Shown here piece by piece: positions 1-64,000 of a stretch of DNA of 64,000 nt. Positions within the stretch are counted from its first letter, which is position 1. The number at the start of each line of letters is the position of its first letter. The position numbers and the translations under genes were made by a program. The notes below the pieces were generated by a model. The model was given only the letters and a program-made list of their open reading frames with translations, did not search any database and was not told the DNA's origin. This stretch comes from Gemmobacter aquaticus (GTDB lineage Bacteria > Pseudomonadota > Alphaproteobacteria > Rhodobacterales > Rhodobacteraceae): NCBI RefSeq assembly GCF_007859075.1, contig NZ_VOAK01000020.1:1-64000 (forward strand), given 5' to 3'.

Positions 1-125
1 TGAAGGACTCCAAGGTCATCGTCGCCATCAACAAGGACGAAGAGGCCCCCATCTTCCAGGTCGCAGACTACGGCCTCGTCGCAGATCTCTTCACCGCCGT
101 CCCGGAACTCACAGGGAAACTGTGA
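1..125 (+). CDS. etfA: Electron transfer flavoprotein alpha subunit, 3' end only
   Basis: Only the last 40 codons are in the window, read in frame from base 3 to a TGA at 123-125. The peptide contains [20 protein letters not shown] followed by GLVADLF, the FAD-binding C-terminal end of the ETF alpha subunit. ETF carries electrons from acyl-CoA and other flavin dehydrogenases to ETF:quinone oxidoreductase. The gene starts upstream of the window. It converges on the minus-strand operon ending at 147, with 21 bases between the stops and no clear hairpin in the gap. Confidence 0.9.
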
Positions 126-146
126 GGTCTGGGGCTGAGGCTGGTA

Positions 147-455
147 TCATCCGTCGGCAACGTCAAAGCCGCTGGCCCAGACAACCATCCCGGATGCGGT
201 GGCATGGCTTCGGAACATCGCGACATGGTCTGACGTGCGATGTGTTTCGACGGCAGCGGCATCGCGCCATTCCTCTTGGATGACCACGCGGGCGGGTGCG
301 CGGACTGACCTTAGCACCCGATAGGACATGCATCCGGCCTCGGCGCGCGATGCCGCGGCCAGACGGTGCACAGCCTGCAACCCCTCGGCCTCATGCCCGC
401 GGGGCAGGTCGATGATCGCGAGGACGAGAATGGGGAGAGGCGCTGCACCGTTCAC
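147..455 (-). CDS. Antibiotic biosynthesis monooxygenase (ABM)-fold protein, LsrG/YgiN-like
   Basis: A 102-residue protein of the dimeric alpha/beta-barrel ABM superfamily, which holds quinol monooxygenases (YgiN) and the AI-2-phosphate isomerase LsrG. The family core is visible: a first strand LVLAIID, the stretch EAGCMSYRVL, and EEWRDAAAVETHRTSDH with the W-x-D...H...H pattern. It starts at a GTG whose last bases overlap the TGA of the upstream GMC gene (GTGA overlap), so translation is probably coupled. It is the last gene of the ten-gene operon. Because the same operon carries LsrF-, LsrK- and LsrR-type proteins, an isomerase role on a phosphorylated dione or ketose is as likely as a monooxygenase role. 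The substrate is unknown. Confidence 0.75.
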   Translation of the reverse strand: MNGAAPLPILVLAIIDLPRGHEAEGLQAVHRLAAASRAEAGCMSYRVLRSVRAPARVVIQEEWRDAAAVETHRTSDHVAMFRSHATASGMVVWASGFDVADG

Positions 456-2056
456 GCCTTGCCCCGGATCAAGTCGGCGGCGCGCTCGGCGATCATCACG
501 ACCGGTGAGGCGGTATTGCCCGAAACGATGCGTGGCATCACCGAGGCGTCGACAATGCGCAACCCCGCCATGCCGTGAACCCGCAAGGCCGGATCGACGA
601 CCGCCATCGCATCATGGCCCATCCGGCAGGTGCCGACCGGGTGAAAGATCGTGGTGGCGATGTCGCCCGATTTCCGCAGCAGCGCCTCATCGGTGTCGAA
701 GCCCGGTCCGGGCAGCCATTCCTGCGGCGAATAGCGCGACAGGGCTTTGGCCGTCATGATCTTGCGGGCCTGCCGGATCGAGGCGAGGGCGATGCGTTTG
801 TCCTCTTCGGTCGACAGGTAATTCAGCCGAATCTCGGGCTGAACCTCTGGATCGGGACCCGTGGCGTGCACATGGCCCACCGAGGTCGGGCGCAGGTTGC
901 ACACCGAAACCGTGATGGCCGGAAACGGATGCAGTGGGTCACCCAGCCTGTCGGTCGACAGGGGCTGGACGTGATATTCAAGGTCGGGCGTGTCCTTCTC
1001 GGGTCCCGACCGGGTAAACATCCCGAACTGGCTGGGCGCCATGGCCATCGGCCCCGATCTGGTCAGCGCATATTGCGCGGCGATCCTTGCCTTGCCCCAC
1101 AGCGATCCGGCCATGTCGTTCAGGGTGCGAGCGCCGTGAACCTTGAACACAGTCCTGATCTGTAGATGGTCCTGCAGGTTCTCGCCCACGCCGGGCAGGG
1201 CATGAACCGTTGATACTCCGATCGCGGCATGGCGCGCGGGCTGGCCGATGCCAGACAGTTCCAGCAGCTTTGGACTGTTCACGGCGCCTGCCGAAAGGAT
1301 GACCTCGGCCGAGGCCATGGCATGGAAGGCCTGGTTTCCGACCCGCCATTCGACGCCAGTTGCCCGTCCGCCTTCGCAGCCTATGCGCGAGACGAGTGCA
1401 TGGGTCACGACGCGCAGGTTGCCTCGTCGCATTGCGGGGCGCAGGAAGCCGCGTGCGCTGCTCCAGCGCAGACCGCTTGACTGGTTGACCTCAAAGAAGC
1501 CTGACCCTTCGTTCGAGCCATCGTTGAAATCTGCCCTGGGAAGGATGCCGAATTCCCTTGCGCCCTCCTGCACAGCCCGCAGGATCTCCCAGCTCAACCT
1601 TTGCCGGGCCACCCGCCATTCGCCACCGGCACCATGCAGGTCACTTTCCCCGGCCCAGTGGCTTTCAGAACGGCGGAAATAGGGCAGCACATCTTCCCAG
1701 CCCCAGCCGACGTTCCCCAATTGCCGCCAGTGGTCATAGTCGGCGGCCTGGCCGCGCATGTAGATCATACCATTGACCGACGAGCATCCGCCCAGGACCT
1801 TGCCGCGTGGATAGGCCAGCGAGCGCCCGTTCAATCCGGGCTCGGCGGCTGTCTTCATCATCCAGTCGGTGCGCGGATTGCCGATGCAGTAAAGATAACC
1901 CACGGGTATCTGCACCCAGTGGTAGCGGTCCGAGCCGCCGGCCTCGAGCAGGAGCACGCGGTTCTTTCCGTCGGCGGTCAGCCGGTTGGCCAGAACGCAA
2001 CCCGCCGTTCCAGCCCCGATGATGATAAAGTCGTACTGGCCCTCGTCCTTCATCAT
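452..2056 (-). CDS. GMC-family FAD-dependent oxidoreductase (choline/alcohol dehydrogenase type)
   Basis: A 534-residue glucose-methanol-choline oxidoreductase. The N-terminal dinucleotide fold FIIIGAGTAGCVLANRL (GxGxxG at about 14-19), YPRGKVLGGCSSVNGMIYMRG and the C-terminal HPVGTCRMG (His about 472) with SGNTASP (Asn about 514) are family signatures; the last two supply the active-site His/Asn pair. I start at the ATG at 2056, which overlaps the kinase stop by 4 bases (ATGA). A start 20 codons further upstream is possible but would put non-homologous sequence in front of the fold. There is no signal peptide, so the enzyme should be cytoplasmic. It probably oxidises an alcohol related to the operon's substrate; which one cannot be read from the sequence. 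Confidence 0.85.
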   Translation of the reverse strand: MMKDEGQYDFIIIGAGTAGCVLANRLTADGKNRVLLLEAGGSDRYHWVQIPVGYLYCIGNPRTDWMMKTAAEPGLNGRSLAYPRGKVLGGCSSVNGMIYMRGQAADYDHWRQLGNVGWGWEDVLPYFRRSESHWAGESDLHGAGGEWRVARQRLSWEILRAVQEGAREFGILPRADFNDGSNEGSGFFEVNQSSGLRWSSARGFLRPAMRRGNLRVVTHALVSRIGCEGGRATGVEWRVGNQAFHAMASAEVILSAGAVNSPKLLELSGIGQPARHAAIGVSTVHALPGVGENLQDHLQIRTVFKVHGARTLNDMAGSLWGKARIAAQYALTRSGPMAMAPSQFGMFTRSGPEKDTPDLEYHVQPLSTDRLGDPLHPFPAITVSVCNLRPTSVGHVHATGPDPEVQPEIRLNYLSTEEDKRIALASIRQARKIMTAKALSRYSPQEWLPGPGFDTDEALLRKSGDIATTIFHPVGTCRMGHDAMAVVDPALRVHGMAGLRIVDASVMPRIVSGNTASPVVMIAERAADLIRGKA

Positions 2057-3558
2057 AGGCGCATCCCGCTGAGTTCTTCCCAGTAGGGGTCGAGCGCGGA
2101 TGCCAAGCGCGCCCAAAGCGAAAAGCGGCGGTCAAACACTGCCTTGCTCGACGGATCGGGGAGGACCTGTGCCCGGACCGAGGTCATCGCGAGGACGGCC
2201 TCGGCCTCGGTTGCAAAACGGCCGATCCCGACGACCGCTGCAATCGCGCCGCCAAGCGCGCCGGTTTCCTCGGCTTGGCCAAGCGTGACGGGCATGCCAA
2301 GGATATCTGCCATCATCTGCGGCCAGATGGCGGAGCGTGTTCCCCCACCCGAGAGGATCACCGTAGTGATCGTGGCGCCCGCTGACCGCAAGGTATCGAT
2401 GTGGCGGCGATGCTCGAAACAGACGCCCTCGAACAGAGCGCGCAGCACGTGGCCTTCATCATGCCATCCGGCAAGCCCGAAGAAGCCGCCGCGCTGATGG
2501 GCGCCATCGCGTCCGCCGTAGAGGAAGGGATGGAACATCGGATCATCCGGCGCAACCGCGCCTTGCCCGACAAGCCGGTTTACCAGACCAAAGGGATCAT
2601 CGTGGTGCCCACCCCGCTCGATAAAGCTGCGGACATACCATTCAAGATTGGCGGCCGAAGTCGCGCTGTTGTCCATGCTGGAATACTGGCCGGGACCAAA
2701 GGCCGTCGCCATGAACACGCGCGGGTCGTGCAAGGGGCGGTTGGTGAAAACCTGATTGATCGACCAGCTGCCCAGAACGATCGAAGCTGCGCCGGCCCCG
2801 ATGGCGCCAGAGCCGAGCGCCGAGGCGATGACGTCGAAATACCCCGCAATCACCGGAATACCGGGGCGCAGGCCGGTGACCTTTGCAGCCTCTGATGTGA
2901 CAAGGCCCACAGTGTCAGTCGGCTGGCAGAGCCGGGGCAGCAGATCCATGGCGTCATCCAGGCCATAAATCGCCATAAGCTCTGCGTCATACTGCGTCTC
3001 GGGCAGGCGCAGAAGCCCCGCGCCCGACATGTCGGAGACCTCGGTCGCCCGCGCGCCGGTGAGGTGCATCCCGATGATATCCTTCGCAAAACAAAGTGTT
3101 CCGGCGCGGGAATAGGTCTCGGGCTGGTTGGCCTTGAGCCAGGCCAGAAGCACCGGCGTTTGCGAGGGCCAGGGCTGCTGAAGGCAGATGTCGTAAAGCG
3201 CAGCCCCCCGTGTGGCAGCCAGATCGGTCGCAAGCTGCGCGGCACGGCTGTCGAGCGACTGGATCCCCAGAAGCGGCGCGCCTTGCTTGTCGAGAAGATA
3301 GAGGCCATTCCCGTGACCGGCGAGCCCGATGGCCACGATGCGTTCCGCCGCAACGCCAGCAGAGGCCAGACAACCAGAGATCGCAGCGCAAGCATTGCGC
3401 CACAATTCGGCCACCGGGCGCTCGACCATGCCGGGCGCGGGCTTGATCGTGGTTCCATCCACACCGTGCCGTGCAACTTGCCGCCCGGTTGCGTCAAAGA
3501 GCACAGCCTTGACGACCGTGTTGCCGATGTCGATGCCCAGGATCAGATCACCCTGCAT
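2053..3558 (-). CDS. FGGY-family carbohydrate kinase (L-xylulose/erythritol kinase-like)
   Basis: A 501-residue sugar/polyol kinase of the ASKHA fold. The phosphate-1 loop is LGIDIGNTVVKAVLFD near the N-terminus, the mid motif is GYFDVIASALGSGAIGAG, and the FGGY_C adenosine motif is LSGGGTRSAIWPQMMADIL. By eye it most resembles LyxK (L-xylulokinase) and EryA (erythritol kinase): note PGMVERPVAELW and FLYGGRDGAHQRGGFFGL. AI-2 kinase LsrK is also of this family. I use the ATG at 3558, where MQGDLILGIDIG begins the fold; it overlaps the aldolase end by 11 bases, and the upstream in-frame start at 3588 lies deep inside that gene. It should phosphorylate the imported sugar or polyol before oxidation by the GlpD-like enzyme and cleavage by the aldolase. 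Confidence 0.85.
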   Translation of the reverse strand: MQGDLILGIDIGNTVVKAVLFDATGRQVARHGVDGTTIKPAPGMVERPVAELWRNACAAISGCLASAGVAAERIVAIGLAGHGNGLYLLDKQGAPLLGIQSLDSRAAQLATDLAATRGAALYDICLQQPWPSQTPVLLAWLKANQPETYSRAGTLCFAKDIIGMHLTGARATEVSDMSGAGLLRLPETQYDAELMAIYGLDDAMDLLPRLCQPTDTVGLVTSEAAKVTGLRPGIPVIAGYFDVIASALGSGAIGAGAASIVLGSWSINQVFTNRPLHDPRVFMATAFGPGQYSSMDNSATSAANLEWYVRSFIERGGHHDDPFGLVNRLVGQGAVAPDDPMFHPFLYGGRDGAHQRGGFFGLAGWHDEGHVLRALFEGVCFEHRRHIDTLRSAGATITTVILSGGGTRSAIWPQMMADILGMPVTLGQAEETGALGGAIAAVVGIGRFATEAEAVLAMTSVRAQVLPDPSSKAVFDRRFSLWARLASALDPYWEELSGMRL

Positions 3559-4390
3559 GATTGTAGATCTCCCATGCCTCGGCGCCACTCGCGCGGTCGT
3601 GGATGATGGCCATCAGGGCTGCGACAACGGCCTGCGGGTTGGCGTGCTGATAGATGTTGCGACCATAGACCAGTCCGCGCGCACCCTGCGCGATCAAGGC
3701 TGCGGACTTCTCCAGCACAATGCGCAAGTCTTCCTTGCCGCCACCACGTGCCAGAACAGGAACCCGCGCGGCCTCAATGACCTTGTGAAAGTCGTCGGCG
3801 TTTGTCGTGGGGTCAGCCTTGATGATGTCCGCCCCCATTTCGGCTGCGACGCGCACAAGCGTCACGATCTTCTCTGCGTCACCATCCACCTGATACCCAC
3901 CGCGTATGTCATTGGGCAGCATGACCAGCGGCTCGATCATCAGCGGCATTCCGTATCTTGTGCAATCTGTCCGCACCCTTGCGATGTTGCGCACACATTG
4001 GCGGAACAGGTCAGGCTCGTCTGGCAGCATGAAGAGATTGACGACCACGCAGGCGGCGTCCATCTCGACTGCCGGCAGGACGGGATCGTCACATTGCAAC
4101 TCGGCCCACATGACGCGATGGCGTGACGCATTGTATGGATTGCCCATATCCAGACGCATGACGAGCGCCGGCTTTTCGTGGTCGGGTCGCGATTGCAGCA
4201 GATCGGCTTGCCCGTAGGACATCTGGATCGCGTCCGGGCCTGCATTGACCAGCATATCGACCACAAGCCCCATATCCTCCAGCCCGTTCAGGAAGCTTGG
4301 TTCGTTGCAGACGCCATGGTCAATGGCGACGTCAAGGCAGCCGCCACTCTTGAATAGCCGGTTCATTCTGGCCTTGCTGGAAATCTTCAT
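3548..4390 (-). CDS. Class I aldolase of the DhnA/LsrF family
   Basis: About 280 residues of a (beta/alpha)8-barrel Schiff-base aldolase (COG1830 type). Visible marks are LDVAIDHGV at the first strand, MPLMIEPLV in the middle, and GADIIKADPTTN, whose Lys is the expected Schiff-base residue (equivalent to the LsrF/FBP-aldolase lysine), then VPVLARGGGK and GARGLVYGRNIYQ for phosphate binding. Relatives are fructose-bisphosphate aldolase class I and LsrF, the thiolase acting on phosphorylated AI-2. I use the ATG at 4390, one base after the glpD-like stop; a GTG at 4399 overlapping that stop is an alternative. Together with kinase and dehydrogenase it probably cleaves a phosphorylated keto-sugar to C2/C3 units. 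Confidence 0.8.
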   Translation of the reverse strand: MKISSKARMNRLFKSGGCLDVAIDHGVCNEPSFLNGLEDMGLVVDMLVNAGPDAIQMSYGQADLLQSRPDHEKPALVMRLDMGNPYNASRHRVMWAELQCDDPVLPAVEMDAACVVVNLFMLPDEPDLFRQCVRNIARVRTDCTRYGMPLMIEPLVMLPNDIRGGYQVDGDAEKIVTLVRVAAEMGADIIKADPTTNADDFHKVIEAARVPVLARGGGKEDLRIVLEKSAALIAQGARGLVYGRNIYQHANPQAVVAALMAIIHDRASGAEAWEIYNHAG

Positions 4391-4391
4391 G

Positions 4392-6074
4392 TCATGCACC
4401 CGTTTGAGGGGTCAGGCTGACCCCATGGAAAGTGTTGAGGTCGTCGAGGAAGCGCGCCGTTTCCTGTGCGCGCTCGGTGTCGGACCAGCCAAGTTCTTGC
4501 GCCATGATCCGGCTGACGGCGTCAATCAGCGGCAACGACAGCTCACCCCGGATCGCGCAGGGGCTGCGGCGTTGAAGGACATCAGCCAGACGAAGGGCGT
4601 GCTCTTCCCGCATGAAGCGGATCACCTCGCGCCCGGTCAGTTGGGTTCCGGGCAGCGCTGCATCCGGCCCCTCTGCACAGAACCGCGCGACGCTGAATGC
4701 GCCCGCGCCATAGAGATCGACCAGATGGTTGGCGCGCTCGGCGCCCAGCTTGAATTCAGCAGCCAGTCGATCCCGGGTGGTTGCGTCGAAACCTGCACCA
4801 CCCCCGATGCGCAGGTCGCGCGTATTGTGCAGGCGGTTCCGGCCCAACTCCATCAGAGCGAGATCCGCAGCCTCTTCGGCGAAGGCCCGGTAGGTAGTCC
4901 ATTTACCGCCGATCATGCCGATCTGCGGGATGGGACCGTCAAGCCGCCGCAGAGAATGGCCACGCGAGATGCGCCCGGTAAAGTCGGCATCGCTGAACGG
5001 AAGTGGGCGAATGCCGGAATAGCTGTAGACAATCTGTTCCGGTGTGATCGGGATGGTCGGGAACAGGGCGCTCAGTGCGCCGAGGATATAGTCACGCTCT
5101 TCGGTCGTGCAGGCCGTGCGTCCGGGGGCGGATACGCGCAAGTCCGTTGATCCGGCAAGCACGCGACCGAGGTAGGGAAAAACGATGCAGACCCGCCCGT
5201 CGCCATGTTCAAAATATGCCATGTGGCCGCCAAGCGCCTGCATCAGCGCCGGATTGTCGAGGATCAGGTGCGATCCCTTGGTGCCCGACACCATGCGCTT
5301 CTGCAGCCTCGCGCCAAGCGTTTCGGCAGCCTGATCCACCCAGGCCCCTGTGGCGTTGACGATGACCTTTGCAGTGACCTCGATCCGGGCGCCGGTGGGG
5401 GCGTCGCGCAGCAGCAGCCGTCCGCCCTCCATCCGTATCTCGGCATGGTTCAGCGCAATCGCCTGCCGTGACGCGGTGATGGCGTCGTTGATCAGTTCGA
5501 TGCCCAGCCGTTCAGGATATGTGATCCAGGCATCGTGATAGGTCGCTGCGGCCAGTATGCCTGGGGGAAGGGCGGGCCAGCGCGCATGCGCCGCGCCGCG
5601 CCCCATGAAACGATGCCGGGGAAGCTTGCGGTGTCGACCGGTGATGGCATCGTAGAGGACGAGGCCGATCTTGATGGGCAGAGCCCCACGAGGTCGGGGA
5701 CGACCGGTAAACCCGAACAGGCCAAGCGCCGCGTTGGCAATACCTGAAAACACATGCGATATCGGAATGACCGTCGGCAAGGGGCGCACCATATGAGGGG
5801 CGTTTTCAAGCAGGCGGTCGCGCTCCTGAAGGCTCTCTCGCACCAGTCCGACCTCGGCATTTTCCAGGTAGCGCAAACCGCCGTGGATCATGCGCGAGGG
5901 TGCCGATGAGCAGCCGGAACAGAAATCGCCCTTTTCGACCAGAAGCACCCGCAGCCCCTGAAGTGCGAGGTCCCGGAATACGCCGATCCCGTTGATCCCG
6001 CCGCCGACCACGACCGCGTCAAAGGCGGGGTCGGCCGTGATCAGGTCCAGTTTGTTTTGCCGGCAGATTGGCAT
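4392..6074 (-). CDS. FAD-dependent glycerol-3-phosphate dehydrogenase family (GlpD/EryB-like)
   Basis: A 560-residue flavoprotein of the GlpD/DAO family. The FAD fold is AVVVGGGINGIGVFRDLALQG (GxGxxG at 24-29); the second signature is MIHGGLRYLE, and a C-terminal DAO_C segment ends the protein. GlpD oxidises glycerol-3-phosphate to DHAP with electrons to the quinone pool; the paralogue EryB oxidises erythritol-phosphate in Brucella. No glycerol transporter or glpR is nearby, and the gene sits with an EryA/LyxK-like kinase and a SorC regulator (EryD is also SorC-type), so a polyol-phosphate other than glycerol-3-phosphate is my preferred substrate. There is a Shine-Dalgarno-like CGGAGA 5 bases before the ATG. 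A perfect inverted repeat GGGGTCA-GGC-TGACCCC (4408-4424) lies inside its last codons. Confidence 0.85.
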   Translation of the reverse strand: MPICRQNKLDLITADPAFDAVVVGGGINGIGVFRDLALQGLRVLLVEKGDFCSGCSSAPSRMIHGGLRYLENAEVGLVRESLQERDRLLENAPHMVRPLPTVIPISHVFSGIANAALGLFGFTGRPRPRGALPIKIGLVLYDAITGRHRKLPRHRFMGRGAAHARWPALPPGILAAATYHDAWITYPERLGIELINDAITASRQAIALNHAEIRMEGGRLLLRDAPTGARIEVTAKVIVNATGAWVDQAAETLGARLQKRMVSGTKGSHLILDNPALMQALGGHMAYFEHGDGRVCIVFPYLGRVLAGSTDLRVSAPGRTACTTEERDYILGALSALFPTIPITPEQIVYSYSGIRPLPFSDADFTGRISRGHSLRRLDGPIPQIGMIGGKWTTYRAFAEEAADLALMELGRNRLHNTRDLRIGGGAGFDATTRDRLAAEFKLGAERANHLVDLYGAGAFSVARFCAEGPDAALPGTQLTGREVIRFMREEHALRLADVLQRRSPCAIRGELSLPLIDAVSRIMAQELGWSDTERAQETARFLDDLNTFHGVSLTPQTGA

Positions 6075-6134
6075 GACGTCTCCGTTTGCGGAGGCACGCC
6101 CCGCAGCATTGAGATCCGGATCGGGTGTCGAAGT

Positions 6135-7127
6135 TTAGCTACGGGTCATTGGCAGGTTAGCGGCGACAGCCTGGGTGATGGCGGCGACCTCGCTATCGCT
6201 GAGCTGCAGTTCGCCGGCCCGCGCATTCTCTCGCGCTTGTTCGGGATTGCGCGCGCCGCAAAGCGCGAAGGTCAGTCCCGGCTGGGCAAGCGTCCAGGCG
6301 ATAACGATCTGGGCAGGGCTTGCGCCATGTCCCTCGGCGATGGGTCTAACGGTCTTCATCACCTCTTCCACCCGAAGCCGGTTCTCGACCGAAAAGCGCG
6401 GATCATTCTTGCGCTGATCGTCACCGGTGAAGACACGGTCTGCCGGGATGCGCCCCGACAGAAGGCCAAGGGACAGAACCGAATACCCCATGACCGAGAT
6501 ACCGGATTCTCGGCAGACCGGCAGATGGCTCTCCTCGATGCGGCGGGACAGCATTGAATACTCTTCCTGAACCGCCGCGATTCCGCCGGCCTGCTGATAG
6601 GCGTTCAGATCCGCGGGACTGGTGTTTGAGGCAGCAAAGGCAAGGATCTTTCCCTCGGCCTGCAACGCTTTCAGGGTGTCTACCGTCTCGGCGATCGGGG
6701 TTGACGGGTCCTGCCAGTGGGTGATGTAGAGGTCGATCCGATCGGTTCGCAGACGGCGCAGGCTCAGTTCGACCTCATGTCGGATGGCCGCCCCGGAAAG
6801 GTCGCGGTGTACCGGCAGATCGGCCTGCGTGAAGAAATAGGGCCCGCGCTGCTCATGCCAGACAAGGCCGCATTTGGTGGCCAGAACCACCCCGTCGCGC
6901 CGCCCGTCAATGGCGCGGCCAACCACCTCTTCGGCATGGCCCAGACCATAGGCGGGGGCGGTGTCGATCAGTGTGATCCCTGCGTCCAGGCCTGCGCGGA
7001 TGGCGTCCTCTGCGGCAGCGTCATCCGTGCCGCCCCACATCCACCCACCGATCGCCCAAGTGCCCAGCCCCACGGCCGAAGCCTGAATGCCGGTGCCGCC
7101 GATTTCCCTTTTCAGCATTTGGCTCAT
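6135..7127 (-). CDS. Aldo/keto reductase
   Basis: A 330-residue NADPH-dependent AKR with the usual (beta/alpha)8 features: LGTWAIGG at the N-terminus, the catalytic tetrad in LIDTAPAYGLGHAE (Asp, Tyr), VLATKCG (Lys) and DLYITHWQDP (His), and the cofactor motif GARNPEQARENA near the C-terminus. It resembles the YajO / general-stress-protein-69 type that reduces sugar aldehydes and ketones. The start ATG overlaps the stop of the SorC-family regulator by 4 bases (ATGA). A role in interconverting the operon's sugar and polyol is inferred only from position. Confidence 0.85.
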   Translation of the reverse strand: MSQMLKREIGGTGIQASAVGLGTWAIGGWMWGGTDDAAAEDAIRAGLDAGITLIDTAPAYGLGHAEEVVGRAIDGRRDGVVLATKCGLVWHEQRGPYFFTQADLPVHRDLSGAAIRHEVELSLRRLRTDRIDLYITHWQDPSTPIAETVDTLKALQAEGKILAFAASNTSPADLNAYQQAGGIAAVQEEYSMLSRRIEESHLPVCRESGISVMGYSVLSLGLLSGRIPADRVFTGDDQRKNDPRFSVENRLRVEEVMKTVRPIAEGHGASPAQIVIAWTLAQPGLTFALCGARNPEQARENARAGELQLSDSEVAAITQAVAANLPMTRS

Positions 7128-8095
7128 GCCGGCTCTCCCTTGATTTCCAGAACGTCTTTTGCGGTCTCCTCATCGGTGACCAGTGTCGAGATGTATCCGC
7201 CCCGCAGAACGGACCGCAGCGGCCCGACCTTGTCTTCGCCCGCAGCCACAGCGATGACGCGGTCGCAATTGCGCAGCTCATCGGGGCGCAGGGCGACAAG
7301 GCGCTGGTTCAGCGCAAACCTTGCAACCTGACCGCGATCATGCACCAGATGGCCCAGGAATTCGGCCATGACCCCAAGTCCGGGAAGCATGGCCCGGTCC
7401 GGGGCCGAGAGCGGGTGCAAGTCAAAGTAGGACGACCCCGGCGTCGTGATCGAGCCGACGCCGACAAGGCAGGTGGTGGCGCGGCGCCCAAGATCCAGAA
7501 CCTCTTTCACCGCGCCCATCTGCATCAGCATGTCACGCTGCTCGGCGCGCTCGGCAAAGAGCGGGGCGTGAAGTTGCAGCGACTGCCCGCCCAGCCGTTC
7601 TGCCAGGCGCGAGGCCAGATGATTGACGTCCGTGTGGTATTTGCCCTGCACCCCGCCTGTCAGCGGAACCACCTGCACGTCGATCGGGCGTTCGACAGTG
7701 AGCGCATCGACCACCGCAGCTACGGCCTTCCCGCCCGAAATCCCCAAGACATCTCCGTCGCGCAACGTCTCTGTCAGGTGCGCGGCCGCTGCCAGACCCA
7801 CCTGCGACAGGCGGGTGTTGTCGTTCTCTGAAACTGTCGGCGAAACGATTGCTGCTTTCACAAGGCCGGTAGCGATCAGTTGCTTTTCAAGCTCCATCAA
7901 ACGCTGGAAGGGCGTCTCGATGCTGATCTTGACCATGCCGGTACGGCGGGCCAGTGCGATGATCCGATTGACCTTGGATGTCGAGAGGTTCATCTCGTCG
8001 GCGATTTCCGCCTGTTTGTGCCCCTCGATGAAGTGGCGCACGAGAACCGCATAGGTCTGGCGCATAATTGCAAAGTCATTGGTCCCGTCAGTCAT
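7124..8095 (-). CDS. SorC/DeoR-family sugar-responsive transcriptional regulator
   Basis: A 323-residue regulator with an N-terminal helix-turn-helix (about residues 27-53, KQAEIADEMNLSTSKVNRI) and a long C-terminal SorC sugar-binding domain (for example DGDVLGISGGKAVAAVVDAL and VQVVPLTGGVQ). The family includes SorC, LsrR (AI-2 phosphate), DeoR-like regulators and EryD (erythritol). The gene lies inside the operon, between permease and aldo/keto reductase, with ATGA overlaps on both sides, so it is probably auto-regulated with the whole operon. The natural effector would be the phosphorylated substrate made by the FGGY kinase. The likely operator is the 14-bp palindrome at 11812-11825. Confidence 0.85.
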   Translation of the reverse strand: MTDGTNDFAIMRQTYAVLVRHFIEGHKQAEIADEMNLSTSKVNRIIALARRTGMVKISIETPFQRLMELEKQLIATGLVKAAIVSPTVSENDNTRLSQVGLAAAAHLTETLRDGDVLGISGGKAVAAVVDALTVERPIDVQVVPLTGGVQGKYHTDVNHLASRLAERLGGQSLQLHAPLFAERAEQRDMLMQMGAVKEVLDLGRRATTCLVGVGSITTPGSSYFDLHPLSAPDRAMLPGLGVMAEFLGHLVHDRGQVARFALNQRLVALRPDELRNCDRVIAVAAGEDKVGPLRSVLRGGYISTLVTDEETAKDVLEIKGEPA

Positions 8096-9078
8096 GCTCG
8101 TCCTCCCGCGGCGCGGCGCTTCACGAGGTAATGGTCAAAGGTCACGGCGGCCAGAAGGATGGAGCCGCGGATAATGTCCTGCCAGTAGACCGAAACGTTG
8201 AGCAGTGCGAGAGACGAGGAGACGAGCGACAGAAGCACCGCGCCGAGGATCGCGCCGAGGATCGAGCCTTTGCCGCCCGAGAGGCTTGCCCCGCCGATCA
8301 CTGCTGCGGCGATCACGTTCAGCTCCATTCCAACCCCAAAGGTCGGTTGTGCTGATCCGAAGCGGGCCATGTAGATGATCCCGGCCACACCGCAAAGCGT
8401 TGAGCACAGCATGGTCGTCAGGAACAGGACACGCTTGGTGCGAATGCCCGAATAGGCGGCGGCGCGTTCATTGCTTCCCGTGTAGAAAACCTTCCGGAAG
8501 GCCGTTGTGCGCCGTAAAAGGAAGTCAAAGACGACAACGGTGACCAGAAAGACCACGATTGCGACGGGAATGGGGCCGATGGAGCCGATACCGATCCACT
8601 TGAAACTGTCGGGAAGTTCAAAGAGCCCAAGGGGACGCCCACCTGTGCCCAGCAGGCATAGTCCCCGCGCGATGACCATTGCGGCCAGCGTGACGATGAA
8701 GTGGTGCAACCCCACGACCGTCACGAAGAAGCCCATGATTGCGCCTATCCCCGCACAGGCGGCAATGGCGATCAGCGAGGCAATCCAGGGGTTGACCCCG
8801 GCAAGGAACAAAAGCCCCGCGATCACCATTGCAAGCGCCGTGACAGATCCCACCGAAAGATCAATCCCGCCGGAAATCAGCAGGATCGTCATGCCGACCA
8901 CCACGATGGCCTCGACCGAGAACGCCATCGCCATGGCGCGCATGTTCGTCCATGTCAGAAAATGCGGCGAGGCGAATGTCATGGCCAGAAAGAGCACCAT
9001 GATGATCAGCACAAGCCCGGTTTCACGCGCCCCGAAGAGTCGGGAAAGCAGCGATTGATGTTGAGTGGTCGCAATCAT
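8092..9078 (-). CDS. CUT2-type sugar ABC transporter permease (RbsC/LsrC-like)
   Basis: A 328-residue integral membrane protein of the BPD_transp_2 family, with about eight to ten hydrophobic segments (for example [21 protein letters not shown]) and the family motifs [19 protein letters not shown] and [20 protein letters not shown] use the ATG at 9078 (MIATTQHQ), two bases after the ATPase stop; codons upstream of it read as arginine-rich non-membrane sequence from the overlapping gene. Only one permease gene is present, so it should homodimerise as RbsC does, unlike lsr operons, which encode two permeases. Confidence 0.9.
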
Positions 9079-9080
9079 CC

Positions 9081-10601
9081 TCAGGTCCTTTTCCCTGCGC
9101 CTGCACCGGGTGCGGCAAGGGTCATGATGTTCTTTTCGGTCAGGTCTTCGCCGGACAACTCTCCCGTCAGATAGCCCTCGCTGACGACAAGGACGCGGTC
9201 GCACAGGCCGATCAGTTCGGGCATCTCGGACGAGATAACCACGATGCCCACGCCCTGTTCGGCGAGGTTGCGCAGGATCGCATGGATTTCAGCCTTGGCG
9301 CCGACGTCGACACCGCGGGTCGGCTCGTCCAGAAAGATCAATCGGGGGTGGACGGCCAGAAGCTTGGCGAGTGCGACCTTCTGCTGGTTGCCGCCCGAGA
9401 GGCTGGCCACACGGTGGGCCATGCTTGCAGCTTTGAGGCGCAGGGTTTCCCCGATCTCCTGCGCCATCCCGGCCTCGCGGCGCTTGTCGATCACGCCAAA
9501 CCTGCCCGCAACGCGCCGCAGGTCAAGCGCCGAGACATTGGCCGCGATCGAGAGGTCAAGAAACACGCCATCTCCCTTGCGGTCCTCTGACAGGTAGACC
9601 ACGCCTTTGGAGATGCAGTCGGCATAGTCCCTGAGGGTGACAGGCTCCCCTTCAAGGTGAACGCAGGCTTTGGCATCCCCCTCAAGCCGCGTGATCCCGC
9701 GGGCGATCTCGGTGCGTCCCGCGCCGATCAGACCCCCGAAGCCCAGGATCTCGCCCCGGTAGACCGAGAAGGACACATCCCTGAAACAGTGCCCAGAGGC
9801 GTTCTCGACGCGCAGAATCTCGGCCTGCCGAGGGCCTGATAGCTTGGGGGGGTAGAGTGTATCGAGCTTGCGACCCACCATGGCATTGACCACATCGGCC
9901 GGTGTCACGTCGGATGTATCGGCCGTCATCACGTGCTGACCGTCGCGCATCACCGTAACGCGCTGACAATTCTCAAAGATTTCGGCCATGCGGTGGGAGA
10001 TGTAGATGATGCCGATGCCCCGTGCCGCCAGATCACGCATGATCGAGAACAGCTTTTGCGCCTCGTGTTCGGTCAGTGCAGCCGTCGGTTCGTCAAAAAT
10101 GAGGATCCGGCAGTTCAAGGTCAGCGCCTTGGCGATCTCGACCAGTTGTTGCTGCGAGATGGAAAGCGCGCCCGCCGGAAGTCTGGGGTCAATGTAGGCA
10201 AGGGGGGCGAGGACTTCTTGTGCGGCGGTCACGAGTGCATGCCCCTCCATCAGCCTGCGCCGCGACTGTGCGGTCCGGGCCATGAAGATATTCTCGGCCA
10301 CCGAAATCTCGGGGCACAGCGCGATTTCCTGATGGACGAAACCGATGCCCAGCCCCTGCGCCACAGCGGGGCTGTCGACGCTCACGGGCTGACCGTCGAT
10401 CAGGATCTCTCCGGCATCAGGCTGAAGGATGCCATCGACAATGTTCATCAGTGTGGACTTCCCGGCACCGTTCTCGCCGGCAAGTGCATGGATTTCACCG
10501 GCCCGAAGCTCCAGTTGCCCCGAGCGTAGCGCACGGACCGCCCCGAAAGACTTGGAGATATCGCGAAGCTGCAGCAGGGGCTCGGGTGACATGATGACCA
10601 T
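9081..10601 (-). CDS. CUT2-type sugar ABC transporter ATP-binding protein (two ATPase domains)
   Basis: A 506-residue tandem ATPase of the RbsA/MglA/LsrA type. Domain 1 has Walker A GENGAGKST (42-50), signature LSISQQQLVEIAKAL and Walker B ILIFDEPTAALT. Domain 2 has the degenerate Walker A GGLIGAGRTE usual for this family, signature LSGGNQQKVALAKLL and Walker B LIFLDEPTRGVD. It energises import by the neighbouring permease and binding protein. The start is at 10601 or, three codons later, 10592; neither has a strong ribosome-binding site. The gene follows the binding-protein gene by 68 bases, a gap often used to set a higher level of binding protein. Confidence 0.92.
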   Translation of the reverse strand: MVIMSPEPLLQLRDISKSFGAVRALRSGQLELRAGEIHALAGENGAGKSTLMNIVDGILQPDAGEILIDGQPVSVDSPAVAQGLGIGFVHQEIALCPEISVAENIFMARTAQSRRRLMEGHALVTAAQEVLAPLAYIDPRLPAGALSISQQQLVEIAKALTLNCRILIFDEPTAALTEHEAQKLFSIMRDLAARGIGIIYISHRMAEIFENCQRVTVMRDGQHVMTADTSDVTPADVVNAMVGRKLDTLYPPKLSGPRQAEILRVENASGHCFRDVSFSVYRGEILGFGGLIGAGRTEIARGITRLEGDAKACVHLEGEPVTLRDYADCISKGVVYLSEDRKGDGVFLDLSIAANVSALDLRRVAGRFGVIDKRREAGMAQEIGETLRLKAASMAHRVASLSGGNQQKVALAKLLAVHPRLIFLDEPTRGVDVGAKAEIHAILRNLAEQGVGIVVISSEMPELIGLCDRVLVVSEGYLTGELSGEDLTEKNIMTLAAPGAGAGKRT

Positions 10602-10669
10602 TGGTTGATGTGAGATGGGCGACTGGTCGGACGAGGGTCCCCGCTGCTGTCCGCAGCGGGGCTGCGGAT

Positions 10670-11680
10670 TCAGTTCCGGCCTTCCATGTACTTCTCGAGA
10701 ACAAAGCTCTCGGCGTTCTCTTTGGTGATCACGGCAAAGCCGTTGTCGACGAAGGGGATCTGCATCGGGTTGTAGCCTGCGGTCTTGTAGTCATTGAACG
10801 GGTCGATTGCGTCGGGATGTGCCCCGAGGAAGGTGTTCATGAACCCGACAAACCCTTGAATCCCTTGGTTCGGGTTCAGCGCCATGTGGATGTTGCCGGC
10901 CTTGATCTCTTCCAGCGTGGTGGGCGAGATGTCGGCGTGGATGATCATGGGCTTCTTGCTGGCGGCCTTGGCAGCGGCAACCGCCCCTTCGGCCGAACCC
11001 GACTCGGGGATCCAGAGCGCCGCAAGGTTGGGGTTGGCCTGAAGCATGGCAGACACGGCGGTAAACGCTGCGTTCGGGTCCTGGTTAGTGGCCTGCCGCC
11101 CGACGAGCTTCATGTTCGGGTAGTTCTTCTCCATATAGGCGATCAGCGCCGTTACGCGCAGGTCGTGGTTCGACTGGCCTGGGTTTTCCAGCACCGCATA
11201 TTCCGCGCTGTCGCCCACGGTCTTGACGATCTCTTCGGCGGCGAATTTCGCCTCGGCCAGATTGTCAGAGGTGATGTAGGCGGTCCGCTTCGACTTGGGC
11301 GAGTCTGCAGCAAAGGTCGTGACCGAGATCCCCGCATCGACCGCGCGGTTGATCGGATCGATGAAGGGGTCCGCCTGCATCGGGTGAAGCAGGATGCCCT
11401 TCGGGCTGGTTACCAGATCCTGCTCGAACGAGGCGATCTGCTTGGTGATGTCGTAGTCGGGCGTGCCCGAGAACACGGCCTCGCAGCCAAAAGCCTCGGC
11501 GGCCTGCTTGAAGCCCTGGAACACCGGAACCCAATAGGGGTGCCCCATGACCATCACGTTCATCACATAGGTTTCGCCCGGTTCACAGCGCAGTGTGTCC
11601 TGTGCAAGGGCAGCCTGACTTGCCCCCAAAATCGCGATGGCGGAGGTGCCGCCGAGCACAAGTGCCTTCAGGTTGTTCAT
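10670..11680 (-). CDS. Periplasmic sugar-binding protein of a CUT2 ABC transporter
   Basis: A 336-residue secreted binding protein. The signal peptide MNNLKALVLGGTSAIAILGA ends with SQAALA and is predicted to be cut before Q27. The mature protein is a type I periplasmic-binding fold (HPYWVPVFQGFKQAAEAFGC, ILLHPMQADPFIDPINRAVDAG). The start at 11680 is fixed by a strong Shine-Dalgarno GGGAGGAAC. It is the first gene of the operon. Compared from memory with LsrB, the residues that contact AI-2 are not obviously kept (SNHD where LsrB has DQ; IPESGSAEG in place of the P-x-A segment), so I do not call this an AI-2 receptor. The ligand is presumably a small polyol or sugar. Confidence 0.88.
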   Translation of the reverse strand: MNNLKALVLGGTSAIAILGASQAALAQDTLRCEPGETYVMNVMVMGHPYWVPVFQGFKQAAEAFGCEAVFSGTPDYDITKQIASFEQDLVTSPKGILLHPMQADPFIDPINRAVDAGISVTTFAADSPKSKRTAYITSDNLAEAKFAAEEIVKTVGDSAEYAVLENPGQSNHDLRVTALIAYMEKNYPNMKLVGRQATNQDPNAAFTAVSAMLQANPNLAALWIPESGSAEGAVAAAKAASKKPMIIHADISPTTLEEIKAGNIHMALNPNQGIQGFVGFMNTFLGAHPDAIDPFNDYKTAGYNPMQIPFVDNGFAVITKENAESFVLEKYMEGRN

Positions 11681-11789
11681 CTGTTCCTCCCGTTTTTGAG
11701 GGGCTTGGCGCCCATTCTGCAATTTGTCGCGCGTCTCGCAATAGATTGCAGAATCGACATAGCAGTCGAAGAAGCGTTGGGTCAAAGCC

Positions 11790-11825
11790 ATTCTATTTTT
11801 CTATCACAAAGTGAAATTAATTTCA
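11790..11825 (-). promoter_or_regulatory. Promoter and palindromic operator of the sugar/polyol operon
   Basis: Upstream of the binding-protein gene lies a perfect 14-bp palindrome, TGAAATTAATTTCA (11812-11825), in an AT-rich patch unlike the surrounding GC-rich DNA. On the minus strand it is followed about 16 bases later by a -10-like TAGAAT (11795-11790), so a protein bound to the palindrome would cover the -35 area. It is the natural site for the operon's own SorC-family regulator. A transcript from here would have a leader of about 100 bases. The 11681-11996 stretch otherwise holds only the terminator listed next. Confidence 0.6.
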
Positions 11826-11857
11826 TTAGATCGGGGTTGTCTGGCGGTGTCCGCATG

Positions 11858-11883
11858 AAAAAAGGCCGCCCGAAGGCAGCCTT
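11858..11883 (-). terminator. Rho-independent terminator of the permease/thioredoxin operon
   Basis: Read on the minus strand, AAGGCTGCC-TTCG-GGCGGCCTT forms a 9-bp stem (one G·T-type mismatch) with a UUCG tetraloop, followed by a run of T. It lies about 115 bases past the thioredoxin stop and just before the next operon's operator. Confidence 0.8.
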
Positions 11884-11996
11884 GGTGGGACATTGATGGA
11901 CGATGAGTCGGCGGACCGGATCTGCAAATAACGCCTGTCACCGGACACTGGATTTTCTGCCAGTAACCATCCCCGTGGGCATTCACAGATAATGCG

Positions 11997-12224
11997 TCAG
12001 ATCAGCTTCCCGATCTCTTCAGCGCTAAGCACCTTGCCGCTCGAGACGACTCTCTCGTCGATGACGAGGCCAGGTGTGGACATGACGCCATAGGCTGCGA
12101 TCTCGGCAAAGTCGGTCACCTTGACGATTTCGGCCTGCTTGCCGACGGCGGCGGCTGCCGATCGCGCATTCTCGGCGAGCGTCAGGCATTTCTTGCAGCC
12201 AGAACCGAGGATCTTGATGATCAT
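11997..12224 (-). CDS. Small thioredoxin-like protein (redox-active disulfide protein 2 family)
   Basis: A 75-residue mini-thioredoxin. The active-site motif GSGCKKC (Cys10, Cys13) follows the first strand, and the cis-Pro segment STPGLVIDERVV fits the glutaredoxin/thioredoxin fold. Proteins of this type are often encoded next to UPF0718 permeases, as here: the permease gene is 12 bases upstream in the same operon. It may reduce the permease's conserved cysteines or its substrate, but the reaction is not established. The minus-strand terminator at 11858-11883 ends the transcript. Confidence 0.85.
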   Translation of the reverse strand: MIIKILGSGCKKCLTLAENARSAAAAVGKQAEIVKVTDFAEIAAYGVMSTPGLVIDERVVSSGKVLSAEEIGKLI

Positions 12225-12236
12225 GTCGTCTCCTTT

Positions 12237-13235
12237 TCAGACGAAAAGCGGGGTGATGGCGTTGAACAGAAAGCCGATGGCAAGGATGCCAAGGGTGACA
12301 ACGCCGACGAAGGTGAACAGAAGGGGCAGTCGCACCACCCGTTTCAGCATGATCAACGAGGGCAGCGAGAGGGCCGTGACGGCCATCATGAAGGCGAGAA
12401 CCGTGCCAAGACCCACGCCCTTGGCGACCAGCGCCTCGGCAATCGGAAGCGTGCCAAAGATATCGGCGTAGATCGGAATACCGATCAGTGTCGCAACCGG
12501 AACCGCCCACCACTTGTCCTGCCCCAGAAGGGTGGCGATCGCCTCTGCCGGGATCCAGTTATGGATCGCCGCGCCAATGGCGACGCCCACCAGCACATAG
12601 GGCCAGACGCGGTGGATGATGTCGCCGACCTGATCGCGGGCATAGGCCAGACGCTCGGTGCGGGTCATGCGCGGGATCTCGGCGCCAACTCGGGCGGCGC
12701 GGGCGAATGTGGCCACCTGATCTTCCATCTGCAGCCGCCCGATCACCGTGCCGCCAATGACGGCGACCACAAGCCCTGTCGCAACATAGGTCAAGGCGAT
12801 CGGCCAGCTGAAGATGGAGGCCAGCAGGATCACGGATGCCAGATCGACCAACGGGGACGAGATCAGAAAGGAAAACGTCACGGCCAGCGGCAATCCGGCT
12901 GCCGTGAACCCGATGAACAGCGGGATCGACGAACAGGAACAGAAGGGGGTCAGTGTGCCCAGAAGTGCGGCGAGGATGTTCGCACCAATCCCCGAGCGCC
13001 CTCCGAGGATCGCGCGGGTCCGCTCGGGCGGGAAGTGGCTTTGGACATATGAGATCGCAAAGATCAGGACCGACAGCAGGATGAAGATCTTGATCACATC
13101 ATAGACAAAGAACTGCACCGATCCGCCAATGCGCGAAGCGGGGTCGAGTCCAAGGCTGGTGATGCCCGCCCGGACCAGATCATCCAGCCAGACCATGCGA
13201 AGGAACTGGTCGTTCATCCCAGAAAAGACGTTCAT
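12237..13235 (-). CDS. UPF0718 / ArsP_1-family membrane permease
   Basis: A 332-residue protein with about eight membrane segments. The family signature TPFCSCSSIPLFIGFTAAGL is at about 96-115 with Cys99 and Cys101; PIYADIFGTLPIAEAL and MAVTALSLPSLIML come near the C-terminus. Characterised members (ArsP) export trivalent organoarsenicals through their cysteines; many others have no known substrate. It is divergent from arsR, with a FNR-type box and an ArsR-type operator/promoter in the 223 bases between them. I do not give it the symbol arsP because substrate cannot be decided from sequence. Confidence 0.82.
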   Translation of the reverse strand: MNVFSGMNDQFLRMVWLDDLVRAGITSLGLDPASRIGGSVQFFVYDVIKIFILLSVLIFAISYVQSHFPPERTRAILGGRSGIGANILAALLGTLTPFCSCSSIPLFIGFTAAGLPLAVTFSFLISSPLVDLASVILLASIFSWPIALTYVATGLVVAVIGGTVIGRLQMEDQVATFARAARVGAEIPRMTRTERLAYARDQVGDIIHRVWPYVLVGVAIGAAIHNWIPAEAIATLLGQDKWWAVPVATLIGIPIYADIFGTLPIAEALVAKGVGLGTVLAFMMAVTALSLPSLIMLKRVVRLPLLFTFVGVVTLGILAIGFLFNAITPLFV

Positions 13236-13351
13236 GCAGTCTCCGGTTTGGCCAGAGCATCCTGTTCGGGGCGCGCGAATATGCGGCTGGTAGCCATCTT
13301 TTGCACCTTTTTCGGTCAGGTGAAGCTGCGCATGTCTCTGACGTCTCGGCG

Positions 13352-13365
13352 TTGATCTGCGTCAA
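13352..13365. promoter_or_regulatory. FNR/FnrL-type box between permease and arsR
   Basis: TTGATCTGCGTCAA matches the FNR consensus TTGAT-N4-ATCAA in 9 of 10 defined positions, and is a form frequently seen at FnrL targets in Rhodobacter relatives. It is centred about 123 bases from the permease start and 100 bases from the arsR start, so either divergent operon could be oxygen-responsive. I could not find a well-spaced -10 for a class II site on the permease side. Confidence 0.6.
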
Positions 13366-13408
13366 CCGGGCCACGGGAATATGCACCGATGTCTGGATGG
13401 CATCCCCC

Positions 13409-13438
13409 TTGACCTTTAATTTCCATAAAACTAGAAAT
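13409..13438 (+). promoter_or_regulatory. arsR promoter with overlapping inverted repeat
   Basis: A -35 TTGACC (13409-13414) and -10 TAGAAA (13432-13437) are 17 bases apart. An inverted repeat ATTTC-N10-GAAAT (13419-13438) fills the spacer and -10, the place an ArsR-type repressor normally binds. The expected start of transcription is about 15 bases before the arsR ATG. Confidence 0.55.
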
Positions 13439-13458
13439 ATCGAAAATGGAGTCGGCGC

Positions 13459-13761
13459 ATGGATATTGATCAGGCAGCCTCACGACTTGCCGCGCTTGGC
13501 AATCCGACGCGGTTGCGGCTTTATCGGCTGCTCGTCCGGGCAGGTGACGCAGGGCTTTCGATGGGGCGAATTCAAGAGAGTCTGGGGATTCCCGGCTCGA
13601 CCCTTTCGCATCATTGCCGTGCGCTTGTGCAGGTCGATCTCATCCATCAGGAGAGGGTTGGCACATCGTTGATTTGCCGCACCAACTATCCCGTCATGCG
13701 CGGGCTGATCGACGATCTGCAAGCGGAATGCTGTGTGGATGCCTGTTGCACGGCGCCGTGA
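13459..13761 (+). CDS. ArsR/SmtB-family transcriptional regulator
   Basis: A 100-residue winged-helix repressor: ALGNPTRLRLYRLL begins the DNA-binding domain, and GSTLSHHCRALVQVDLI is the recognition-helix region. Possible metalloid ligands are Cys53 in the recognition helix area, Cys73 and two vicinal pairs at the C-terminus (Cys91-92, Cys96-97), consistent with As(III)- or Sb(III)-type sensing although the exact binding set is unknown. It is the first gene of an operon with the flavoprotein and the MFS transporter. The start is supported by an upstream GGAG. It probably represses its own promoter and perhaps the divergent permease. Confidence 0.88.
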   Translation: MDIDQAASRLAALGNPTRLRLYRLLVRAGDAGLSMGRIQESLGIPGSTLSHHCRALVQVDLIHQERVGTSLICRTNYPVMRGLIDDLQAECCVDACCTAP

Positions 13762-13811
13762 CGCAGGCGTTCTGGTGCGAAATATCATTGTTTTCATCAC
13801 AGGGGGACGGG

Positions 13812-15176
13812 ATGGAAAAGGTCGTGGCAATTCTCGGGGCTGGGCCGGTTGGCCTCGCGGCGGCAGCCCATGTGCTTGAGCGGGGGATGCAGCCGCTGAT
13901 CCTTGAACAGGGCGATGAGGTTGGACATGCGGTGCGGGAATGGGGCCATGTGCCGATGTTTTCAAACTGGCGCTACAACATCGATGCGGCAGCGGCGCGC
14001 CGGCTTCTGGCGACCGGCTGGGCGCCGCCCGACGATGGGGCACATCCGACAGGTGCCGATCTGGTCGATCACTACCTCGTGCCGCTCGGCCTGTCCCTGC
14101 GGCCTTGGTTGCGTCTGGGTCGGCGGGTGGTGGCTGTGTCCCGTGACGGGGTGGATAAGGTCAAGGACGCGGGGCGCGCAGCGGCTGCGTTCGTGATCGA
14201 GACAGAGGGCGCCGCAGGGGCAGAGCGCCATCGCGCCGATGCGGTCATCGATACGACCGGCACCTGGTTTCAGCCCAACCCCGGCGGTGCCGGGCGCCCC
14301 GTTCCCGGTGAGGTGGGGCACCCGGCCATCCGCTATGGAATGCCCGATGTTCTGGGCCGTGATCGTGCGCGCTATGCAGGCAAGCGCGTTGCCGTTTTGG
14401 GAGGTGGTCATTCCGCGATCGGAACGCTGATTGCCTTGTCGGATTTGCCGGGTGCGTCCCCGATCTGGCTGTGCAGGGCTGCGGGCATCGCGCGGGCCTT
14501 GGGCGGGGGGGCCGCCGATCAGCTTTCTGCGCGCGGCGCATTAGGCAGCGATACAGCCCGGCTGGTTCAAAGCGGGCGCGTCCGGCTGGAAACCGGATTT
14601 CACCTGTCGGCGATCGATGACGTGACGCCGCTTGCCGCCATTTCGACCGACGGCCGCCGCGTCGAGGTGGACGAACTGATCATTGCGACAGGCTTTCGGC
14701 CCGATCTTTCGATCCTGCGCGAACTGCGCGTGACGCTGGATCCGGCGCTGGAATCTCCGCCCGCGCTGGCCCCGCTTATTGATCCCAACCTGCATTCCTG
14801 TGGCACCGTCCGACCCCACGGCGCGGCAGAGCTTGCCCATCCTGAGCCGGGATTCTACATCGCCGGCATGAAGTCCTATGGCCGTGCGCCGACCTTCCTT
14901 TTGGCGACGGGGCATGAACAGGTCCGCTCCATCGTCGCGGCCATTGCCGGTGATCACGCTGCCGCCGCGCGTGTTGAGCTTGTGTTGCCGGAAACTGGTG
15001 TTTGCTCTGGCTCCGGACCACAGGTCGCAGATGTCGGGTCCGGCTGTTGCGGTGGGCCTGCCGTGGCGCACGCCGATGCCTGCTGCGCCGCAGATGAGAC
15101 TGCACGGGACAACGGCGCCTCCGGGTACGGATGTGCCGGGACGGCCGGACCTGCCAAGACCCCGGCATGCTGCTGA
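13812..15176 (+). CDS. ArsO-like FAD/NAD(P)-binding oxidoreductase with cysteine-rich tail
   Basis: A 454-residue flavoprotein. FAD is bound by ILGAGPVGLAAAAH (9-14) and NAD(P) by a second dinucleotide fold at VLGGGHSAIG (196-204); IIATGFRPDLSIL is the typical return motif. It resembles the putative flavin monooxygenases (ArsO) found in ars operons. The last 59 residues are unusual: glycine/alanine-rich with eight cysteines (398, 412, 413, 424, 425, 441, 453, 454), six of them in vicinal pairs, the last pair being the C-terminus. Such pairs bind trivalent arsenic or other thiophilic ions. I use the ATG at 13812 after GGGACGGG; upstream in-frame codons overlap arsR and are not homologous. Reaction and substrate are not proven. 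Confidence 0.75.
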   Translation: MEKVVAILGAGPVGLAAAAHVLERGMQPLILEQGDEVGHAVREWGHVPMFSNWRYNIDAAAARRLLATGWAPPDDGAHPTGADLVDHYLVPLGLSLRPWLRLGRRVVAVSRDGVDKVKDAGRAAAAFVIETEGAAGAERHRADAVIDTTGTWFQPNPGGAGRPVPGEVGHPAIRYGMPDVLGRDRARYAGKRVAVLGGGHSAIGTLIALSDLPGASPIWLCRAAGIARALGGGAADQLSARGALGSDTARLVQSGRVRLETGFHLSAIDDVTPLAAISTDGRRVEVDELIIATGFRPDLSILRELRVTLDPALESPPALAPLIDPNLHSCGTVRPHGAAELAHPEPGFYIAGMKSYGRAPTFLLATGHEQVRSIVAAIAGDHAAAARVELVLPETGVCSGSGPQVADVGSGCCGGPAVAHADACCAADETARDNGASGYGCAGTAGPAKTPACC

Positions 15177-16330
15177 CATTGCCGCAGGCCCGGCGCGGCT
15201 GGATCGTGATGGCGCTAGGGACAGCCCAGACTGTCGGCTGGGCCTCAAGCTATTACCTTCCTGCCGTTCTTGCGGCACCGATGGGGGCCAGCTTTGGCCT
15301 GTCGCCGGTTTGGGTTTTCGGGGCGTTCTCGATGGCGATGGTGGTCTCGGCCATGGTCGGCCCTTGGGCGGGCGGACGCATTGACCGGATCGGCGGGCGC
15401 GGCATTCTGATGCTGTCCAACCTCGTCTTCGCCTGCGGTTTGGCTATGCTGGCCGTCGCGCCATCGGCGGCAGTTCTGTTTCTCGCTTGGGCGGTAATCG
15501 GGCTGGCTATGGGCATGGGGCTTTATGAGGCGGCTTTTGCCACGCTTGCGGGTATCTATGGGCGCGAGGCGCGAGGGCCCATGACCGGCATCACCCTGAT
15601 CGCCGGATTTGCGAGCACGGTCGGGTGGCCGCTGTCGGGCATGATGCTGACGCATCTGGGCTGGCGCGAGGCCTGCACGGGCTGGGCGTTGCTGCATCTG
15701 TGCCTTGCCTTGCCGCTGAATGCACTTTTGCCCAAGGGGGCCGAACGGATTGCAGCGCTGCCCACCGCCCCGGAAGCTGGTGGTCCGCCGCCGCCACGCC
15801 TTGCTCTGTGGTTGCTGGCCTTCGTATTTGCCGCAACCTGGTTCAATTCGACCGCCATGGCGGCACATCTGCCGGGACTGCTGCAGGCTGCCGGTGCGAC
15901 CCCTGCGGTCGCGATTGCAGCGGGCGCCCTGATTGGCCCGGCGCAGGTTGCGGCGCGGGTGCTGGAGTTCGGGCTGCTCCGCCGCTTCCACCCGCTCGCC
16001 TCGGCCCGGCTCGCCGCCGCCGCGCATCCGATGGCTGCACTGTGCCTGATGGCCTTTGGCGGACCGGCCGCCTATGCCTTTGCCGTTCTGCACGGGGCGG
16101 GGAACGGGATACTCACCATCGCCAAGGGCACACTGCCGCTCGCGCTGTTCGGGGCGGCGGGCTATGGTGCACGGCTTGGCTGGCTGAATGCGCCTGCCCG
16201 TGCGGTGCAATCGGCCGCACCGCTGATCTTCGGCGCAGCATTGGCGGCCTGGGGCCTCTCGGCGGTCTGGCTGACAACGGGGATTGGGATTTTGGCAATG
16301 GCGGCGCTTCTTCTGCTGAAGCGACGCTGA
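15167..16330 (+). CDS. Major facilitator superfamily transporter
   Basis: A 387-residue protein with about twelve hydrophobic segments. The MFS loop 2-3 motif is visible as GGRIDRIGGRG, and the central cytoplasmic loop carries LPTAPEAGGPPPP. Its ATG at 15167 lies inside the last codons of the flavoprotein gene, overlapping by 10 bases, so the two are translationally coupled. In ars operons such transporters export arsenic species or oxidised products (for example ArsJ, ArsK), and the coupling suggests it exports the flavoprotein's product. It is not close enough to a known family by eye to name. Confidence 0.85.
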   Translation: MLLTLPQARRGWIVMALGTAQTVGWASSYYLPAVLAAPMGASFGLSPVWVFGAFSMAMVVSAMVGPWAGGRIDRIGGRGILMLSNLVFACGLAMLAVAPSAAVLFLAWAVIGLAMGMGLYEAAFATLAGIYGREARGPMTGITLIAGFASTVGWPLSGMMLTHLGWREACTGWALLHLCLALPLNALLPKGAERIAALPTAPEAGGPPPPRLALWLLAFVFAATWFNSTAMAAHLPGLLQAAGATPAVAIAAGALIGPAQVAARVLEFGLLRRFHPLASARLAAAAHPMAALCLMAFGGPAAYAFAVLHGAGNGILTIAKGTLPLALFGAAGYGARLGWLNAPARAVQSAAPLIFGAALAAWGLSAVWLTTGIGILAMAALLLLKRR

Positions 16331-16429
16331 GCGATAATGGCTTGATCAGGATCCGTACGAACTCGGGTTTGACCGAGAGACAGCGGTGGCCCCCGTGGTG
16401 TGGCACTTGCGCAGGCAGCGGACATGCAA

Positions 16430-16456
16430 AGGGTCGGGGGTTTCCCGCCCGACCCT
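16430..16456 (+). terminator. Hairpin downstream of the arsR operon
   Basis: AGGGTCGGG and CCCGACCCT pair as a 9-bp stem around a 9-base loop, 100 bases past the MFS stop. No T-run follows, so termination here is likely but not certain. The rest of the 16331-16657 gap holds only this hairpin and the fabI terminator. Confidence 0.45.
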
Positions 16457-16600
16457 CGCTTCCGTGAAGCGGTACTGGGGATACCAGCTTCACTGAACTG
16501 TCGTACCTTTTACACCACCGAACAAGATTCGATCAAATCATCATGCCTAACTGTGCGATGTGTTTCGCACGAGGGCAAGGCCGCGAACGAAAATGAACTG

Positions 16601-16634
16601 CGAAGCCCGGCGCCATCTGCGACGCCGGGCTTCG
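16601..16634 (-). terminator. fabI-operon terminator
   Basis: CGAAGCCCGGCG and CGCCGGGCTTCG form a perfect 12-bp stem with a 10-base loop, 24 bases past the fabI stop on the minus strand. A moderately T-rich stretch follows (CAGTTCATTTTCG). Confidence 0.75.
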
Positions 16635-16657
16635 GAAGAAGGTAAAGTGGTGTGTTG

Positions 16658-17446
16658 TCAGATGTTTTCGGCCTGGGGCATGCCCAGAACGTGGAATCCG
16701 CCATCCACAAGGATAATCTCGCCCGTCGTGCAGGCACCGTGGTCCGAGCAGAGCCAGACCGCCGTGCCGCCGATGCAGTCGAGCGTTGCATTGCTGCGCA
16801 GGGGGGCATTGGCTTCCGTGTGGCGATAGGTCGCGCGCGCGCCGCCGATTGCAGCGCCGGCCAGCGTCTTCATCGGTCCGGGCGAGATGGCGTTGACGCG
16901 GATGCCCTGAGGGCCGAGGTCGTTTGCCAGATAGCGCGTGGCGCTTTCCAGTGCGGCTTTGGCCACACCCATGACGTTGTAATTGGGGGTTACCCGGTTT
17001 GATCCCTGGAACGTCAGGGTGATCAGGCTGCCGCCATCGGGCATCAGTTCTGCCGCGCGGCGGCTGACATCGATGAACGAGAAGCACGAGATATCCAGCG
17101 AGTTGCGGAAATTCCCACGCGAGGTGTTGATGAAGCGCCCCGTCAACTCGTTCTTGTCGGAAAACGCGATGGCATGCACAAGAAAGTCGAGCTTGCCCCA
17201 ACGCTCTTTCAGTGCGCCAAAGCAGGCATCGAGGCTTTCATCGCTGGTCACGTCGACATCGACGAGGAAATCCGACCCCACACTGGCTGCGAGCGGCTCG
17301 ACCCGCTTGCCGAACGCCTCGCCCTGATAGGAGAACGCAAGCTCCGCGCCTTCGGCAGCCAAGGCCTTGGCGATACCCCAGGCGATGGATTTTTCGTTGG
17401 CGACGCCCATCACAAGCCCGCGCTTGCCTGCCATCCATCCGGCCAT
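16658..17446 (-). CDS. fabI: Enoyl-[acyl-carrier-protein] reductase, NADH type
   Basis: A 262-residue short-chain dehydrogenase/reductase that does the last step of fatty-acid elongation. Evidence is the N-terminal GLVMGVANEKSIAWGIA cofactor motif, HAIAFSDKNEL, and the catalytic NYNVMGVAKAALE with Tyr156 and Lys163. The position equivalent to E. coli Tyr146 is Phe (LTFQGSN), so the second conserved tyrosine is missing. I start at the ATG at 17446, preceded by GGGAGAGCC; an upstream ATG at 17479 would add 11 residues. The gene is last in fabA-fabB-fabI, 63 bases after fabB, and a 12-bp stem terminator follows. Confidence 0.93.
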   Translation of the reverse strand: MAGWMAGKRGLVMGVANEKSIAWGIAKALAAEGAELAFSYQGEAFGKRVEPLAASVGSDFLVDVDVTSDESLDACFGALKERWGKLDFLVHAIAFSDKNELTGRFINTSRGNFRNSLDISCFSFIDVSRRAAELMPDGGSLITLTFQGSNRVTPNYNVMGVAKAALESATRYLANDLGPQGIRVNAISPGPMKTLAGAAIGGARATYRHTEANAPLRSNATLDCIGGTAVWLCSDHGACTTGEIILVDGGFHVLGMPQAENI

Positions 17447-17509
17447 TCCGGCTCTCCCAGCAATAGAATTATGTGTCAAAACGGGGCCTTGTGGCCCCGT
17501 AACTCGGGC

Positions 17510-18739
17510 TTAGCCCAGAAATTTGCTCATGACCAGCGTCGCATTGGTTCCGCCAAAGCCAAAGCTGTTCGACAGAACCGAATCCATTCCCACATTCTCG
17601 CGCAGGGTGGTCGCGATCTCTTCGGGCTTCAGCTCAGGGTCAAGCTGGGTCACATTGGCCGAGGCGGTGATGAAGTCGCCTTGCAGCATGAGCAGCGAAT
17701 AGATCGCCTCGTGCACGCCCGTCGCGCCCAGCGAATGCCCGGTCAGCGATTTGGTGGACGAGATCGGCGGTACATTGCCCTCGCCAAAAACGCGGCGCAC
17801 GGCCTTGACCTCGGTCACGTCGCCTGCCGGGGTCGACGTGCCATGGGCGTTGATGTAGCTGATCTTGCGACCCTCTGGCAGGGTAGAGATCGCAAGACGC
17901 ATCGAGCGCTCGCCGCCTTCGCCCGAAGGTGCGACCATGTCATAGCCGTCAGAGGTTGCGCCGTAGCCCGTCACCTCGGCATAGATCCTGGCACCGCGGG
18001 CAAGGGCATGGCCCAATTCTTCCAGCACGACAACGCCGCCGCCGCCTGCGATGACAAAGCCGTCGCGGGTGGCGTCAAAGGCGCGCGATGCGGTGGACGG
18101 GGTGTCGTTGTATTTCGACGACATGGCGCCCATGGCGTCAAAGAGGCAGGACAATGTCCAGTCCAGTTCCTCGCCGCCGCCGGCAAAGACGATGTCCTGC
18201 TTGCCCATCTGGATCAGTTCGGTGCCGTTGCCGATGCAATGGGCCGAGGTCGAGCAGGCCGACGTGATCGAATAGTTCACGCCTTTGATCTTGAAGGGCG
18301 TCGCAAGGCAGGCCGAGTTGGTCGAGGACATGCCCTTGGTCACGCCGAAGGGGCCGATCCGCTTCGGGCTACCGGTTTCGCGGACAATGTTATGGGCCTT
18401 GAAGAAGGATTTGGTGGAAGGCCCGCCTGAACCCACGATGATGCCGGTACGCTCATGCGAGACTTCGGCCGGGGTAAGGCCAGAATCCGCCACCGCCTGC
18501 TGCATCGCGATGAAGTTGTACGCGGCGCCATCGCCCATGAAGCGCAGGTCGCGCTTGTCGATATGGTCCTCCAGCACGATCTGCGGCTGGCCATGGACCC
18601 GCGAGCGGAAGCCGTGCTCGGCATATTCCGGGGCGAATACAATGCCCGACTTGCCCGCGCGCAGGCTTGCTTCCACTTCGGCAGCATTGTTGCCGATGGG
18701 CGAGACGATGCCGATCCCGGTGATGACGACGCGACGCAT
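17510..18739 (-). CDS. fabB: 3-oxoacyl-[acyl-carrier-protein] synthase I
   Basis: A 409-residue condensing enzyme. The Cys-His-His triad is in [22 protein letters not shown] and [15 protein letters not shown], and the glycine-rich end is [15 protein letters not shown]. Placed directly behind fabA (22 bases apart), it should be the synthase I that elongates the cis-3-decenoyl intermediate made by FabA and so supports unsaturated fatty-acid synthesis. The pairing of fabA with fabB rather than fabF is why I choose this symbol. Confidence 0.95.
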
Positions 18740-18761
18740 GGGATGCTCCTTTAATCCGGGG

Positions 18762-19271
18762 TCAGCTGGCCGAAAGGGCCACCTTCATGTCTGTAACCTG
18801 ATAGATGACTTCGCCATCCGCCTCGACGATGCCGTTGGCGACGCCCATGGTCAGGCGGCGGGTCTGCACGGCCTTGGTAAAATCGACCTTGTAGGTCAGC
18901 ATCTTGCGGTCGGGGCGCACCATACCCGTAAGCTTTACCTCGCCCACGCCAAGCGCGTATCCGCGACCTTCCCAGCCACGCCAGCCAAGGTTGAAGCCGG
19001 TCAGTTGCCACAGGCCATCAAGCCCGAGGCAACCCGGCATGATCGGGTTGCCGGGGAAGTGGCATTCAAAGAACCACAGGTCGGGCGTGATGTCGAATTC
19101 TGCAACCACATGGCCCTTGCCGTGCAGGCCGCCATCGCCCGAGATTTCGGTGATGCGGTCCATCATCAGCATGGGCGGTGCCGGAAGCTGCGCATTGCCC
19201 GGCCCGAACAGCTCGCCGCGCGCGCATTTCAAAAGGTCTTCCTTGCTGAAACTCGTCGGATATGCCGCCAT
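18762..19271 (-). CDS. fabA: 3-hydroxydecanoyl-[acyl-carrier-protein] dehydratase/isomerase
   Basis: A 169-residue hot-dog-fold enzyme that dehydrates 3-hydroxydecanoyl-ACP and isomerises the trans-2 product to cis-3-decenoyl-ACP. The signature [20 protein letters not shown] contains the catalytic His, and the following [10 protein letters not shown] carries the Asp. It is first in the fabA-fabB-fabI operon and divergent from irr, with 227 bases between the two start codons. This arrangement is typical of Rhodobacteraceae and hints that iron status and unsaturated fatty-acid synthesis may share a control region. Confidence 0.95.
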
Positions 19272-19498
19272 CTGGCCTTAACCCCCCAATGATCTTCCGT
19301 TCCCTCTATCACCCCGGTCTTGGGCGTGGCAAGGGCGGGGCGTGCGCCCGGCATTGCCTTGCTGGGGGAAAAGCGGTGCTCAGCCTGCACCGCCGCGCGC
19401 CTGCCGCGCGCCTGTGTGGCTCTCGTTTCGGCGGAATAGCGTTTGAAACTTGCGCCCGCGCGTCCTACATTCACCTTTACTTTGGAACAGAGGCGAAG

Positions 19499-19963
19499 AT
19501 GGACGTTAAGGCTCTGGAAACAGCGTCAGGATCGGTGGATGAACGTGCGGTCGAGCGCGCGTCGAGCTGGCTTGCGCGTGGCGGGCTGCGGCCAACGCGA
19601 CAGCGTCTGGCGCTGGCGACGCTGCTGGTGGGCGATGGCGAGGACCGCCATGTGACCGCCGAAAGCCTTTACGCAGCCTCGGTCAGCGGGGATGAGAAAG
19701 TGAGCCTCGCGACAGTTTACAACACCCTTCGCGCCTTTTGTGACGCGGGCCTTATGCAAGAGGTGGTGGTGGACGGATCGAAGGGCTACTTCGATACCCG
19801 CATGGATGATCACCCGCATTTCTTCTGGGAAGACACGGCCATGCTCACCGACGCGCCTGCCGATCAGCTGACCATTGCGCATCTGCCCGACGCGCCCGAA
19901 GGAACCGAGATCTCGCGCGTTGATGTCGTGATCCGCCTGCGCCGGACACCGCCGCAGGCGTGA
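19499..19963 (+). CDS. irr: Iron-responsive Fur-family regulator Irr
   Basis: A 154-residue Fur-family protein. The DNA-binding helix is GGLRPTRQRLALATLL followed by VTAESLYAASVSGDEKVSLATVYNTLRAF; the dimerisation/metal region has the Irr-type histidine motif DDHPHFFWED. Alphaproteobacterial Irr senses heme/iron status and represses or activates iron and heme genes. The ATG at 19499 follows GAGGCGAAG; in-frame sequence upstream is low-complexity and not homologous. The divergent fabA position is conserved in the family Rhodobacteraceae and supports the call over Fur, Zur or PerR. Confidence 0.88.
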   Translation: MDVKALETASGSVDERAVERASSWLARGGLRPTRQRLALATLLVGDGEDRHVTAESLYAASVSGDEKVSLATVYNTLRAFCDAGLMQEVVVDGSKGYFDTRMDDHPHFFWEDTAMLTDAPADQLTIAHLPDAPEGTEISRVDVVIRLRRTPPQA

Positions 19964-19976
19964 GCGGCAGACGAGG

Positions 19977-20708
19977 TCAAAGACCAGGCAAAAGCTGCGT
20001 CAGCCCACGCGGGCCAAAATCGGTGCCGTTTTTCGGGCCGAAGCGAAAGTCGAGACCAAGCCGCACATAGACCTCGGCATCGTCGCCCAGAAGATCCGCG
20101 TCGCCGCTCAGTGCGCCAAGCTCGACCGAGGCTGAGCTTCCGGTGCCGAACCTGTAGCTTCCGTTGATGCCATAGCGGGTCATCGACAGGTCAGAATCGA
20201 GATCGGCATGATCAAGTCGCCCGCCGACCCAGATGGTGTCATCCATCACCGGCATCTCGCCCGAGACGCCCAGCACGAAGCCATCGCTATCCGCCCGGTC
20301 GGCGTATTGCAGATAGCCTTCCATGCTGCCCATCCCGACCTCGCGCCCATATTCGAGACCGATGTGTCGCACCGAGCTGCCTGCAAAGCTGTCAACCCCA
20401 AGGAAGGCACCGGCCGAGCTCATCCCGTCGATATCGGCGATCCCGTGCAGGGTGCCGGTGATCGCGGTTTCGCCAACCTCGTTCAGGCGGTGGAGGCCCA
20501 GATCGGTCTGCACAGAGAACATGGGGGTGAGGCCGAATTGCAGCGCCCCTTCAATACCGGCCTTGGCATAGTCGGTGTCGTCGGTGAAAGCTGAATACTC
20601 AAGGCCGACACGACCGCCAATCATCTCGGCCTGCGCCGTCGGGGCCATAAGCGCGATCAGCGCACTGGTCAGGGCAGCGGTCAGCGGAAGGGCAGGGGTG
20701 CGCGACAT
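19977..20708 (-). CDS. Outer-membrane beta-barrel protein, porin-like, function unknown
   Basis: A 243-residue secreted protein. The signal peptide MSRTPALPLTAALTSALIAL ends at PTAQA, cleaved around residue 28. The mature part is made of alternating amphipathic strands with many Gly, Asp and Tyr (GRVGLEYSAF, LHGIADIDG, HIGLEYGREVGMGSMEGYL, YGINGSYRFGTG, AEVYVRLGLDFRFG), as in small outer-membrane barrels. There is no specific family motif that I recognise. The start at 20708 is chosen from the signal peptide. It converges on irr with 13 bases between stops. Confidence 0.65.
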   Translation of the reverse strand: MSRTPALPLTAALTSALIALMAPTAQAEMIGGRVGLEYSAFTDDTDYAKAGIEGALQFGLTPMFSVQTDLGLHRLNEVGETAITGTLHGIADIDGMSSAGAFLGVDSFAGSSVRHIGLEYGREVGMGSMEGYLQYADRADSDGFVLGVSGEMPVMDDTIWVGGRLDHADLDSDLSMTRYGINGSYRFGTGSSASVELGALSGDADLLGDDAEVYVRLGLDFRFGPKNGTDFGPRGLTQLLPGL

Positions 20709-21030
20709 CGGATACCTCGGGTCAATCGGTTGCCTGTGCGTGACGAGCCGCAGCGGGCGGAAGTTGGGGCCTCGTCCCCCCTTCAAAGTCATTGCAGCGT
20801 GCAAGCCGCGCGAAATCTGGTGCCGATGAAGCAGGAATGATGCCCGACACGACCGCGCTGTGGCGGAAGTGGTGCGGTGTCCTGTGAATGGGCGTTTCGC
20901 CCTGCTGCTCGGCTGGCCTTTGGCCTTGTTGAGCGCAAGGATAGCCGCCGAGCTGCCGCTTGCCTAGTCGGTTTCCAGCATCTGGCGTGTTCCCGCCGAT
21001 ACGACCGCCAGATATCGTGTGGCGTGGTGC
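20709..21030. other. Intergenic stretch with no recognisable gene
   Basis: 322 bases between two minus-strand genes. Reading frames here have no homology that I recognise and no good ribosome-binding site. It should hold the promoter of the outer-membrane protein gene and the end of the neighbouring transcript. I see only a short GGGCG-TTT-CGCCC hairpin and nothing else. Confidence 0.5.
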
Positions 21031-21903
21031 TCAGAACCACTGGCCGGGTTCGATCAGGCCGAGGTCCATCAATTGCTGGCTGTGCCAACTGAACTTGGCC
21101 GAATTGCGCCAGCGAAAGGTCCGGATCGCTGACCGCGAGCCCGGGTTGGTGCGCAGGGCCTTGGCCGTGCGAAAGGAACACAGCGCCGCTGTCAGGTTAT
21201 GGTGCCAGGGACAGGACACGGTGTTGTATTCGGCGTCGTCAAAGGTGAAATCGGGGCGAAGCTCCAGCCCCCGGCGATTGCGGAACAGCGCGATGCGGTC
21301 GATCTTGCGCCGTGTCCACGGGATATGCTCTTCAAACCGCCAGCGCAGGCCGCCGAAGAAATCGAACTGGCGTTCCAGCACCTCCCAGTTGCGGGCAGGG
21401 TCTTTCCGCGCCAGCGCGTAATATCCCGACCGGTCCAGATGGGCGTCGGCAACCGAAACCGCATTGGTGTGCTGTTCAAGGTCGGCGGCATAAAGGTCAA
21501 TGACATAGGTCAGCATCGCATCGCGCCGCTCTTCGGTGTGGAAGGCAAGCAGGTCGCGCGCGCTGCGGGTCTCGCAGAAGGGAAAGAACAGGTACTCGGC
21601 GTTGTAGCAGTAGTGCAGCCATATTCCTTCGGGCAGGGCGGCGCTGATGCGGTTGACGGCCTTTTGCAGCGCGTTTTCCTGATAAACGTCAAATGTGATG
21701 CGGTGGATGCGCGGTGCCAACGCCTCGTCCAGCGACAGATCGGCGGGGGCGAGCAAAAGGACCGGTCGAAAGCCGAAAGAGTGCAGCCGCTCCAGCGTTC
21801 CGGAAAGCTCGACTTCATCTTCCGCCATGACGATAGCTACCGGTCCCTTTGCGCCACGGGCCTCGGGCGTTGCCGCGAAATCCTCGATGCTCTGGTGCTT
21901 CAT
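21031..21903 (-). CDS. Uncharacterised protein, possible glycosyltransferase-like
   Basis: About 290 residues with no signal peptide or membrane segment. Visible pieces: a Rossmann-like beginning GPVAIVMAEDEVELSGTLER, the strand GFRPVLLLAPADLSLDEALA, the aromatic WLHYCYNAEYLFFPFCETRS, then EERRDAMLTYVIDLYAADL, and late CPWHHNLTAALCSFRTAKAL. The layout (nucleotide-fold start, later DL(Y)-acidic patch) is compatible with a family-2-like glycosyltransferase, but I cannot place it. It is divergent from miaB, with 130 bases between the start codons. The start at 21903 is tentative; longer in-frame versions run into the miaB coding region. Confidence 0.6.
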   Translation of the reverse strand: MKHQSIEDFAATPEARGAKGPVAIVMAEDEVELSGTLERLHSFGFRPVLLLAPADLSLDEALAPRIHRITFDVYQENALQKAVNRISAALPEGIWLHYCYNAEYLFFPFCETRSARDLLAFHTEERRDAMLTYVIDLYAADLEQHTNAVSVADAHLDRSGYYALARKDPARNWEVLERQFDFFGGLRWRFEEHIPWTRRKIDRIALFRNRRGLELRPDFTFDDAEYNTVSCPWHHNLTAALCSFRTAKALRTNPGSRSAIRTFRWRNSAKFSWHSQQLMDLGLIEPGQWF

Positions 21904-22033
21904 GTCGGGTGCCGTCCTGCCTGTCTTTCGGCGCAAGTTCTGCCAAGGCGGCCCGCTTTGCAAGGCGCTCGCGGGCTTTGTTGCGCCCGCCCGCCCGTTC
22001 GGGTAGAACGCGCGCTGATCCAGTGAGGCCCCC

Positions 22034-23377
22034 ATGACCGACACGCCGTCCACGACTGCGCCCAAAAAGCTGTTCATCAAGACCTACGGGTGCCAGATGA
22101 ACGTCTATGACAGCGAGCGTATGGCCGAAGCGCTTGGCGCGAAGGGCTATGTCACCACCGAGGTGGCCGAAGAGGCCGATATGGTGCTTCTGAACACCTG
22201 CCACATCCGCGAGAAGGCGGCGGAGAAGGTCTATTCCGACCTTGGCCGCCTGCGTCCGCTGAAGGCGGCAAACCCCGACCTGAAGATCGGTGTCGCGGGC
22301 TGCGTGGCGCAGGCCGAAGGCGAAGAGATCCTGCGGCGGATGCCGCTTGTCGATCTGGTGGTCGGGCCGCAGAGCTATCATCGGCTGCCCGAGATGGTGG
22401 AGGCCAAGGGCCGGGTGATCGACACCGACTTTCCCGAGGAAGACAAGTTCGACCATTTGCCCGAACGCAAGGCCCTGCGCGGGCCGACCGCGTTTCTGAC
22501 GGTGCAGGAGGGCTGCGACAAGTTCTGCGCCTTTTGCGTAGTGCCCTATACACGCGGCGCCGAAGTCAGCCGTCCGGCCAGCCGTCTTCTGGCCGAGGCG
22601 CGCGATCTGGTCAGCCGCGGCGTGCGCGAGATCACGCTTCTGGGCCAGAACGTGAACGGCTATCACGGTGAGGGCCCGAGCGATCTGGGCGGTGGCACAT
22701 GGGGGCTTGGCCGTCTGATCCGCGAGCTGGCCGCGATCGATGGGGTAGAGCGGCTGCGCTATACCACCAGCCATCCCAACGACATGGATGATGACCTGAT
22801 TGCCGCCCATGCCGAGGTGCCGCAACTGATGCCCTATCTGCATCTGCCGGTGCAATCGGGCAGTGACCGCATCCTCAAGGCGATGAACCGCAAGCATACG
22901 GCCGAGCAATACCTGCGTCTGATCGAGCGTATTCGCGCTGCGCGGCCCGACATCCTGCTGACCTCGGATTTCATCGTGGCCTTCCCCGGCGAGACGGATG
23001 CCGATTTTGAGGACACGATGAACCTGATCCGCGCGGTGGGGTATGGCGCGGCCTTCAGCTTCAAGTACTCAGCCCGCCCCGGCACGCCGGCGGCGGAAAA
23101 GCCTGAACTGCCGGCCGAGGTTGCGGACGCGCGTCTGCACACCCTGCAGGCGCTGATCCTTGAGCAACAGCGCGCCGCGCAGGCTGCCATGGTGGGGCGA
23201 GAGGTCGGGGTGCTGTACGAAAAGGCGGGGCGGCTGCCCGGTCAGATGGTGGGCAAGTCCGACCACCTGCATGCCGTTCACGTCTATGACCCGACTGGCA
23301 AGGTGGGGGAACTGGTTCGCGTGCGGATTGCGGCCTCGGCGCCGAACTCGCTTGGGGGCGAGAGAATCAGGGCCTGA
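22034..23377 (+). CDS. miaB: tRNA-2-methylthio-N6-dimethylallyladenosine synthase
   Basis: A 447-residue radical-SAM methylthiotransferase that turns i6A37 of UNN-reading tRNAs into ms2i6A37. The N-terminal auxiliary cluster uses Cys20 (YGCQMN), Cys56 (NTCHIRE) and Cys90 (AGCVAQ); the radical-SAM cluster is the CxxxCxxC at 161-168 ([16 protein letters not shown]). A TRAM domain closes the protein. Length and motif spacing match the family. It starts with ATG after GAGGCCCCC. Confidence 0.97.
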
Positions 23378-23423
23378 TGACGTCAGGGAAGTCTTTGGCC
23401 TTGTCGCACGCGCCGGGCCGAAG

Positions 23424-23451
23424 TTGTGGAACTGCACGGATTTATCCACAA
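23424..23451. promoter_or_regulatory. DnaA-box-containing inverted repeat
   Basis: TTATCCACA (23442-23450) is an exact match to the DnaA box. It sits in a perfect 7-bp inverted repeat TTGTGGA-N14-TCCACAA (23424-23451), in the gap between miaB and the OmpA-like gene. A single box in an intergenic region is more consistent with DnaA acting as a regulator than with an origin. Confidence 0.45.
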
Positions 23452-23587
23452 TATTTGGGGCCGTTTGGCGCCTGCATACCTCATTTGCCTTTACTTGCGC
23501 GTGGGCGATCCTAAAAGCTGACAAAATTGCAGGCCGCCCGCTGCCGGGGTGGCCATGGTTATGGGTTGGATGAAGGAGTGGTTCGTG

Positions 23588-24160
23588 ATGCATTTGTCTG
23601 CCCGTGCCTTGCGCGCATGGATCGGAGCGGTCGCCTGTGTGGCTGTCGCCGGTGTCGCCGGGGCCGAAACCGAGCCGAAGGTCTCCGGAAAGATTGAGTG
23701 GGGCCTTTGGGTCGATGCGGATGGCTGCCAGCACTGGTGGGCCGATGGCGGGGAAGAGGGCTATATGGTGGCCCGCGTGAATCCCTCGACCGGCAAGCCG
23801 ATCTGTGCAGCCAAATCGACGTGTTTGGTGGCTGATGCCGACACCGTGTTTGCGACGGGCAGCGCCGATCTTTCGACTGAGGGGCGCGAGAGCCTGACCG
23901 AGTTTTTCAAGCAGCAGGGCGAGTCTGAAACGCGTGCCAGTTTTGCGATTGCGGGTCATACCGACAGTCGCGGCTCGTCGGCGGCGAACCAGACCCTGTC
24001 CGAGCGTCGCGCGGCCACTGTTGCCGATCTTGCCCGTTCGCTTGGCGCGCGGGTCGAGCGGCAGACGGGTTATGGCGAAAGCCAGCCTGTCGCCTCGAAT
24101 GCGACGGCTGCAGGCATGCAGAAGAACCGCCGCGTCGAAGTCGTCTGCTATAAATGGTGA
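23588..24160 (+). CDS. OmpA-family peptidoglycan-binding protein
   Basis: A 190-residue exported protein. The signal peptide LRAWIGAVACVAVAGVAGA is followed by a short motif DGCQHWWADGGEEGYMVARV and NPSTGKPIC, then an OmpA C-terminal domain: DADTVFATGSADLS, GHTDSRGSSAANQTLSERRA and RRVEVVCYKW. The domain binds diaminopimelate in peptidoglycan. I use the ATG at 23588 because AAGGAG lies 9 bases upstream; ATGs at 23549 and 23570 lack this. The next gene encodes a lipoprotein with the same DGCQ...GKPxC motif, so the pair may act together at the cell envelope. Confidence 0.85.
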   Translation: MHLSARALRAWIGAVACVAVAGVAGAETEPKVSGKIEWGLWVDADGCQHWWADGGEEGYMVARVNPSTGKPICAAKSTCLVADADTVFATGSADLSTEGRESLTEFFKQQGESETRASFAIAGHTDSRGSSAANQTLSERRAATVADLARSLGARVERQTGYGESQPVASNATAAGMQKNRRVEVVCYKW

Positions 24161-24165
24161 CCCGG

Positions 24166-24525
24166 ATGAAGCTGCATTCCCATGTCATTTTCGCCGGGCT
24201 GATGGTGGCCACCCTCGCGGGCTGCGAGGCGCGATATCCCTTCATGGCAGGCCCTGACACCGTAATCGCGACCAATACCGACACCGGTCTCGACGCCTAT
24301 CCTCTGCCGAATGGCACCGGCGCCGTCGCCTATGACCCTGATGGATGTCAGGTCTGGATCGTCGATGACGGGCTAGAAGGCTATGCGACGCGGCGATTCG
24401 ATCCCGCGACGGGCAAGCCGGTCTGCGATGGCCGCTATCCGCCGGGAACGGTTCTGGGCAATTACGAAACGCCCAAGGCCGGTATACCGGATCGCGTTCC
24501 GGTTGGCGTGCGCCGGTCGAACTGA
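24166..24525 (+). CDS. Small lipoprotein sharing the DGCQ...GKPxC motif
   Basis: About 119 residues. A lipoprotein signal MKLHSHVIFAGLMVATLAGC ends in the lipobox LAGC, so the mature protein starts at a lipidated Cys. The body carries DPDGCQVWIVDDGLEGYATR and DPATGKPVC, clearly similar to the segment in the OmpA-like protein just upstream. No further domain is recognised. An in-frame ATG at 24154 overlaps the previous stop; I prefer 24166 because it gives a normal signal peptide. A terminator hairpin lies at 24559-24585. The rest of the 246-base gap to phoH shows no gene. Confidence 0.7.
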   Translation: MKLHSHVIFAGLMVATLAGCEARYPFMAGPDTVIATNTDTGLDAYPLPNGTGAVAYDPDGCQVWIVDDGLEGYATRRFDPATGKPVCDGRYPPGTVLGNYETPKAGIPDRVPVGVRRSN

Positions 24526-24558
24526 CGTCCCCGCGGCTTTCCGCAGCAAAATCAAGAC

Positions 24559-24585
24559 ATCGGCCGCCGGTCTACGGTGGCCGAT
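24559..24585 (+). terminator. Terminator after the OmpA/lipoprotein pair
   Basis: ATCGGCCGCCG-GTCTA-CGGTGGCCGAT pairs as an 11-bp stem (one G·T). It is followed by CTCATTTCC, a weak T-tract. Confidence 0.6.
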
Positions 24586-24771
24586 CTCATTTCCACCGCA
24601 TGTGTTGCCAACTGGATTGCCCACAAGCACTTGTGTGTCAGGCTGAGGTGTCGCCTAAAAAATGGGCAGCGCCCACGGTTTGGCCGCCCGCAACGCAGCT
24701 TTGTCTTGTTTCCTTAATCTTCGAGGCGCAGACTCAAATCATGAAGCCCTCCAGCCGCAAAGGAACATAGC

Positions 24772-25785
<1,014 letters not shown>

Positions 25786-25801
25786 AGCCTTGGTTGAAAG
25801 C

Positions 25802-25831
25802 AAGGGCGGGGGCGCGGCTCCCCGCCCTTTT
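25802..25831 (+). terminator. Rho-independent terminator after phoH
   Basis: AAGGGCGGGG and CCCCGCCCTT pair as a 10-bp stem around GCGCGGCT, followed by TTCT. It is placed 17 bases after the phoH stop. Confidence 0.85.
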
Positions 25832-25895
25832 CTGGTCGATCCTGCCGGGTTGAAAGGCATTTGCGGTTGCGCGAATTGACGGCTATGAGGCGCGC

Positions 25896-26408
25896 ATGAC
25901 CGGAATCGTGGATATTGTCATCGAGGATGACCGATGGGAGGCCGCAGGGCTTTCCCGGCTGGCTGAAACTTCGGCGCGCGCGGTTGCCACGCATCTGGGA
26001 TATGATCCTGCGCTCTATCAGGCGGTCGTGATGGGCTGCGATGATGCGCGGATCGCCGAGTTGAACGGCACCTTTCGCGACAAGGCGAAGCCCACGAATG
26101 TGCTCAGCTGGCCCTCAGCCGAACGCGGGTCGGAATATGCCGGCGAGGCGCCTGAGCTGCCAGAACCGGGCACTCTGGAGGCGCCAGAGCCCTTGGGCGA
26201 TATCGCGATTGCCTTTGACACCTGTGCGCGGGAAGCCGCCGAACAGGAAAAAACCTTTGACGCCCATGTCACACATCTTCTGATACATGGGATTCTTCAT
26301 CTGTTCGGCTATGATCACATCGACGATGATGATGCCGAACTGATGGAAGACACCGAGCGGCAAATCCTCGCCGCGCTTGGAATTGCCGACCCCTATGCGG
26401 GCGGCTGA
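25896..26408 (+). CDS. ybeY: Endoribonuclease YbeY, rRNA maturation factor
   Basis: A 170-residue zinc-dependent RNase involved in 16S rRNA 3' maturation and ribosome quality control. The metal motif HLLIHGILHLFGYDHIDDDD (H-x3-H-x5-H) is intact, preceded by the family segment KAKPTNVLSWP. An insert rich in Glu and Pro (EAPELPEPGTLEAPEP) occurs between them, as in relatives. It is followed 22 bases later by corC. Confidence 0.95.
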   Translation: MTGIVDIVIEDDRWEAAGLSRLAETSARAVATHLGYDPALYQAVVMGCDDARIAELNGTFRDKAKPTNVLSWPSAERGSEYAGEAPELPEPGTLEAPEPLGDIAIAFDTCAREAAEQEKTFDAHVTHLLIHGILHLFGYDHIDDDDAELMEDTERQILAALGIADPYAGG

Positions 26409-26430
26409 CGCAACCTGGATACAAGGACCG

Positions 26431-27360
26431 ATGGGCAGTAGTTACGAAGGATCGACAGGGGCGGCGCAGCCGTCCTCGGAGCGGGCAGAGCAGGACGAGG
26501 GAGAGTCTCCCGAGCCGGGGCAGAGAGGGTTCTTCGGGCGGATACTTTCCGCGTTTGTCCCCTCGGACCCGGCGTCAGAAACCCAGCCGGGTCGGCCAGA
26601 TGCACCTGCATTGCCGCAGCTGCCCGGGCTGGCCAACCTGCGCAAGCTGCGCGTTGACGATGTGGCGATCCCCAAGGTGGAGATCGTGGCCGTCCCCCTC
26701 GACATCGGCAAGGATGACCTGGTCGAGGTTTTCCGCAAGCAGGGCTTTTCGCGCCTGCCGGTCTACAAAGGCACACTGGACCATCCGCAGGGTTTGATCC
26801 TTCTCAAGGATCTGGCGCTGCAGCACGGCTTTGGCGCAGGCGGGCGGTTCAGCCTGAAGCGGCTGTTGCGCCCGATCCTCTATGCTCCGCCTTCAATGCC
26901 GCTGCATGTGCTGTTGCAGAAGATGCAGAAAGACCGTGTGCATATGGCGCTGGTCATCGACGAATACGGCGGTGTCGACGGGCTTGTGACCATCGAGGAT
27001 CTGATCGAGACGGTGATCGGCGAGATCGAGGACGAGCACGACGAGGAAGAGGGCACCCTGTGGCGGCAGGAAAAGCCGGGTGTCTGGGTCATGCAATCCA
27101 CTGCGCCGCTGGATGAGGTTGAGGCCGAGATCGGCGTTCGCCTGCGTACTGGCGAAGATGACGAAGAGATCGACACGCTTGGGGGCCTCGTCTTCCTGCG
27201 CATCGGTCGGGTGCCGGCGCGGGGCGAGGTGATTGCCCACGAAAGCGGGGTTGAGTTTGAGATCGTCGATGCCGACCCGCGTCGCATCAAGCGTCTTCGT
27301 GTAACCTTGCCAGACCACCGGCCCACCGCGCCACCAACCGCACCTGCGACCGAGGGCTGA
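26431..27360 (+). CDS. corC: CBS-domain hemolysin-like protein CorC (HlyC/CorC family)
   Basis: A 309-residue cytoplasmic protein with two CBS domains (about 85-210, containing FSRLPVYKGTLDHPQG and VHMALVIDEYGGVDGLVT) and a C-terminal CorC_HlyC transporter-associated domain (TAPLDEVEAEIGVRL, DTLGGLVFLRIGRVP). No membrane part is present, as usual for CorC. It is thought to influence magnesium/cobalt efflux. I use the ATG at 26431 with AAGGA upstream. Between ybeY and lnt is its standard place. Confidence 0.92.
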   Translation: MGSSYEGSTGAAQPSSERAEQDEGESPEPGQRGFFGRILSAFVPSDPASETQPGRPDAPALPQLPGLANLRKLRVDDVAIPKVEIVAVPLDIGKDDLVEVFRKQGFSRLPVYKGTLDHPQGLILLKDLALQHGFGAGGRFSLKRLLRPILYAPPSMPLHVLLQKMQKDRVHMALVIDEYGGVDGLVTIEDLIETVIGEIEDEHDEEEGTLWRQEKPGVWVMQSTAPLDEVEAEIGVRLRTGEDDEEIDTLGGLVFLRIGRVPARGEVIAHESGVEFEIVDADPRRIKRLRVTLPDHRPTAPPTAPATEG

Positions 27361-28845
27361 TTGCGCGGCGTCCTGCGGAACCTTGGTCCAGCCTTCGGGC
27401 TGGGGCTGCTGACTGCAGCGGGCCAGCTTCCACTGGGCGCCTGGTATGTTGCCTTGCCGGCGCTGGCGGTGGTCATCGCACGGGTGGCCGGGGCCGAAGG
27501 CGCCCGCCGCGCCGCCGTACAGGCCTGGGCGGCGGGTGCGGGGCAATTCCTTGGTGCGCTGACCTGGATCATCTCTCCCTTTCTGGTTGAGCCCGAGGTC
27601 TATGCCTGGATGGCGCCCTTTGCGCTGATCCTGATGGCGGCAGGTCTTGCGCTGTTCTGGGCGGCGGCCGGGGCGCTTTCCGCGCTGGTTGCAGGCGCAG
27701 TCGGAGGGCAGGGGCGCCGCGTGGCAGCTTTCGTCGCGGCGCTTGCCGGGATGGAGGCGTTGCGCGGTGTTCTCTTCACCGGTTTCCCCTGGGCCTTGCC
27801 GGGGCATATCTGGATTGACACGCCGGTTGCGCAACTGGCGGCCTGGATCGGGGCGAATGGTCTCACACTGCTGACGCTTGTTGTCGCGGCGCTGCCGGTG
27901 ATGTTCGGCCCGGCGGGGGCGGCGCTGGCGGCGCTTGCGCTTGCGATGGCCTTTGGTCTGGGTACCTTGCGGTTGGCCGCGCCGCTGCCCGACGGGCCGG
28001 GGCTGATCTTCCGTCTGGTGCAGCCAAATGCCCGACAGGATCTGAAGTGGGACCCGGAGCAGGCCAGCCGACTTTACCGGCTGCAAACCGAATTCACTGC
28101 CGCTGAGCCCCGGCCTGATCTGGTGATCTGGCCGGAAACGGCGCTACCTTACCTCTATGAGCCATGGGGCGATGCGGCGCAGGGCGTTGCCCGCGCGGCG
28201 CGTGGCGTGCCGGTGATCACTGGCGTGCAGCGTCTGGAAGGCGATGCGGCCTACAACAGTCTGGTCATGATCGGCGCGGGTGGCGCAGAGCTTGCAAGCT
28301 ACGACAAGGCGCATCTGGTGCCCTTTGGCGAGTACATCCCCTTTGGCGACCGGCTGCACGCCTGGTTCGGGCTGCGTGCCTTTGCCGCGCAGGCGGGGTT
28401 TGGCTATGCGGCAGGGCCGGGGCCACGGGTGCTTGATCTGGGGCCGCTTGGCCGCGCGCTGCCGCTGATCTGCTATGAGGCGGTCTTTCCGCTGGAGGTG
28501 AACGCCCCGGCCGAACGCCCCGGCTGGCTTTTGCAGATTACCAACGATGCCTGGTTTGGCACCCTGACCGGCCCCTTTCAGCATGCGGGTATCGCGCGGT
28601 TGCGCGCGATCGAACAGGGATTGCCGCTTGTTCGTGTCGCCAATACGGGCGTGACGCAGATGGTGGATGCACGCGGGCAGGTCACGCATGAACTGGATTT
28701 CGGCATCGCAAGCTTCCTCGATGCCCCCTTGCCCGGCGCGCTGCCCCCCACAGTCTACAGCCGCTTCGGCGAGATCCCGTTCCTGGTCCTTCTGGCCGCG
28801 CTTTGCGCCGCCGTCATTCTGCGTCGCGGCACCGCAACGCCTTGA
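27361..28845 (+). CDS. lnt: Apolipoprotein N-acyltransferase
   Basis: A 494-residue membrane enzyme that adds the third acyl chain to lipoproteins. About six membrane segments fill the first 200 residues, followed by a nitrilase-type domain with the catalytic triad in VIWPETALP (Glu), DKAHLVPFGEYIPFG (Lys) and LICYEAVFP (Cys); one more hydrophobic segment ends the protein. The TTG start at 27361 follows the corC stop with no gap, so the two are coupled. Several lipoproteins in this window would be its substrates. Confidence 0.95.
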   Translation: MRGVLRNLGPAFGLGLLTAAGQLPLGAWYVALPALAVVIARVAGAEGARRAAVQAWAAGAGQFLGALTWIISPFLVEPEVYAWMAPFALILMAAGLALFWAAAGALSALVAGAVGGQGRRVAAFVAALAGMEALRGVLFTGFPWALPGHIWIDTPVAQLAAWIGANGLTLLTLVVAALPVMFGPAGAALAALALAMAFGLGTLRLAAPLPDGPGLIFRLVQPNARQDLKWDPEQASRLYRLQTEFTAAEPRPDLVIWPETALPYLYEPWGDAAQGVARAARGVPVITGVQRLEGDAAYNSLVMIGAGGAELASYDKAHLVPFGEYIPFGDRLHAWFGLRAFAAQAGFGYAAGPGPRVLDLGPLGRALPLICYEAVFPLEVNAPAERPGWLLQITNDAWFGTLTGPFQHAGIARLRAIEQGLPLVRVANTGVTQMVDARGQVTHELDFGIASFLDAPLPGALPPTVYSRFGEIPFLVLLAALCAAVILRRGTATP

Positions 28846-28880
28846 CGCCCCCGCCGTCGCGGCGTAACGGGAACATTGAA

Positions 28881-28926
28881 CCGCCACAACGGCTTCCTGG
28901 CGTGGCGGGGATTGGTAATGGAGCAC
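28881..28926 (+). ncRNA. SAM/SAH riboswitch upstream of metK
   Basis: The element CCGCCACAACGGCTTCCTGG, then CGTGGCGG and ATTGGTAATGGAGCA, matches the SAM/SAH riboswitch: a helix CCGCCAC/GTGGCGG enclosing the conserved ACGGCUUCCUGGCGU loop, with the downstream AUUGG...GGAGCA forming the pseudoknot. The pseudoknot partner contains the metK ribosome-binding site (GGAG, about 10 bases before the ATG), so ligand binding should block translation start. This class is known mainly from Rhodobacterales metK genes. Confidence 0.9.
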
Positions 28927-28933
28927 TTCCCCA

Positions 28934-30100
28934 ATGAGCAGAAAAGACTACGTCTTCACTTCGGAATCCGTCTCCGAGGGGCACCCGGACAAGGTGTGCG
29001 ACCGCATTTCCGACGCGATCCTGGATGCCTTTCTGAAGGTAGAGCCAAACGCACGCGTTGCTTGCGAGACCTTTGCCACCACCAACCGCGTGGTTGTGGG
29101 CGGGGAAGTCGGACTGAGTGATCAGGACAAGCTGAAGTCGATGATGGACGGCGTGGACCAGATCGTCCGCGATTGCGTTCGTGACATCGGATACGAGCAG
29201 GACGAGTTTCACTGGAAGACGCTGAAGCTGAAGAACTACCTGCACAAGCAATCGGCCCATATCGCGCAGGGCGTGGACAAGGACGGGGCGGGCGATCAGG
29301 GCATCATGTTCGGCTATGCCTGCCGCGAGACGCCCGAGCTGATGCCAGCGCCGATCCAGTACGCTCATGCGATCCTGCGCCGTCTGGCGGAAGTGCGGAA
29401 ATCGGGGCAAGAGCCGACACTGCGCCCCGACGCCAAATCGCAACTGTCGTTGCGCTATGTCGATGGCAAGCCCGTCGAGGTGACCTCGATCGTGCTCTCG
29501 ACCCAGCACGAAAGCGAAGATCAGACTTCGGCCGATATCCGGGCCATCGTTGAGCCCTATATCCGTGACGTGCTGCCGCAGGGCTGGATTACCGACAAGA
29601 CCGAATGGTGGGTCAACCCGACTGGCACCTTCGTCATCGGCGGACCGGATGGGGATGCAGGGCTGACGGGCCGCAAGATCATCGTCGATACCTACGGTGG
29701 TGCCGCGCCGCATGGTGGCGGTGCATTCTCGGGCAAGGATCCGACCAAGGTGGACCGTTCCGCCGCCTATGCCGCGCGCTATCTGGCCAAGAACGTGGTC
29801 GCGGCCGGACTGGCCGATCGCTGCACGCTGCAGCTCAGCTATGCGATCGGTGTGGCGCGGCCGCTGTCGATCTATATCGACACCCATGGCACCGGGCAGG
29901 TTGCGGAATCCGCGATCGAACGCGCCGTGGCCGAATGTATGGATCTGACGCCGCGCGGAATTCGCGAACATCTGAACTTGAACCGCCCGATCTACGCCCG
30001 CACCGCGGCCTATGGCCATTTCGGTCGTGCGCCTGATGCCGAGGGTGGTTTCAGCTGGGAGCGGACAGACCTGATCGACGCGCTGAAGAAAGCGGTCTGA
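28934..30100 (+). CDS. metK: S-adenosylmethionine synthase
   Basis: A 388-residue enzyme that makes SAM from methionine and ATP. The signatures are [20 protein letters not shown], the [12 protein letters not shown] hexapeptide region and [19 protein letters not shown]. Length matches the family. Regulation is by the SAM/SAH riboswitch overlapping its ribosome-binding site, a feedback loop. A terminator follows 21 bases after the stop. Confidence 0.98.
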
Positions 30101-30121
30101 GCAGCACCTGATGACTTCGAT

Positions 30122-30151
30122 CGGCCCGGTATCAGCACGCCGGGCCGTTTT
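30122..30151 (+). terminator. metK terminator
   Basis: CGGCCCGG and CCGGGCCG pair as a perfect 8-bp stem around a 10-base loop, followed by TTTT. Confidence 0.88.
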
Positions 30152-30288
30152 CATGTTCTGGCGCAATGCGTGCGGTCCGCCATGGTCCGACTGCGAGCGA
30201 ATTGTTCGCGCCCACCTTTGCCCCAATTTTCGCCGCGATGCAGGGCTAGCAAAAGGGGTAGATCCTCTATCCTCGGCGTGTCCATTCC

Positions 30289-30729
30289 ATGCAGACAATC
30301 CGCGCACAACTCTTCTCAGCCGAACCCGTCCTTTGCGGATTGCGGGTGCTGCTGATCGCAACGGGCGATCCCCGGCCCGCGCAGAGGGCGGCAGATGCCG
30401 TGCTGTCAATGGGCGGGGATGTGGAGCTCGCGACTGAACTCTTTACCGGCCTTGATGCCGTGATCGACGATCCGGGCGGCTATGGGCTCTTTGTGCTGGT
30501 CTGCGACGAGACGGACGATGGCCTTTGGGCCGGCGCGCGTGCGATGTCGCTGTTGCGTGGGGCAGGGTGCCGGGTTCCGGCGATTGTCATCGGCGCGGGC
30601 AGCGAAGCCCCGACCTTTCCCGAAGACCGCGCAGGCGCAGTAACTCTGCCGGTCAATTCATTGGAGAAAAGTCTGCGCCCGGCAATCCGTCATGCCTTGC
30701 GTGATCGGATTTTGTGGCGCGCCGCCTGA
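30289..30729 (+). CDS. Uncharacterised receiver-like protein
   Basis: A 146-residue protein whose strand pattern resembles a response-regulator receiver: RVLLIATGD (strand 1), GLFVLVCDETDDG (strand 3, with an Asp at the phospho-acceptor position), RVPAIVIGAG (strand 4) and AVTLPVNSLEKSLRPAI (strand 5). The Lys usually found in LPKP at strand 5 is replaced (LPVN) and the acidic pair after strand 1 is poor, so phosphorylation is doubtful. No output domain is present. It stands alone between metK and the cold-shock gene. Function is unknown. Confidence 0.6.
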   Translation: MQTIRAQLFSAEPVLCGLRVLLIATGDPRPAQRAADAVLSMGGDVELATELFTGLDAVIDDPGGYGLFVLVCDETDDGLWAGARAMSLLRGAGCRVPAIVIGAGSEAPTFPEDRAGAVTLPVNSLEKSLRPAIRHALRDRILWRAA

Positions 30730-30749
30730 CGGGGCGTTCACCGGATATG

Positions 30750-30780
30750 AAAAAAGGGGCGGACTTCGCCCACCCCTTTG
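30750..30780 (-). terminator. Terminator of the cold-shock gene
   Basis: On the minus strand, AAAGGGGTGGGCG-AAGTC-CGCCCCTTTT forms a stem with one bulge followed by a T6 run. It lies 39 bases past the csp stop and 20 bases past the convergent upstream gene. Confidence 0.85.
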
Positions 30781-30818
30781 CGGATTTCAGCTTTGGCCGG
30801 CAACCGGCCTGCCGAAAA

Positions 30819-31025
30819 TCAGGCCAGCGACAGGTTGGTCGCCGATTCGCGGCCGTCACGGCCAGCTTCGATGTCGAAGGTCACAGCCTGACCATCAGCC
30901 AGCGAGCGGATGCCAGCGCGTTCCAGTGCGGTGATGTGGACGAACACGTCCTTCTTGCCACCCTCAGGGGCGATAAAGCCGAAGCCCTTGGTAGCGTTGA
31001 ACCATTTCACGGTGCCCTTGGCCAT
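30819..31025 (-). CDS. Cold-shock domain protein, CspA family
   Basis: A 68-residue single-stranded nucleic-acid-binding protein. RNP1 (KGFGFIAPE) and RNP2 (VFVHITAL) are both intact after the opening [16 protein letters not shown]. It starts with ATG after AAAGGAGAT. The sequence upstream (to about 31290) is long and without a gene, consistent with the structured leader common in csp transcripts. Paralogue identity (CspA, CspD or other) cannot be fixed. Confidence 0.95.
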
Positions 31026-31373
31026 CGTGAGATCTCCTTTAACATGCCACCCGCGGAAGTGCGGTGGCCCGGCATCGTCAGCACGCGTCGAGCTGTGGCC
31101 GGATTTCGGAGACAGTGGTCGAATTGAGATAACGTCGCTCCGAAGATATGGGGGTGCTTTTTCCAGAAAGCAAGGAAGATTCCTGTACTTGCCCGTCCAA
31201 AGCGCCGAGCGGTCGCAAGAACGCTGCCGCATTTCGAGCCGTTGCCGCAACGCGGCGGACATAAAATTACAATATAGACCTGTTTACAGTTGCAATGTTG
31301 CGCGGCGAATGTATCTCTATGCTGCATGAGCCGCGTTGATTCTGCGCTGCGGCACAATGAACAGGAGGGCCAA
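31026..31373. promoter_or_regulatory. Divergent control region between the cold-shock gene and ccrA
   Basis: 348 bases without a gene. The part near 31262-31300 is AT-rich (ATAAAATTACAATATAG) and gives a -10-like TATATT on the minus strand for the cold-shock gene, which would then have a leader of about 240 bases. On the plus strand, TTTACAGTTGCAATGTTGC precedes ccrA by about 80 bases; the repeated TTGC may be a binding site. The ccrA ribosome-binding site is AGGAGGGCC. Precise promoters cannot be assigned. Confidence 0.4.
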
Positions 31374-32666
31374 ATGGCACTGGATAACCAGCCCGCGATC
31401 GCGCCTTACGACGCGCCAATCAAGGATCTGTATGAAATCGGCGAGATGCCGCCCCTCGGCCATGTTCCGAAGAACATGTACGCTTGGGCGATCCGTCGCG
31501 AACGCCATGGCGAGCCAGAGCAGGCCATGCAGATGGAGGTCGTGCCCACGTGGGAGATCGACAGCCATGAGGTGCTGGTTCTGGTGATGGCCGCCGGCGT
31601 CAACTATAACGGCGTCTGGGCTGGTCTCGGCGTGCCGATCAGCCCGTTCGACGGCCACAAGCAGCCCTACCATATCGCCGGTTCCGATGCCTCGGGCATC
31701 GTCTGGGCGGTGGGTGACAAGGTGAAGCGCTGGAAGGTCGGCGACGAGGTGGTGATCCACTGCAATCAGGATGACGGCGACGACGAGGAATGCAACGGCG
31801 GTGACCCGATGTTCTCGCCCACGCAGCGGATCTGGGGCTACGAGACGCATGATGGCTCGTTCGCGCAGTTCACGCGTGTGCAGGCGCAGCAACTCATGCC
31901 ACGTCCCAAGCATCTGACCTGGGAAGAGTCGGCCTGCTACACGCTGACACTGGCGACCGCCTACCGGATGCTCTTTGGCCATGCGCCGCATGACCTGAAG
32001 CCCGGCCAGAACGTGCTGGTCTGGGGGGCGTCGGGTGGTCTTGGGTCCTACGCGATCCAGCTTGCGGCAGCGGCGGGTGCCAATGCGATCGGCGTGATCT
32101 CGGATGAAACCAAGCGCGACTTCGTGATGTCGCTGGGCGCCAAGGGCGTGATCAACCGCAATGACTTCAAATGCTGGGGGCAACTGCCCAAGGTCAACAG
32201 CCAAGAATACAACGACTGGCTGAAAGAGGCCCGGAAGTTTGGCAAGGCGGTCTGGGACATCACCGGCAAGGGCGTCAACGTCGACATGGTGTTCGAGCAT
32301 CCGGGCGAGGCGACCTTCCCGGTTTCGACCCTGATCTGCAAGAAGGGCGGCATGGTGGTGATCTGTGCCGGCACCAGCGGTTTCAACTGCACCTTCGACG
32401 TGCGGTACATGTGGATGCACCAGAAGCGCCTGCAGGGCTCGCACTTCGCCCATCTCAAGCAGGCGGCGGCGGCCAACAAGCTGATGTGCGAGCGTCGGCT
32501 CGATCCCTGCATGTCCGAGGTTTTTCCCTGGGCCGAGATCCCCAAGGCGCATACGCTGATGCTGCGCAACCAGCACAAGCCTGGCAACATGGCGGTGCTG
32601 GTGCAGGCGCCCCGCACCGGCCTGCGCACATTCGAGGATGCGCTCGAGGCCGGCCCCAAGGGCTGA
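31374..32666 (+). CDS. ccrA: Crotonyl-CoA carboxylase/reductase
   Basis: A 430-residue zinc-free medium-chain dehydrogenase family enzyme that reductively carboxylates crotonyl-CoA to (2S)-ethylmalonyl-CoA with NADPH and CO2, the key step of the ethylmalonyl-CoA pathway. Family features are MAAGVNYNGVWAGLG (the CO2-binding Asn), IWGYETHDGSFAQF (the Glu next to it), the NADPH fold VLVWGASGGLGSYAIQLA and the late DVRYMWMHQKRLQGSH with the conserved His. I use the ATG at 31374, preceded by AGGAGGG. It shows growth on C2 compounds without isocitrate lyase is likely, and fits with glycolate oxidase and polyol genes in the same window. Confidence 0.96.
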   Translation: MALDNQPAIAPYDAPIKDLYEIGEMPPLGHVPKNMYAWAIRRERHGEPEQAMQMEVVPTWEIDSHEVLVLVMAAGVNYNGVWAGLGVPISPFDGHKQPYHIAGSDASGIVWAVGDKVKRWKVGDEVVIHCNQDDGDDEECNGGDPMFSPTQRIWGYETHDGSFAQFTRVQAQQLMPRPKHLTWEESACYTLTLATAYRMLFGHAPHDLKPGQNVLVWGASGGLGSYAIQLAAAAGANAIGVISDETKRDFVMSLGAKGVINRNDFKCWGQLPKVNSQEYNDWLKEARKFGKAVWDITGKGVNVDMVFEHPGEATFPVSTLICKKGGMVVICAGTSGFNCTFDVRYMWMHQKRLQGSHFAHLKQAAAANKLMCERRLDPCMSEVFPWAEIPKAHTLMLRNQHKPGNMAVLVQAPRTGLRTFEDALEAGPKG

Positions 32667-32687
32667 TCCTGGGTTCTGATCCCTGTC

Positions 32688-32717
32688 CCGCCGTTCCCAC
32701 CCGGGGGCGGCGGTTTT
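32688..32717 (+). terminator. ccrA terminator
   Basis: CCGCCG and CGGCGG pair, with CCC/GGG extending the stem across a small internal loop, followed by TTTTCC. It is 21 bases past the ccrA stop. Confidence 0.65.
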
Positions 32718-32823
32718 CCGTTCTGCGCAGGTGTTTCGTTGACGTTCTATTGACCAAACCGCCGTAGATCTGGGGCAGGCGGTTTCATCGTTTCCGCCTG
32801 TCACAACGGGCGAGGGTGGCCAT

Positions 32824-32997
32824 ATGGCGGACAGCTGGATTTTCGACGTGTTGCGCGATTTGCGCAGCTTCGCCCAGATCAACGACCTGCCCGCCTTTGC
32901 CGCGCAGATCGAACGTGCGACCCGCGTTGCCGAGGCGGAAATCGCAACGCGGGCCGAACCTCACAGAGCACAGGTGCAATCCCGCAGTCTCAACTGA
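32824..32997 (+). CDS. Small conserved-looking protein of 57 residues
   Basis: An ATG at 32824 opens a 57-codon frame beginning MADSWIFDVLRDLRSFAQIN and continuing DLPAFAAQIERATRVAEAE, ending at TGA 32995-32997. The sequence looks like two amphipathic helices, with balanced charged residues and alphaproteobacterial codon use, unlike the arginine- and cysteine-rich frame overlapping it. Similar short proteins occur in relatives to my recollection, but I cannot verify it. The ribosome-binding site is weak (GAGGGTGG). It precedes the helicase gene by 43 bases. Function unknown. Confidence 0.5.
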   Translation: MADSWIFDVLRDLRSFAQINDLPAFAAQIERATRVAEAEIATRAEPHRAQVQSRSLN

Positions 32998-33040
32998 CGG
33001 GCTCTCGCCAATCCTGGCACGCTCGCCTATGGTGCGCGCG

Positions 33041-34567
33041 ATGCAACACCCCGCCCTTATCTTTTCTGACGATCAGGCCGAGGCCTGGGACCGCGTGGCC
33101 GATCAGCTGCGTGGCATGGGTGTCGATATTGTCGAGGGCACCCTGACCCCTGCCGCCGAGGGGAAGAGCACCGTTCTGGGCGTGATGGGCAAGGCGGGAT
33201 CGGGCAAGACCATGCTGCTCGCCTCGCTCTACAAGGCCTTGCAGGGGGCCGGGGTCGAGATCGTCTCGGGCGATTACGAGGGGAAAAAACGCAAGGACCG
33301 GCGCACGCTAGCCATCCTCGCGCCAACCAACAAGGCGGCGTCGGTGCTGCGGATGCGCGGCGTCCCGGCGACGACGATCCACCGCATCCTCTATACCCCG
33401 GTCTATGATCCCCAATACGAGCGGATCGCAGACTGGCTGACCGGCAATGGCACCCGGCCCGAGGTGGAGGGGCTGACCGAGCAGGCGCTGGATCGAGCCA
33501 AGGCATTTTACGACGGCAACGCCTCGGTTCCCGGTGCGCTGGCGGCTGCCGGCTTGCGTGGGTCGGACTTCATTCAGGGCTGGAAGCGTCGGGAAGAGCC
33601 GCTCGACATCGGATTTATCGATGAAAGCTCGATGCTGGATGACCGGCAGTTCGACGATCTGCGCGAGATATTCCCGACGCTGGTGCTGTTCGGTGACCCG
33701 GCACAGCTGGCACCGGTGAACCAATCGGGCCAGATGGTTTTTGACAAGCTGGGGCGAGAGAGGCAACTCCACCTCAGCCGTATCCACCGGCAGGCCGAGG
33801 GCAACCCGATCCTTGATCTGGCCCATGCGCTGGCCGACCCGGATCTGACGTTTGACCAGTTCGAGCGGATGGTGGAACAGGCGGCCCGCAGCGATGATCG
33901 CGTGGTCATGGCCGAACGGGTTGACGCCACGCTGATGGCGCGTTCGCCGGTTCTGGTCTGGCGCAATGCGACCCGTATCCGCCTGATCCATGCCTTCCGC
34001 AGCGCCTATGGCGCGCCCGAGGATGCGCTGTTGCCGGGCGAACCCTTGATCTGCGACGGGATCGAACTGCCCTTGAAGCACCGCAAGAAACGCATCGACC
34101 TTGAGGCGCGGGGCCTGATCAAGGGGGCGCAGGTCATCTACCTTGGCCCCGGCACCCGGCCCGGTTTTGCGCGGCTGCATGTCATCGGCGCCGAAGAGCC
34201 GCAGCTTTCGGCCGCCTCGATCATCAAGATCGAAAAGCCGGATGAGGAAGAGCCCTTTATCCCGCAGGCTGCCACCATGGGTGCGACCTTCCTGCATGGC
34301 GCGGCCGTCACGATCCACAAGGCGCAGGGCAGCCAATGGCCCGAGGTGCAGGTCTTTGCCCCTGATCTTTGGGCTGCCGCGCAGGCCGGTCGTTCCGAGG
34401 CGGGCATCCCGCTATGGAAGCGGCTGGCCTACGTGGCGATCACACGCGCCGAAAAGCGCCTGCACTGGGTGATCCGCAACCGCCTTGCCCGCCCGCAGGT
34501 GCCGCTTGGCATCGAGGATCTGCGCGCGCACAGCGGGGCGGTCTTGTCGCTGCAATCGCAAGACTGA
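33041..34567 (+). CDS. RecD-like ATP-dependent DNA helicase (superfamily 1)
   Basis: A 508-residue helicase. Walker A GKAGSGKT (50-57), motif Ia ILAPTNKAASVLR, Walker B with IGFIDESSMLDD, motif III LFGDPAQLAPVNQ, and the C-terminal motifs VTIHKAQGSQWPEVQVF and YVAITRAEKRLHW are all present, as in the RecD/UvrD_C_2 group. It lacks the RecD2 N-terminal helix-hairpin-helix part and is not next to recBC, so a stand-alone role in repair or replication is likely. I use the ATG at 33041; one at 33029 is possible. Sequence farther upstream in frame is not protein-like. Confidence 0.85.
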   Translation: MQHPALIFSDDQAEAWDRVADQLRGMGVDIVEGTLTPAAEGKSTVLGVMGKAGSGKTMLLASLYKALQGAGVEIVSGDYEGKKRKDRRTLAILAPTNKAASVLRMRGVPATTIHRILYTPVYDPQYERIADWLTGNGTRPEVEGLTEQALDRAKAFYDGNASVPGALAAAGLRGSDFIQGWKRREEPLDIGFIDESSMLDDRQFDDLREIFPTLVLFGDPAQLAPVNQSGQMVFDKLGRERQLHLSRIHRQAEGNPILDLAHALADPDLTFDQFERMVEQAARSDDRVVMAERVDATLMARSPVLVWRNATRIRLIHAFRSAYGAPEDALLPGEPLICDGIELPLKHRKKRIDLEARGLIKGAQVIYLGPGTRPGFARLHVIGAEEPQLSAASIIKIEKPDEEEPFIPQAATMGATFLHGAAVTIHKAQGSQWPEVQVFAPDLWAAAQAGRSEAGIPLWKRLAYVAITRAEKRLHWVIRNRLARPQVPLGIEDLRAHSGAVLSLQSQD

Positions 34568-34625
34568 CGCCGGTTTGCCAAGCCCCGTCTGCTGCCGCTA
34601 TGCTGACCTTAAAAGGAGCCCGCCC

Positions 34626-34862
34626 ATGATCTGCGTATTCGTCCAGTTCCGCTGCACCCCCGGCCAGACCTACAAGGTGGCCGAGGCCATCTATGACCGC
34701 GAGGTGGTGTCAGAGCTCTATTCGACCTCGGGCGAATATGACCTGATCGCCAAGGTCTATGTGCCGGACGAGGCGGATGTGGGGCACTATCTTAGCGAAA
34801 GGCTGTTCGACATTCCGGGGATCGTGCGCACGCTGACCACGATGACCTTCAAGGCGTTCTGA
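34626..34862 (+). CDS. Stand-alone Lrp/AsnC ligand-binding (RAM) domain protein
   Basis: A 78-residue protein that is only the RAM domain of Lrp/AsnC regulators: VFVQFRCTPGQTYKVAEAI, then VSELYSTSGEYDLIAKVYV and a final strand. The helix-turn-helix is absent; upstream codons in this frame do not supply one, and AAAAGGAG lies 7 bases before the ATG. Such stand-alone domains form decamers or pair with full regulators to sense amino acids. It overlaps the convergent next gene by 14 bases at the stop codons. Confidence 0.85.
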   Translation: MICVFVQFRCTPGQTYKVAEAIYDREVVSELYSTSGEYDLIAKVYVPDEADVGHYLSERLFDIPGIVRTLTTMTFKAF

Positions 34863-35532
34863 CCGCGTTCCACCACAGCGACAGGCGCAACGATTGCGGC
34901 GTCGGTGTCCAGGCGCCAAGGCGCACGCCCGCCTCGCGCAGCACCTCACCCACCCAGACGTTGCAGGTGCGCAGGCCTGAAAAGTCACCCCGGCTGGCGA
35001 AGAAGGCATCCTGTGCGGTCAGCCCTGGCGCCTTGACCAGCCGGCGCAGTCCAAGGTCTTGGTCCAGTCGAGACAGCAGGGCGCGATAGCCTTCTGCGCT
35101 AAGCCTGATCTTTCGCGCCCCCGGGATGTCTTCAAGGGCAACTGCGCCCCAGGCCTCCAGTCGCATGACGGCGCTGTCGCCCAGAACGGCCTTGGCCACT
35201 GCTGCCATTGGCACATCGCTGTAGCTGCCAGCCGACATGTAGAAATCCCGCGCGCCCCAGCCGACCAGCAGCCATTCGGCATTCTCGGCCAGTACCGCCA
35301 CATTCGCATCGGCCGCAAAGGTAAAGCGGCGGCGCAGTTCTGGTGTCAGGGGCAGCAGCAGGTCGTAGTGGATGGGCGTACCGACCAGTCCGATCTCGAT
35401 CCCGGCGGGCCCATCGAAGCGCGCACTCTCTGCAGGCCATAGGGCGCCGAACAGACCGGCGGCGAACCAGAGCGACAGAATCACAAAGGGCGCGGCCAGC
35501 CCCCAGACCAGCCTGCGCCCCCAGATCCGCAT
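34849..35532 (-). CDS. TIGR02117/DUF2459 family protein
   Basis: A 227-residue protein with one N-terminal membrane anchor (LVWGLAAPFVILSLWFAAGL). The family pattern is visible in VGTPIHYDLLLPLTPELR, LLVGWGARDFYM and TCNVWVGEVLREAGV. Function is unknown; the family was first noted near urease genes, which are absent here. It is convergent with the RAM-domain gene and 10 bases from the zinc-finger gene's end. Confidence 0.75.
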   Translation of the reverse strand: MRIWGRRLVWGLAAPFVILSLWFAAGLFGALWPAESARFDGPAGIEIGLVGTPIHYDLLLPLTPELRRRFTFAADANVAVLAENAEWLLVGWGARDFYMSAGSYSDVPMAAVAKAVLGDSAVMRLEAWGAVALEDIPGARKIRLSAEGYRALLSRLDQDLGLRRLVKAPGLTAQDAFFASRGDFSGLRTCNVWVGEVLREAGVRLGAWTPTPQSLRLSLWWNAVRTP

Positions 35533-35542
35533 GATGCGACGC

Positions 35543-35728
35543 TTAGTGGTCGTCGTGGGCGTGTTCGCGATCGATCACATAGCGCTTGTCGCAATAGCCA
35601 CATTCGACAAAGCCGGTGTCCTGCGGAATGGTCAGCCAGACGCGCGGATGTCCAAGCGCGCCCTCTCCCCCGTCGCAGGCCACTTTCCAGTGGGTGACGA
35701 TCTGGGTTTCCGGGGCATCATTGGTCAT
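35543..35728 (-). CDS. CHCC-type zinc-finger protein
   Basis: A 61-residue protein with Cys/His ligands in [19 protein letters not shown] and [13 protein letters not shown], the zf-CHCC pattern shared with the mitochondrial complex I subunit NDUFS6. Small homologues are widespread in alphaproteobacteria and may assist complex I assembly or be zinc carriers; not shown here. It starts with ATG after AGGAGATCAGCCC. Confidence 0.85.
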
Positions 35729-35765
35729 GGGCTGATCTCCTGCAACTGGCGGGTCTGGCGAGCGT

Positions 35766-35788
35766 TTTGCCTATTCTAGAAAGGCAAA
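35766..35788. repeat. Inverted repeat upstream of the zinc-finger gene
   Basis: TTTGCCT and AGGCAAA are a perfect 7-bp inverted repeat 9 bases apart, 38 bases upstream of the zinc-finger gene on the minus strand. It could be an operator or the end of the DUF1285 transcript; it lacks a T-run. Confidence 0.35.
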
Positions 35789-35845
35789 GGGGTAGCTTCA
35801 AGGCATAAGCGGTGGATCGCTGGGTCTTTGCCTTGGCAGGGGCCG

Positions 35846-36439
35846 TCAGCCCACCAGATCGGCCTCGCGCATCACTGGAAAGAAGGTGCCGCGGGACCAG
35901 AGGCCGAACCACGCTTCGCCTGCATGTTCCGCAACCTCTCCCAGTTCGATCAGCCGGTAAAAGCTTTTGCGGTCAACGCGCGCTTCCAACCCGCGCCGTA
36001 CCATCACATAGGGTGCAGGATTTGGGGTCGTGGGATCGCGGCCCATCCGCATCGGATGGTCAGGGCCTGCGGTCACCTCGTCGCCGACATTGGTGGTAAA
36101 GGTCAGCTCCGCTCCGTGCTCGCCCTCTTCCAGCCGGAAGTCCACCACGATGAACGGCGCATCCTCGACCGTGATCCCCAGCTTTTCGACCGGCGTGACC
36201 AGATAGTAGCGTCCGTCTTCCAGCTTCAGGATCGAGGCAAACAACCTCACCAGCGGTGCCCGGCCAATCGGCGTACCCTCATGGAACCATGTGCCGTCGC
36301 GGGCAATGCGCATGTCCATCTCGCCGCAATAGGGCGGGTTCCACAGATGCACGGGTGGTGGCCCTTTCTTTCCGGCAGCCTTGGCAACCGCCAGAATGTC
36401 AGAGGTTTCAGACATTTGCCCCGATTTCGCTTTTGTCAT
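35846..36439 (-). CDS. DUF1285 family protein
   Basis: A 197-residue soluble protein recognised by PPPVHLWNPPYCGEMDMRIA, then GTWFHEGTPIGRAPLVRLFA and RYYLVTPVEKLGITVEDAPF. The fold is two beta barrels; function is unknown. It is divergent from moxR, and the two are often neighbours in alphaproteobacteria. The start could also be the ATG at 36415 (MSETSD). Confidence 0.8.
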   Translation of the reverse strand: MTKAKSGQMSETSDILAVAKAAGKKGPPPVHLWNPPYCGEMDMRIARDGTWFHEGTPIGRAPLVRLFASILKLEDGRYYLVTPVEKLGITVEDAPFIVVDFRLEEGEHGAELTFTTNVGDEVTAGPDHPMRMGRDPTTPNPAPYVMVRRGLEARVDRKSFYRLIELGEVAEHAGEAWFGLWSRGTFFPVMREADLVG

Positions 36440-36476
36440 TTGTGCCGCGCCCCGCGATCCGCTCTAATGCGCAGGA

Positions 36477-36482
36477 TATAAT
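36477..36482 (+). promoter_or_regulatory. -10 element of the moxR operon
   Basis: An exact TATAAT lies 18 bases before the moxR ATG at 36501. A transcript start near 36489 would exclude the upstream TTG at 36486 as translation start. No good -35 is seen at the right distance. Confidence 0.45.
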
Positions 36483-36500
36483 GCTTTGAAGGGCAAAGTC

Positions 36501-37495
<995 letters not shown>

Positions 37496-37499
<4 letters not shown>

Positions 37500-38368
37500 C
37501 ACCGCAATCCGATCTCCGCGCCCGCGCCGAGGAGTTGGGGCAGTCTTTGCCCCCGCTTCTGGCGGCGGCCGAACATCTGGCTGCGGCCATAATGCTGGGG
37601 GAACACGGGCGCCGCCGCGCCGGAATGGGGGATGAGTTCTGGCAATACCGGCAGGTCCATGCGGGCGACAGCGCCCGGATGATCGACTGGCGCAGGTCGG
37701 GCCGGGGCGACGTGCAATATGTGCGTGAACGCGAATGGCAGGCCGCGCAAAGCGTGTCGATCTGGGTGGATCCCTCGGCCTCGATGCGCTTTACGGGCGA
37801 CAAGGCGCGCGCGCCAAAGGCTGATCGCGCAAGGTTGCTGGCGCTGGCTCTCTCTGTTCTTCTGTTGCGCGGGGGCGAACGTGTGGGCCTGATGGGCGGG
37901 CTGACCCCGCCGCGATCCGGGCGGGCGCAGGCGGAACGGCTTGCACGGGCGCTGGCGCAGGACGGTGCCGAAGACTATGGCCGGCCCGAAACGACAGGCC
38001 TTGCCGCCCATGGCCAGGCGGTGCTGATTTCGGATTTCATGGGGGACCTTGCGGCGGTCGAGGATGCCATCGGCGTGGCCATGGCCCGGGGCGTGCGGGG
38101 CGCGCTTCTTCAGGTACTCGATCCGGCCGAAGAGGATTTCCCCTTTGATGGCCGGACGATCTTTGAATCCATGGCGGGCTCTCTTCGCTATGAAACGCAG
38201 CGCGCCGGCGATCTGCGCAGCCGCTATCTCGCCCGGCTGGCAGAGCGGCGCGAGCGCCTTGCGACGCTGGCGCGCCTTTCAGGCTGGCAGTTCACCCAGC
38301 ACCATACGGGGCAGGGCGCGCAGCCCGCACTTCTGTGGCTTTATCGTGCGCTGGAGGCCGGGTTCTGA
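37496..38368 (+). CDS. DUF58 domain protein (VWA-like, MoxR partner)
   Basis: A 290-residue protein. The DUF58 signature is GDSARMIDWRRSGRGDVQYVR preceded by GRRRAGMGDEFWQYR; the VWA-like strand is SVSIWVDPSASMRF, with a MIDAS-like DPSAS. It starts at GTG 37496, overlapping the moxR stop by 4 bases (GTGA). In known cases the DUF58 protein is the substrate or adaptor of the MoxR ATPase. Confidence 0.88.
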
Positions 38369-41118
38369 TGTGGACGCTTGGCGCCATCGGCTTCACCTCG
38401 CCGCTGGTATTGGGGGCGCTGCTGGCGCTGCCGCTTCTGTGGATCCTGCTGCGGGCGGTGCCGCCCGCACCGATCCGGCGGCGCTTTCCGGGTGTGGCGC
38501 TGCTTCTCGGGCTTAAGGACACGGATACCGAAACCGAACGCACGCCGCTGTGGCTGCTCCTCTTGCGGGCGGCGGCAGTCGCGGCGGCGATCATCGCCTT
38601 TGCTGGCCCGGTGCTCAACCCCTCGCAGCCCAAGGTTACGCCCGACCTGCCGCTTCTGGTGGTCATCGACGGGGGCTGGGCGGATGCGCGCGACTGGCCG
38701 CGCCGGATTGAACGCGCCCGTCTGATCGTCGAAGAGGCGGGCCGCAGTGGTCGCACCGTCGCCGCGATCCGCCTGACCGATACGCCCGCGCGGCCCGAGT
38801 TTCAGACCGCACAGCCCGTGCTTGACCGGATTGCCGGGCTTTCGCCCTTGCCCTTTGATCCCATGGATGCAGACTGGATCGCAGCGCTGCCTGAGGGTGG
38901 GTTTGAGACCTACTGGATTGCCAGCGGGCTGGATCATCCGGGTCGGTCCGACCTGCTTGCCGCGTTGCAGGGGCGTGGGCCGTTGCGCGTCTTTGAAACC
39001 GCGCGCCCCGTTGTCGCGCTTGCTCCGGTCGCGTTCAAGGATGGCGCCGTGCAGATCCGCGGCCTGCGCCAGCCTGCCGGCACGCAGATGGAGGTGGATG
39101 TCGCCGCGCGTGGGCTGGACCCCGCCGGGATTGACCGGGAACTTGCGCGCGCCACGCTGACATTTGCCACCGGCAAGACCGAGACCGAGGCTGCGCTGAA
39201 CCTGCCGCCCGAACTGCGTAACCGCCTGACCCGGTTCGAGATGGCGGGGATCCGCACCGCAGGCTCAGTCACGCTGACCGATGACAGCCTGAAGCGGCGC
39301 AAGGTCGCGCTGATCGGTGGCAGTGCCGGGCGCGAAGGGCTGCTGCTTCTGTCGCCCACCCATTACCTGCGGCAGGCACTGGCGCCGGTGGCCGAACTGA
39401 TCGACGGCAGCCTTGTCGATGTGCTAAAGGCCAGCCCCGATGTGATCATCCTTGCCGATGTTGCGCGGCTGACGGCCGAAGAAAACAATGGTCTGGTGAA
39501 ATGGGTTGATGCAGGCGGGCTTCTGCTGCGCTTTGCCGGGCCGCGGCTCGCGGCCTCGGATGTGGCGCGCATGGAAGAGGACCCGCTTCTGCCCGTGCGC
39601 CTGCGCGAGGGTGGCCGTGCGCTTGGCGGCGCCATGAGCTGGGGTAGCCCTCGCACGCTGGCGCCTTTCGCCGAGACGAGCCCATTCTACGGCCTTTCGG
39701 TGCCGGCAGAGGTGACGGTCAAGGCGCAGGTTCTGGCCCAGCCCGACCCTGATCTTGCCGCGCGCTCGATCGCCATGCTGGAGGACGGCACCCCCCTTGT
39801 GACGCGCAAGGCGCTTGGGCAGGGGCAGGTGGTACTGTTCCATGTCACCGCAAATGCCGAATGGTCGTCGCTGCCGCTGTCGGGCTTGTTCGTCCAGATG
39901 CTGGAACGGCTGGCTGTCTCGACCCGCCCCGCACTGCCCGAGGCTGCCGATCTGGCTGGTCAGACCTTTGCGCCGCAACAGGTGCTTGATGCCTTTGGTG
40001 TCTTGCAAGACCCCACGGGCCTGCCCGGCGTGCCGGGAGAGGCGCTTGCAACGGGCCAACCGGGCCCCGATCGCCTGCCGGGATTGTATGCGGGCGAGGA
40101 TCGGCTGATCGCCCTGAACGTGATCAGCCCCGAGACAAGCCTTGCGCCTGCCGTCTGGCCCGCCAACGTGCCGGTCGAGGGGCTGGAGGCTGCGCAGGAG
40201 CAACCCTTGAAGGGCAGCTTCCTCGCCGCCGCCCTGATCCTGCTGGCAGCAGATGTGCTGGCGGCGCTTTTGGTTTCGGGTCGCCTGTCGGGCAACCTTG
40301 CGGCGCGTCTGGGACTTGTGCTGGCCCTGCTGGGCCTTGCCCCGACAGAGGGGCGCGCGCAGTCGGGCGATGATGCATTCGCGCTGACGGCAACCACCGA
40401 GTTGCGGCTGGCCTATGTGGTTACAGGCGATATGCGGGTAGATGGGTTGTCAGAGGCCGGATTGCGCGGCCTGGGCCAGCAGCTCTTCGGGCGCACCACG
40501 GTCGAGCCGGCCGAGCCGATTGCCGTTGATATTGAACGCGACGAACTTGCGTTCTTTCCCTTTCTCTACTGGCCGGTGACGGCGGATCAGCCGCTGCCTT
40601 CGGTTCAGGCCTATGGCAAGCTGAACGAGTTTCTGCGGACTGGCGGCATGATCCTCTTTGATACCCGCGACGCCAACACGCCGGGCGGCACCTCGGCCGA
40701 GGCACGCAGGTTGCAGTTGATTGCTGCGGCACTGGACATCCCGCCGCTGGAGCCTATCCCCACCGATCATGTGCTGACCCGGACCTTCTATCTGTTGCAG
40801 GACTTTCCCGGACGGCAGAACGGCACGATCTGGGTCGAGGCCGCGCCACCCGATGCCGAGCAGGCCGAGGGGATGCCATTCCGCAATCTCAACGACGGGG
40901 TAACGCCGGTGGTGATTGGCGGAAACGACTGGGCCGCAGCCTGGGCTGTGGATGAGCGCGGGCTGCCACTCTATCCGGTGGGGCGTGGTTCGGGCGGCGA
41001 ACGCCAGCGCGAGATTGCCTATCGGTTCGGGATCAACCTTGTGATGCATGTGTTCACCGGAAACTACAAATCCGATCAGGTCCATGTGCCCGCGCTGCTG
41101 GAAAGGCTGGGGCAATGA
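38368..41118 (+). CDS. BatA/DUF4159 membrane protein
   Basis: A 916-residue membrane protein. The N-terminal BatA segment has two membrane helices (SPLVLGALLALPLLWILL and LLLLRAAAVAAAIIAFAG), followed by a long extracytoplasmic part; helices near 615-660 (SFLAAALILLAADVLAALLV) precede the C-terminal DUF4159 domain (ELRLAYVVTGDMRVDGLSEA ... GGMILFDTRDANTPGG). The latter resembles a glutamine-amidotransferase-like fold. ATG and previous stop share one base (TGATG). The role is presumably in envelope complex maturation with MoxR; unproven. Confidence 0.85.
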   Translation: MWTLGAIGFTSPLVLGALLALPLLWILLRAVPPAPIRRRFPGVALLLGLKDTDTETERTPLWLLLLRAAAVAAAIIAFAGPVLNPSQPKVTPDLPLLVVIDGGWADARDWPRRIERARLIVEEAGRSGRTVAAIRLTDTPARPEFQTAQPVLDRIAGLSPLPFDPMDADWIAALPEGGFETYWIASGLDHPGRSDLLAALQGRGPLRVFETARPVVALAPVAFKDGAVQIRGLRQPAGTQMEVDVAARGLDPAGIDRELARATLTFATGKTETEAALNLPPELRNRLTRFEMAGIRTAGSVTLTDDSLKRRKVALIGGSAGREGLLLLSPTHYLRQALAPVAELIDGSLVDVLKASPDVIILADVARLTAEENNGLVKWVDAGGLLLRFAGPRLAASDVARMEEDPLLPVRLREGGRALGGAMSWGSPRTLAPFAETSPFYGLSVPAEVTVKAQVLAQPDPDLAARSIAMLEDGTPLVTRKALGQGQVVLFHVTANAEWSSLPLSGLFVQMLERLAVSTRPALPEAADLAGQTFAPQQVLDAFGVLQDPTGLPGVPGEALATGQPGPDRLPGLYAGEDRLIALNVISPETSLAPAVWPANVPVEGLEAAQEQPLKGSFLAAALILLAADVLAALLVSGRLSGNLAARLGLVLALLGLAPTEGRAQSGDDAFALTATTELRLAYVVTGDMRVDGLSEAGLRGLGQQLFGRTTVEPAEPIAVDIERDELAFFPFLYWPVTADQPLPSVQAYGKLNEFLRTGGMILFDTRDANTPGGTSAEARRLQLIAAALDIPPLEPIPTDHVLTRTFYLLQDFPGRQNGTIWVEAAPPDAEQAEGMPFRNLNDGVTPVVIGGNDWAAAWAVDERGLPLYPVGRGSGGERQREIAYRFGINLVMHVFTGNYKSDQVHVPALLERLGQ

Positions 41119-43202
41119 TCGGGGGGATGGCCGCATCCATCGTCTTTGACCCGCTGCTGCCCTGGGCGGTCATCACGGGGCTGGCGGTTCTGTGCCTTGG
41201 GCTTGCGCTTTACGCGCTGTGGCGCGGGCTTGCCGGATGGCCATGGCGCACCGGCGCCGCGCTGGCCCTGCTGGCGGCGCTGATGAACCCCGCGATCCAG
41301 CGCGAGGAGCGTAAACCGCTCAGCGACATCGTCATCGCCGTGGTTGACCGCACGTCAAGCCAGAGCGTCGGTGACCGCGCGCTTCAGGCCGAGACGGCCC
41401 TTGCGGCGCTTGAGGCCGAGGTCGCGGCCCTGCCGGGAACAGAGCTGCGCGTCACGACGGTTCTGGATGCGCCCGGGGATGGCGGATCGCCCGTCATGGC
41501 GGCGCTGGCCGAGGCAATCGCCGCCGAACCCCGCGACCGGATCGCGGGGGCGGTGATCATCTCGGACGGGCGCGTGCATGACATCGAGCTCGCGCCCGCC
41601 ATGCCCGCCCCCCTGCATTTGCTGATGACAGGGCGTGAGTCAGACTGGGATCGCCGGCTGATCGTCAAGAACGCCCCCGCCTTCGCCATCATTGATGAGC
41701 CCGTGACGCTGACCCTGCGGATCGAGGATGCGGGCGATGTGCCTGCTTCGGCCGCGGGCATGGCTGACCTTTCCATCGCCATCGACGGGGGAGAGCCGCA
41801 ATGGTACTCGGTCCCCGTGGGCGAAGATCTGGAACTGCCCGTCACCCTGCCACATGGCGGGCAAAACATCCTGCAGTTCGACGTGGCCGCCGCCGAGGGC
41901 GAGCTGACCACGCGCAACAACAGCTCGGTCACCGCGATCAACGGTGTACGGGATCGACTGCGGGTGCTTCTGGTCTCCGGTGAGCCCCATGCTGGTGAGC
42001 GTGTCTGGCGGAACCTGCTGAAATCCGATCCCTCGGTCGATCTGGTACATTTCACCATCCTGCGCCCGCCGGAAAAGCAGGACGGCGTGCCGGTTGACGA
42101 GTTGTCGCTGATCGCCTTTCCCACGCGAGAGTTGTTTGTCGAAAAGATCGAAGAATTCGACCTGATCATCTTTGACCGCTATCGACTGCGGGGAATCCTG
42201 CCGCAGGCCTATCTTGAGAACGTGCGCGATTATGTCACGCGCGGAGGGACGGTTCTGGTAGCGGCTGGCCCCGAGTTCGGGACGGCCGACAGCCTCTGGC
42301 GCTCACCCTTGGCCGACATTCTGCCCGTCACCACCACCAGCCGCGTGCTGGAGGGGGGCTTCCGCCCGGCGCTGACCGATCTGGGGCAACGCCATCCGGT
42401 GACGCAGGGCCTTGATGCCCGTGCGCCCGAAGGGGGATGGGGCCGCTGGTTCCGGCAGATCGAGATCTCGGCTCGTGGCGCCGGTCAGGTGGTGATGGAG
42501 GGGCTGGAACGCCGTCCGCTGCTGGTTCTCGCGCGCGAGGGCGAAGGGCGGGTGGCCGTGCTGGCCTCGGACCACGCCTGGTTGTGGGGCCGGGGGTATG
42601 AGGGCGGTGGCCCGCAGCTTGAACTGCTGCGCCGGCTTGCACACTGGATGCTGAAAGAGCCGGAGCTTGAGGAAGAGACGCTCTCGGCGGAACCGAAAGA
42701 GCAATCGATCGTCGTCAGCCGCCGCACGCTGTCCGAAACGCCGCCCGATGCGGTGGAGGTGACCTTGCCTGATGGTACTGTCACCGCGCTGGCATTGCCG
42801 CAGGTTTCACCGGGGCATTACCGGGCCGAGATGCCTGCGCCGCAGCAGGGCCTTTACCGGCTAAAGCAGGGTGAACTTTCGACCGTCGTCGCCGTAGGCC
42901 CGCCATCCCCGCGTGAGTTCGAGGAGACGCTCGCCTCGGCCGAGGTGCTGGAGCCAGTGGTGGAGGCGGCAGGGGGCGGTGTTCTCAGAATCGAGGATGG
43001 TCTGCCCGACCTGCGGACCGTGGGCGAGGGGCGGACCGCCGCCGGTCGCGGCTGGATCGGCATTACGCCACGGGGTGCCCATGTCACGCAGGATATCCGC
43101 ATTTCGGCACTGCTGCCCGAATGGGTCTGGCTGGCGATTGCCTCGGCCTTAATCTTGCTCGCATGGCTGCGCGAGGGGCGTTTGGGCGGAAAGGCTGTCT
43201 AG
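41115..43202 (+). CDS. Large membrane protein with glutamine-amidotransferase-like fold
   Basis: A 695-residue protein. Two membrane helices at the N-terminus (LLPWAVITGLAVLCLGLALY, WPWRTGAALALLAALM) and one at the C-terminus (WVWLAIASALILLAWL) flank a periplasmic body containing a VWA-like strand SDIVIAVVDRTSSQSVGD and the GATase-1-like segment YVTRGGTVLVAAGPEFG with the end FRQIEISARG. No catalytic Cys is seen at the nucleophile elbow, so it is probably a binding fold. Its ATG overlaps the previous stop by 4 bases. It closes the moxR operon. Confidence 0.8.
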   Translation: MIGGMAASIVFDPLLPWAVITGLAVLCLGLALYALWRGLAGWPWRTGAALALLAALMNPAIQREERKPLSDIVIAVVDRTSSQSVGDRALQAETALAALEAEVAALPGTELRVTTVLDAPGDGGSPVMAALAEAIAAEPRDRIAGAVIISDGRVHDIELAPAMPAPLHLLMTGRESDWDRRLIVKNAPAFAIIDEPVTLTLRIEDAGDVPASAAGMADLSIAIDGGEPQWYSVPVGEDLELPVTLPHGGQNILQFDVAAAEGELTTRNNSSVTAINGVRDRLRVLLVSGEPHAGERVWRNLLKSDPSVDLVHFTILRPPEKQDGVPVDELSLIAFPTRELFVEKIEEFDLIIFDRYRLRGILPQAYLENVRDYVTRGGTVLVAAGPEFGTADSLWRSPLADILPVTTTSRVLEGGFRPALTDLGQRHPVTQGLDARAPEGGWGRWFRQIEISARGAGQVVMEGLERRPLLVLAREGEGRVAVLASDHAWLWGRGYEGGGPQLELLRRLAHWMLKEPELEEETLSAEPKEQSIVVSRRTLSETPPDAVEVTLPDGTVTALALPQVSPGHYRAEMPAPQQGLYRLKQGELSTVVAVGPPSPREFEETLASAEVLEPVVEAAGGGVLRIEDGLPDLRTVGEGRTAAGRGWIGITPRGAHVTQDIRISALLPEWVWLAIASALILLAWLREGRLGGKAV

Positions 43203-43207
43203 GCGCC

Positions 43208-43930
43208 CTAATGCCGGGGCGGCGGGGCGTCTTCAGTCAGCCGGGCGATGATCGCCTCGCGGCTTTGCGAGGCGAACTCTCTCCGGATCAGTGTGGCGAA
43301 GGTCGCCCCCATCGTCACGATCAGCGCCCAGGGTCCAAGCAGCCAGCCAAGCGCGCCGAGCGCATAGTAGACCGACCGCAGCCCCCGGTTGTAGTTGCGC
43401 GCGGCGGTGATGTTCACCTCGGCCGCGCGGGCCGCGCGTTCATAGGCGCGCGGGTGATGGATGTCGTTCGGAACCGAGGCCAGCAGCACCGAGCAATAGC
43501 CGAACAGCCGGTGCGACCAGACGAACATCAGGAACGCATTCACCACAAAGGCCAGCACGAACAGGATCTTGGCCTTCATGATCAGCGCAGGTCCTGCGTC
43601 CAGATCGAACGAGGTGGCAAGCCCCTGCAGCGGCGTCGTATCCGACACCAGCGCAAGACCCGCACCCAACCCGATCAGGCAGGACGAGGCGTAAAAGGTG
43701 ATCCCTTGCCGCAGCCCGTCCAGAATGGTCGCATCGAAGATCCGCGGCTGGCGCGTCACCATCTCGCGCATCCAGTCGCGCCGGTAATGCACCATGATCT
43801 GCGAGACCGAAGGGCGACGGAAGGTCGGGCTTTCGATCAGCCGTTGCAGGACAATGGCACCGGTCAGCGAAAAGCCGACAGCGAGCGCATCCGCAGGCGT
43901 GAACAGGCGAAGGATTGAAATGGCGTCCAT
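43208..43930 (-). CDS. DUF599 family membrane protein
   Basis: A 240-residue protein with four hydrophobic segments (ADALAVGFSLTGAIVLQRLI, GITFYASSCLIGLGAGLALV, AKILFVLAFVVNAFLMFVWS, LGALGWLLGPWALIVTMGA). The DUF599 signature is RRDWMREMVTRQPRIFDATI. Function is unknown. Convergent with the moxR operon (5 bases apart), divergent from glcD. Confidence 0.82.
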   Translation of the reverse strand: MDAISILRLFTPADALAVGFSLTGAIVLQRLIESPTFRRPSVSQIMVHYRRDWMREMVTRQPRIFDATILDGLRQGITFYASSCLIGLGAGLALVSDTTPLQGLATSFDLDAGPALIMKAKILFVLAFVVNAFLMFVWSHRLFGYCSVLLASVPNDIHHPRAYERAARAAEVNITAARNYNRGLRSVYYALGALGWLLGPWALIVTMGATFATLIRREFASQSREAIIARLTEDAPPPRH

Positions 43931-43958
43931 GATCCTTGTCTAGCGTGACCGCGCGGCC

Positions 43959-43996
43959 TTGCCAAATTGTAAAATTGGTTATATAAGTTTACCAAA
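43959..43996 (+). promoter_or_regulatory. glcDEF promoter with GntR-type half-sites
   Basis: A -35 TTGCCA (43959-43964) and -10 TATAAG (43982-43987) are 17 bases apart. Three half-sites overlap it: CCAA (43962-43965), TTGG (43975-43978) and CCAA (43992-43995); the latter two form TTGGT-N11-ACCAA. FadR/GlcC/LldR-type GntR regulators use TTGGT/ACCAA half-sites. No such regulator gene is in the window. Confidence 0.55.
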
Positions 43997-44012
43997 TATA
44001 GGGAGGGTAGCC

Positions 44013-45446
44013 ATGGACATGCCGGTTCCAAGCCCGTCGATCCTTGCACGCAAGGATCGCATCGTCGCTCGGCTGCGGGCTGTCTTGCCGGCAGATGCGG
44101 TGATCCATGATCCGCAAGAGGTGCTCGCCTATGAATGCGATGCGCTTTCCGCCTATCGATGCCCCCCGCTTGTTGCCGTTCTGCCGCGCACGACGGCCGA
44201 GGTTTCGGCCGTGCTGCGCATCTGCCATGAAGAGGGCGTGCCGGTCGTCCCGCGTGGGGCGGGCACGTCGCTGGCTGGCGGTGCACTGCCCACCGCAGAC
44301 AGCGTGATCCTTGGTGTTGCCCGCATGACCGAGGTGCTGGAGGTCAGCTTCCCCGACCGCTTCATCCGGGTGCAGACCGGCCGGACCAACCTTGCCGTAA
44401 CCGCCGCCGTCGAAGACGAAGGGTTTTTCTATGCCCCCGACCCCTCAAGCCAGCTCGCCTGTGCGATCGCGGGCAATATCGCGATGAACTCGGGCGGGGC
44501 GCATTGTCTGAAATACGGGGTGACCACCAACAACCTGCTGGGCGTGACCATGGTCATGATGGATGGCCGCGTGGTCGAGGTCGGCGGGCCGTGGATGGAT
44601 GCGCCAGGGCTGGATCTTCTGGGCCTGATCTGCGGATCCGAAGGTCAGCTCGGGGTGGTGACCGAGGCGACCCTGCGCATCCTGCCCAAGCCCGAAGGCG
44701 CGCTGCCAGTGCTGATCGGCTTCGACTCCTCCGAAGTGGCCGGCGCCTGTGTCTCTGACATCATCAAGGCGGGGGTCTTACCGGTTGCGATCGAGTTCAT
44801 GGACGGCCCCTGCATCAAGGCCTGTGAGGCCTTTGCGCAGGCAGGCTACCCTGACTGCGAGGCGCTTCTGATTGTCGAGGTTGAGGGCGCCGAGGAAGAA
44901 ATCCGTCATCAACTGCACCTGATCATGGACATCGCGCGCCGCCACAATCCGGTCGACCTGCGTGAGGCTGCGGACGCCGATCAGGCCAAGCGCATCTGGC
45001 TGGGCCGCAAATCGGCCTTTGGCGCCATGGGGCAGATCAACGACTACATGTGCCTCGATGGCACGATCCCGGTGTCCAGCCTGCCCTATGTGCTGCGCCG
45101 GATTGGAGAGCTGAGCCGCGATTTTGGACTTGAGGTGGCGAATGTCTTTCATGCGGGCGATGGCAACATGCACCCGTTGATCCTCTACAACGCGAACACG
45201 CCGGGCGATCAGGAAAAATGCGAAGAGCTTGGCGCCGAGATCCTGAAGCTCTGTGTCGAAGTTGGCGGCTGCCTGACGGGCGAGCATGGCGTGGGGATCG
45301 AGAAGCGCGATCTGATGGAGGTGCAGTATGGCCCCCTTGATCTTGAGGCGCAGCTGCGGGTGAAGGACGTGTTCGACCCCCGGTGGCTTCTGAACCCCGC
45401 CAAGGTGTTCCCGCTGCATGTGACTGCCAGCCGCCGTGCGGGTTAA
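44013..45446 (+). CDS. glcD: Glycolate oxidase subunit GlcD (FAD-linked)
   Basis: A 477-residue FAD_binding_4 flavoprotein. FAD contacts are VPVVPRGAGTSLAGGALPT and AGNIAMNSGGAHCLKYGVT, and the C-terminal FAD-oxidase part ends HAGDGNMHPLILYN ... GCLTGEHGVGIEKRD. With GlcE and GlcF it oxidises glycolate (or D-lactate) to glyoxylate (or pyruvate) and passes electrons to the quinone pool. ATG 44013 follows GGGAGGGT. First gene of glcDEF. Confidence 0.95.
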   Translation: MDMPVPSPSILARKDRIVARLRAVLPADAVIHDPQEVLAYECDALSAYRCPPLVAVLPRTTAEVSAVLRICHEEGVPVVPRGAGTSLAGGALPTADSVILGVARMTEVLEVSFPDRFIRVQTGRTNLAVTAAVEDEGFFYAPDPSSQLACAIAGNIAMNSGGAHCLKYGVTTNNLLGVTMVMMDGRVVEVGGPWMDAPGLDLLGLICGSEGQLGVVTEATLRILPKPEGALPVLIGFDSSEVAGACVSDIIKAGVLPVAIEFMDGPCIKACEAFAQAGYPDCEALLIVEVEGAEEEIRHQLHLIMDIARRHNPVDLREAADADQAKRIWLGRKSAFGAMGQINDYMCLDGTIPVSSLPYVLRRIGELSRDFGLEVANVFHAGDGNMHPLILYNANTPGDQEKCEELGAEILKLCVEVGGCLTGEHGVGIEKRDLMEVQYGPLDLEAQLRVKDVFDPRWLLNPAKVFPLHVTASRRAG

Positions 45447-45488
45447 CGCCCGGCGCCGCATCTGCCCCTCAGTTTGACTGGAAAGACA

Positions 45489-46559
45489 ATGACCGCGCAA
45501 CTGATCCCCCGCGATGAGGCCGAGCTTTCAGAGATGATCCGTGCAACCCACGGGCCGCTTGCGGTGCGCGGCGGCGGCACGCGCGGGCGCGCACCACAAG
45601 GCCCGGCGATCAGCACAACCGCGCTGACAGGGATAACGTTGTACGAACCCGGCGCTTTGACCCTTGTGGTGGCCGCCGGAACCCCGGTGGCCGAAATCGA
45701 GGCGACGCTTGCCGCCGAGGGGCAGCGCCTTGCGTTCGAAGTGCCGGACCTGCGTGGGGTTCTGGTGCGTGCGGGCACCTCGACCATTGGGGGTGTGGTG
45801 GCCGAGAATGCCTCGGGTCCGCGGCGTGTGGCAGTGGGCGCCGCGCGCGACTTCTGTCTGGGCGTGCGCTTTGTCGATGGGCGCGGCGATGTCGTTCGCA
45901 ATGGCGGGCGCGTGATGAAGAACGTGACCGGCTATGATCTGGTGAAGCTCATGTCAGGCAGCCGGGGCCAGCTGGGGGTGTTGACCGAGGTCGCGCTCAA
46001 GGTGCTGCCGCGCCCGGAGATCGAGCTGACGCTGGCCCTGTCGGGACTTTCGGTCGATCAGGCGGTCGCGGCGATGTCGGCAGCCCTTGGCTCGCCCTTC
46101 GAGGTTACGGGTGCCGCGCATCTGCCCGGGCAGGGCACCTTTCTGCGGATCGAAGGGTTTGAGGGCTCGGTCGCTTATCGGGCGGGCCGGTTGCGCGCAT
46201 TGCTGGCACCCTGGGGAGAGGCCCGCGAGGTGCCCTCTGCGTGGGCTGCGATCCGCGATGTGGCGCCGCTTGGCGGTCGGCAGGGTGATCTGTGGCGCAT
46301 CTCGACCCGTCCATCGCTGGCCGCAGGGCTGATCGCGCGGATCGGGGCCGATGAAGTGATGCTCGATTGGGGTGGCGCGCTGATCTGGGTGCTGACGCCT
46401 CAAGGCACAGACCTGCGCGCAAAACTGGGCGATCTCTCTGGCCATGCCACCTGCCTGCGCGGCACTCCACCCGATCCGGCGCCCCCCGAATCCCCGCATC
46501 TCGCCGAACTGACCAAAGGGCTGCGCCAGGCCTTTGATCCACGCGGCATCTTTGCCTGA
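45489..46559 (+). CDS. glcE: Glycolate oxidase subunit GlcE
   Basis: A 356-residue FAD-binding subunit, shorter than GlcD. The motifs are LAVRGGGTRGRAPQG and VRAGTSTIGGVVAENASGPR, then GRVMKNVTGYDLVKLMSGSR. It lacks the long GlcD C-terminal half, as expected for GlcE. The ATG at 45489 lies after GGAAAG and 42 bases past glcD. Confidence 0.94.
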   Translation: MTAQLIPRDEAELSEMIRATHGPLAVRGGGTRGRAPQGPAISTTALTGITLYEPGALTLVVAAGTPVAEIEATLAAEGQRLAFEVPDLRGVLVRAGTSTIGGVVAENASGPRRVAVGAARDFCLGVRFVDGRGDVVRNGGRVMKNVTGYDLVKLMSGSRGQLGVLTEVALKVLPRPEIELTLALSGLSVDQAVAAMSAALGSPFEVTGAAHLPGQGTFLRIEGFEGSVAYRAGRLRALLAPWGEAREVPSAWAAIRDVAPLGGRQGDLWRISTRPSLAAGLIARIGADEVMLDWGGALIWVLTPQGTDLRAKLGDLSGHATCLRGTPPDPAPPESPHLAELTKGLRQAFDPRGIFA

Positions 46560-46601
46560 CCCCCACGCCGACACGCGCGCAAAGCCATCGCAGGAGCCGC
46601 C

Positions 46602-47885
46602 ATGCAGACGAATTTCTCGCAGGAACAGCTGAAGGACCCCGGCATCGCCCGCGCGAACCAGATCCTGCGCAGCTGCGTGCATTGCGGGTTCTGCACCGCG
46701 ACCTGCCCGACCTATCAGGTTCTGGGGGATGAACTCGACAGCCCGCGCGGCCGGATCTATCTGATCAAGGAGATGCTCGAAAGCGGCCGCCCTGCCGACG
46801 CGCGCACCGTCAAGCATATCGACCGCTGCCTTAGCTGTCTGGCTTGCATGACCACCTGCCCAAGCGGCGTGCATTACATGCACCTCATCGACCACGCGCG
46901 CGCCCATATCGAAAAGACCTATCGTCGGCCGTTGGGTGACCGGGCGCTGCGCTGGTTGCTGTCACGTATCATCCCCTATCCGGGCCGGTTCCGTCTGGCG
47001 ATGCTGGGGGCGAAGATGGCAAGGCCCTTCGCGCGCCTCCTTCCCGACCCACGATTGCGCGCGATGGTCGCGATGGCCCCAAAGCAGGTGCCGCCGGTCA
47101 GCCGCAACGATGATCCGCAGGTGTTTCCGGCAATCGGTCAAAGGCGGATGCGGGTCGCGCTGCTGACGGGCTGCGCGCAGAAGGCGCTGAACACCGACAT
47201 CAACGATGCCACCATCCGGGTACTGCGCCGCTTTGGCTGCGAGGTGGTGGTGGCGCGCGGCATGGGTTGTTGTGGCGCGCTGACCCATCACATGGGGCGG
47301 GTCGATGAAAGCCACCATCAGGCGGCGGCCAACATCAACGCATGGATGGCGGAAAAGCGGGGCGGCGGGCTTGACGCGATCGTGATCAACACAAGCGGAT
47401 GCGGCACGACCGTCAAGGACTACGGCCATATGTTCCGCACCGAGCCATTGGCCCCCGATGCCGCCGAGATCTCGCGCCTGGCGATGGACATCTCAGAGCT
47501 TCTGGCAAAGCTCGATTTGCCGATGGCACCGCCACGGGGCATGCGTGTCGCCTATCACGCCGCCTGTTCGCTCCAGCACGGCCAGCAGGTGAAAACCGCG
47601 CCCAAGGATGTGTTGAAACGCTTGGGATTTGAGGTGGTTGAACCCACTGACAGCCATCTCTGTTGCGGCTCGGCCGGTACCTACAACCTGTTGCAGCCCG
47701 AGATTTCGGCCGAGTTGAAACGGCGCAAGGTCGCAACGCTTGAGGCGAAGGCGCCCGAAGTGATCGCGGCCGGAAACATTGGCTGCATGATGCAGATCGG
47801 GTCGGGAACTACGGTGCCGATAGTCCACACTGTTGAACTCGTCGACTGGGCGACCGGCGGGCCACGTCCAAGGGCCCTTGCCTGA
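46602..47885 (+). CDS. glcF: Glycolate oxidase iron-sulfur subunit GlcF
   Basis: A 427-residue subunit with two ferredoxin-type [4Fe-4S] motifs (CVHCGFCTATCP and CLSCLACMTTCPSG) and two CCG-type domains (MGCCGALTHHMG, HLCCGSAGTY). It passes electrons from the GlcD/E flavins to the membrane. It starts with ATG after GCAGGAGCCGCC. Together with ccrA the operon allows C2 carbon use. Confidence 0.95.
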   Translation: MQTNFSQEQLKDPGIARANQILRSCVHCGFCTATCPTYQVLGDELDSPRGRIYLIKEMLESGRPADARTVKHIDRCLSCLACMTTCPSGVHYMHLIDHARAHIEKTYRRPLGDRALRWLLSRIIPYPGRFRLAMLGAKMARPFARLLPDPRLRAMVAMAPKQVPPVSRNDDPQVFPAIGQRRMRVALLTGCAQKALNTDINDATIRVLRRFGCEVVVARGMGCCGALTHHMGRVDESHHQAAANINAWMAEKRGGGLDAIVINTSGCGTTVKDYGHMFRTEPLAPDAAEISRLAMDISELLAKLDLPMAPPRGMRVAYHAACSLQHGQQVKTAPKDVLKRLGFEVVEPTDSHLCCGSAGTYNLLQPEISAELKRRKVATLEAKAPEVIAAGNIGCMMQIGSGTTVPIVHTVELVDWATGGPRPRALA

Positions 47886-47936
47886 TCGGGGCGAATGGCA
47901 CAAATCTGTGCGGGTAAGAGTCTGGCCCGCGGTATC

Positions 47937-48785
47937 ATGAAGCGCATCTTCTCATCCTTGGCGATTGCCCTTGTGGTGCCCTTTGGCGCCCCTGCGCAGG
48001 ATGTTGTGACCTTGGCCCCTGCGCGGGATGCCCGGCTGGAAAGCCTTGAGACATCCGACGCCGGTCGCGGGTGGGAGGCGGTGGGCAAGCTGGAGCTGGG
48101 CCGTCGTGGCTTTTGCACGGGCGCGCTGATTGCGCCCGATCTGGTGCTGACCGCCGGACATTGCCTGTTTGACCGCGACACAGGCGCCCGCATCGACCCC
48201 GCCTCGATCGAGTTTCGTGCAGGCTGGCGCAATGGCCGCGCCATCGCCTATCGCGGCATCAAGCGGGCGGTGGCCCATCCAGATTACGTCTATGGCGGCG
48301 AGAAACTGAATGAGCGCGTGGCCTTTGATATCGCGCTTCTGCAACTGGACCAACCGATCCGGCAGCCTTCGGTCACGCCGTTCGCCATTGGCGAGCAACC
48401 CCTGGCGGGCGATGCCGTCAGCGTCGTCTCTTATGCGCAGGACCGGTCCGAGGCGCCGTCGTTGCAGGAAGTGTGCAAGGTTCTGGCGCAGGAACCCAAG
48501 ATGCTGATGCTGACCTGCGATGTCGATTTCGGCTCATCCGGGGCACCCGTCTTTGCGTTTCTGGGTGGCATGCCGCGCATCGTCTCGGTCGTCTCGGCCA
48601 AGGCCGAATACGACGGGCACAAGGTGGCCATCGGAACCGGGCTCGCCGAACCTTTGGAAGATCTGCGGCGCGAGATCATGGAGGCCGAGGAGGCCGCAGG
48701 CCTTGGCTCGGCGCGCATCCTGCGCGGCGGCATTACCTCAGGCCCAAAATTCCTGCGCCCCGACGAGGATCGTCCCGGCGATTGA
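47937..48785 (+). CDS. Secreted trypsin-like serine protease
   Basis: A 282-residue S1-family protease. The signal peptide MKRIFSSLAIALVVPFGAPA is cleaved near residue 20. The catalytic triad is His in LTAGHCLFD, Asp in AFDIALLQLD and Ser in DVDFGSSGAPVF (GSSGAP in place of the usual GDSGGP). There is no PDZ domain, so it is not DegP. ATG 47937 is chosen for the signal peptide; an in-frame ATG at 47895 would mask it. Its position before hsp20 suggests a general envelope-stress setting, but separate promoters are likely. Confidence 0.82.
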   Translation: MKRIFSSLAIALVVPFGAPAQDVVTLAPARDARLESLETSDAGRGWEAVGKLELGRRGFCTGALIAPDLVLTAGHCLFDRDTGARIDPASIEFRAGWRNGRAIAYRGIKRAVAHPDYVYGGEKLNERVAFDIALLQLDQPIRQPSVTPFAIGEQPLAGDAVSVVSYAQDRSEAPSLQEVCKVLAQEPKMLMLTCDVDFGSSGAPVFAFLGGMPRIVSVVSAKAEYDGHKVAIGTGLAEPLEDLRREIMEAEEAAGLGSARILRGGITSGPKFLRPDEDRPGD

Positions 48786-48825
48786 GCGCACCCTGGGCCT
48801 GTCGCCTTTGGACAATCGCCAGCCC

Positions 48826-48854
48826 CTTGAAATGGCGCGCATCCCTTCCCAGAT
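48826..48854 (+). promoter_or_regulatory. Candidate RpoH (heat-shock) promoter for hsp20
   Basis: CTTGAAA (48826-48832) and CCCAGAT (48848-48854), 15 bases apart, resemble the sigma-32 elements CTTGAAA and CCCATNT. They lie 92 bases upstream of the hsp20 start. One or two -10 positions differ from consensus. Confidence 0.5.
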
Positions 48855-48945
48855 CTGGCAAACCGGGCGCCATTGCGGGCCCGGCTGACGAACCAAGGCC
48901 TGCCCGGCATCGGGGGGCCGTCTACATCGCTTGAAGAGGATGACC

Positions 48946-49425
48946 ATGCGTAACTTCGATTTCGCACCGCTCTATCGTGCCACCGTGGGCTTTGACCGCA
49001 TCGCCGATCTGCTGGATCGCGCCCTGACTGCCGATGTCGCCCAGCCGACCTATCCGCCCTACAATATCGAAAAGACCGACGAGAACGCCTATCGCATCTC
49101 GATCGCAGTGGCCGGCTTCACGCCCGAGGAACTGGCTGTCGAGGTCAAGGAAGGCGCGCTGTTCGTCTCGGCCCGCAAGGCGCCCGAGGCTGCCGATCGC
49201 AATTTCCTGCATCGTGGCATCGCCACCCGTGCCTTTGAGCGCCGCTTTGCGCTGGCCGATCATGTGCGCGTCAGTGGTGCGGCCCATGAACACGGCATGC
49301 TGCATATCGACCTTGTCCGCGAAACGCCCGAGGCGCTGAAACCCCGCCGGATCGAGATTTCGCGCGCGGCCCCGGTTCAGGCCGACGTGGTCGAAGCCGC
49401 ACCCGCCCAGACGGCGGTCAACTGA
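48946..49425 (+). CDS. Small heat-shock protein, Hsp20/IbpA type
   Basis: A 159-residue holdase chaperone. The N-terminal FDRIADLLDRALTADVAQP is the class A Hsp20 start (IbpA-like), followed by an alpha-crystallin domain: YNIEKTDENAYRISIAVAGF, LAVEVKEGALFVSARK, and DHVRVSGAAHEHGMLHIDLV with the usual R...L-x-I pattern. Starts at ATG 48946 with GAAGAGGA upstream. Regulation by RpoH is suggested by the element upstream. Confidence 0.92.
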   Translation: MRNFDFAPLYRATVGFDRIADLLDRALTADVAQPTYPPYNIEKTDENAYRISIAVAGFTPEELAVEVKEGALFVSARKAPEAADRNFLHRGIATRAFERRFALADHVRVSGAAHEHGMLHIDLVRETPEALKPRRIEISRAAPVQADVVEAAPAQTAVN

Positions 49426-49448
49426 TCTCTCCTGAATTGCCGTCAGAG

Positions 49449-49482
49449 AGGCGCACGGGTTTGGGCCCGTGCGCCTTTTTCG
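49449..49482 (+). terminator. hsp20 terminator
   Basis: AGGCGCACGGG and CCCGTGCGCCT form an 11-bp stem around TTTGGG, followed by TTTT(T)CG. It ends three bases before the stop of the convergent VWA gene. Confidence 0.9.
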
Positions 49483-49484
49483 TT

Positions 49485-51476
49485 TCAGCGCGGCGAAAGC
49501 GCCTGCGAAAGCGACTGTGCAAGCCGCATCAGGTTGACCGCCTCGACCCGGTAGCCGAAGGGATCGTCGCCCCGCGCGCCTTCAGCAAGCGTGATGGCAT
49601 CGGCCCAGTCCCAGTCCTGCACATAGGGTGATCCGGTCAGCAGCTGGCCAAAGCCGGCGATTGCGGCGGCAAAGCGGGCGTCCGCATCGGCGGGCGCGTT
49701 CTGTGCGGTGATCGGAGCCTCGATCAAGGTGCTGTCCGCAGAGCCTGGTGCCTTGTAGCGCAGGCGCAAGAAGCCAAGCTCGGCGGCATCAATCGGGGCG
49801 GGTTCTGATCCATAGCGCAGCGGATCGGTCAGCCGCGCGGGGCTCTCTGGTGCGGTGATCTCGTAAAGCGCCGTCACCTGATGGCCCGCGCCGATCTCGC
49901 CCGCATCCACCCGGTCGTTGTTAAAGTCCTCGCGGTTGAGTGCGCGGGTCTCATAGCCGATCAGCCGGTATTCCGCGACTTGGGCGGGGTTCCATTCGAC
50001 TTGCACTTTCACATCATTCGCTAGTGGGAAGAGCGCACCTGACAACTGGTCCACCAGCACCTTCCGGGCCTCCTGTGCCGTATCGATGTAGGCGGCGAGG
50101 CCATTGCCGTTCTGGGCCAGCGCCTGCATCGTCACATCATCCAGATTGCCGCGCCCAAAGCCCAGAACCGAGAGGTAGGTGCCTGACTCGCGCTTTTGGG
50201 CGATCAGGTCGATCAGTTCCGAGGGGTCACTGATCCCGAGGTTGAAGTCGCCATCGGTGGCCAGCAGCACGCGGCTGACCTCGCCGTCGCCTGCCATGCG
50301 CGCCGCAACTTCATAGGCCAGCGTCAACCCTTCGGCGCCGGCCGTGCCACCACCGGCCTGCAAGCGGTCCAGTGCGGCTGAAACGGCGCCGGTGTCGCCG
50401 GCGGCGGTCGGCTCCAGCACCACGCCCGCGGATCCAGCATAGGCGACGATTGCCACCTGATCTTCCGGGCGCAGTTGCGGCAGGGTCAGGCGCAGCGCCT
50501 GTTTCAGCAGAGGCAGCTTTGCCGGCTCATCCATGCTGCCCGAAGTGTCGATCAGGAACACGAGGTTCAGGGCCGGGCGGTCGGCGATGGCGGGCAGGCG
50601 CCCCTGCAGCCCGATCCGCACCAGCCGGGTGCCCGCGTTCCACGGTGTTTCAAAGACAGAGACATCGGCACGGAACGGTGCCTCCCCTTCAGGCGCTGGA
50701 TAGGCATAGGGGAAATAGTTCACCATTTCCTCGATCCGCACGGCCTCGGCCGGGGGCAGGGTGCCTGCGTTCAGGCTTTGCCGGATCACCGTCCATGAGG
50801 CCGTATCCACATCAATCGAAAAGGTTGAAACAGGCTCTTCGGCCGTCACCTTCACGTGGTTCGCCTTGGCATTGGCAAAGTCCTCGGTCGTCGCGGGCGG
50901 CGCAGGCGCGATCTCGCCCTCCATCGGCACCGCCGCCACAATCGCGGCACCGACAGCGGCGTCCTCGGCAAGACCCGTTGGCGCCTCGGCACGTGACTGG
51001 GCGGGGGGAGAGGCCAGAGCCGGCGCGCTCTCTTCGGCCACCATGTCCATCATCGGGGCCTCGGACGCGGGCGCCATCTTGGCCTGCGGAGTGGCGACGA
51101 CCACGGCTTCGGGTTCCGCCACGGGCATCTCGGGTGCTGCGGCCGGTTGCGGGGCGAGTGGCGGCGCGCCAACGCGCGGCATCCAGTCGGGCGAAAAGAC
51201 GACAACGGCGGCCAGCGCCGCGACAACAGAGGTCGATGCGGCCAGGACGCCCGGCCGCGCAAGGGGTTTCAACATGGTCCAGACTCCGCTCAGCAGGCCC
51301 GACCGTTTCGGGCTTGCCTCACTGGAACGCGGCGCATCTGCAATTCCTTGGGGCGCGTCGTGCAGGTCATCGAAATTCTTCATCGCGGCTTCGAGGGCCG
51401 CCATGCGCGCCTGCGATCCGGGGGCAGGCGGGGGGGCCTGCAATGCGGCCCGCAGCCGGTCAAGATCGTCGGTCAT
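49485..51476 (-). CDS. VWA/DUF3520 membrane protein with anti-sigma-like N-terminus
   Basis: A 663-residue protein. Residues 1-70 are cytoplasmic and helical (MTDDLDRLRAALQA...), one membrane helix lies at about 77-95, followed by a Pro/Ala-rich linker, the YfbK-type N-terminal VWA region (STFSIDVDTASWTVIRQSLN), a VWA domain with MIDAS DTSGSM (310-315), and a DUF3520 end (YRLIGYETRALNREDFNNDR). The layout inside-helix-outside, with the gene directly behind an ECF sigma gene (ATGA overlap), is that of an anti-sigma factor or membrane sensor. I do not see a ZAS or ChrR motif, so that role is inferred from topology and coupling only. Confidence 0.85.
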   Translation of the reverse strand: MTDDLDRLRAALQAPPPAPGSQARMAALEAAMKNFDDLHDAPQGIADAPRSSEASPKRSGLLSGVWTMLKPLARPGVLAASTSVVAALAAVVVFSPDWMPRVGAPPLAPQPAAAPEMPVAEPEAVVVATPQAKMAPASEAPMMDMVAEESAPALASPPAQSRAEAPTGLAEDAAVGAAIVAAVPMEGEIAPAPPATTEDFANAKANHVKVTAEEPVSTFSIDVDTASWTVIRQSLNAGTLPPAEAVRIEEMVNYFPYAYPAPEGEAPFRADVSVFETPWNAGTRLVRIGLQGRLPAIADRPALNLVFLIDTSGSMDEPAKLPLLKQALRLTLPQLRPEDQVAIVAYAGSAGVVLEPTAAGDTGAVSAALDRLQAGGGTAGAEGLTLAYEVAARMAGDGEVSRVLLATDGDFNLGISDPSELIDLIAQKRESGTYLSVLGFGRGNLDDVTMQALAQNGNGLAAYIDTAQEARKVLVDQLSGALFPLANDVKVQVEWNPAQVAEYRLIGYETRALNREDFNNDRVDAGEIGAGHQVTALYEITAPESPARLTDPLRYGSEPAPIDAAELGFLRLRYKAPGSADSTLIEAPITAQNAPADADARFAAAIAGFGQLLTGSPYVQDWDWADAITLAEGARGDDPFGYRVEAVNLMRLAQSLSQALSPR

Positions 51477-52015
51477 TGCGCCTCCTCTTGCGCCATGCGG
51501 CGCAGACGCTTCTTCACTTCGGACATCCGCCAGGCGACGGTTCCCTCGGATACGCCCAGCACCTTTGCGGCCTCGGCCTGTGTCAACTCCTCACCCAGGA
51601 CCAGTGCGACCGTATCGCGCAGATCGGGGCCAAGCCGGGCCATCGCATCTTCAAGCCACAACCGGGCCTCGCGCTCGGTGCTGGCCTCATCCTGCCGCGC
51701 GATTTCCCAGTCGCCCCAGCCGTCGGCCGCGCGCGAGCGGGTCATCTGGCGGCGGCGCAGGTCATGGGCCGCGTTCATCACCACCCGGTAGAGCCAGGTG
51801 GTGAACCGCGCTTCGGCCCGCCAGCCCGCCAACTTTGCGGGAAGGGCCGCGCAGATGTCTTGCGTCAGATCCTGCGCATCGGCGGCTGAACCGGTCAGTC
51901 GCCAGGCCAGCGCATGGATGCGATCGTAATGCCGCGTCACCAGCGCGGCAAAGGCGGCGCGGTCTCCGCCTGCGGCGGCCAGTGCCAGGGTTTCATCCGG
52001 TGTTTCCATGCGCAT
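51473..52015 (-). CDS. ECF-family RNA polymerase sigma factor
   Basis: A 180-residue sigma-70-family protein. Region 2 is HYDRIHALAWRLTGSAADAQ to FTTWLYRVVMNAAHDLRRRQ; region 4 is LGEELTQAEAAKVLGVSEGT with the DNA-recognition helix VAWRMSEVKKRLRR. The start is ATG 52015; an alternative ATG at 52033 has AAGGA farther upstream. It is coupled to the VWA protein. The divergent gene is ygiC-like, 114 bases away. Confidence 0.9.
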   Translation of the reverse strand: MRMETPDETLALAAAGGDRAAFAALVTRHYDRIHALAWRLTGSAADAQDLTQDICAALPAKLAGWRAEARFTTWLYRVVMNAAHDLRRRQMTRSRAADGWGDWEIARQDEASTEREARLWLEDAMARLGPDLRDTVALVLGEELTQAEAAKVLGVSEGTVAWRMSEVKKRLRRMAQEEAQ

Positions 52016-52058
52016 GACGCTAATCAGACGCATCTGCCGCCGCAATCCTTGGAGGTCG

Positions 52059-52086
52059 CTTGCGAAAAGGTGGGCACTTGCGAAAA
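52059..52086. repeat. Direct repeat in the sigma factor/ygiC control region
   Basis: CTTGCGAAAA occurs twice, at 52059-52068 and 52077-52086, exactly 18 bases apart. It lies between the divergent ECF and ygiC-like genes and may be a binding site or promoter element. Confidence 0.4.
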
Positions 52087-52129
52087 CTGTCACGCCGCCC
52101 GATATCGAGCGGAACAGCAGGAGACGTGC

Positions 52130-53293
52130 ATGGAACTTTTGAAGCTGCCCGAACGGCCGAACTGGCGTGACCGGGCGCGGGATCTGGGCTTCAACTTCGC
52201 CGATATGTATGGCGAACCCTATTGGGATGAGGGCCATGTCTGGCGGTTCACGATGGGTCAGATCGAGGGCTGCATCGAAGACCCCTGCACCGAGCTTCAC
52301 GCCCTCTGCCGCGAGGCGGTGGGGCGCATCATCGGGTCCGAGGCGCTGATGGTGCGGATGGGGCTTCCGCGGGCGCAGTGGGACTTTATCGCCGACAGTT
52401 GGGCCCGGGCCGAGCCCGAGCTTTACGGGCGCTTTGATCTGGCCTTTGACGGGACAGGGCCGGCCAAGCTTCTGGAATACAACGCCGACACCCCGACATC
52501 GCTTTACGAAAGCTCGGCCTTTCAGTGGCTGTGGCTGGAAGATCAGATTAAGGCCGGCGTCCTGCCCGAGGCAGCCGATCAGTTCAACGGAATCCACGAG
52601 GCGCTGGTCGAACGCTTTGCCGCGATATGCGCGCCCGGTCAGGACCTGCATTTCGCCGCGATGAAGGATTCGCCCGAAGACTATGGCACGGTCGAAACGC
52701 TGGGCTGGGCCGCACGCGAGGCGGGTTTGGGCGCGCATTACACCGACCTGCAATCGATCGGGCTGACGGCGGATGGCCAGTTTGCCGATAGCGAGGATCG
52801 GGTGATCGGCGCGCTGTTCAAGCTGTATCCTTGGGAGGATCTGTTCGCTGACGATTTCGCGCAGTATCTGGCCTCGTCCGGCTGCCGGTTCATTGAGCCG
52901 CCGTGGAAGGCCCTGTTGTCGAACAAGGCGATCCTGCCAATGCTCTGGCAGATGTTCCCGGATCATCCGAACCTGCTGCCCGCCTATTTCGTGGGCGAGG
53001 AAGGCGCGGGGCTTGAACATGGCCATGTCGAAAAGCCGATCTTTTCGCGTGAGGGAGCGGGCATCAGGATCGTGCAGAACGGTGCGGTGATCGAGGCCTC
53101 TGACGTGGCCGATTATGATGCCCATCCGCGCATCCGGCAGGCCTATCACCCCCTGCCGCAATTTGAGGGCTGGCGCCCGGTTCTTGGGGCGTGGATGGTG
53201 GGTGAGGCCTGTGTGGGTCTTGGGGTGCGGTCCGACCGCAGCCGCATCACGCAGAACCTGTCGCGGTTCCAGCCGCATGTTATCTTGGATTAA
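52130..53293 (+). CDS. Glutathionylspermidine synthase-like ATP-grasp protein (YgiC family)
   Basis: A 387-residue ATP-grasp ligase homologous to the synthetase half of GspS: GRFDLAFDGTGPAKLLEYNADTPTSLYES has the Mg/ATP residues, and GCRFIEPPWKALLSNKAILPMLW and EKPIFSREGAGIRI follow. The amidase half is absent. YgiC homologues are paired with a DUF1190 lipoprotein, as here, 15 bases downstream. The peptide or amine ligated is not known. ATG 52130 follows AGGAGACGTGC. Confidence 0.88.
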   Translation: MELLKLPERPNWRDRARDLGFNFADMYGEPYWDEGHVWRFTMGQIEGCIEDPCTELHALCREAVGRIIGSEALMVRMGLPRAQWDFIADSWARAEPELYGRFDLAFDGTGPAKLLEYNADTPTSLYESSAFQWLWLEDQIKAGVLPEAADQFNGIHEALVERFAAICAPGQDLHFAAMKDSPEDYGTVETLGWAAREAGLGAHYTDLQSIGLTADGQFADSEDRVIGALFKLYPWEDLFADDFAQYLASSGCRFIEPPWKALLSNKAILPMLWQMFPDHPNLLPAYFVGEEGAGLEHGHVEKPIFSREGAGIRIVQNGAVIEASDVADYDAHPRIRQAYHPLPQFEGWRPVLGAWMVGEACVGLGVRSDRSRITQNLSRFQPHVILD

Positions 53294-53308
53294 GCGAGGA
53301 GTGGGGCA

Positions 53309-53887
53309 ATGAAACGGTCAGGTCACGTTGCGCTGGCGATCCTCGGGGCGGCGGCCTTCGGGCTGGCGGGGTGTCAGGAAACGGCAACCGATGCGGCAAG
53401 CTTTCCTGATCTGGACAGCTGCCTGAAGGCTGCGACGCAGGACGGCTGGTTCACCGCAGACGATTGCCGCACGACCTTTGCCGAGGCGGAATTGCTGCAT
53501 GACGAGACAGCGCCGCGTTACGACAGTGCGGCGCTCTGCGAGGAACAGCATGGTGAGGGGAACTGTCAGCCCGATGCCTCGGCCGGCCCGGCAGGCGGGG
53601 GCGGTGGGTCGATCTTCATGCCGCTGATGATGGGTTATCTTCTGGGCAGCGCGCTTTCGGGTGGCCGTCCCGTGGCGCAGCCGGTCTTTGGGCGTGCGGG
53701 CGGGGGGTATTCGACGCCCGCCGGAACCGGGATCAGCCGTCTTGGCGCATCCGGCAAGGTGCCGACCGAGGCCTTTGCGAAAGCCCCCGTCACCAAGGGC
53801 CAGCCCGCCATGACCCGCGCGACCGTGGCGCAGCGCGGCGGGTTCGGGACGACCGGGGCAGGCCGCAGCACCTCCACCGGCGGCTGA
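53309..53887 (+). CDS. DUF1190 lipoprotein (YgiB family)
   Basis: A 192-residue lipoprotein: the signal HVALAILGAAAFGLAGC gives a lipidated Cys22. The DUF1190 part covers SLDSCLKA-type cysteines, the short segment TTFAEAELLHDETAPRYDS and a glycine-rich end with MPLMMGYLLGSAL. It is the conserved partner of YgiC. The C-terminal third is low in complexity (Gly, Ser, Thr). Confidence 0.82.
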   Translation: MKRSGHVALAILGAAAFGLAGCQETATDAASFPDLDSCLKAATQDGWFTADDCRTTFAEAELLHDETAPRYDSAALCEEQHGEGNCQPDASAGPAGGGGGSIFMPLMMGYLLGSALSGGRPVAQPVFGRAGGGYSTPAGTGISRLGASGKVPTEAFAKAPVTKGQPAMTRATVAQRGGFGTTGAGRSTSTGG

Positions 53888-53898
53888 GGGAAAGAGAA

Positions 53899-53918
53899 AG
53901 GGGGCGCTCGCGCCCCCT
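53899..53918. terminator. Hairpin between ygiB and the aldehyde dehydrogenase gene
   Basis: AGGGGGCG-CTCG-CGCCCCCT is a perfect 8-bp stem. On the minus strand it is followed by a T-rich TTTCTCTTTCCC, so it can end the aldehyde dehydrogenase transcript, and on the plus strand it follows ygiB by 11 bases. Confidence 0.65.
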
Positions 53919-54000
53919 CTGGCCCGTGCCGGCCCATTCACCCCCTGAGGATATTTGAGAAAGGAAAGCGAGCACAGAGGCGCGCTTTCCCTGCCCGTCA

Positions 54001-55479
54001 TCAGATGCTGAGGCAGATGTATTTCATCTCGAGATAGTCCTCCATCCCGTGATGGCTGCCCTCGCGACCTAGACCCGATTGCTTGACCCCGCCAAACGGC
54101 GCGACCTCGGTCGAGATGAGGCCGGTGTTGACGCCCACCATCCCGTATTCCAGCGCTTCCTGCACACGGGTGATGCGCCCGATGTCGCGGGCAAAGAAAT
54201 AAGAGGCGAGGCCGAAGATCGTCGCATTGGCCTTTTCGATCACCTCTTCTTCGGTCTCAAACCGGAAGAGCGGTGCGACCGGGCCAAAGGTCTCTTCATT
54301 GGTGACGGTCATTTCGTCGGTCACGCCGGTGAGAACCGTGGGTTGGAAGAACGACCCGCCAAGCTCATGCCGCGCGCCGCCGAGGACGACCTTGGCGCCC
54401 TTGGCCGTGGCGTCGGCGATGTGCTCCTCGACCTTTTCGACCGCGTCCATGTTGATGAGCGGGCCGAACTGGACCGGATCTTTCAGGCCGTCGCCAACCT
54501 GCGACTTGGCCACAGCCGCGCGCAGCTTTTCAGCGAAGGCATCATAGACGCCGGACTGCACATAGATGCGGTTCGCGCAGACGCAGGTCTGGCCGTTGTT
54601 GCGGAACTTGGAGATCATTGCGCCTTCGACGGCCTTATCGAGGTCGGCGTCGTCAAAGACGATGAAGGGCGCATTCCCGCCCAGCTCCATCGAGCATTTC
54701 ATCACCTGATCCGCAGCCTGACGCAGCAGGATCCGCCCCACTTCGGTCGAGCCGGTGAAGGTGAGTTTGCGCACGACCGGGTTCTCGCAGAATTCCTTGC
54801 CGATGTCCGAGGCGCGTTCCGAGGTGATAACCGACAGGATGCCCGCAGGCAGGCCCGCGCGCTCGCCCAGCACCGCGAGGGCCAGCGCCGAGAGCGGGGT
54901 TTCCGAAGCGGGGCGCGCGACGAAGGCGCAGCCCACGGCAAGCGCGGGGCCGCATTTGCGGGTGATCATCGCATTGGGGAAGTTCCAGGGCGTGATCGAG
55001 GCGACCACACCGATGGGCTGCTTGATCACCGTGATGCGCTTGTCGCGTTGATGGCCGGGGATCGTTTCGCCGTAGACGCGCTTGGCCTCTTCGCCAAACC
55101 ATTCGATGAAGCTGGCGCCATAGGCGATCTCGCCCTTGGCCTCGGCCAGCGGCTTGCCCATTTCGGCGCAGAGGATGGTGCCCAGATCATCCTGGTTCGC
55201 CATCATCAGGTCAAACCATTTGCGCATGACCGCCGCGCGTTCCTTGCCGGTGCGGGCGGCCCATTCCTTCTGCGCCTTTGCAGCGGCGGCGATGGCGCGG
55301 GCGGTTTCGGCGCGGCCGAGGTTCGGCACACGGGCGATCACGTCGCCACGGGCGGGGTTGGTCACTTCAAAGCTGGTGCCGTCGTCGGCGTCGATCCATT
55401 CACCGGCCACATAGGCCTTGGTGGCGAGCAGGGACGGATCTTTGAGAAGCGAGCGAAGATCAGTGACGGAATCAAGCAT
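54001..55479 (-). CDS. gabD: NAD(P)-dependent succinate-semialdehyde dehydrogenase
   Basis: A 492-residue aldehyde dehydrogenase. The general base is Glu in [19 protein letters not shown], the nucleophile Cys is in [19 protein letters not shown] family features are [20 protein letters not shown] and [13 protein letters not shown]. It oxidises succinate semialdehyde to succinate, feeding 4-aminobutyrate carbon into the TCA cycle. It starts at ATG 55479 with TAGGAGGCCCGC upstream. No gabT is adjacent, so another related aldehyde could be used. Confidence 0.88.
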
Positions 55480-55583
55480 GCGGGCCTCCTATGTCCGGAT
55501 GCGGGAACAGAAGGCAGGTTTTTGTCACCCTGTCCAGTTCGATCACGCCAGACTTGGGGTAATTTCGTGACTTTTGATCAAAT

Positions 55584-55919
55584 TTATGATCTGGAGTTGG
55601 AATGCATCCGCTCGATATAGGCGCGCATTTCCTCGGCCTCTTGCCGGGCATCCCGCAAACCGTCCATCGCGGCGCGCAGTTCGGCCTCGGTCTGGCTCAG
55701 CTTGTTGCCCAGTTCCGACTCGCGCTGTTCCAGTTGCATGACCGCCTCGTCGCGCGCCTCCTCGGCATCGTGGAGCGACTGCGCCAGTCGTTCAAGTTCC
55801 CCCATGTCATCGGTCGAGCCACGGCGGAACCGCTGCACGATCAGATGAACAAACCAGCCCAGAGTGAAGGCCAGCAGCAGCACGATGGCCGTGGCGACGA
55901 CAAATTCGTTGCGGTTCAT
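55584..55919 (-). CDS. Membrane-anchored coiled-coil protein
   Basis: A 111-residue protein with one N-terminal membrane helix (EFVVATAIVLLLAFTLGWFVHLIV) followed by a charged segment with long heptad-like helices (ELERLAQSLHDAEEARDEAV, then ESELGNKLSQTEAELRAAMD). It resembles small septation or envelope scaffold proteins but matches no family I recognise. It is 25 bases downstream of the OmpA-family gene, same strand. Confidence 0.7.
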   Translation of the reverse strand: MNRNEFVVATAIVLLLAFTLGWFVHLIVQRFRRGSTDDMGELERLAQSLHDAEEARDEAVMQLEQRESELGNKLSQTEAELRAAMDGLRDARQEAEEMRAYIERMHSNSRS

Positions 55920-55944
55920 GCGGCAGTCCTGTCTTGCGATGCGG

Positions 55945-57972
55945 TCAGTTGCGGTCAGGGCGGGGGCGGGGCTTCAGCTTGGCCTCTTTCGGCGCGACCG
56001 AGGGGCTGAGGTCCTTGGAGAAGTCCGGGGCTGCCTCGGATGCTGCGGCTGCCTCGGCTGCGGGCTGATTGCCTGTGGCGCCGGCATCCGCAGTCTGCTC
56101 GCCATCGGGGGCCGTGGCGACCTCGGGGCTGTCGACCGGGGCCTGCAGGTTGAACTCGATCCGGCGGTTGGCCTCGCGGCCTTCTTCGGTGCCATTGTCG
56201 GCGATCGGGACGCCTTCGCCATAACCCTTGGCCACCATCCCGGCGACCGGAACGCGGCGACCCTGCAGCGCCAGAAGCACCGCCTCGGCCCGCGCCTGGC
56301 TGAGCGACAGGTTGCCGCCAGTTGAACCTTGCGCATCGGTATGGCCTGCGATTTCCATCTTCATCGCCGGGCATTCCAGCAGGATCTTGGCGAGTGCATC
56401 CATCGTCGCGTTTGCATCGGTCGTGATCTCGGCCGAACCGGGCGCGAAGGTGATCTTCTGGCGCGAGACGACCGCGTTCAGGTCTTTTGCGCATTCCTCG
56501 GGCGTCGGAAGGGCTGCGAAGGGGTCAAAGGCCTCGTCATAGCGGACGTCGATCTTGAAGGACTGGCCCTGACCCAGCTTGTCAGACAGAACCTGCGCCA
56601 CGCGGGCGCGTCCATCCTGACGGCCGGTAATCCCCGACACCTCGACCGTATCCGCGCGGACGGTCAGGTTCCCATGATGCAGGATGGACAGCGCCTCGAG
56701 CCCTGCCAGCACCCGGACGGGCCAGCCTTCGGGAAGCGCATCATCAAAGCGGGTCGCGGTATAGACGTTGTCGGCCCCGAAACGCGCCTTGGCGAAGGCA
56801 TCGACCGAGGTTTTCAGCAACTCATCGGTCAGGCGCCCGCGTAGCTGAACCTTGCCCTTTTCAGACAGCTGCGCCGTAAAGTCGGCAGGCCCGGCAAGCG
56901 CCCCATCCGACTTTGGCGGCAGCGTGGATTTCAGCGAAAAGACGGCGGGAAGGTCGGCCTGCAACTCTCCGACCACGCGGTCAAACGTGGCCTGCGGCGT
57001 GCCCGGATCGGCGAGAAGCGTCACATCGGCGTCCGAGAAGGTTATCGAGCCGCCGCCAAGATCGGTCACGGCGGTGATCCCGGCTTCGACCGCGTCGGCC
57101 CAGCTGGGTGTCGGCACGCCCAGACCGATGGTGCACATGATCGCCCCTTCGACCCCTGCGACCTTGCCCAGTTCAAGAATGCGGTCCCGTGCGGCATCGG
57201 TATCGGCAGAGCAGGCGTCAAAGCGCGCACCCTCGGCATCCTTGATGAAGCGAAGCGTAAACGGCGTCAGCACCGGGCGCGGGGCCGAGATTTCGATGCT
57301 GACCTTCAGCCCCTGGGGGCGGATCTTGGCCAGCTCTGTTTCAAGCCGCCGCTTCTGGGCATCGCTGTCGGAAATCGCCGTGATGTCCACAGAATCGGCC
57401 GAAACCGAGACCTTGGAGCGTGGCAAGAGCTTGAGCGCCTCGGTCCCGAAATCCAGCGCGGCGGCCCAGGTCTCGGGCGCGGGGAAGGCCGCGGTTTCCA
57501 GCATGTCGGAAACAGGAAGACTGCCGGCAAAGCCCAGGATTTCGTCCCGGAGCGCAGCATCTGCATTGGGGGGCGGGGCATTGGGATCGGTTCCAACGGC
57601 GGCTGGCAACAGACCGATCAGCGAAATGCCATCCGTGTTGCGCAGCATCTCGACCGAGAACTTCGGGGGCTCGATGGCGCGGACCGGGGCCACATCCAGG
57701 CGGTCCCGCACGCGGCTGCTTTCGATCACCGTGCCCGCAAGGTTCAGGGCGCGAAAGCGCGCGGCCTCGTTCGGCGCGGTGCCGTGCAGGCGCACCTGAA
57801 GCCCCGAGGCGCGCACGTCGGCCCATGTCATGCCCGCCGTCAGCAGGACCGAACGCACTTCGGCCTCGGACTTGTTCTCGATGACCATGGCGCCGGTCCA
57901 GGCAGTCAGGACCGCTGCAATCCCCGCGCCGACAAAGGCGGTCGTGGTCAGCAGGGAGGACGGGATTCGCAT
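55945..57972 (-). CDS. Large OmpA-family protein with BON-like repeats
   Basis: A 675-residue protein. The N-terminal helix LTTTAFVGAGIAAVLTAW may be an uncleaved anchor. Between about 40 and 520 come repeated alpha/beta modules of the BON/lipid-binding type (VRASGLQVRLHGTAPNEAAR, VSVSADSVDITAISDSDAQK, GNLTVRADTVEVSGITGRQD). The OmpA domain follows at about 530-630: ITFAPGSAEITTDANATMDA, GHTDAQGSTGGNLSLSQARA and EANRRIEFNL; a Pro/Ala-rich tail ends the protein. It would bridge membrane and peptidoglycan. It forms a pair with the coiled-coil gene. Confidence 0.82.
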   Translation of the reverse strand: MRIPSSLLTTTAFVGAGIAAVLTAWTGAMVIENKSEAEVRSVLLTAGMTWADVRASGLQVRLHGTAPNEAARFRALNLAGTVIESSRVRDRLDVAPVRAIEPPKFSVEMLRNTDGISLIGLLPAAVGTDPNAPPPNADAALRDEILGFAGSLPVSDMLETAAFPAPETWAAALDFGTEALKLLPRSKVSVSADSVDITAISDSDAQKRRLETELAKIRPQGLKVSIEISAPRPVLTPFTLRFIKDAEGARFDACSADTDAARDRILELGKVAGVEGAIMCTIGLGVPTPSWADAVEAGITAVTDLGGGSITFSDADVTLLADPGTPQATFDRVVGELQADLPAVFSLKSTLPPKSDGALAGPADFTAQLSEKGKVQLRGRLTDELLKTSVDAFAKARFGADNVYTATRFDDALPEGWPVRVLAGLEALSILHHGNLTVRADTVEVSGITGRQDGRARVAQVLSDKLGQGQSFKIDVRYDEAFDPFAALPTPEECAKDLNAVVSRQKITFAPGSAEITTDANATMDALAKILLECPAMKMEIAGHTDAQGSTGGNLSLSQARAEAVLLALQGRRVPVAGMVAKGYGEGVPIADNGTEEGREANRRIEFNLQAPVDSPEVATAPDGEQTADAGATGNQPAAEAAAASEAAPDFSKDLSPSVAPKEAKLKPRPRPDRN

Positions 57973-58033
57973 ATGGGGGCCTTGGTTCCGGTCGGTTGAT
58001 CATGTGCTTACGGCGCGGCGCCGCAAGGATCAA

Positions 58034-59005
58034 TCAAAGGGCGGCTGCACCGGCAAGAAACAGCGCAAGGATCAGCCCGGCATCGCGGTTGCTGCGGAAG
58101 AGATGCAGGCACAGCCCCGGATCCGTCGTATCCAGCCGCAAAAGCTGCCACCGCAGATGCGCGCCAAAGGCCATCAGGCCGATGATTGCCACCAGCAGCG
58201 AGGCCCCCGGCGCCTCGATCAGTGCGAGGATGACGCCCGCGCCCATCAGGGTCAGCGCCAGCACCAGAAAGCGCCGCAGCCAGGCCGGGGTTTCGGCATC
58301 ACCGAACAGGCGCGCGGTTGACTTCACGCCGATCAGCGCATCATCGTCCTTGTCCTGATGGGCGTAGATCGTGTCATAGAACAGCGTCCAGGCAATGCCG
58401 CCCAGCCAGAGCAGGAGCGGCGGCCACGACAGGCTGCCGGTATGGGCCGCCCAGGCGACAAAGATGCCCCAGTTGAAGGCGACACCCAAAAACACCTGCG
58501 GCCACCAGGTGAACCGCTTGGCAAATGGGTAGATCGCAACTGGCAGTAGCGAGACGATGCCCGCGACGATCGTGGTCGTATTGAAGCTGAGCAGCACGGC
58601 CGCCCCGATCAGCGTCTGCACCACCATCCAGACCAGCGCCTGCCGCACCGTGACCTGCCCGGATGGCAGGGGACGCGATCGGGTGCGGGCCACCTGCGCG
58701 TCGATGTGACGGTCGGTGATGTCATTCCAGGTGCAGCCCGCCCCGCGCATGACAAAGGCCCCGATCCCGCAGCCAAGCGCAATCCACAGATCCTGCCAGC
58801 GCGGCCCTGCCGGGTCGGCGGCCATGGCAAGGGCCAGCGCCCACCAGCAGGGAATCAGCAAAAGCCAGGTGCCGATCGGTCGATCTGCACGGCTCAGTCG
58901 CAGATAGGGCCGGCTTGCGGCCGGTGCCCAGCGGTCAACCCAGTTGCCCCGCGCGGCATCCGCGACCTGTTGGTCGGGCTCTGGAATTCCGGTCGGGTGG
59001 GGCAT
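58034..59005 (-). CDS. ubiA: 4-hydroxybenzoate polyprenyltransferase
   Basis: A 323-residue prenyltransferase of ubiquinone synthesis. About eight or nine membrane helices; the two aspartate motifs are CTWNDITDRHIDAQVARTRS and YDTIYAHQDKDDD, which bind Mg-prenyl diphosphate. It is divergent from rsmE with only 11 bases between start codons, so at least one promoter must lie inside the other gene. The first 30 residues are not part of the fold. Confidence 0.94.
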   Translation of the reverse strand: MPHPTGIPEPDQQVADAARGNWVDRWAPAASRPYLRLSRADRPIGTWLLLIPCWWALALAMAADPAGPRWQDLWIALGCGIGAFVMRGAGCTWNDITDRHIDAQVARTRSRPLPSGQVTVRQALVWMVVQTLIGAAVLLSFNTTTIVAGIVSLLPVAIYPFAKRFTWWPQVFLGVAFNWGIFVAWAAHTGSLSWPPLLLWLGGIAWTLFYDTIYAHQDKDDDALIGVKSTARLFGDAETPAWLRRFLVLALTLMGAGVILALIEAPGASLLVAIIGLMAFGAHLRWQLLRLDTTDPGLCLHLFRSNRDAGLILALFLAGAAAL

Positions 59006-59016
59006 AGTCTGGGCTC

Positions 59017-59745
59017 ATGTCAGATGCGAAGATCAGGCTCTATGTAAACCACCCGCTTTGTCCGGGGCAATCGGTGCCCCTGGACGAAGATCAGTCGATG
59101 TATCTTTTCGCGGTCATGCGCCGTGCGGTCGGTGACCGGGTTCTGTTGTTCAACGGACAGGACGGCGAGTGGCTGGCCGAGGTCGCGCAGGCATCGAAGC
59201 GACGCGGGGTGCTGGTCTGCCAGACGCAGACCCGGCCATTGCAGCCGCCCCCCGATGTCTGGCTGCTCTTCGCGCCGGTCAAGAAGGCCGAGACGACCTA
59301 TATCGTCGAAAAGGCGGTTGAGCTCGGCGTGGCACGGCTCTGCCCGGTGCAGACCGCCTTCACCAACTCGGACCGCTTCAACCGCGACCGGATGCAGGCC
59401 AATGCGCGCGAGGCAGCCGAACAATGCGGCGCAACGCTGGTGCCGGTGGTTGATGAGCTGGTCTCGCTGGAGCAGCGCCTTGCGGATTGGCCCGCGGACC
59501 GCCGTATCCTGTGGTGCAACGAGGCGAAGGCGGGGGTGGCGACACGCCTTGGCGCCGAGGCGCGTGGGCAGCCCTGGGCGATCCTGATCGGCCCCGAGGG
59601 GGGCTTCTCGGACCGCGAAAGGGCGCGCATATCCGCTGTGCCGCAGGTGGTTGAGGCGAGCCTCGGCCCGCGTATCCTGCGGGCCGAAACGGCGGCGGTC
59701 GCGGCCTTGACGCTGTGGCAGGCTGCCCTGGGGGATTGGCTATGA
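59017..59745 (+). CDS. rsmE: 16S rRNA (uracil(1498)-N(3))-methyltransferase
   Basis: A 242-residue SPOUT methyltransferase that makes m3U1498 in 16S rRNA. The knot motifs are PWAILIGPEGGFSDRERARI and SLGPRILRAETAAVAAL; the N-terminal PUA-like part has VMRRAVGDRVLLFNGQDGEW. Length matches the family. It overlaps the next gene by 4 bases. Confidence 0.95.
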   Translation: MSDAKIRLYVNHPLCPGQSVPLDEDQSMYLFAVMRRAVGDRVLLFNGQDGEWLAEVAQASKRRGVLVCQTQTRPLQPPPDVWLLFAPVKKAETTYIVEKAVELGVARLCPVQTAFTNSDRFNRDRMQANAREAAEQCGATLVPVVDELVSLEQRLADWPADRRILWCNEAKAGVATRLGAEARGQPWAILIGPEGGFSDRERARISAVPQVVEASLGPRILRAETAAVAALTLWQAALGDWL

Positions 59746-60275
59746 TCCGCCCCGAGGCATTGGCGGCGCTGTCGCGGTGGCGCGAGGCCCTGATGGCGGC
59801 CTGCATTGTCTGTACGGGCGTCTGGCTGTGCGTGCTGGGCGGGCTGATCCTGATTCCGGTCGGGATGGCTGCAATCGCGCTTGGCGTGGGCCTTGGCGTC
59901 ATAGCCCTGCGCCGCCTTCGCTTTGTCCACGATGCCGGCGGCCCCGGCGTTGTAGAGCTTGACGAGGCGCAGATCGGCTGGCTTGGCCCCGAGGGCGGCG
60001 GCTACCTTTCGCTGCGCGAACTGGCCGAGTTGCGGCTGATGTCGCGCGGCAGCCGTCGGTTCTGGCGCTTGAAGCAGTTGGACGGGCAGGCCCTGCTGAT
60101 CCCGGTCGATGCCAGCGGCGCGGAGCGGCTGTTTGATGCCTTCACCGCCTTGCCGGGGATGGACAGCAACGCCCTTGTCTCGGCGCTCGCCACCCCCCCA
60201 AGTGCGGCAGCAGATGCGCTTGGCCCGGTGATCTGGCACCGGCCGGATGGGCGCTCGCGCATCGGCCCGGCTTGA
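59742..60275 (+). CDS. Uncharacterised membrane protein
   Basis: A 177-residue protein with two close membrane helices (LMAACIVCTGVWLCVLGGLI, VGMAAIALGVGLGVIALRRL), then a soluble part (GVVELDEAQIGWLGPEGGGY, RRFWRLKQLDGQALLIPVDA) resembling a bacterial PH-like barrel. ATG 59742 overlaps the rsmE stop (ATGA). Position between rsmE and gshA is common in relatives; function unknown. Confidence 0.75.
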   Translation: MIRPEALAALSRWREALMAACIVCTGVWLCVLGGLILIPVGMAAIALGVGLGVIALRRLRFVHDAGGPGVVELDEAQIGWLGPEGGGYLSLRELAELRLMSRGSRRFWRLKQLDGQALLIPVDASGAERLFDAFTALPGMDSNALVSALATPPSAAADALGPVIWHRPDGRSRIGPA

Positions 60276-60333
60276 CTTACCCCGCGCCCCGCGCCACCTG
60301 TTAGCGCCCGATCCCGGCAGCACGGAGTTTCCA

Positions 60334-61680
60334 ATGTCGATCCCTCAAAGCGGCGGTGGCCTTATCGAAAGCTTTGACCAGCTGGCGGGCTATATGGAAT
60401 CGGGCTGCAAACCGCGTCAGGACTGGCGGATCGGAACCGAACACGAGAAATTCGGCTTCCTCGAGGACAGCCATGCTCCCTTGCCCTATGACGGGCCGCG
60501 CTCGATCCGGGCGCTACTCGAGGGGCTGCGCGACCGGTTCAACTGGCAGCCGGTGCTGGAGCAGGGCAAGATCATCGGCCTTTCGCGCAATGGCGCGAAT
60601 GTCTCGCTGGAACCCGGCGGGCAGTTTGAACTGTCAGGCGCGCCGCTGGCCACGACGCATGAGGTGGCGGCCGAACTGCAAAACCACTTCGATGAGGTGC
60701 GCGCCGTCACCGAAGGTTGGGGCGTGGGCTTCATGGGGATCGGCGCCGCGCCGGAATGGCGGCATGAGGATATGCCGGTCATGCCCAAGGGGCGCTATCG
60801 GCTTATGACGGATTACATGGGGCGCGTCGGCACCCATGGCACGCAGATGATGTATCGCACCTCGACCGTGCAGGTGAACCTCGACTTTTCCTCCGAGGCC
60901 GACATGGTGCAGAAGCTGCGTGTTGCGCTGGCGCTGCAACCCGTGGCGACCGCGCTCTTCGCCTCGTCGCCGTTCTTCGAGGGTAAGCCCAATGGCCATC
61001 GCAGTTGGCGTTCGCGTATCTGGCGGGGGCTGGATGACGCGCGCACCGGCATGCTGCCCTTCGTCTTTGAAGAGGGGATGGGCTTCCAGCGCTATGTGGA
61101 CTGGGTGCTGGATGTGCCGATGTACTTCGTCTACCGCGACGGACACTACATCAATGCGCTTGGGCAAAGCTTCCGCGATTTCCTGAAGGGAGAGCTTCCG
61201 GCATTGCCGGGCGAAAAGCCCACCCTTTCGGACTGGGCCGACCATATGACGACGGTCTTCCCCGAAGCGCGGGTCAAAAAATACATCGAGATGCGCGGCG
61301 CCGATGTGGGCGATCAGGCCCATATCGTCGCGCTGCCAGCCTTCTGGGTGGGCCTGATGTACGATCAGGGCGCGCTGAATGCGGCCTGGGATCTGGTCAA
61401 GGGATTTGACATTGACACGCGAGAGGGGCTGCGGGTCGCGGCCTCGGTCTCGGCGCTGCAGGGCGAGGCCGGGGGCGTCAAGCTTGCCGATCTCGCGCGT
61501 GAGGCTGTGCGGCTGAGCGCCCAGGGTCTTGCCGCGCGCGGGTATGGCGAGGAGGCGCATCTGGCGCCCCTGCAGGCCAGCCTTGCCACGGGTCTTGTGC
61601 AGGCCGACCGCTATCTTGCCGCATGGCAGGGCGAATGGCAGGGCAGCCTTGCCCCGATCTACGCCGCCGCGCGGCTGTGA
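60334..61680 (+). CDS. gshA: Glutamate--cysteine ligase (plant/alphaproteobacterial type)
   Basis: A 448-residue enzyme catalysing the first step of glutathione synthesis. The GCS2-type signatures are WRIGTEHEKFGFLED at the N-terminus, LEPGGQFELSGAPL, and MYRTSTVQVNLDFSSEADMV. It is of the group shared by alphaproteobacteria and plants rather than the E. coli type. The ATG at 60334 follows the GAGTTTCC stretch, and upstream in-frame codons overlap the previous gene. Confidence 0.94.
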   Translation: MSIPQSGGGLIESFDQLAGYMESGCKPRQDWRIGTEHEKFGFLEDSHAPLPYDGPRSIRALLEGLRDRFNWQPVLEQGKIIGLSRNGANVSLEPGGQFELSGAPLATTHEVAAELQNHFDEVRAVTEGWGVGFMGIGAAPEWRHEDMPVMPKGRYRLMTDYMGRVGTHGTQMMYRTSTVQVNLDFSSEADMVQKLRVALALQPVATALFASSPFFEGKPNGHRSWRSRIWRGLDDARTGMLPFVFEEGMGFQRYVDWVLDVPMYFVYRDGHYINALGQSFRDFLKGELPALPGEKPTLSDWADHMTTVFPEARVKKYIEMRGADVGDQAHIVALPAFWVGLMYDQGALNAAWDLVKGFDIDTREGLRVAASVSALQGEAGGVKLADLAREAVRLSAQGLAARGYGEEAHLAPLQASLATGLVQADRYLAAWQGEWQGSLAPIYAAARL

Positions 61681-61695
61681 TCCGGCACCAGCACG

Positions 61696-61722
61696 GGGGG
61701 CGATGACGCCCCCTATTTCTTG
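61696..61722 (+). terminator. gshA terminator
   Basis: GGGGGCG-ATGA-CGCCCCC is a perfect 7-bp stem followed by TATTTCTT. Its end overlaps the stop of the convergent plsY. Confidence 0.75.
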
Positions 61723-62321
61723 CCGATTTTCGGTTCGGTCCCTGCGAGGATGCGCTGGATGTTCGCGCTATGGCGCCAGAAGATCAGCGCGGCCAGAATG
61801 ATGCCAAGCGCGATCATCTGCGGCTGGCCAAAGACCCACATCCAGATCGCCACACTTGCCGCCGCAACGAGGGCTGACAGCGACGAAATGCGGGTCACGA
61901 TCGCCGTGACAAGCCAGGTACCGCAGGCGGCAAGCCCGACGGGCCATGCCAGCGCCAGCAGGGTGCCAAGGAAGGTCGCGACCCCCTTGCCGCCCTTGAA
62001 GCCCAGCCAGACCGGATAGAGATGGCCAAGGAACGAGGCAAAGGCTGCCACCTGTGCGGCATCGCCTGCACCGGTCAATGCCCGCGCGATCAGAACGGCG
62101 ATGCCACCCTTGCCCGCATCAAGCAGGAGCGTCGCCAGAGCCGCGCCCTTGTTGCCCGTTCGCAGGACGTTCGTCGCCCCGATATTGCCCGAGCCGATCT
62201 GGCGCAGATCGCCCAGACCCAGCATCCGGGTGATGACGATACCGAAAGGGACCGAGCCCAGCAGGTAAGACCCCACCGCCACAAGGCAAAGCAGCAGCGG
62301 GTCAGTCGTGAAGGTGGGCAT
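61713..62321 (-). CDS. plsY: Acyl-phosphate:glycerol-3-phosphate acyltransferase
   Basis: A 202-residue membrane enzyme acylating glycerol-3-phosphate with acyl-phosphate. Motifs: [42 protein letters not shown] and [13 protein letters not shown]. About five membrane helices. It is encoded 6 bases after the dihydroorotase-like gene. Confidence 0.95.
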
Positions 62322-62327
62322 GGGCAG

Positions 62328-63605
62328 TCACTCTCCGGCGGCGTAGACGCGGGCACCGCCCACATAGGTTGCCAGCACCTTACCTTCCATGCGGCTGCCG
62401 TCAAAGGGCGTGTTCTTCGACTTTGACCGCAGCTTGAAGCGGTCCAGCACAAAGGGCGTGTCGGGGTCGAACAGCACCAGATCAGCCGGCGCGCCGAGTG
62501 CGAGCCGCCCTTGCGGCAGGCCCAGCCTGCGCGCGGGATTGAGGCTGAGCGCGCGCCACAACTCGGCCAGGCTCAGGTGCCCGGCGTGGTAAAGCCGCAT
62601 CGCGGCGGGCAGCAGCGTCTCAAGCCCCACGGCGCCGGATGCGGCCTCTTCATAGGGAAGGCGCTTGCTTTCCTCGTCTGCGGGCGTGTGCTGCGACGAG
62701 ATCACCTCGATCAGGCCCGAGGCCACCGCCTCGACCATCGCAAGCCGGTCGTCCTCGGACCGAAGCGGCGGGGTGAGCTTGAAGAAGGTACGGTAATCGC
62801 CCACGTCGATCTCGTTCAGCGTCAGATGATGGATCGAGACGCCGGCGGTGACATCAAGGCCGTTTGCCTTGGCGCGCTCCAGCGCGGGCAGGCTGCGGGC
62901 GGTGGTGATCTGGTCGGCGTGGTAGCGCGCACCCGTCATCTCGACCAGCGCGAGGTCACGGTCCAGTCCCATGCGTTCGGCCATCGGATGCACGCCGGGC
63001 AAGCCACGCAACGAGGCGAACTTGCCGCTGGTGACAGCAGCCCCTTTCGACAGACCCGGTTCCTGCGGATGGCCGATCACCAGCGCGCCGAGGCTGCGGG
63101 CATAGGTATAGGCACGCGCCAGCGCCTTGGTGTCGGTGGAGACCGCATCGGCATCGGTAAAGGCCAGGGCGCCCGCATCGCGCAGAAAGCCGATCTCGGT
63201 CATCTCGCGGCCCTGGCGGCCCTTGGTCAGCGCGGCCATGTGGCGGATGCGCACGGGGCTCGCCTCGGCCGCGCGGCGGGTCACGAACTCCAGCACTTCG
63301 GGGGTGTCGATGGCGGGGTGGGTGTCAGGACGGGCGATGATCGTGGTCACGCCCCCTGCCGCCGCCGCAAGCCCGGCCGAGCGAAAGCTCTCACGGTGAC
63401 GCTCGCCCGGCTCACCGATCTTCACGCCCAGATCCACGATCCCCGGAGCGAGGCAATGCCCGCCGCAGTCGATGACCTCGGCGCCCGCCGGTGCTGCGCC
63501 ATTCAGCGCGGCAATCACGCCCGCCTCGACGGTCAGCGTGCCGAGGGCATCAGACTGCGCCTCGGGGTCGATCAGGCGGGCGTTGGTGAAATGCAGCGTG
63601 GTCAT
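62328..63605 (-). CDS. Dihydroorotase-like protein, metal ligands missing (PyrC'-type)
   Basis: A 425-residue amidohydrolase-fold protein of the type I dihydroorotase family. The zinc motif normally DxHVHLREPG reads DLGVKIGEPGERHRE (58-71), so both metal His are lost. The substrate motif is ARPDTHP instead of MPNTxP, and the late catalytic SDHAPH is SSQHTPAD. One His remains in VSIHHLTLNE. It therefore should be inactive, like the PyrC' partner of aspartate carbamoyltransferase in Pseudomonas, serving a structural role with PyrB. It overlaps the upstream gene by 4 bases and is followed by plsY. Confidence 0.85.
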   Translation of the reverse strand: MTTLHFTNARLIDPEAQSDALGTLTVEAGVIAALNGAAPAGAEVIDCGGHCLAPGIVDLGVKIGEPGERHRESFRSAGLAAAAGGVTTIIARPDTHPAIDTPEVLEFVTRRAAEASPVRIRHMAALTKGRQGREMTEIGFLRDAGALAFTDADAVSTDTKALARAYTYARSLGALVIGHPQEPGLSKGAAVTSGKFASLRGLPGVHPMAERMGLDRDLALVEMTGARYHADQITTARSLPALERAKANGLDVTAGVSIHHLTLNEIDVGDYRTFFKLTPPLRSEDDRLAMVEAVASGLIEVISSQHTPADEESKRLPYEEAASGAVGLETLLPAAMRLYHAGHLSLAELWRALSLNPARRLGLPQGRLALGAPADLVLFDPDTPFVLDRFKLRSKSKNTPFDGSRMEGKVLATYVGGARVYAAGE

Positions 63606-64000
63606 GCGGCACCTTTCTGAATGTCGCGGATCAGGTTCAGCACGCGCTGTCCCTCGGCGAGCCGTTCGAGCCGCAGGCTTTCGCGCGTGGTGCCGCGCGG
63701 GCCGCTCAGGGCTTGGGTCAGGGTGATCGTCTCGGGCGCGGGGCCGTCGATATCGACGATGGTGGATGGGGTCACCGTCATCTCTTGCCGGACGCTGCCG
63801 ACAAGCGGCCAGCGGATCTCGACCAGCGCGCGCCGGTTGGTCAGGGTGTAACGCGCGAATTTCGACCGCAGGCGCGGCCCCCAGGCCCGCCAGAAGGCAA
63901 GCTTCAGGCCGACAGCCAGAAACGGCAGGCCCGCCAGCCAGATCGGCCCGTCCTCCCTCGCCTTGTCCATCCAGAACATAGAGAAAGCGATGAAGGCCAG
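63602..64000 (-). CDS. Membrane protein with PH-like domain, N-terminus outside the window
   Basis: The open frame runs off the right edge, so only the C-terminal 132 residues are seen. One membrane helix GPIWLAGLPFLAVGLKLAFW and an earlier one LAFIAFSMFW at the edge, then FARYTLTNRRALVEIRWPLV and VTPSTIVDIDGPAPETITLT, a bacterial PH (bPH) pattern as in YdbS-like proteins. An internal ATG at 63979 would make a shorter protein but leaves the first helix out. It overlaps the dihydroorotase-like start by 4 bases. In relatives pyrB lies farther upstream; this cannot be seen here. Confidence 0.7.
   Translation of the reverse strand: MAFIAFSMFWMDKAREDGPIWLAGLPFLAVGLKLAFWRAWGPRLRSKFARYTLTNRRALVEIRWPLVGSVRQEMTVTPSTIVDIDGPAPETITLTQALSGPRGTTRESLRLERLAEGQRVLNLIRDIQKGAA

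Follow-up and report, generated by a model that had tools for sequence, protein, structure and literature searches.

A ten-gene operon on the minus strand of the 64,000-nucleotide stretch of Gemmobacter aquaticus DNA analysed here (the window) probably encodes, judging by its gene families, a substrate-inducible catabolic route in which a polyol is converted to its phosphate, then to a ketose-1-phosphate, and finally to DHAP and an aldehyde. The gene families were called with NCBIfam and Pfam. The ten open reading frames (ORFs) follow one another in series from SBP, the sugar-binding protein gene, whose start was taken at 11686, to ABM, which stops at 147; with the starts as chosen, seven of the nine gene junctions overlap by 4–11 bases and the remaining two are gaps of 60–68 bases. 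The first-pass annotation had described a ten-gene minus-strand operon at 147–11825, and the consecutive ORFs, their family assignments and the recurring gene order bear this out; of the span, the stop at 147 stands, while the coding start moves from 11825 to about 11686. At the far (ABM) end, a convergent plus-strand frame stops at base 125. Upstream of the operon, a terminator-like hairpin on the minus strand (11862–11883) is weak evidence, because such sites were no commoner across the region (7 found) than in shuffles (8.3).

Related genome loci (n = 40) were retrieved with the kinase (KIN) as the query, which is why KIN was present in all 40. The order SorC regulator, aldo/keto reductase, GlpD-like dehydrogenase, aldolase and kinase (SORC-AKR-GLPD-ALD-KIN) was kept in 38 of them, indicating that the ten genes are not a chance neighbourhood. 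The two loci lacking the full core order were L015, a 3.9-kb contig, and L036, in which the neighbours of ALD were present and ALD itself was absent. The core was also found in plasmid loci of R. etli, Alloyangia, Shinella, S. meliloti, R. johnstonii, Roseateles, Parasedimentitalea and Photobacterium, the rhizobial replicons with orthologues being R. etli p42b, R. johnstonii pRL12 and S. meliloti pSymB. In the window's own family, the aldolase was detected at E ≤ 1e-120 in 15 of 295 sampled genomes, the window genome included. The ORFs of the loci were clustered at >40% identity and 60% coverage, and the flanking genes were discarded as a clue to the substrate, as they were mostly antisense frames with a few sense families in 3–4 loci each. 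Besides the operon genes, the clustering returned an alternative transporter and one alcohol dehydrogenase, and a sugar ABC transporter family was shared by the flanks of L014, L018 and L036. The R. etli operon adjoins thi genes, which were not seen beside the operon in the other annotated records examined.

The operon begins with a CUT2 transporter, composed of a periplasmic sugar-binding protein with Pfam Peripla_BP_4 (SBP, 10670–11686), a sugar ABC transporter ATPase assigned by NCBIfam and Pfam (ATP, 9081–10601) and a permease with Pfam BPD_transp_2 (PERM, 8092–9084), all on the minus strand, as are the other seven genes. A relative of SBP was found in 30 of the 40 loci, and its signal peptide was judged by eye. 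The AlphaFold model of SBP (pLDDT 83.5, pTM 0.78) had AraP (6sw4) as its best Foldseek match, with an identity of just 26%. The next gene encodes a SorC/DeoR-type sugar-binding regulator (SORC, 7124–8095; Pfam Sugar-bind), which was present in 39 of 40 loci and scored 157 bits against the NCBIfam DeoR model (cut-off 420). Upstream of SBP lies a predicted operator, the conserved perfect palindrome TGAAATTAATTTCA (11812–11825). With at most one mismatch, the palindrome TGAAATnnATTTCA was found in 30 of 39 upstream regions, compared to 0.01 expected from mononucleotide shuffles, and 11812–11825 was the sole perfect copy of TGAAATNNATTTCA genome-wide. The SorC regulator would act at this palindrome and may respond to a phosphorylated intermediate.

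Alignment A1 comprised 31 of the 40 available rows and A2 27 of 30, and the trees comprised 14 of 47 KIN rows and 15 of 51 GLPD rows, hand-picked for spread; rows of <40% identity, odd length or containing X had been dropped beforehand. ALD (3548–4399) is a class I DhnA-type aldolase (DeoC/LacD, LsrF-like), present in 39 of 40 loci, with a Pfam DeoC score of 184 bits. Its Schiff-base lysine, Lys193, was invariant in all 31 aligned rows, the role being assigned by alignment. Foldseek matched its TIM-barrel fold to 2qjg, 3glc, 1ojx and 5f2g, the best matches being LsrF and aldolases acting on DHAP or fructose bisphosphate. ALD and LsrF share the Schiff-base lysine and differ in the strand after the GMP motif, which reads IEPLV in ALD and AVTGV in LsrF; IEPLV aligns with IIEPVV of YihT, the sulfofructose-1-phosphate aldolase and thus a ketose-1-phosphate aldolase. 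The profile match of ALD to YihT was weak, with a probability of 18% compared to 98.8% for LsrF (hhalign), and the tyrosine of archaeal FBP aldolase was not conserved. PfkB kinases are found next to paralogues of ALD in Thioclava (L054, 52%, where there is also a lyxose isomerase) and in L081 (51%, with three PfkB genes).

KIN (2053–3558) carries both FGGY domains (Pfam) and keeps the aspartate aligned to XylB D233, which we take to be the catalytic residue of FGGY kinases. The kinase phylogeny placed it in a set with the L-xylulose kinase LyxK of E. coli (98/98), its nearest characterised relative among the kinases compared, with EryA and LsrK outside; the 33% identity to LyxK and a long branch do not establish a firm kinship, and several kinase references had very long branches. 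GLPD (4392–6074), a GlpD-like FAD dehydrogenase with DAO and DAO_C domains, was present in all 40 loci and fell in a clade separate from both GlpD and EryB, EryB grouping with ordinary GlpD (100/100). R54, Y55, H233, R317 and R332 of E. coli GlpD, presumably the substrate-pocket residues, are kept in it and throughout the 10 aligned operon and sister-module members, except that two non-operon paralogues have K for R54. The operon rows formed one clade in 30% of bootstrap trees for KIN and 0% for GLPD, either because sister-module rows lie among them or because the trees do not resolve them. The clade tests used a single EryA and a single EryB reference, both from R. johnstonii and putatively assigned, by gene order. 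With KIN beside LyxK and EryB beside GlpD, the erythritol-type kinase and dehydrogenase named in the first-pass annotation were not upheld.

The remaining genes are of unequal conservation. AKR (6135–7127), an aldo/keto reductase with GSP69 and IolS among its nearest relatives of known structure, was found in 39 of 40 loci, the sole miss being the short contig L015. The GMC/choline-dehydrogenase-like oxidoreductase (GMC, 452–2059) is usual and not invariable, being present in 34 of 40 loci and absent from four whose sequence continues past KIN. It was rejected as a diagnostic gene, since relatives at E ≤ 1e-150 occur in 184 of 295 family genomes and make it common outside the operon. ABM (147–455; Pfam ABM, 61 bits) is a small dimeric-barrel accessory protein, whose gene stood behind GMC in only 5 of 40 loci, and the plasmid locus L061 has a Dabb gene instead; the isomerisation earlier ascribed to ABM is thus not supported as a regular step. 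No isomerase would be required if a ketose-1-phosphate is cleaved directly.

From gene content, conservation, catalytic residues, clades and the conserved palindrome, we infer the reactions of the polyol model, their order, the electron acceptor and the regulation. The CUT2 transporter would import a small polyol, or else a sugar that is converted to one intracellularly; the LyxK-like kinase would phosphorylate a terminal hydroxyl; and the GlpD-like flavoenzyme would oxidise the adjacent carbinol to a 2-ketose-1-phosphate, passing electrons to the quinone pool. The DhnA-type aldolase would then release a short hydroxyaldehyde together with DHAP, the latter feeding into glycolysis. AKR would most likely reduce this aldehyde or, as a second choice, make the polyol from an imported sugar, with GMC as an optional extra oxidation and ABM as an optional helper. 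The gene families fit the import, phosphorylation, oxidation and aldol cleavage proposed before, the oxidation being FAD-linked. LyxK acts on a ketose and not on a polyol, so KIN may not yield a polyol phosphate. The grouping of KIN with LyxK and the resemblance of SBP to an arabinose-binding protein weakly suggest a C5 substrate; L-arabitol, xylitol or another pentitol is our first, though tentative and rather doubtful, choice, and a 6-deoxyhexitol or hexitol would be the next guess.

Several known systems share parts of this layout. GlpK-GlpD glycerol catabolism likewise places a kinase before an FAD dehydrogenase that makes a keto phosphate, with the pocket residues kept, and the aldolase step is extra here; the genome also holds a second GlpD-like gene (L076) about 7 kb from an FGGY gene (L069) on contig C25, the latter labelled GlpK-like by eye. 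On R. johnstonii pRL12, the module RL_RS33895-RL_RS33915, for which we know of no function, has a same-clade GlpD (44%), an FGGY kinase (35%) and a class II FBP aldolase, and differs from the operon in that aldolase, its DeoR regulator, its two permeases and a psicose-epimerase-like protein (157 bits, cut-off 300). A sister operon in Sagittula (L057, L077) has a related transporter, SORC (40%), GLPD (45%) and KIN (47%). Instead of ALD and AKR it carries an LsrF and a class II aldolase that resembles RhaD-type proteins in their aldolase half; its SBP and its permease each span more than one reading frame, so it may be damaged. Should these modules form one family, its aldolases would be DhnA-type here, class II plus LsrF in Sagittula, and perhaps FBP-aldolase type in Rhizobium.

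The lsr operon of E. coli has the same family types (CUT2 transporter, SorC-type regulator, FGGY kinase, DhnA-type enzyme and ABM), with two permeases instead of one and no counterpart of GLPD, AKR or GMC; ABM is not conserved here. Scores against the NCBIfam equivalogs (bits/cut-off) were 178/528 for LsrK, 113/486 for LsrR, 106/297 for LsrF, 24/135 for LsrG, 435/586 for LsrA, 140/388 for LsrC, 112/500 for LsrD and 39/384 for LsrB, in agreement with the earlier view that AI-2 is not the likely substrate. A related route is improbable in our estimate, in which an imported ketopentose would be phosphorylated by the LyxK-like kinase and oxidised at C4 by GLPD to a 2,4-diketone 5-phosphate, a hydroxylated analogue of the LsrF substrate, which the DhnA enzyme would split by LsrF-type thiolase cleavage to DHAP and acyl-CoA. 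LyxK phosphorylates L-xylulose according to the product name in its record, and ALD belongs to the LsrF superfamily, far nearer LsrF than YihT by profile score. However, ALD falls far under the LsrF cut-off and differs at the IEPLV strand. The Sagittula LsrF does pass that cut-off (500 vs 297 bits), but because a class II aldolase is also in that operon, it may have another role.

The rhamnose/fucose and sulfoquinovose pathways share with the operon a sugar kinase, an aldolase forming DHAP and an aldehyde, and an aldehyde reductase; their ketose-1-phosphate arises via an isomerase, whereas here it would come from oxidation of a polyol phosphate. Reduction of the aldehyde is the final step in these pathways (database records carry annotations for FucO and YihU), which argues against AKR first making a polyol from an imported rare aldose or ketose, with the aldehyde left to GMC or to enzymes elsewhere. 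That order would also spend NAD(P)H to regain a quinone-level electron pair, and the Sagittula operon lacks AKR. Yet AKR is conserved like the other core enzymes and GMC less so, SBP resembles sugar-binding proteins, and many CUT2 binding proteins take cyclic sugars, which leaves this variant unlikely overall, though a serious contender. Far less credible is erythritol or another tetritol, as in the ery locus of rhizobia and Brucella, which shares the FGGY kinase, GlpD-superfamily dehydrogenase, SorC regulator and CUT2 transporter. The ery locus uses isomerases where this operon has an aldolase and other kinase and dehydrogenase clades; no isomerase family, EryC/EryH/EryI included, was detected among the ten genes by NCBIfam or Pfam, as already remarked for EryC. 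Moreover, R. johnstonii EryA, EryB and EryD share 29, 32 and 29% with KIN, GLPD and SORC, its pRL12 carries this operon plus a separate ery-type locus, and retro-aldol cleavage of a tetrulose-1-phosphate would presumably yield formaldehyde.

In the literature searched, mostly outside subscription papers, no experimental assignment of the operon or its substrate was found, and within that scope the earlier suggestion of an undescribed route holds. Psicose was considered and dropped: the S. meliloti orthologue had first been equated with SMb20484-20488, for which the portion of PMC4961836 available predicts psicose uptake. Available portions of two other papers name SMb20504 as a sugar-binding protein (PMC12542648) and SMb20505 as tfxG (PMC4053727), and together with the gene order of L053 they point to SMb20504 as the orthologous SBP; the psicose prediction would therefore belong to another, nearby operon, which is also the subject of PMC4581636 and PMC11302038, as far as their accessible text goes. 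The text examined of PMC3454389, PMC4207669, PMC12239276 and PMC5852556 contains nothing on the present operon.

The operon sits on replicons of well-studied legume symbionts and is scattered in other Alphaproteobacteria. It may, at somewhat less than an even chance, represent an undescribed Embden-Meyerhof-like sugar-alcohol route, in which a new clade of quinone-linked dehydrogenase makes the ketose-1-phosphate, kinase and dehydrogenase form exchangeable modules with differing aldolases, and LsrF-type enzymes of AI-2 processing were derived from or recruited into such pathways. The proposed function would add a polyol pathway and would explain genes that at present carry just the names 'glycerol-3-phosphate dehydrogenase/oxidase', 'FGGY kinase' and 'class I fructose-bisphosphate aldolase', with the caution that family type alone is a poor ground for naming clusters lsr or ery.

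The operon in the window lies on the minus strand from 11686 down to 147 and encodes, in order, a substrate-binding protein (SBP), an ABC ATPase, a permease, a SorC-family regulator (SORC), an aldo/keto reductase (AKR), a GlpD-like flavoenzyme (GLPD), a DhnA/LsrF-like aldolase (ALD), an FGGY kinase (KIN), a GMC oxidoreductase (GMC) and an ABM-fold protein (ABM), as assigned with NCBIfam and Pfam families. With the chosen starts, neighbouring genes overlap by 4-11 bases at 7 of the 9 junctions. Upstream, at 11883-11862, there is a terminator-like hairpin, although such sites did not exceed the shuffled number, and a convergent plus-strand frame, whose 40 visible residues matched nothing in a Pfam scan, ends at base 125. 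Given these two borders, the ten genes appear to form a single, complete unit. A metal/arsenic-type cluster (12237-16330) adjoins the operon and carries a SaoE/SO_0444-related efflux permease, an ArsR-family regulator, an ArsO-like flavoprotein and an ArsK-like MFS transporter, with only an ArsR subfamily model passing its cut-off.

A scan of genome contigs with the kinase yielded 40 loci, mostly from Alphaproteobacteria with one Actinomycetota record (Desertimonas), in which gene presence was determined by tblastn. GLPD was present in all 40 loci, ALD in 39, and AKR and SORC in 39 each, both missing from a 3.9-kb contig (L015). The order SORC-AKR-GLPD-ALD-KIN was kept in 38/40 loci. An SBP relative occurred in 30 loci, GMC in 34 and an ABM gene after GMC in five (L008, L025, L026, L032 and L038). 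A Dabb gene takes this place behind GMC in the plasmid locus L061. GMC was absent despite continuing sequence in L011, L020, L028 and L043, and L015 and L027 were not judgeable for this gene. Of the ten loci lacking an SBP relative, two were cut by contig ends and eight (L025, L026, L032, L033, L037, L038, L039 and L044) carried a transporter of another kind, which has two permeases and a binding protein that also differs; the best PDB match of this binding protein in L026 was no better than E 3e-7. The catabolic core is the same in these eight, and several of them have a zinc-type alcohol dehydrogenase between the kinase and GMC. In L036 from Actibacterium mucosum, the one locus without ALD, a second GlpD-like gene (34% to GLPD) lies immediately upstream of the operon, on the opposite strand. 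An extra sugar ABC transporter (ATPase and binding-protein-like gene) is common to L014, L018 and L036 at about 14.5-19 kb, downstream of the operon.

Identical gene order was observed on plasmid records of R. etli (p42b), R. johnstonii (pRL12), S. meliloti, Shinella, Alloyangia, Roseateles and Parasedimentitalea, and a Photobacterium plasmid locus held the core without GMC. ALD relatives at E <= 1e-40 occurred in 193 plasmid records, 180 of them at 60-80% identity. An orthologue was found in 15 of 295 family genomes, the window's own included, and in none of 10 other genomes of the genus, one of which had a 54% relative and another a marginal match. This patchy distribution is as expected for a laterally moving catabolic cassette. 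GMC is annotated in two pieces in Alloyangia pacifica (L049, 5143-6215), several operon genes are split in L046, and the permease is split in L082 (6354-7353), for which decay or sequencing error is possible.

The SBP gene is preceded by the palindrome TGAAATnnATTTCA. In 39 such upstream regions, taken from the window and from 38 loci whose SBP is orthologous (close relatives among them), the best site had 0 mismatches in 17 regions, 1 in 13, 2 in 8 and 3 in 1. Mononucleotide shuffles of these regions yielded 0.01 regions with one mismatch, 0.25 with two and 2.8 with three. In 7 of the 8 swapped-transporter loci, which lie outside the 39 regions covered by the shuffles, a site with no more than two mismatches lay in the first 600 bases, and L039 had three. 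The window's genome has one perfect copy and one other place with one mismatch. We read the palindrome as a predicted SorC operator.

The kinase and dehydrogenase had been regarded in the first-pass annotation as an erythritol-type pair, which did not hold up. Identity to the R. johnstonii ery-type locus, whose genes are labelled by their order, was 29% for KIN with EryA, 32% for GLPD with EryB and 29% for SORC with EryD. Among the characterised kinases compared, KIN scored best with E. coli LyxK (268 bits), compared to 149 for EryA, 147 for LsrK and 122 for XylB, and it fell with LyxK in a 19-row set (support 98/98), in a tree where several of the reference kinases sit on long branches. The GLPD proteins of the operon and its sister modules split (100/100) from GlpD, from EryB and from a further GlpD-like protein encoded in the genome. 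The operon rows formed their own clade in 30% (KIN) and 0% (GLPD) of bootstrap trees, because sister-module rows were not resolved from them. Judged by the descent of KIN and GLPD, the operon thus belongs to neither the lsr nor the ery type.

For the chemistry, we consider it probable that a polyol is phosphorylated, oxidised to a ketose-1-phosphate and split to DHAP and an aldehyde. The GlpD substrate-pocket residues are kept in GLPD, as would be expected for a phosphorylated substrate. The Schiff-base lysine of ALD is kept in 31/31 aligned rows, and its AlphaFold model (pLDDT 85, pTM 0.88) matches MJ0400, LsrF, archaeal FBP aldolase, the Tyr of which is not conserved in ALD, and tagatose-bisphosphate aldolase. 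The ALD strand IEPLV agrees with YihT (IIEPVV), not LsrF (AVTGV), and we favour a putative retro-aldol cleavage over CoA-dependent thiolysis. However, the profile match of ALD was weak to YihT (18% probability) and strong to LsrF (98.8%), so a YihT-like reading comes from the IEPLV segment alone; this helps the explanation that ALD cleaves with CoA as an LsrF-type thiolase, which we still hold to be improbable. It is rather unlikely that AKR reduces an imported sugar to the polyol before phosphorylation. Neither AKR nor ALD was found in the sister module on a Sagittula sp. P11 plasmid (L057 and L077). The weak YihT match and the Sagittula operon without AKR slightly lowered our estimates for the retro-aldol route and for initial reduction by AKR, and slightly raised that for the thiolase.

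The kinship of KIN with LyxK, together with the nearest solved structures of SBP (the arabinose-binding protein AraP, CbpA and 3g1w), weakly indicates a C5 polyol or sugar as the candidate substrate. If the intermediate is a C5 ketose-1-phosphate, its products would be DHAP and glycolaldehyde. Many residues of SBP are invariant across 27 sequences, suggesting that the main transporter class may have a single common ligand. The S. meliloti orthologue of SBP is presumably SMb20504, and in the open-licence literature searched it and its neighbour are mentioned in tables only. No experimental assignment of the operon was found in that literature, a scope that leaves out many journals. The catabolic operon is real and conserved and, as far as searched, uncharacterised; what is new is how known parts are arranged, and the system is not of a new kind.

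Related enzymes also occur with other aldolases. In the Sagittula operon (L057 650-6947 and L077 6253-9722), SORC, GLPD and KIN are accompanied by a related transporter, whose permease matches at 70% over 210 residues and whose SBP and permease genes are each broken across frames. The operon also has an LsrF (500 bits vs a cut-off of 297) and a class II aldolase; the latter is similar to the aldolase half of bifunctional RhaD-type proteins but scores under the cut-offs of those models. The polyol-type module of R. johnstonii pRL12 (L056 6608-13034), which adjoins the ery-type locus and has a DeoR regulator, combines a GlpD of the operon clade (44% to GLPD) and an FGGY kinase with a class II FBP aldolase and a psicose-epimerase-like protein. 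ALD paralogues adjoin PfkB kinases in two loci: L054 of Thioclava (52%), which also has a gene of the D-lyxose isomerase family, and L081 (51%), which has three PfkB genes. Two further paralogues occur in L093 and L094. Common to the modules is the proposed split of a ketose phosphate to DHAP, and the Sagittula operon naturally combines an enzyme of the AI-2 system with a sugar pathway.
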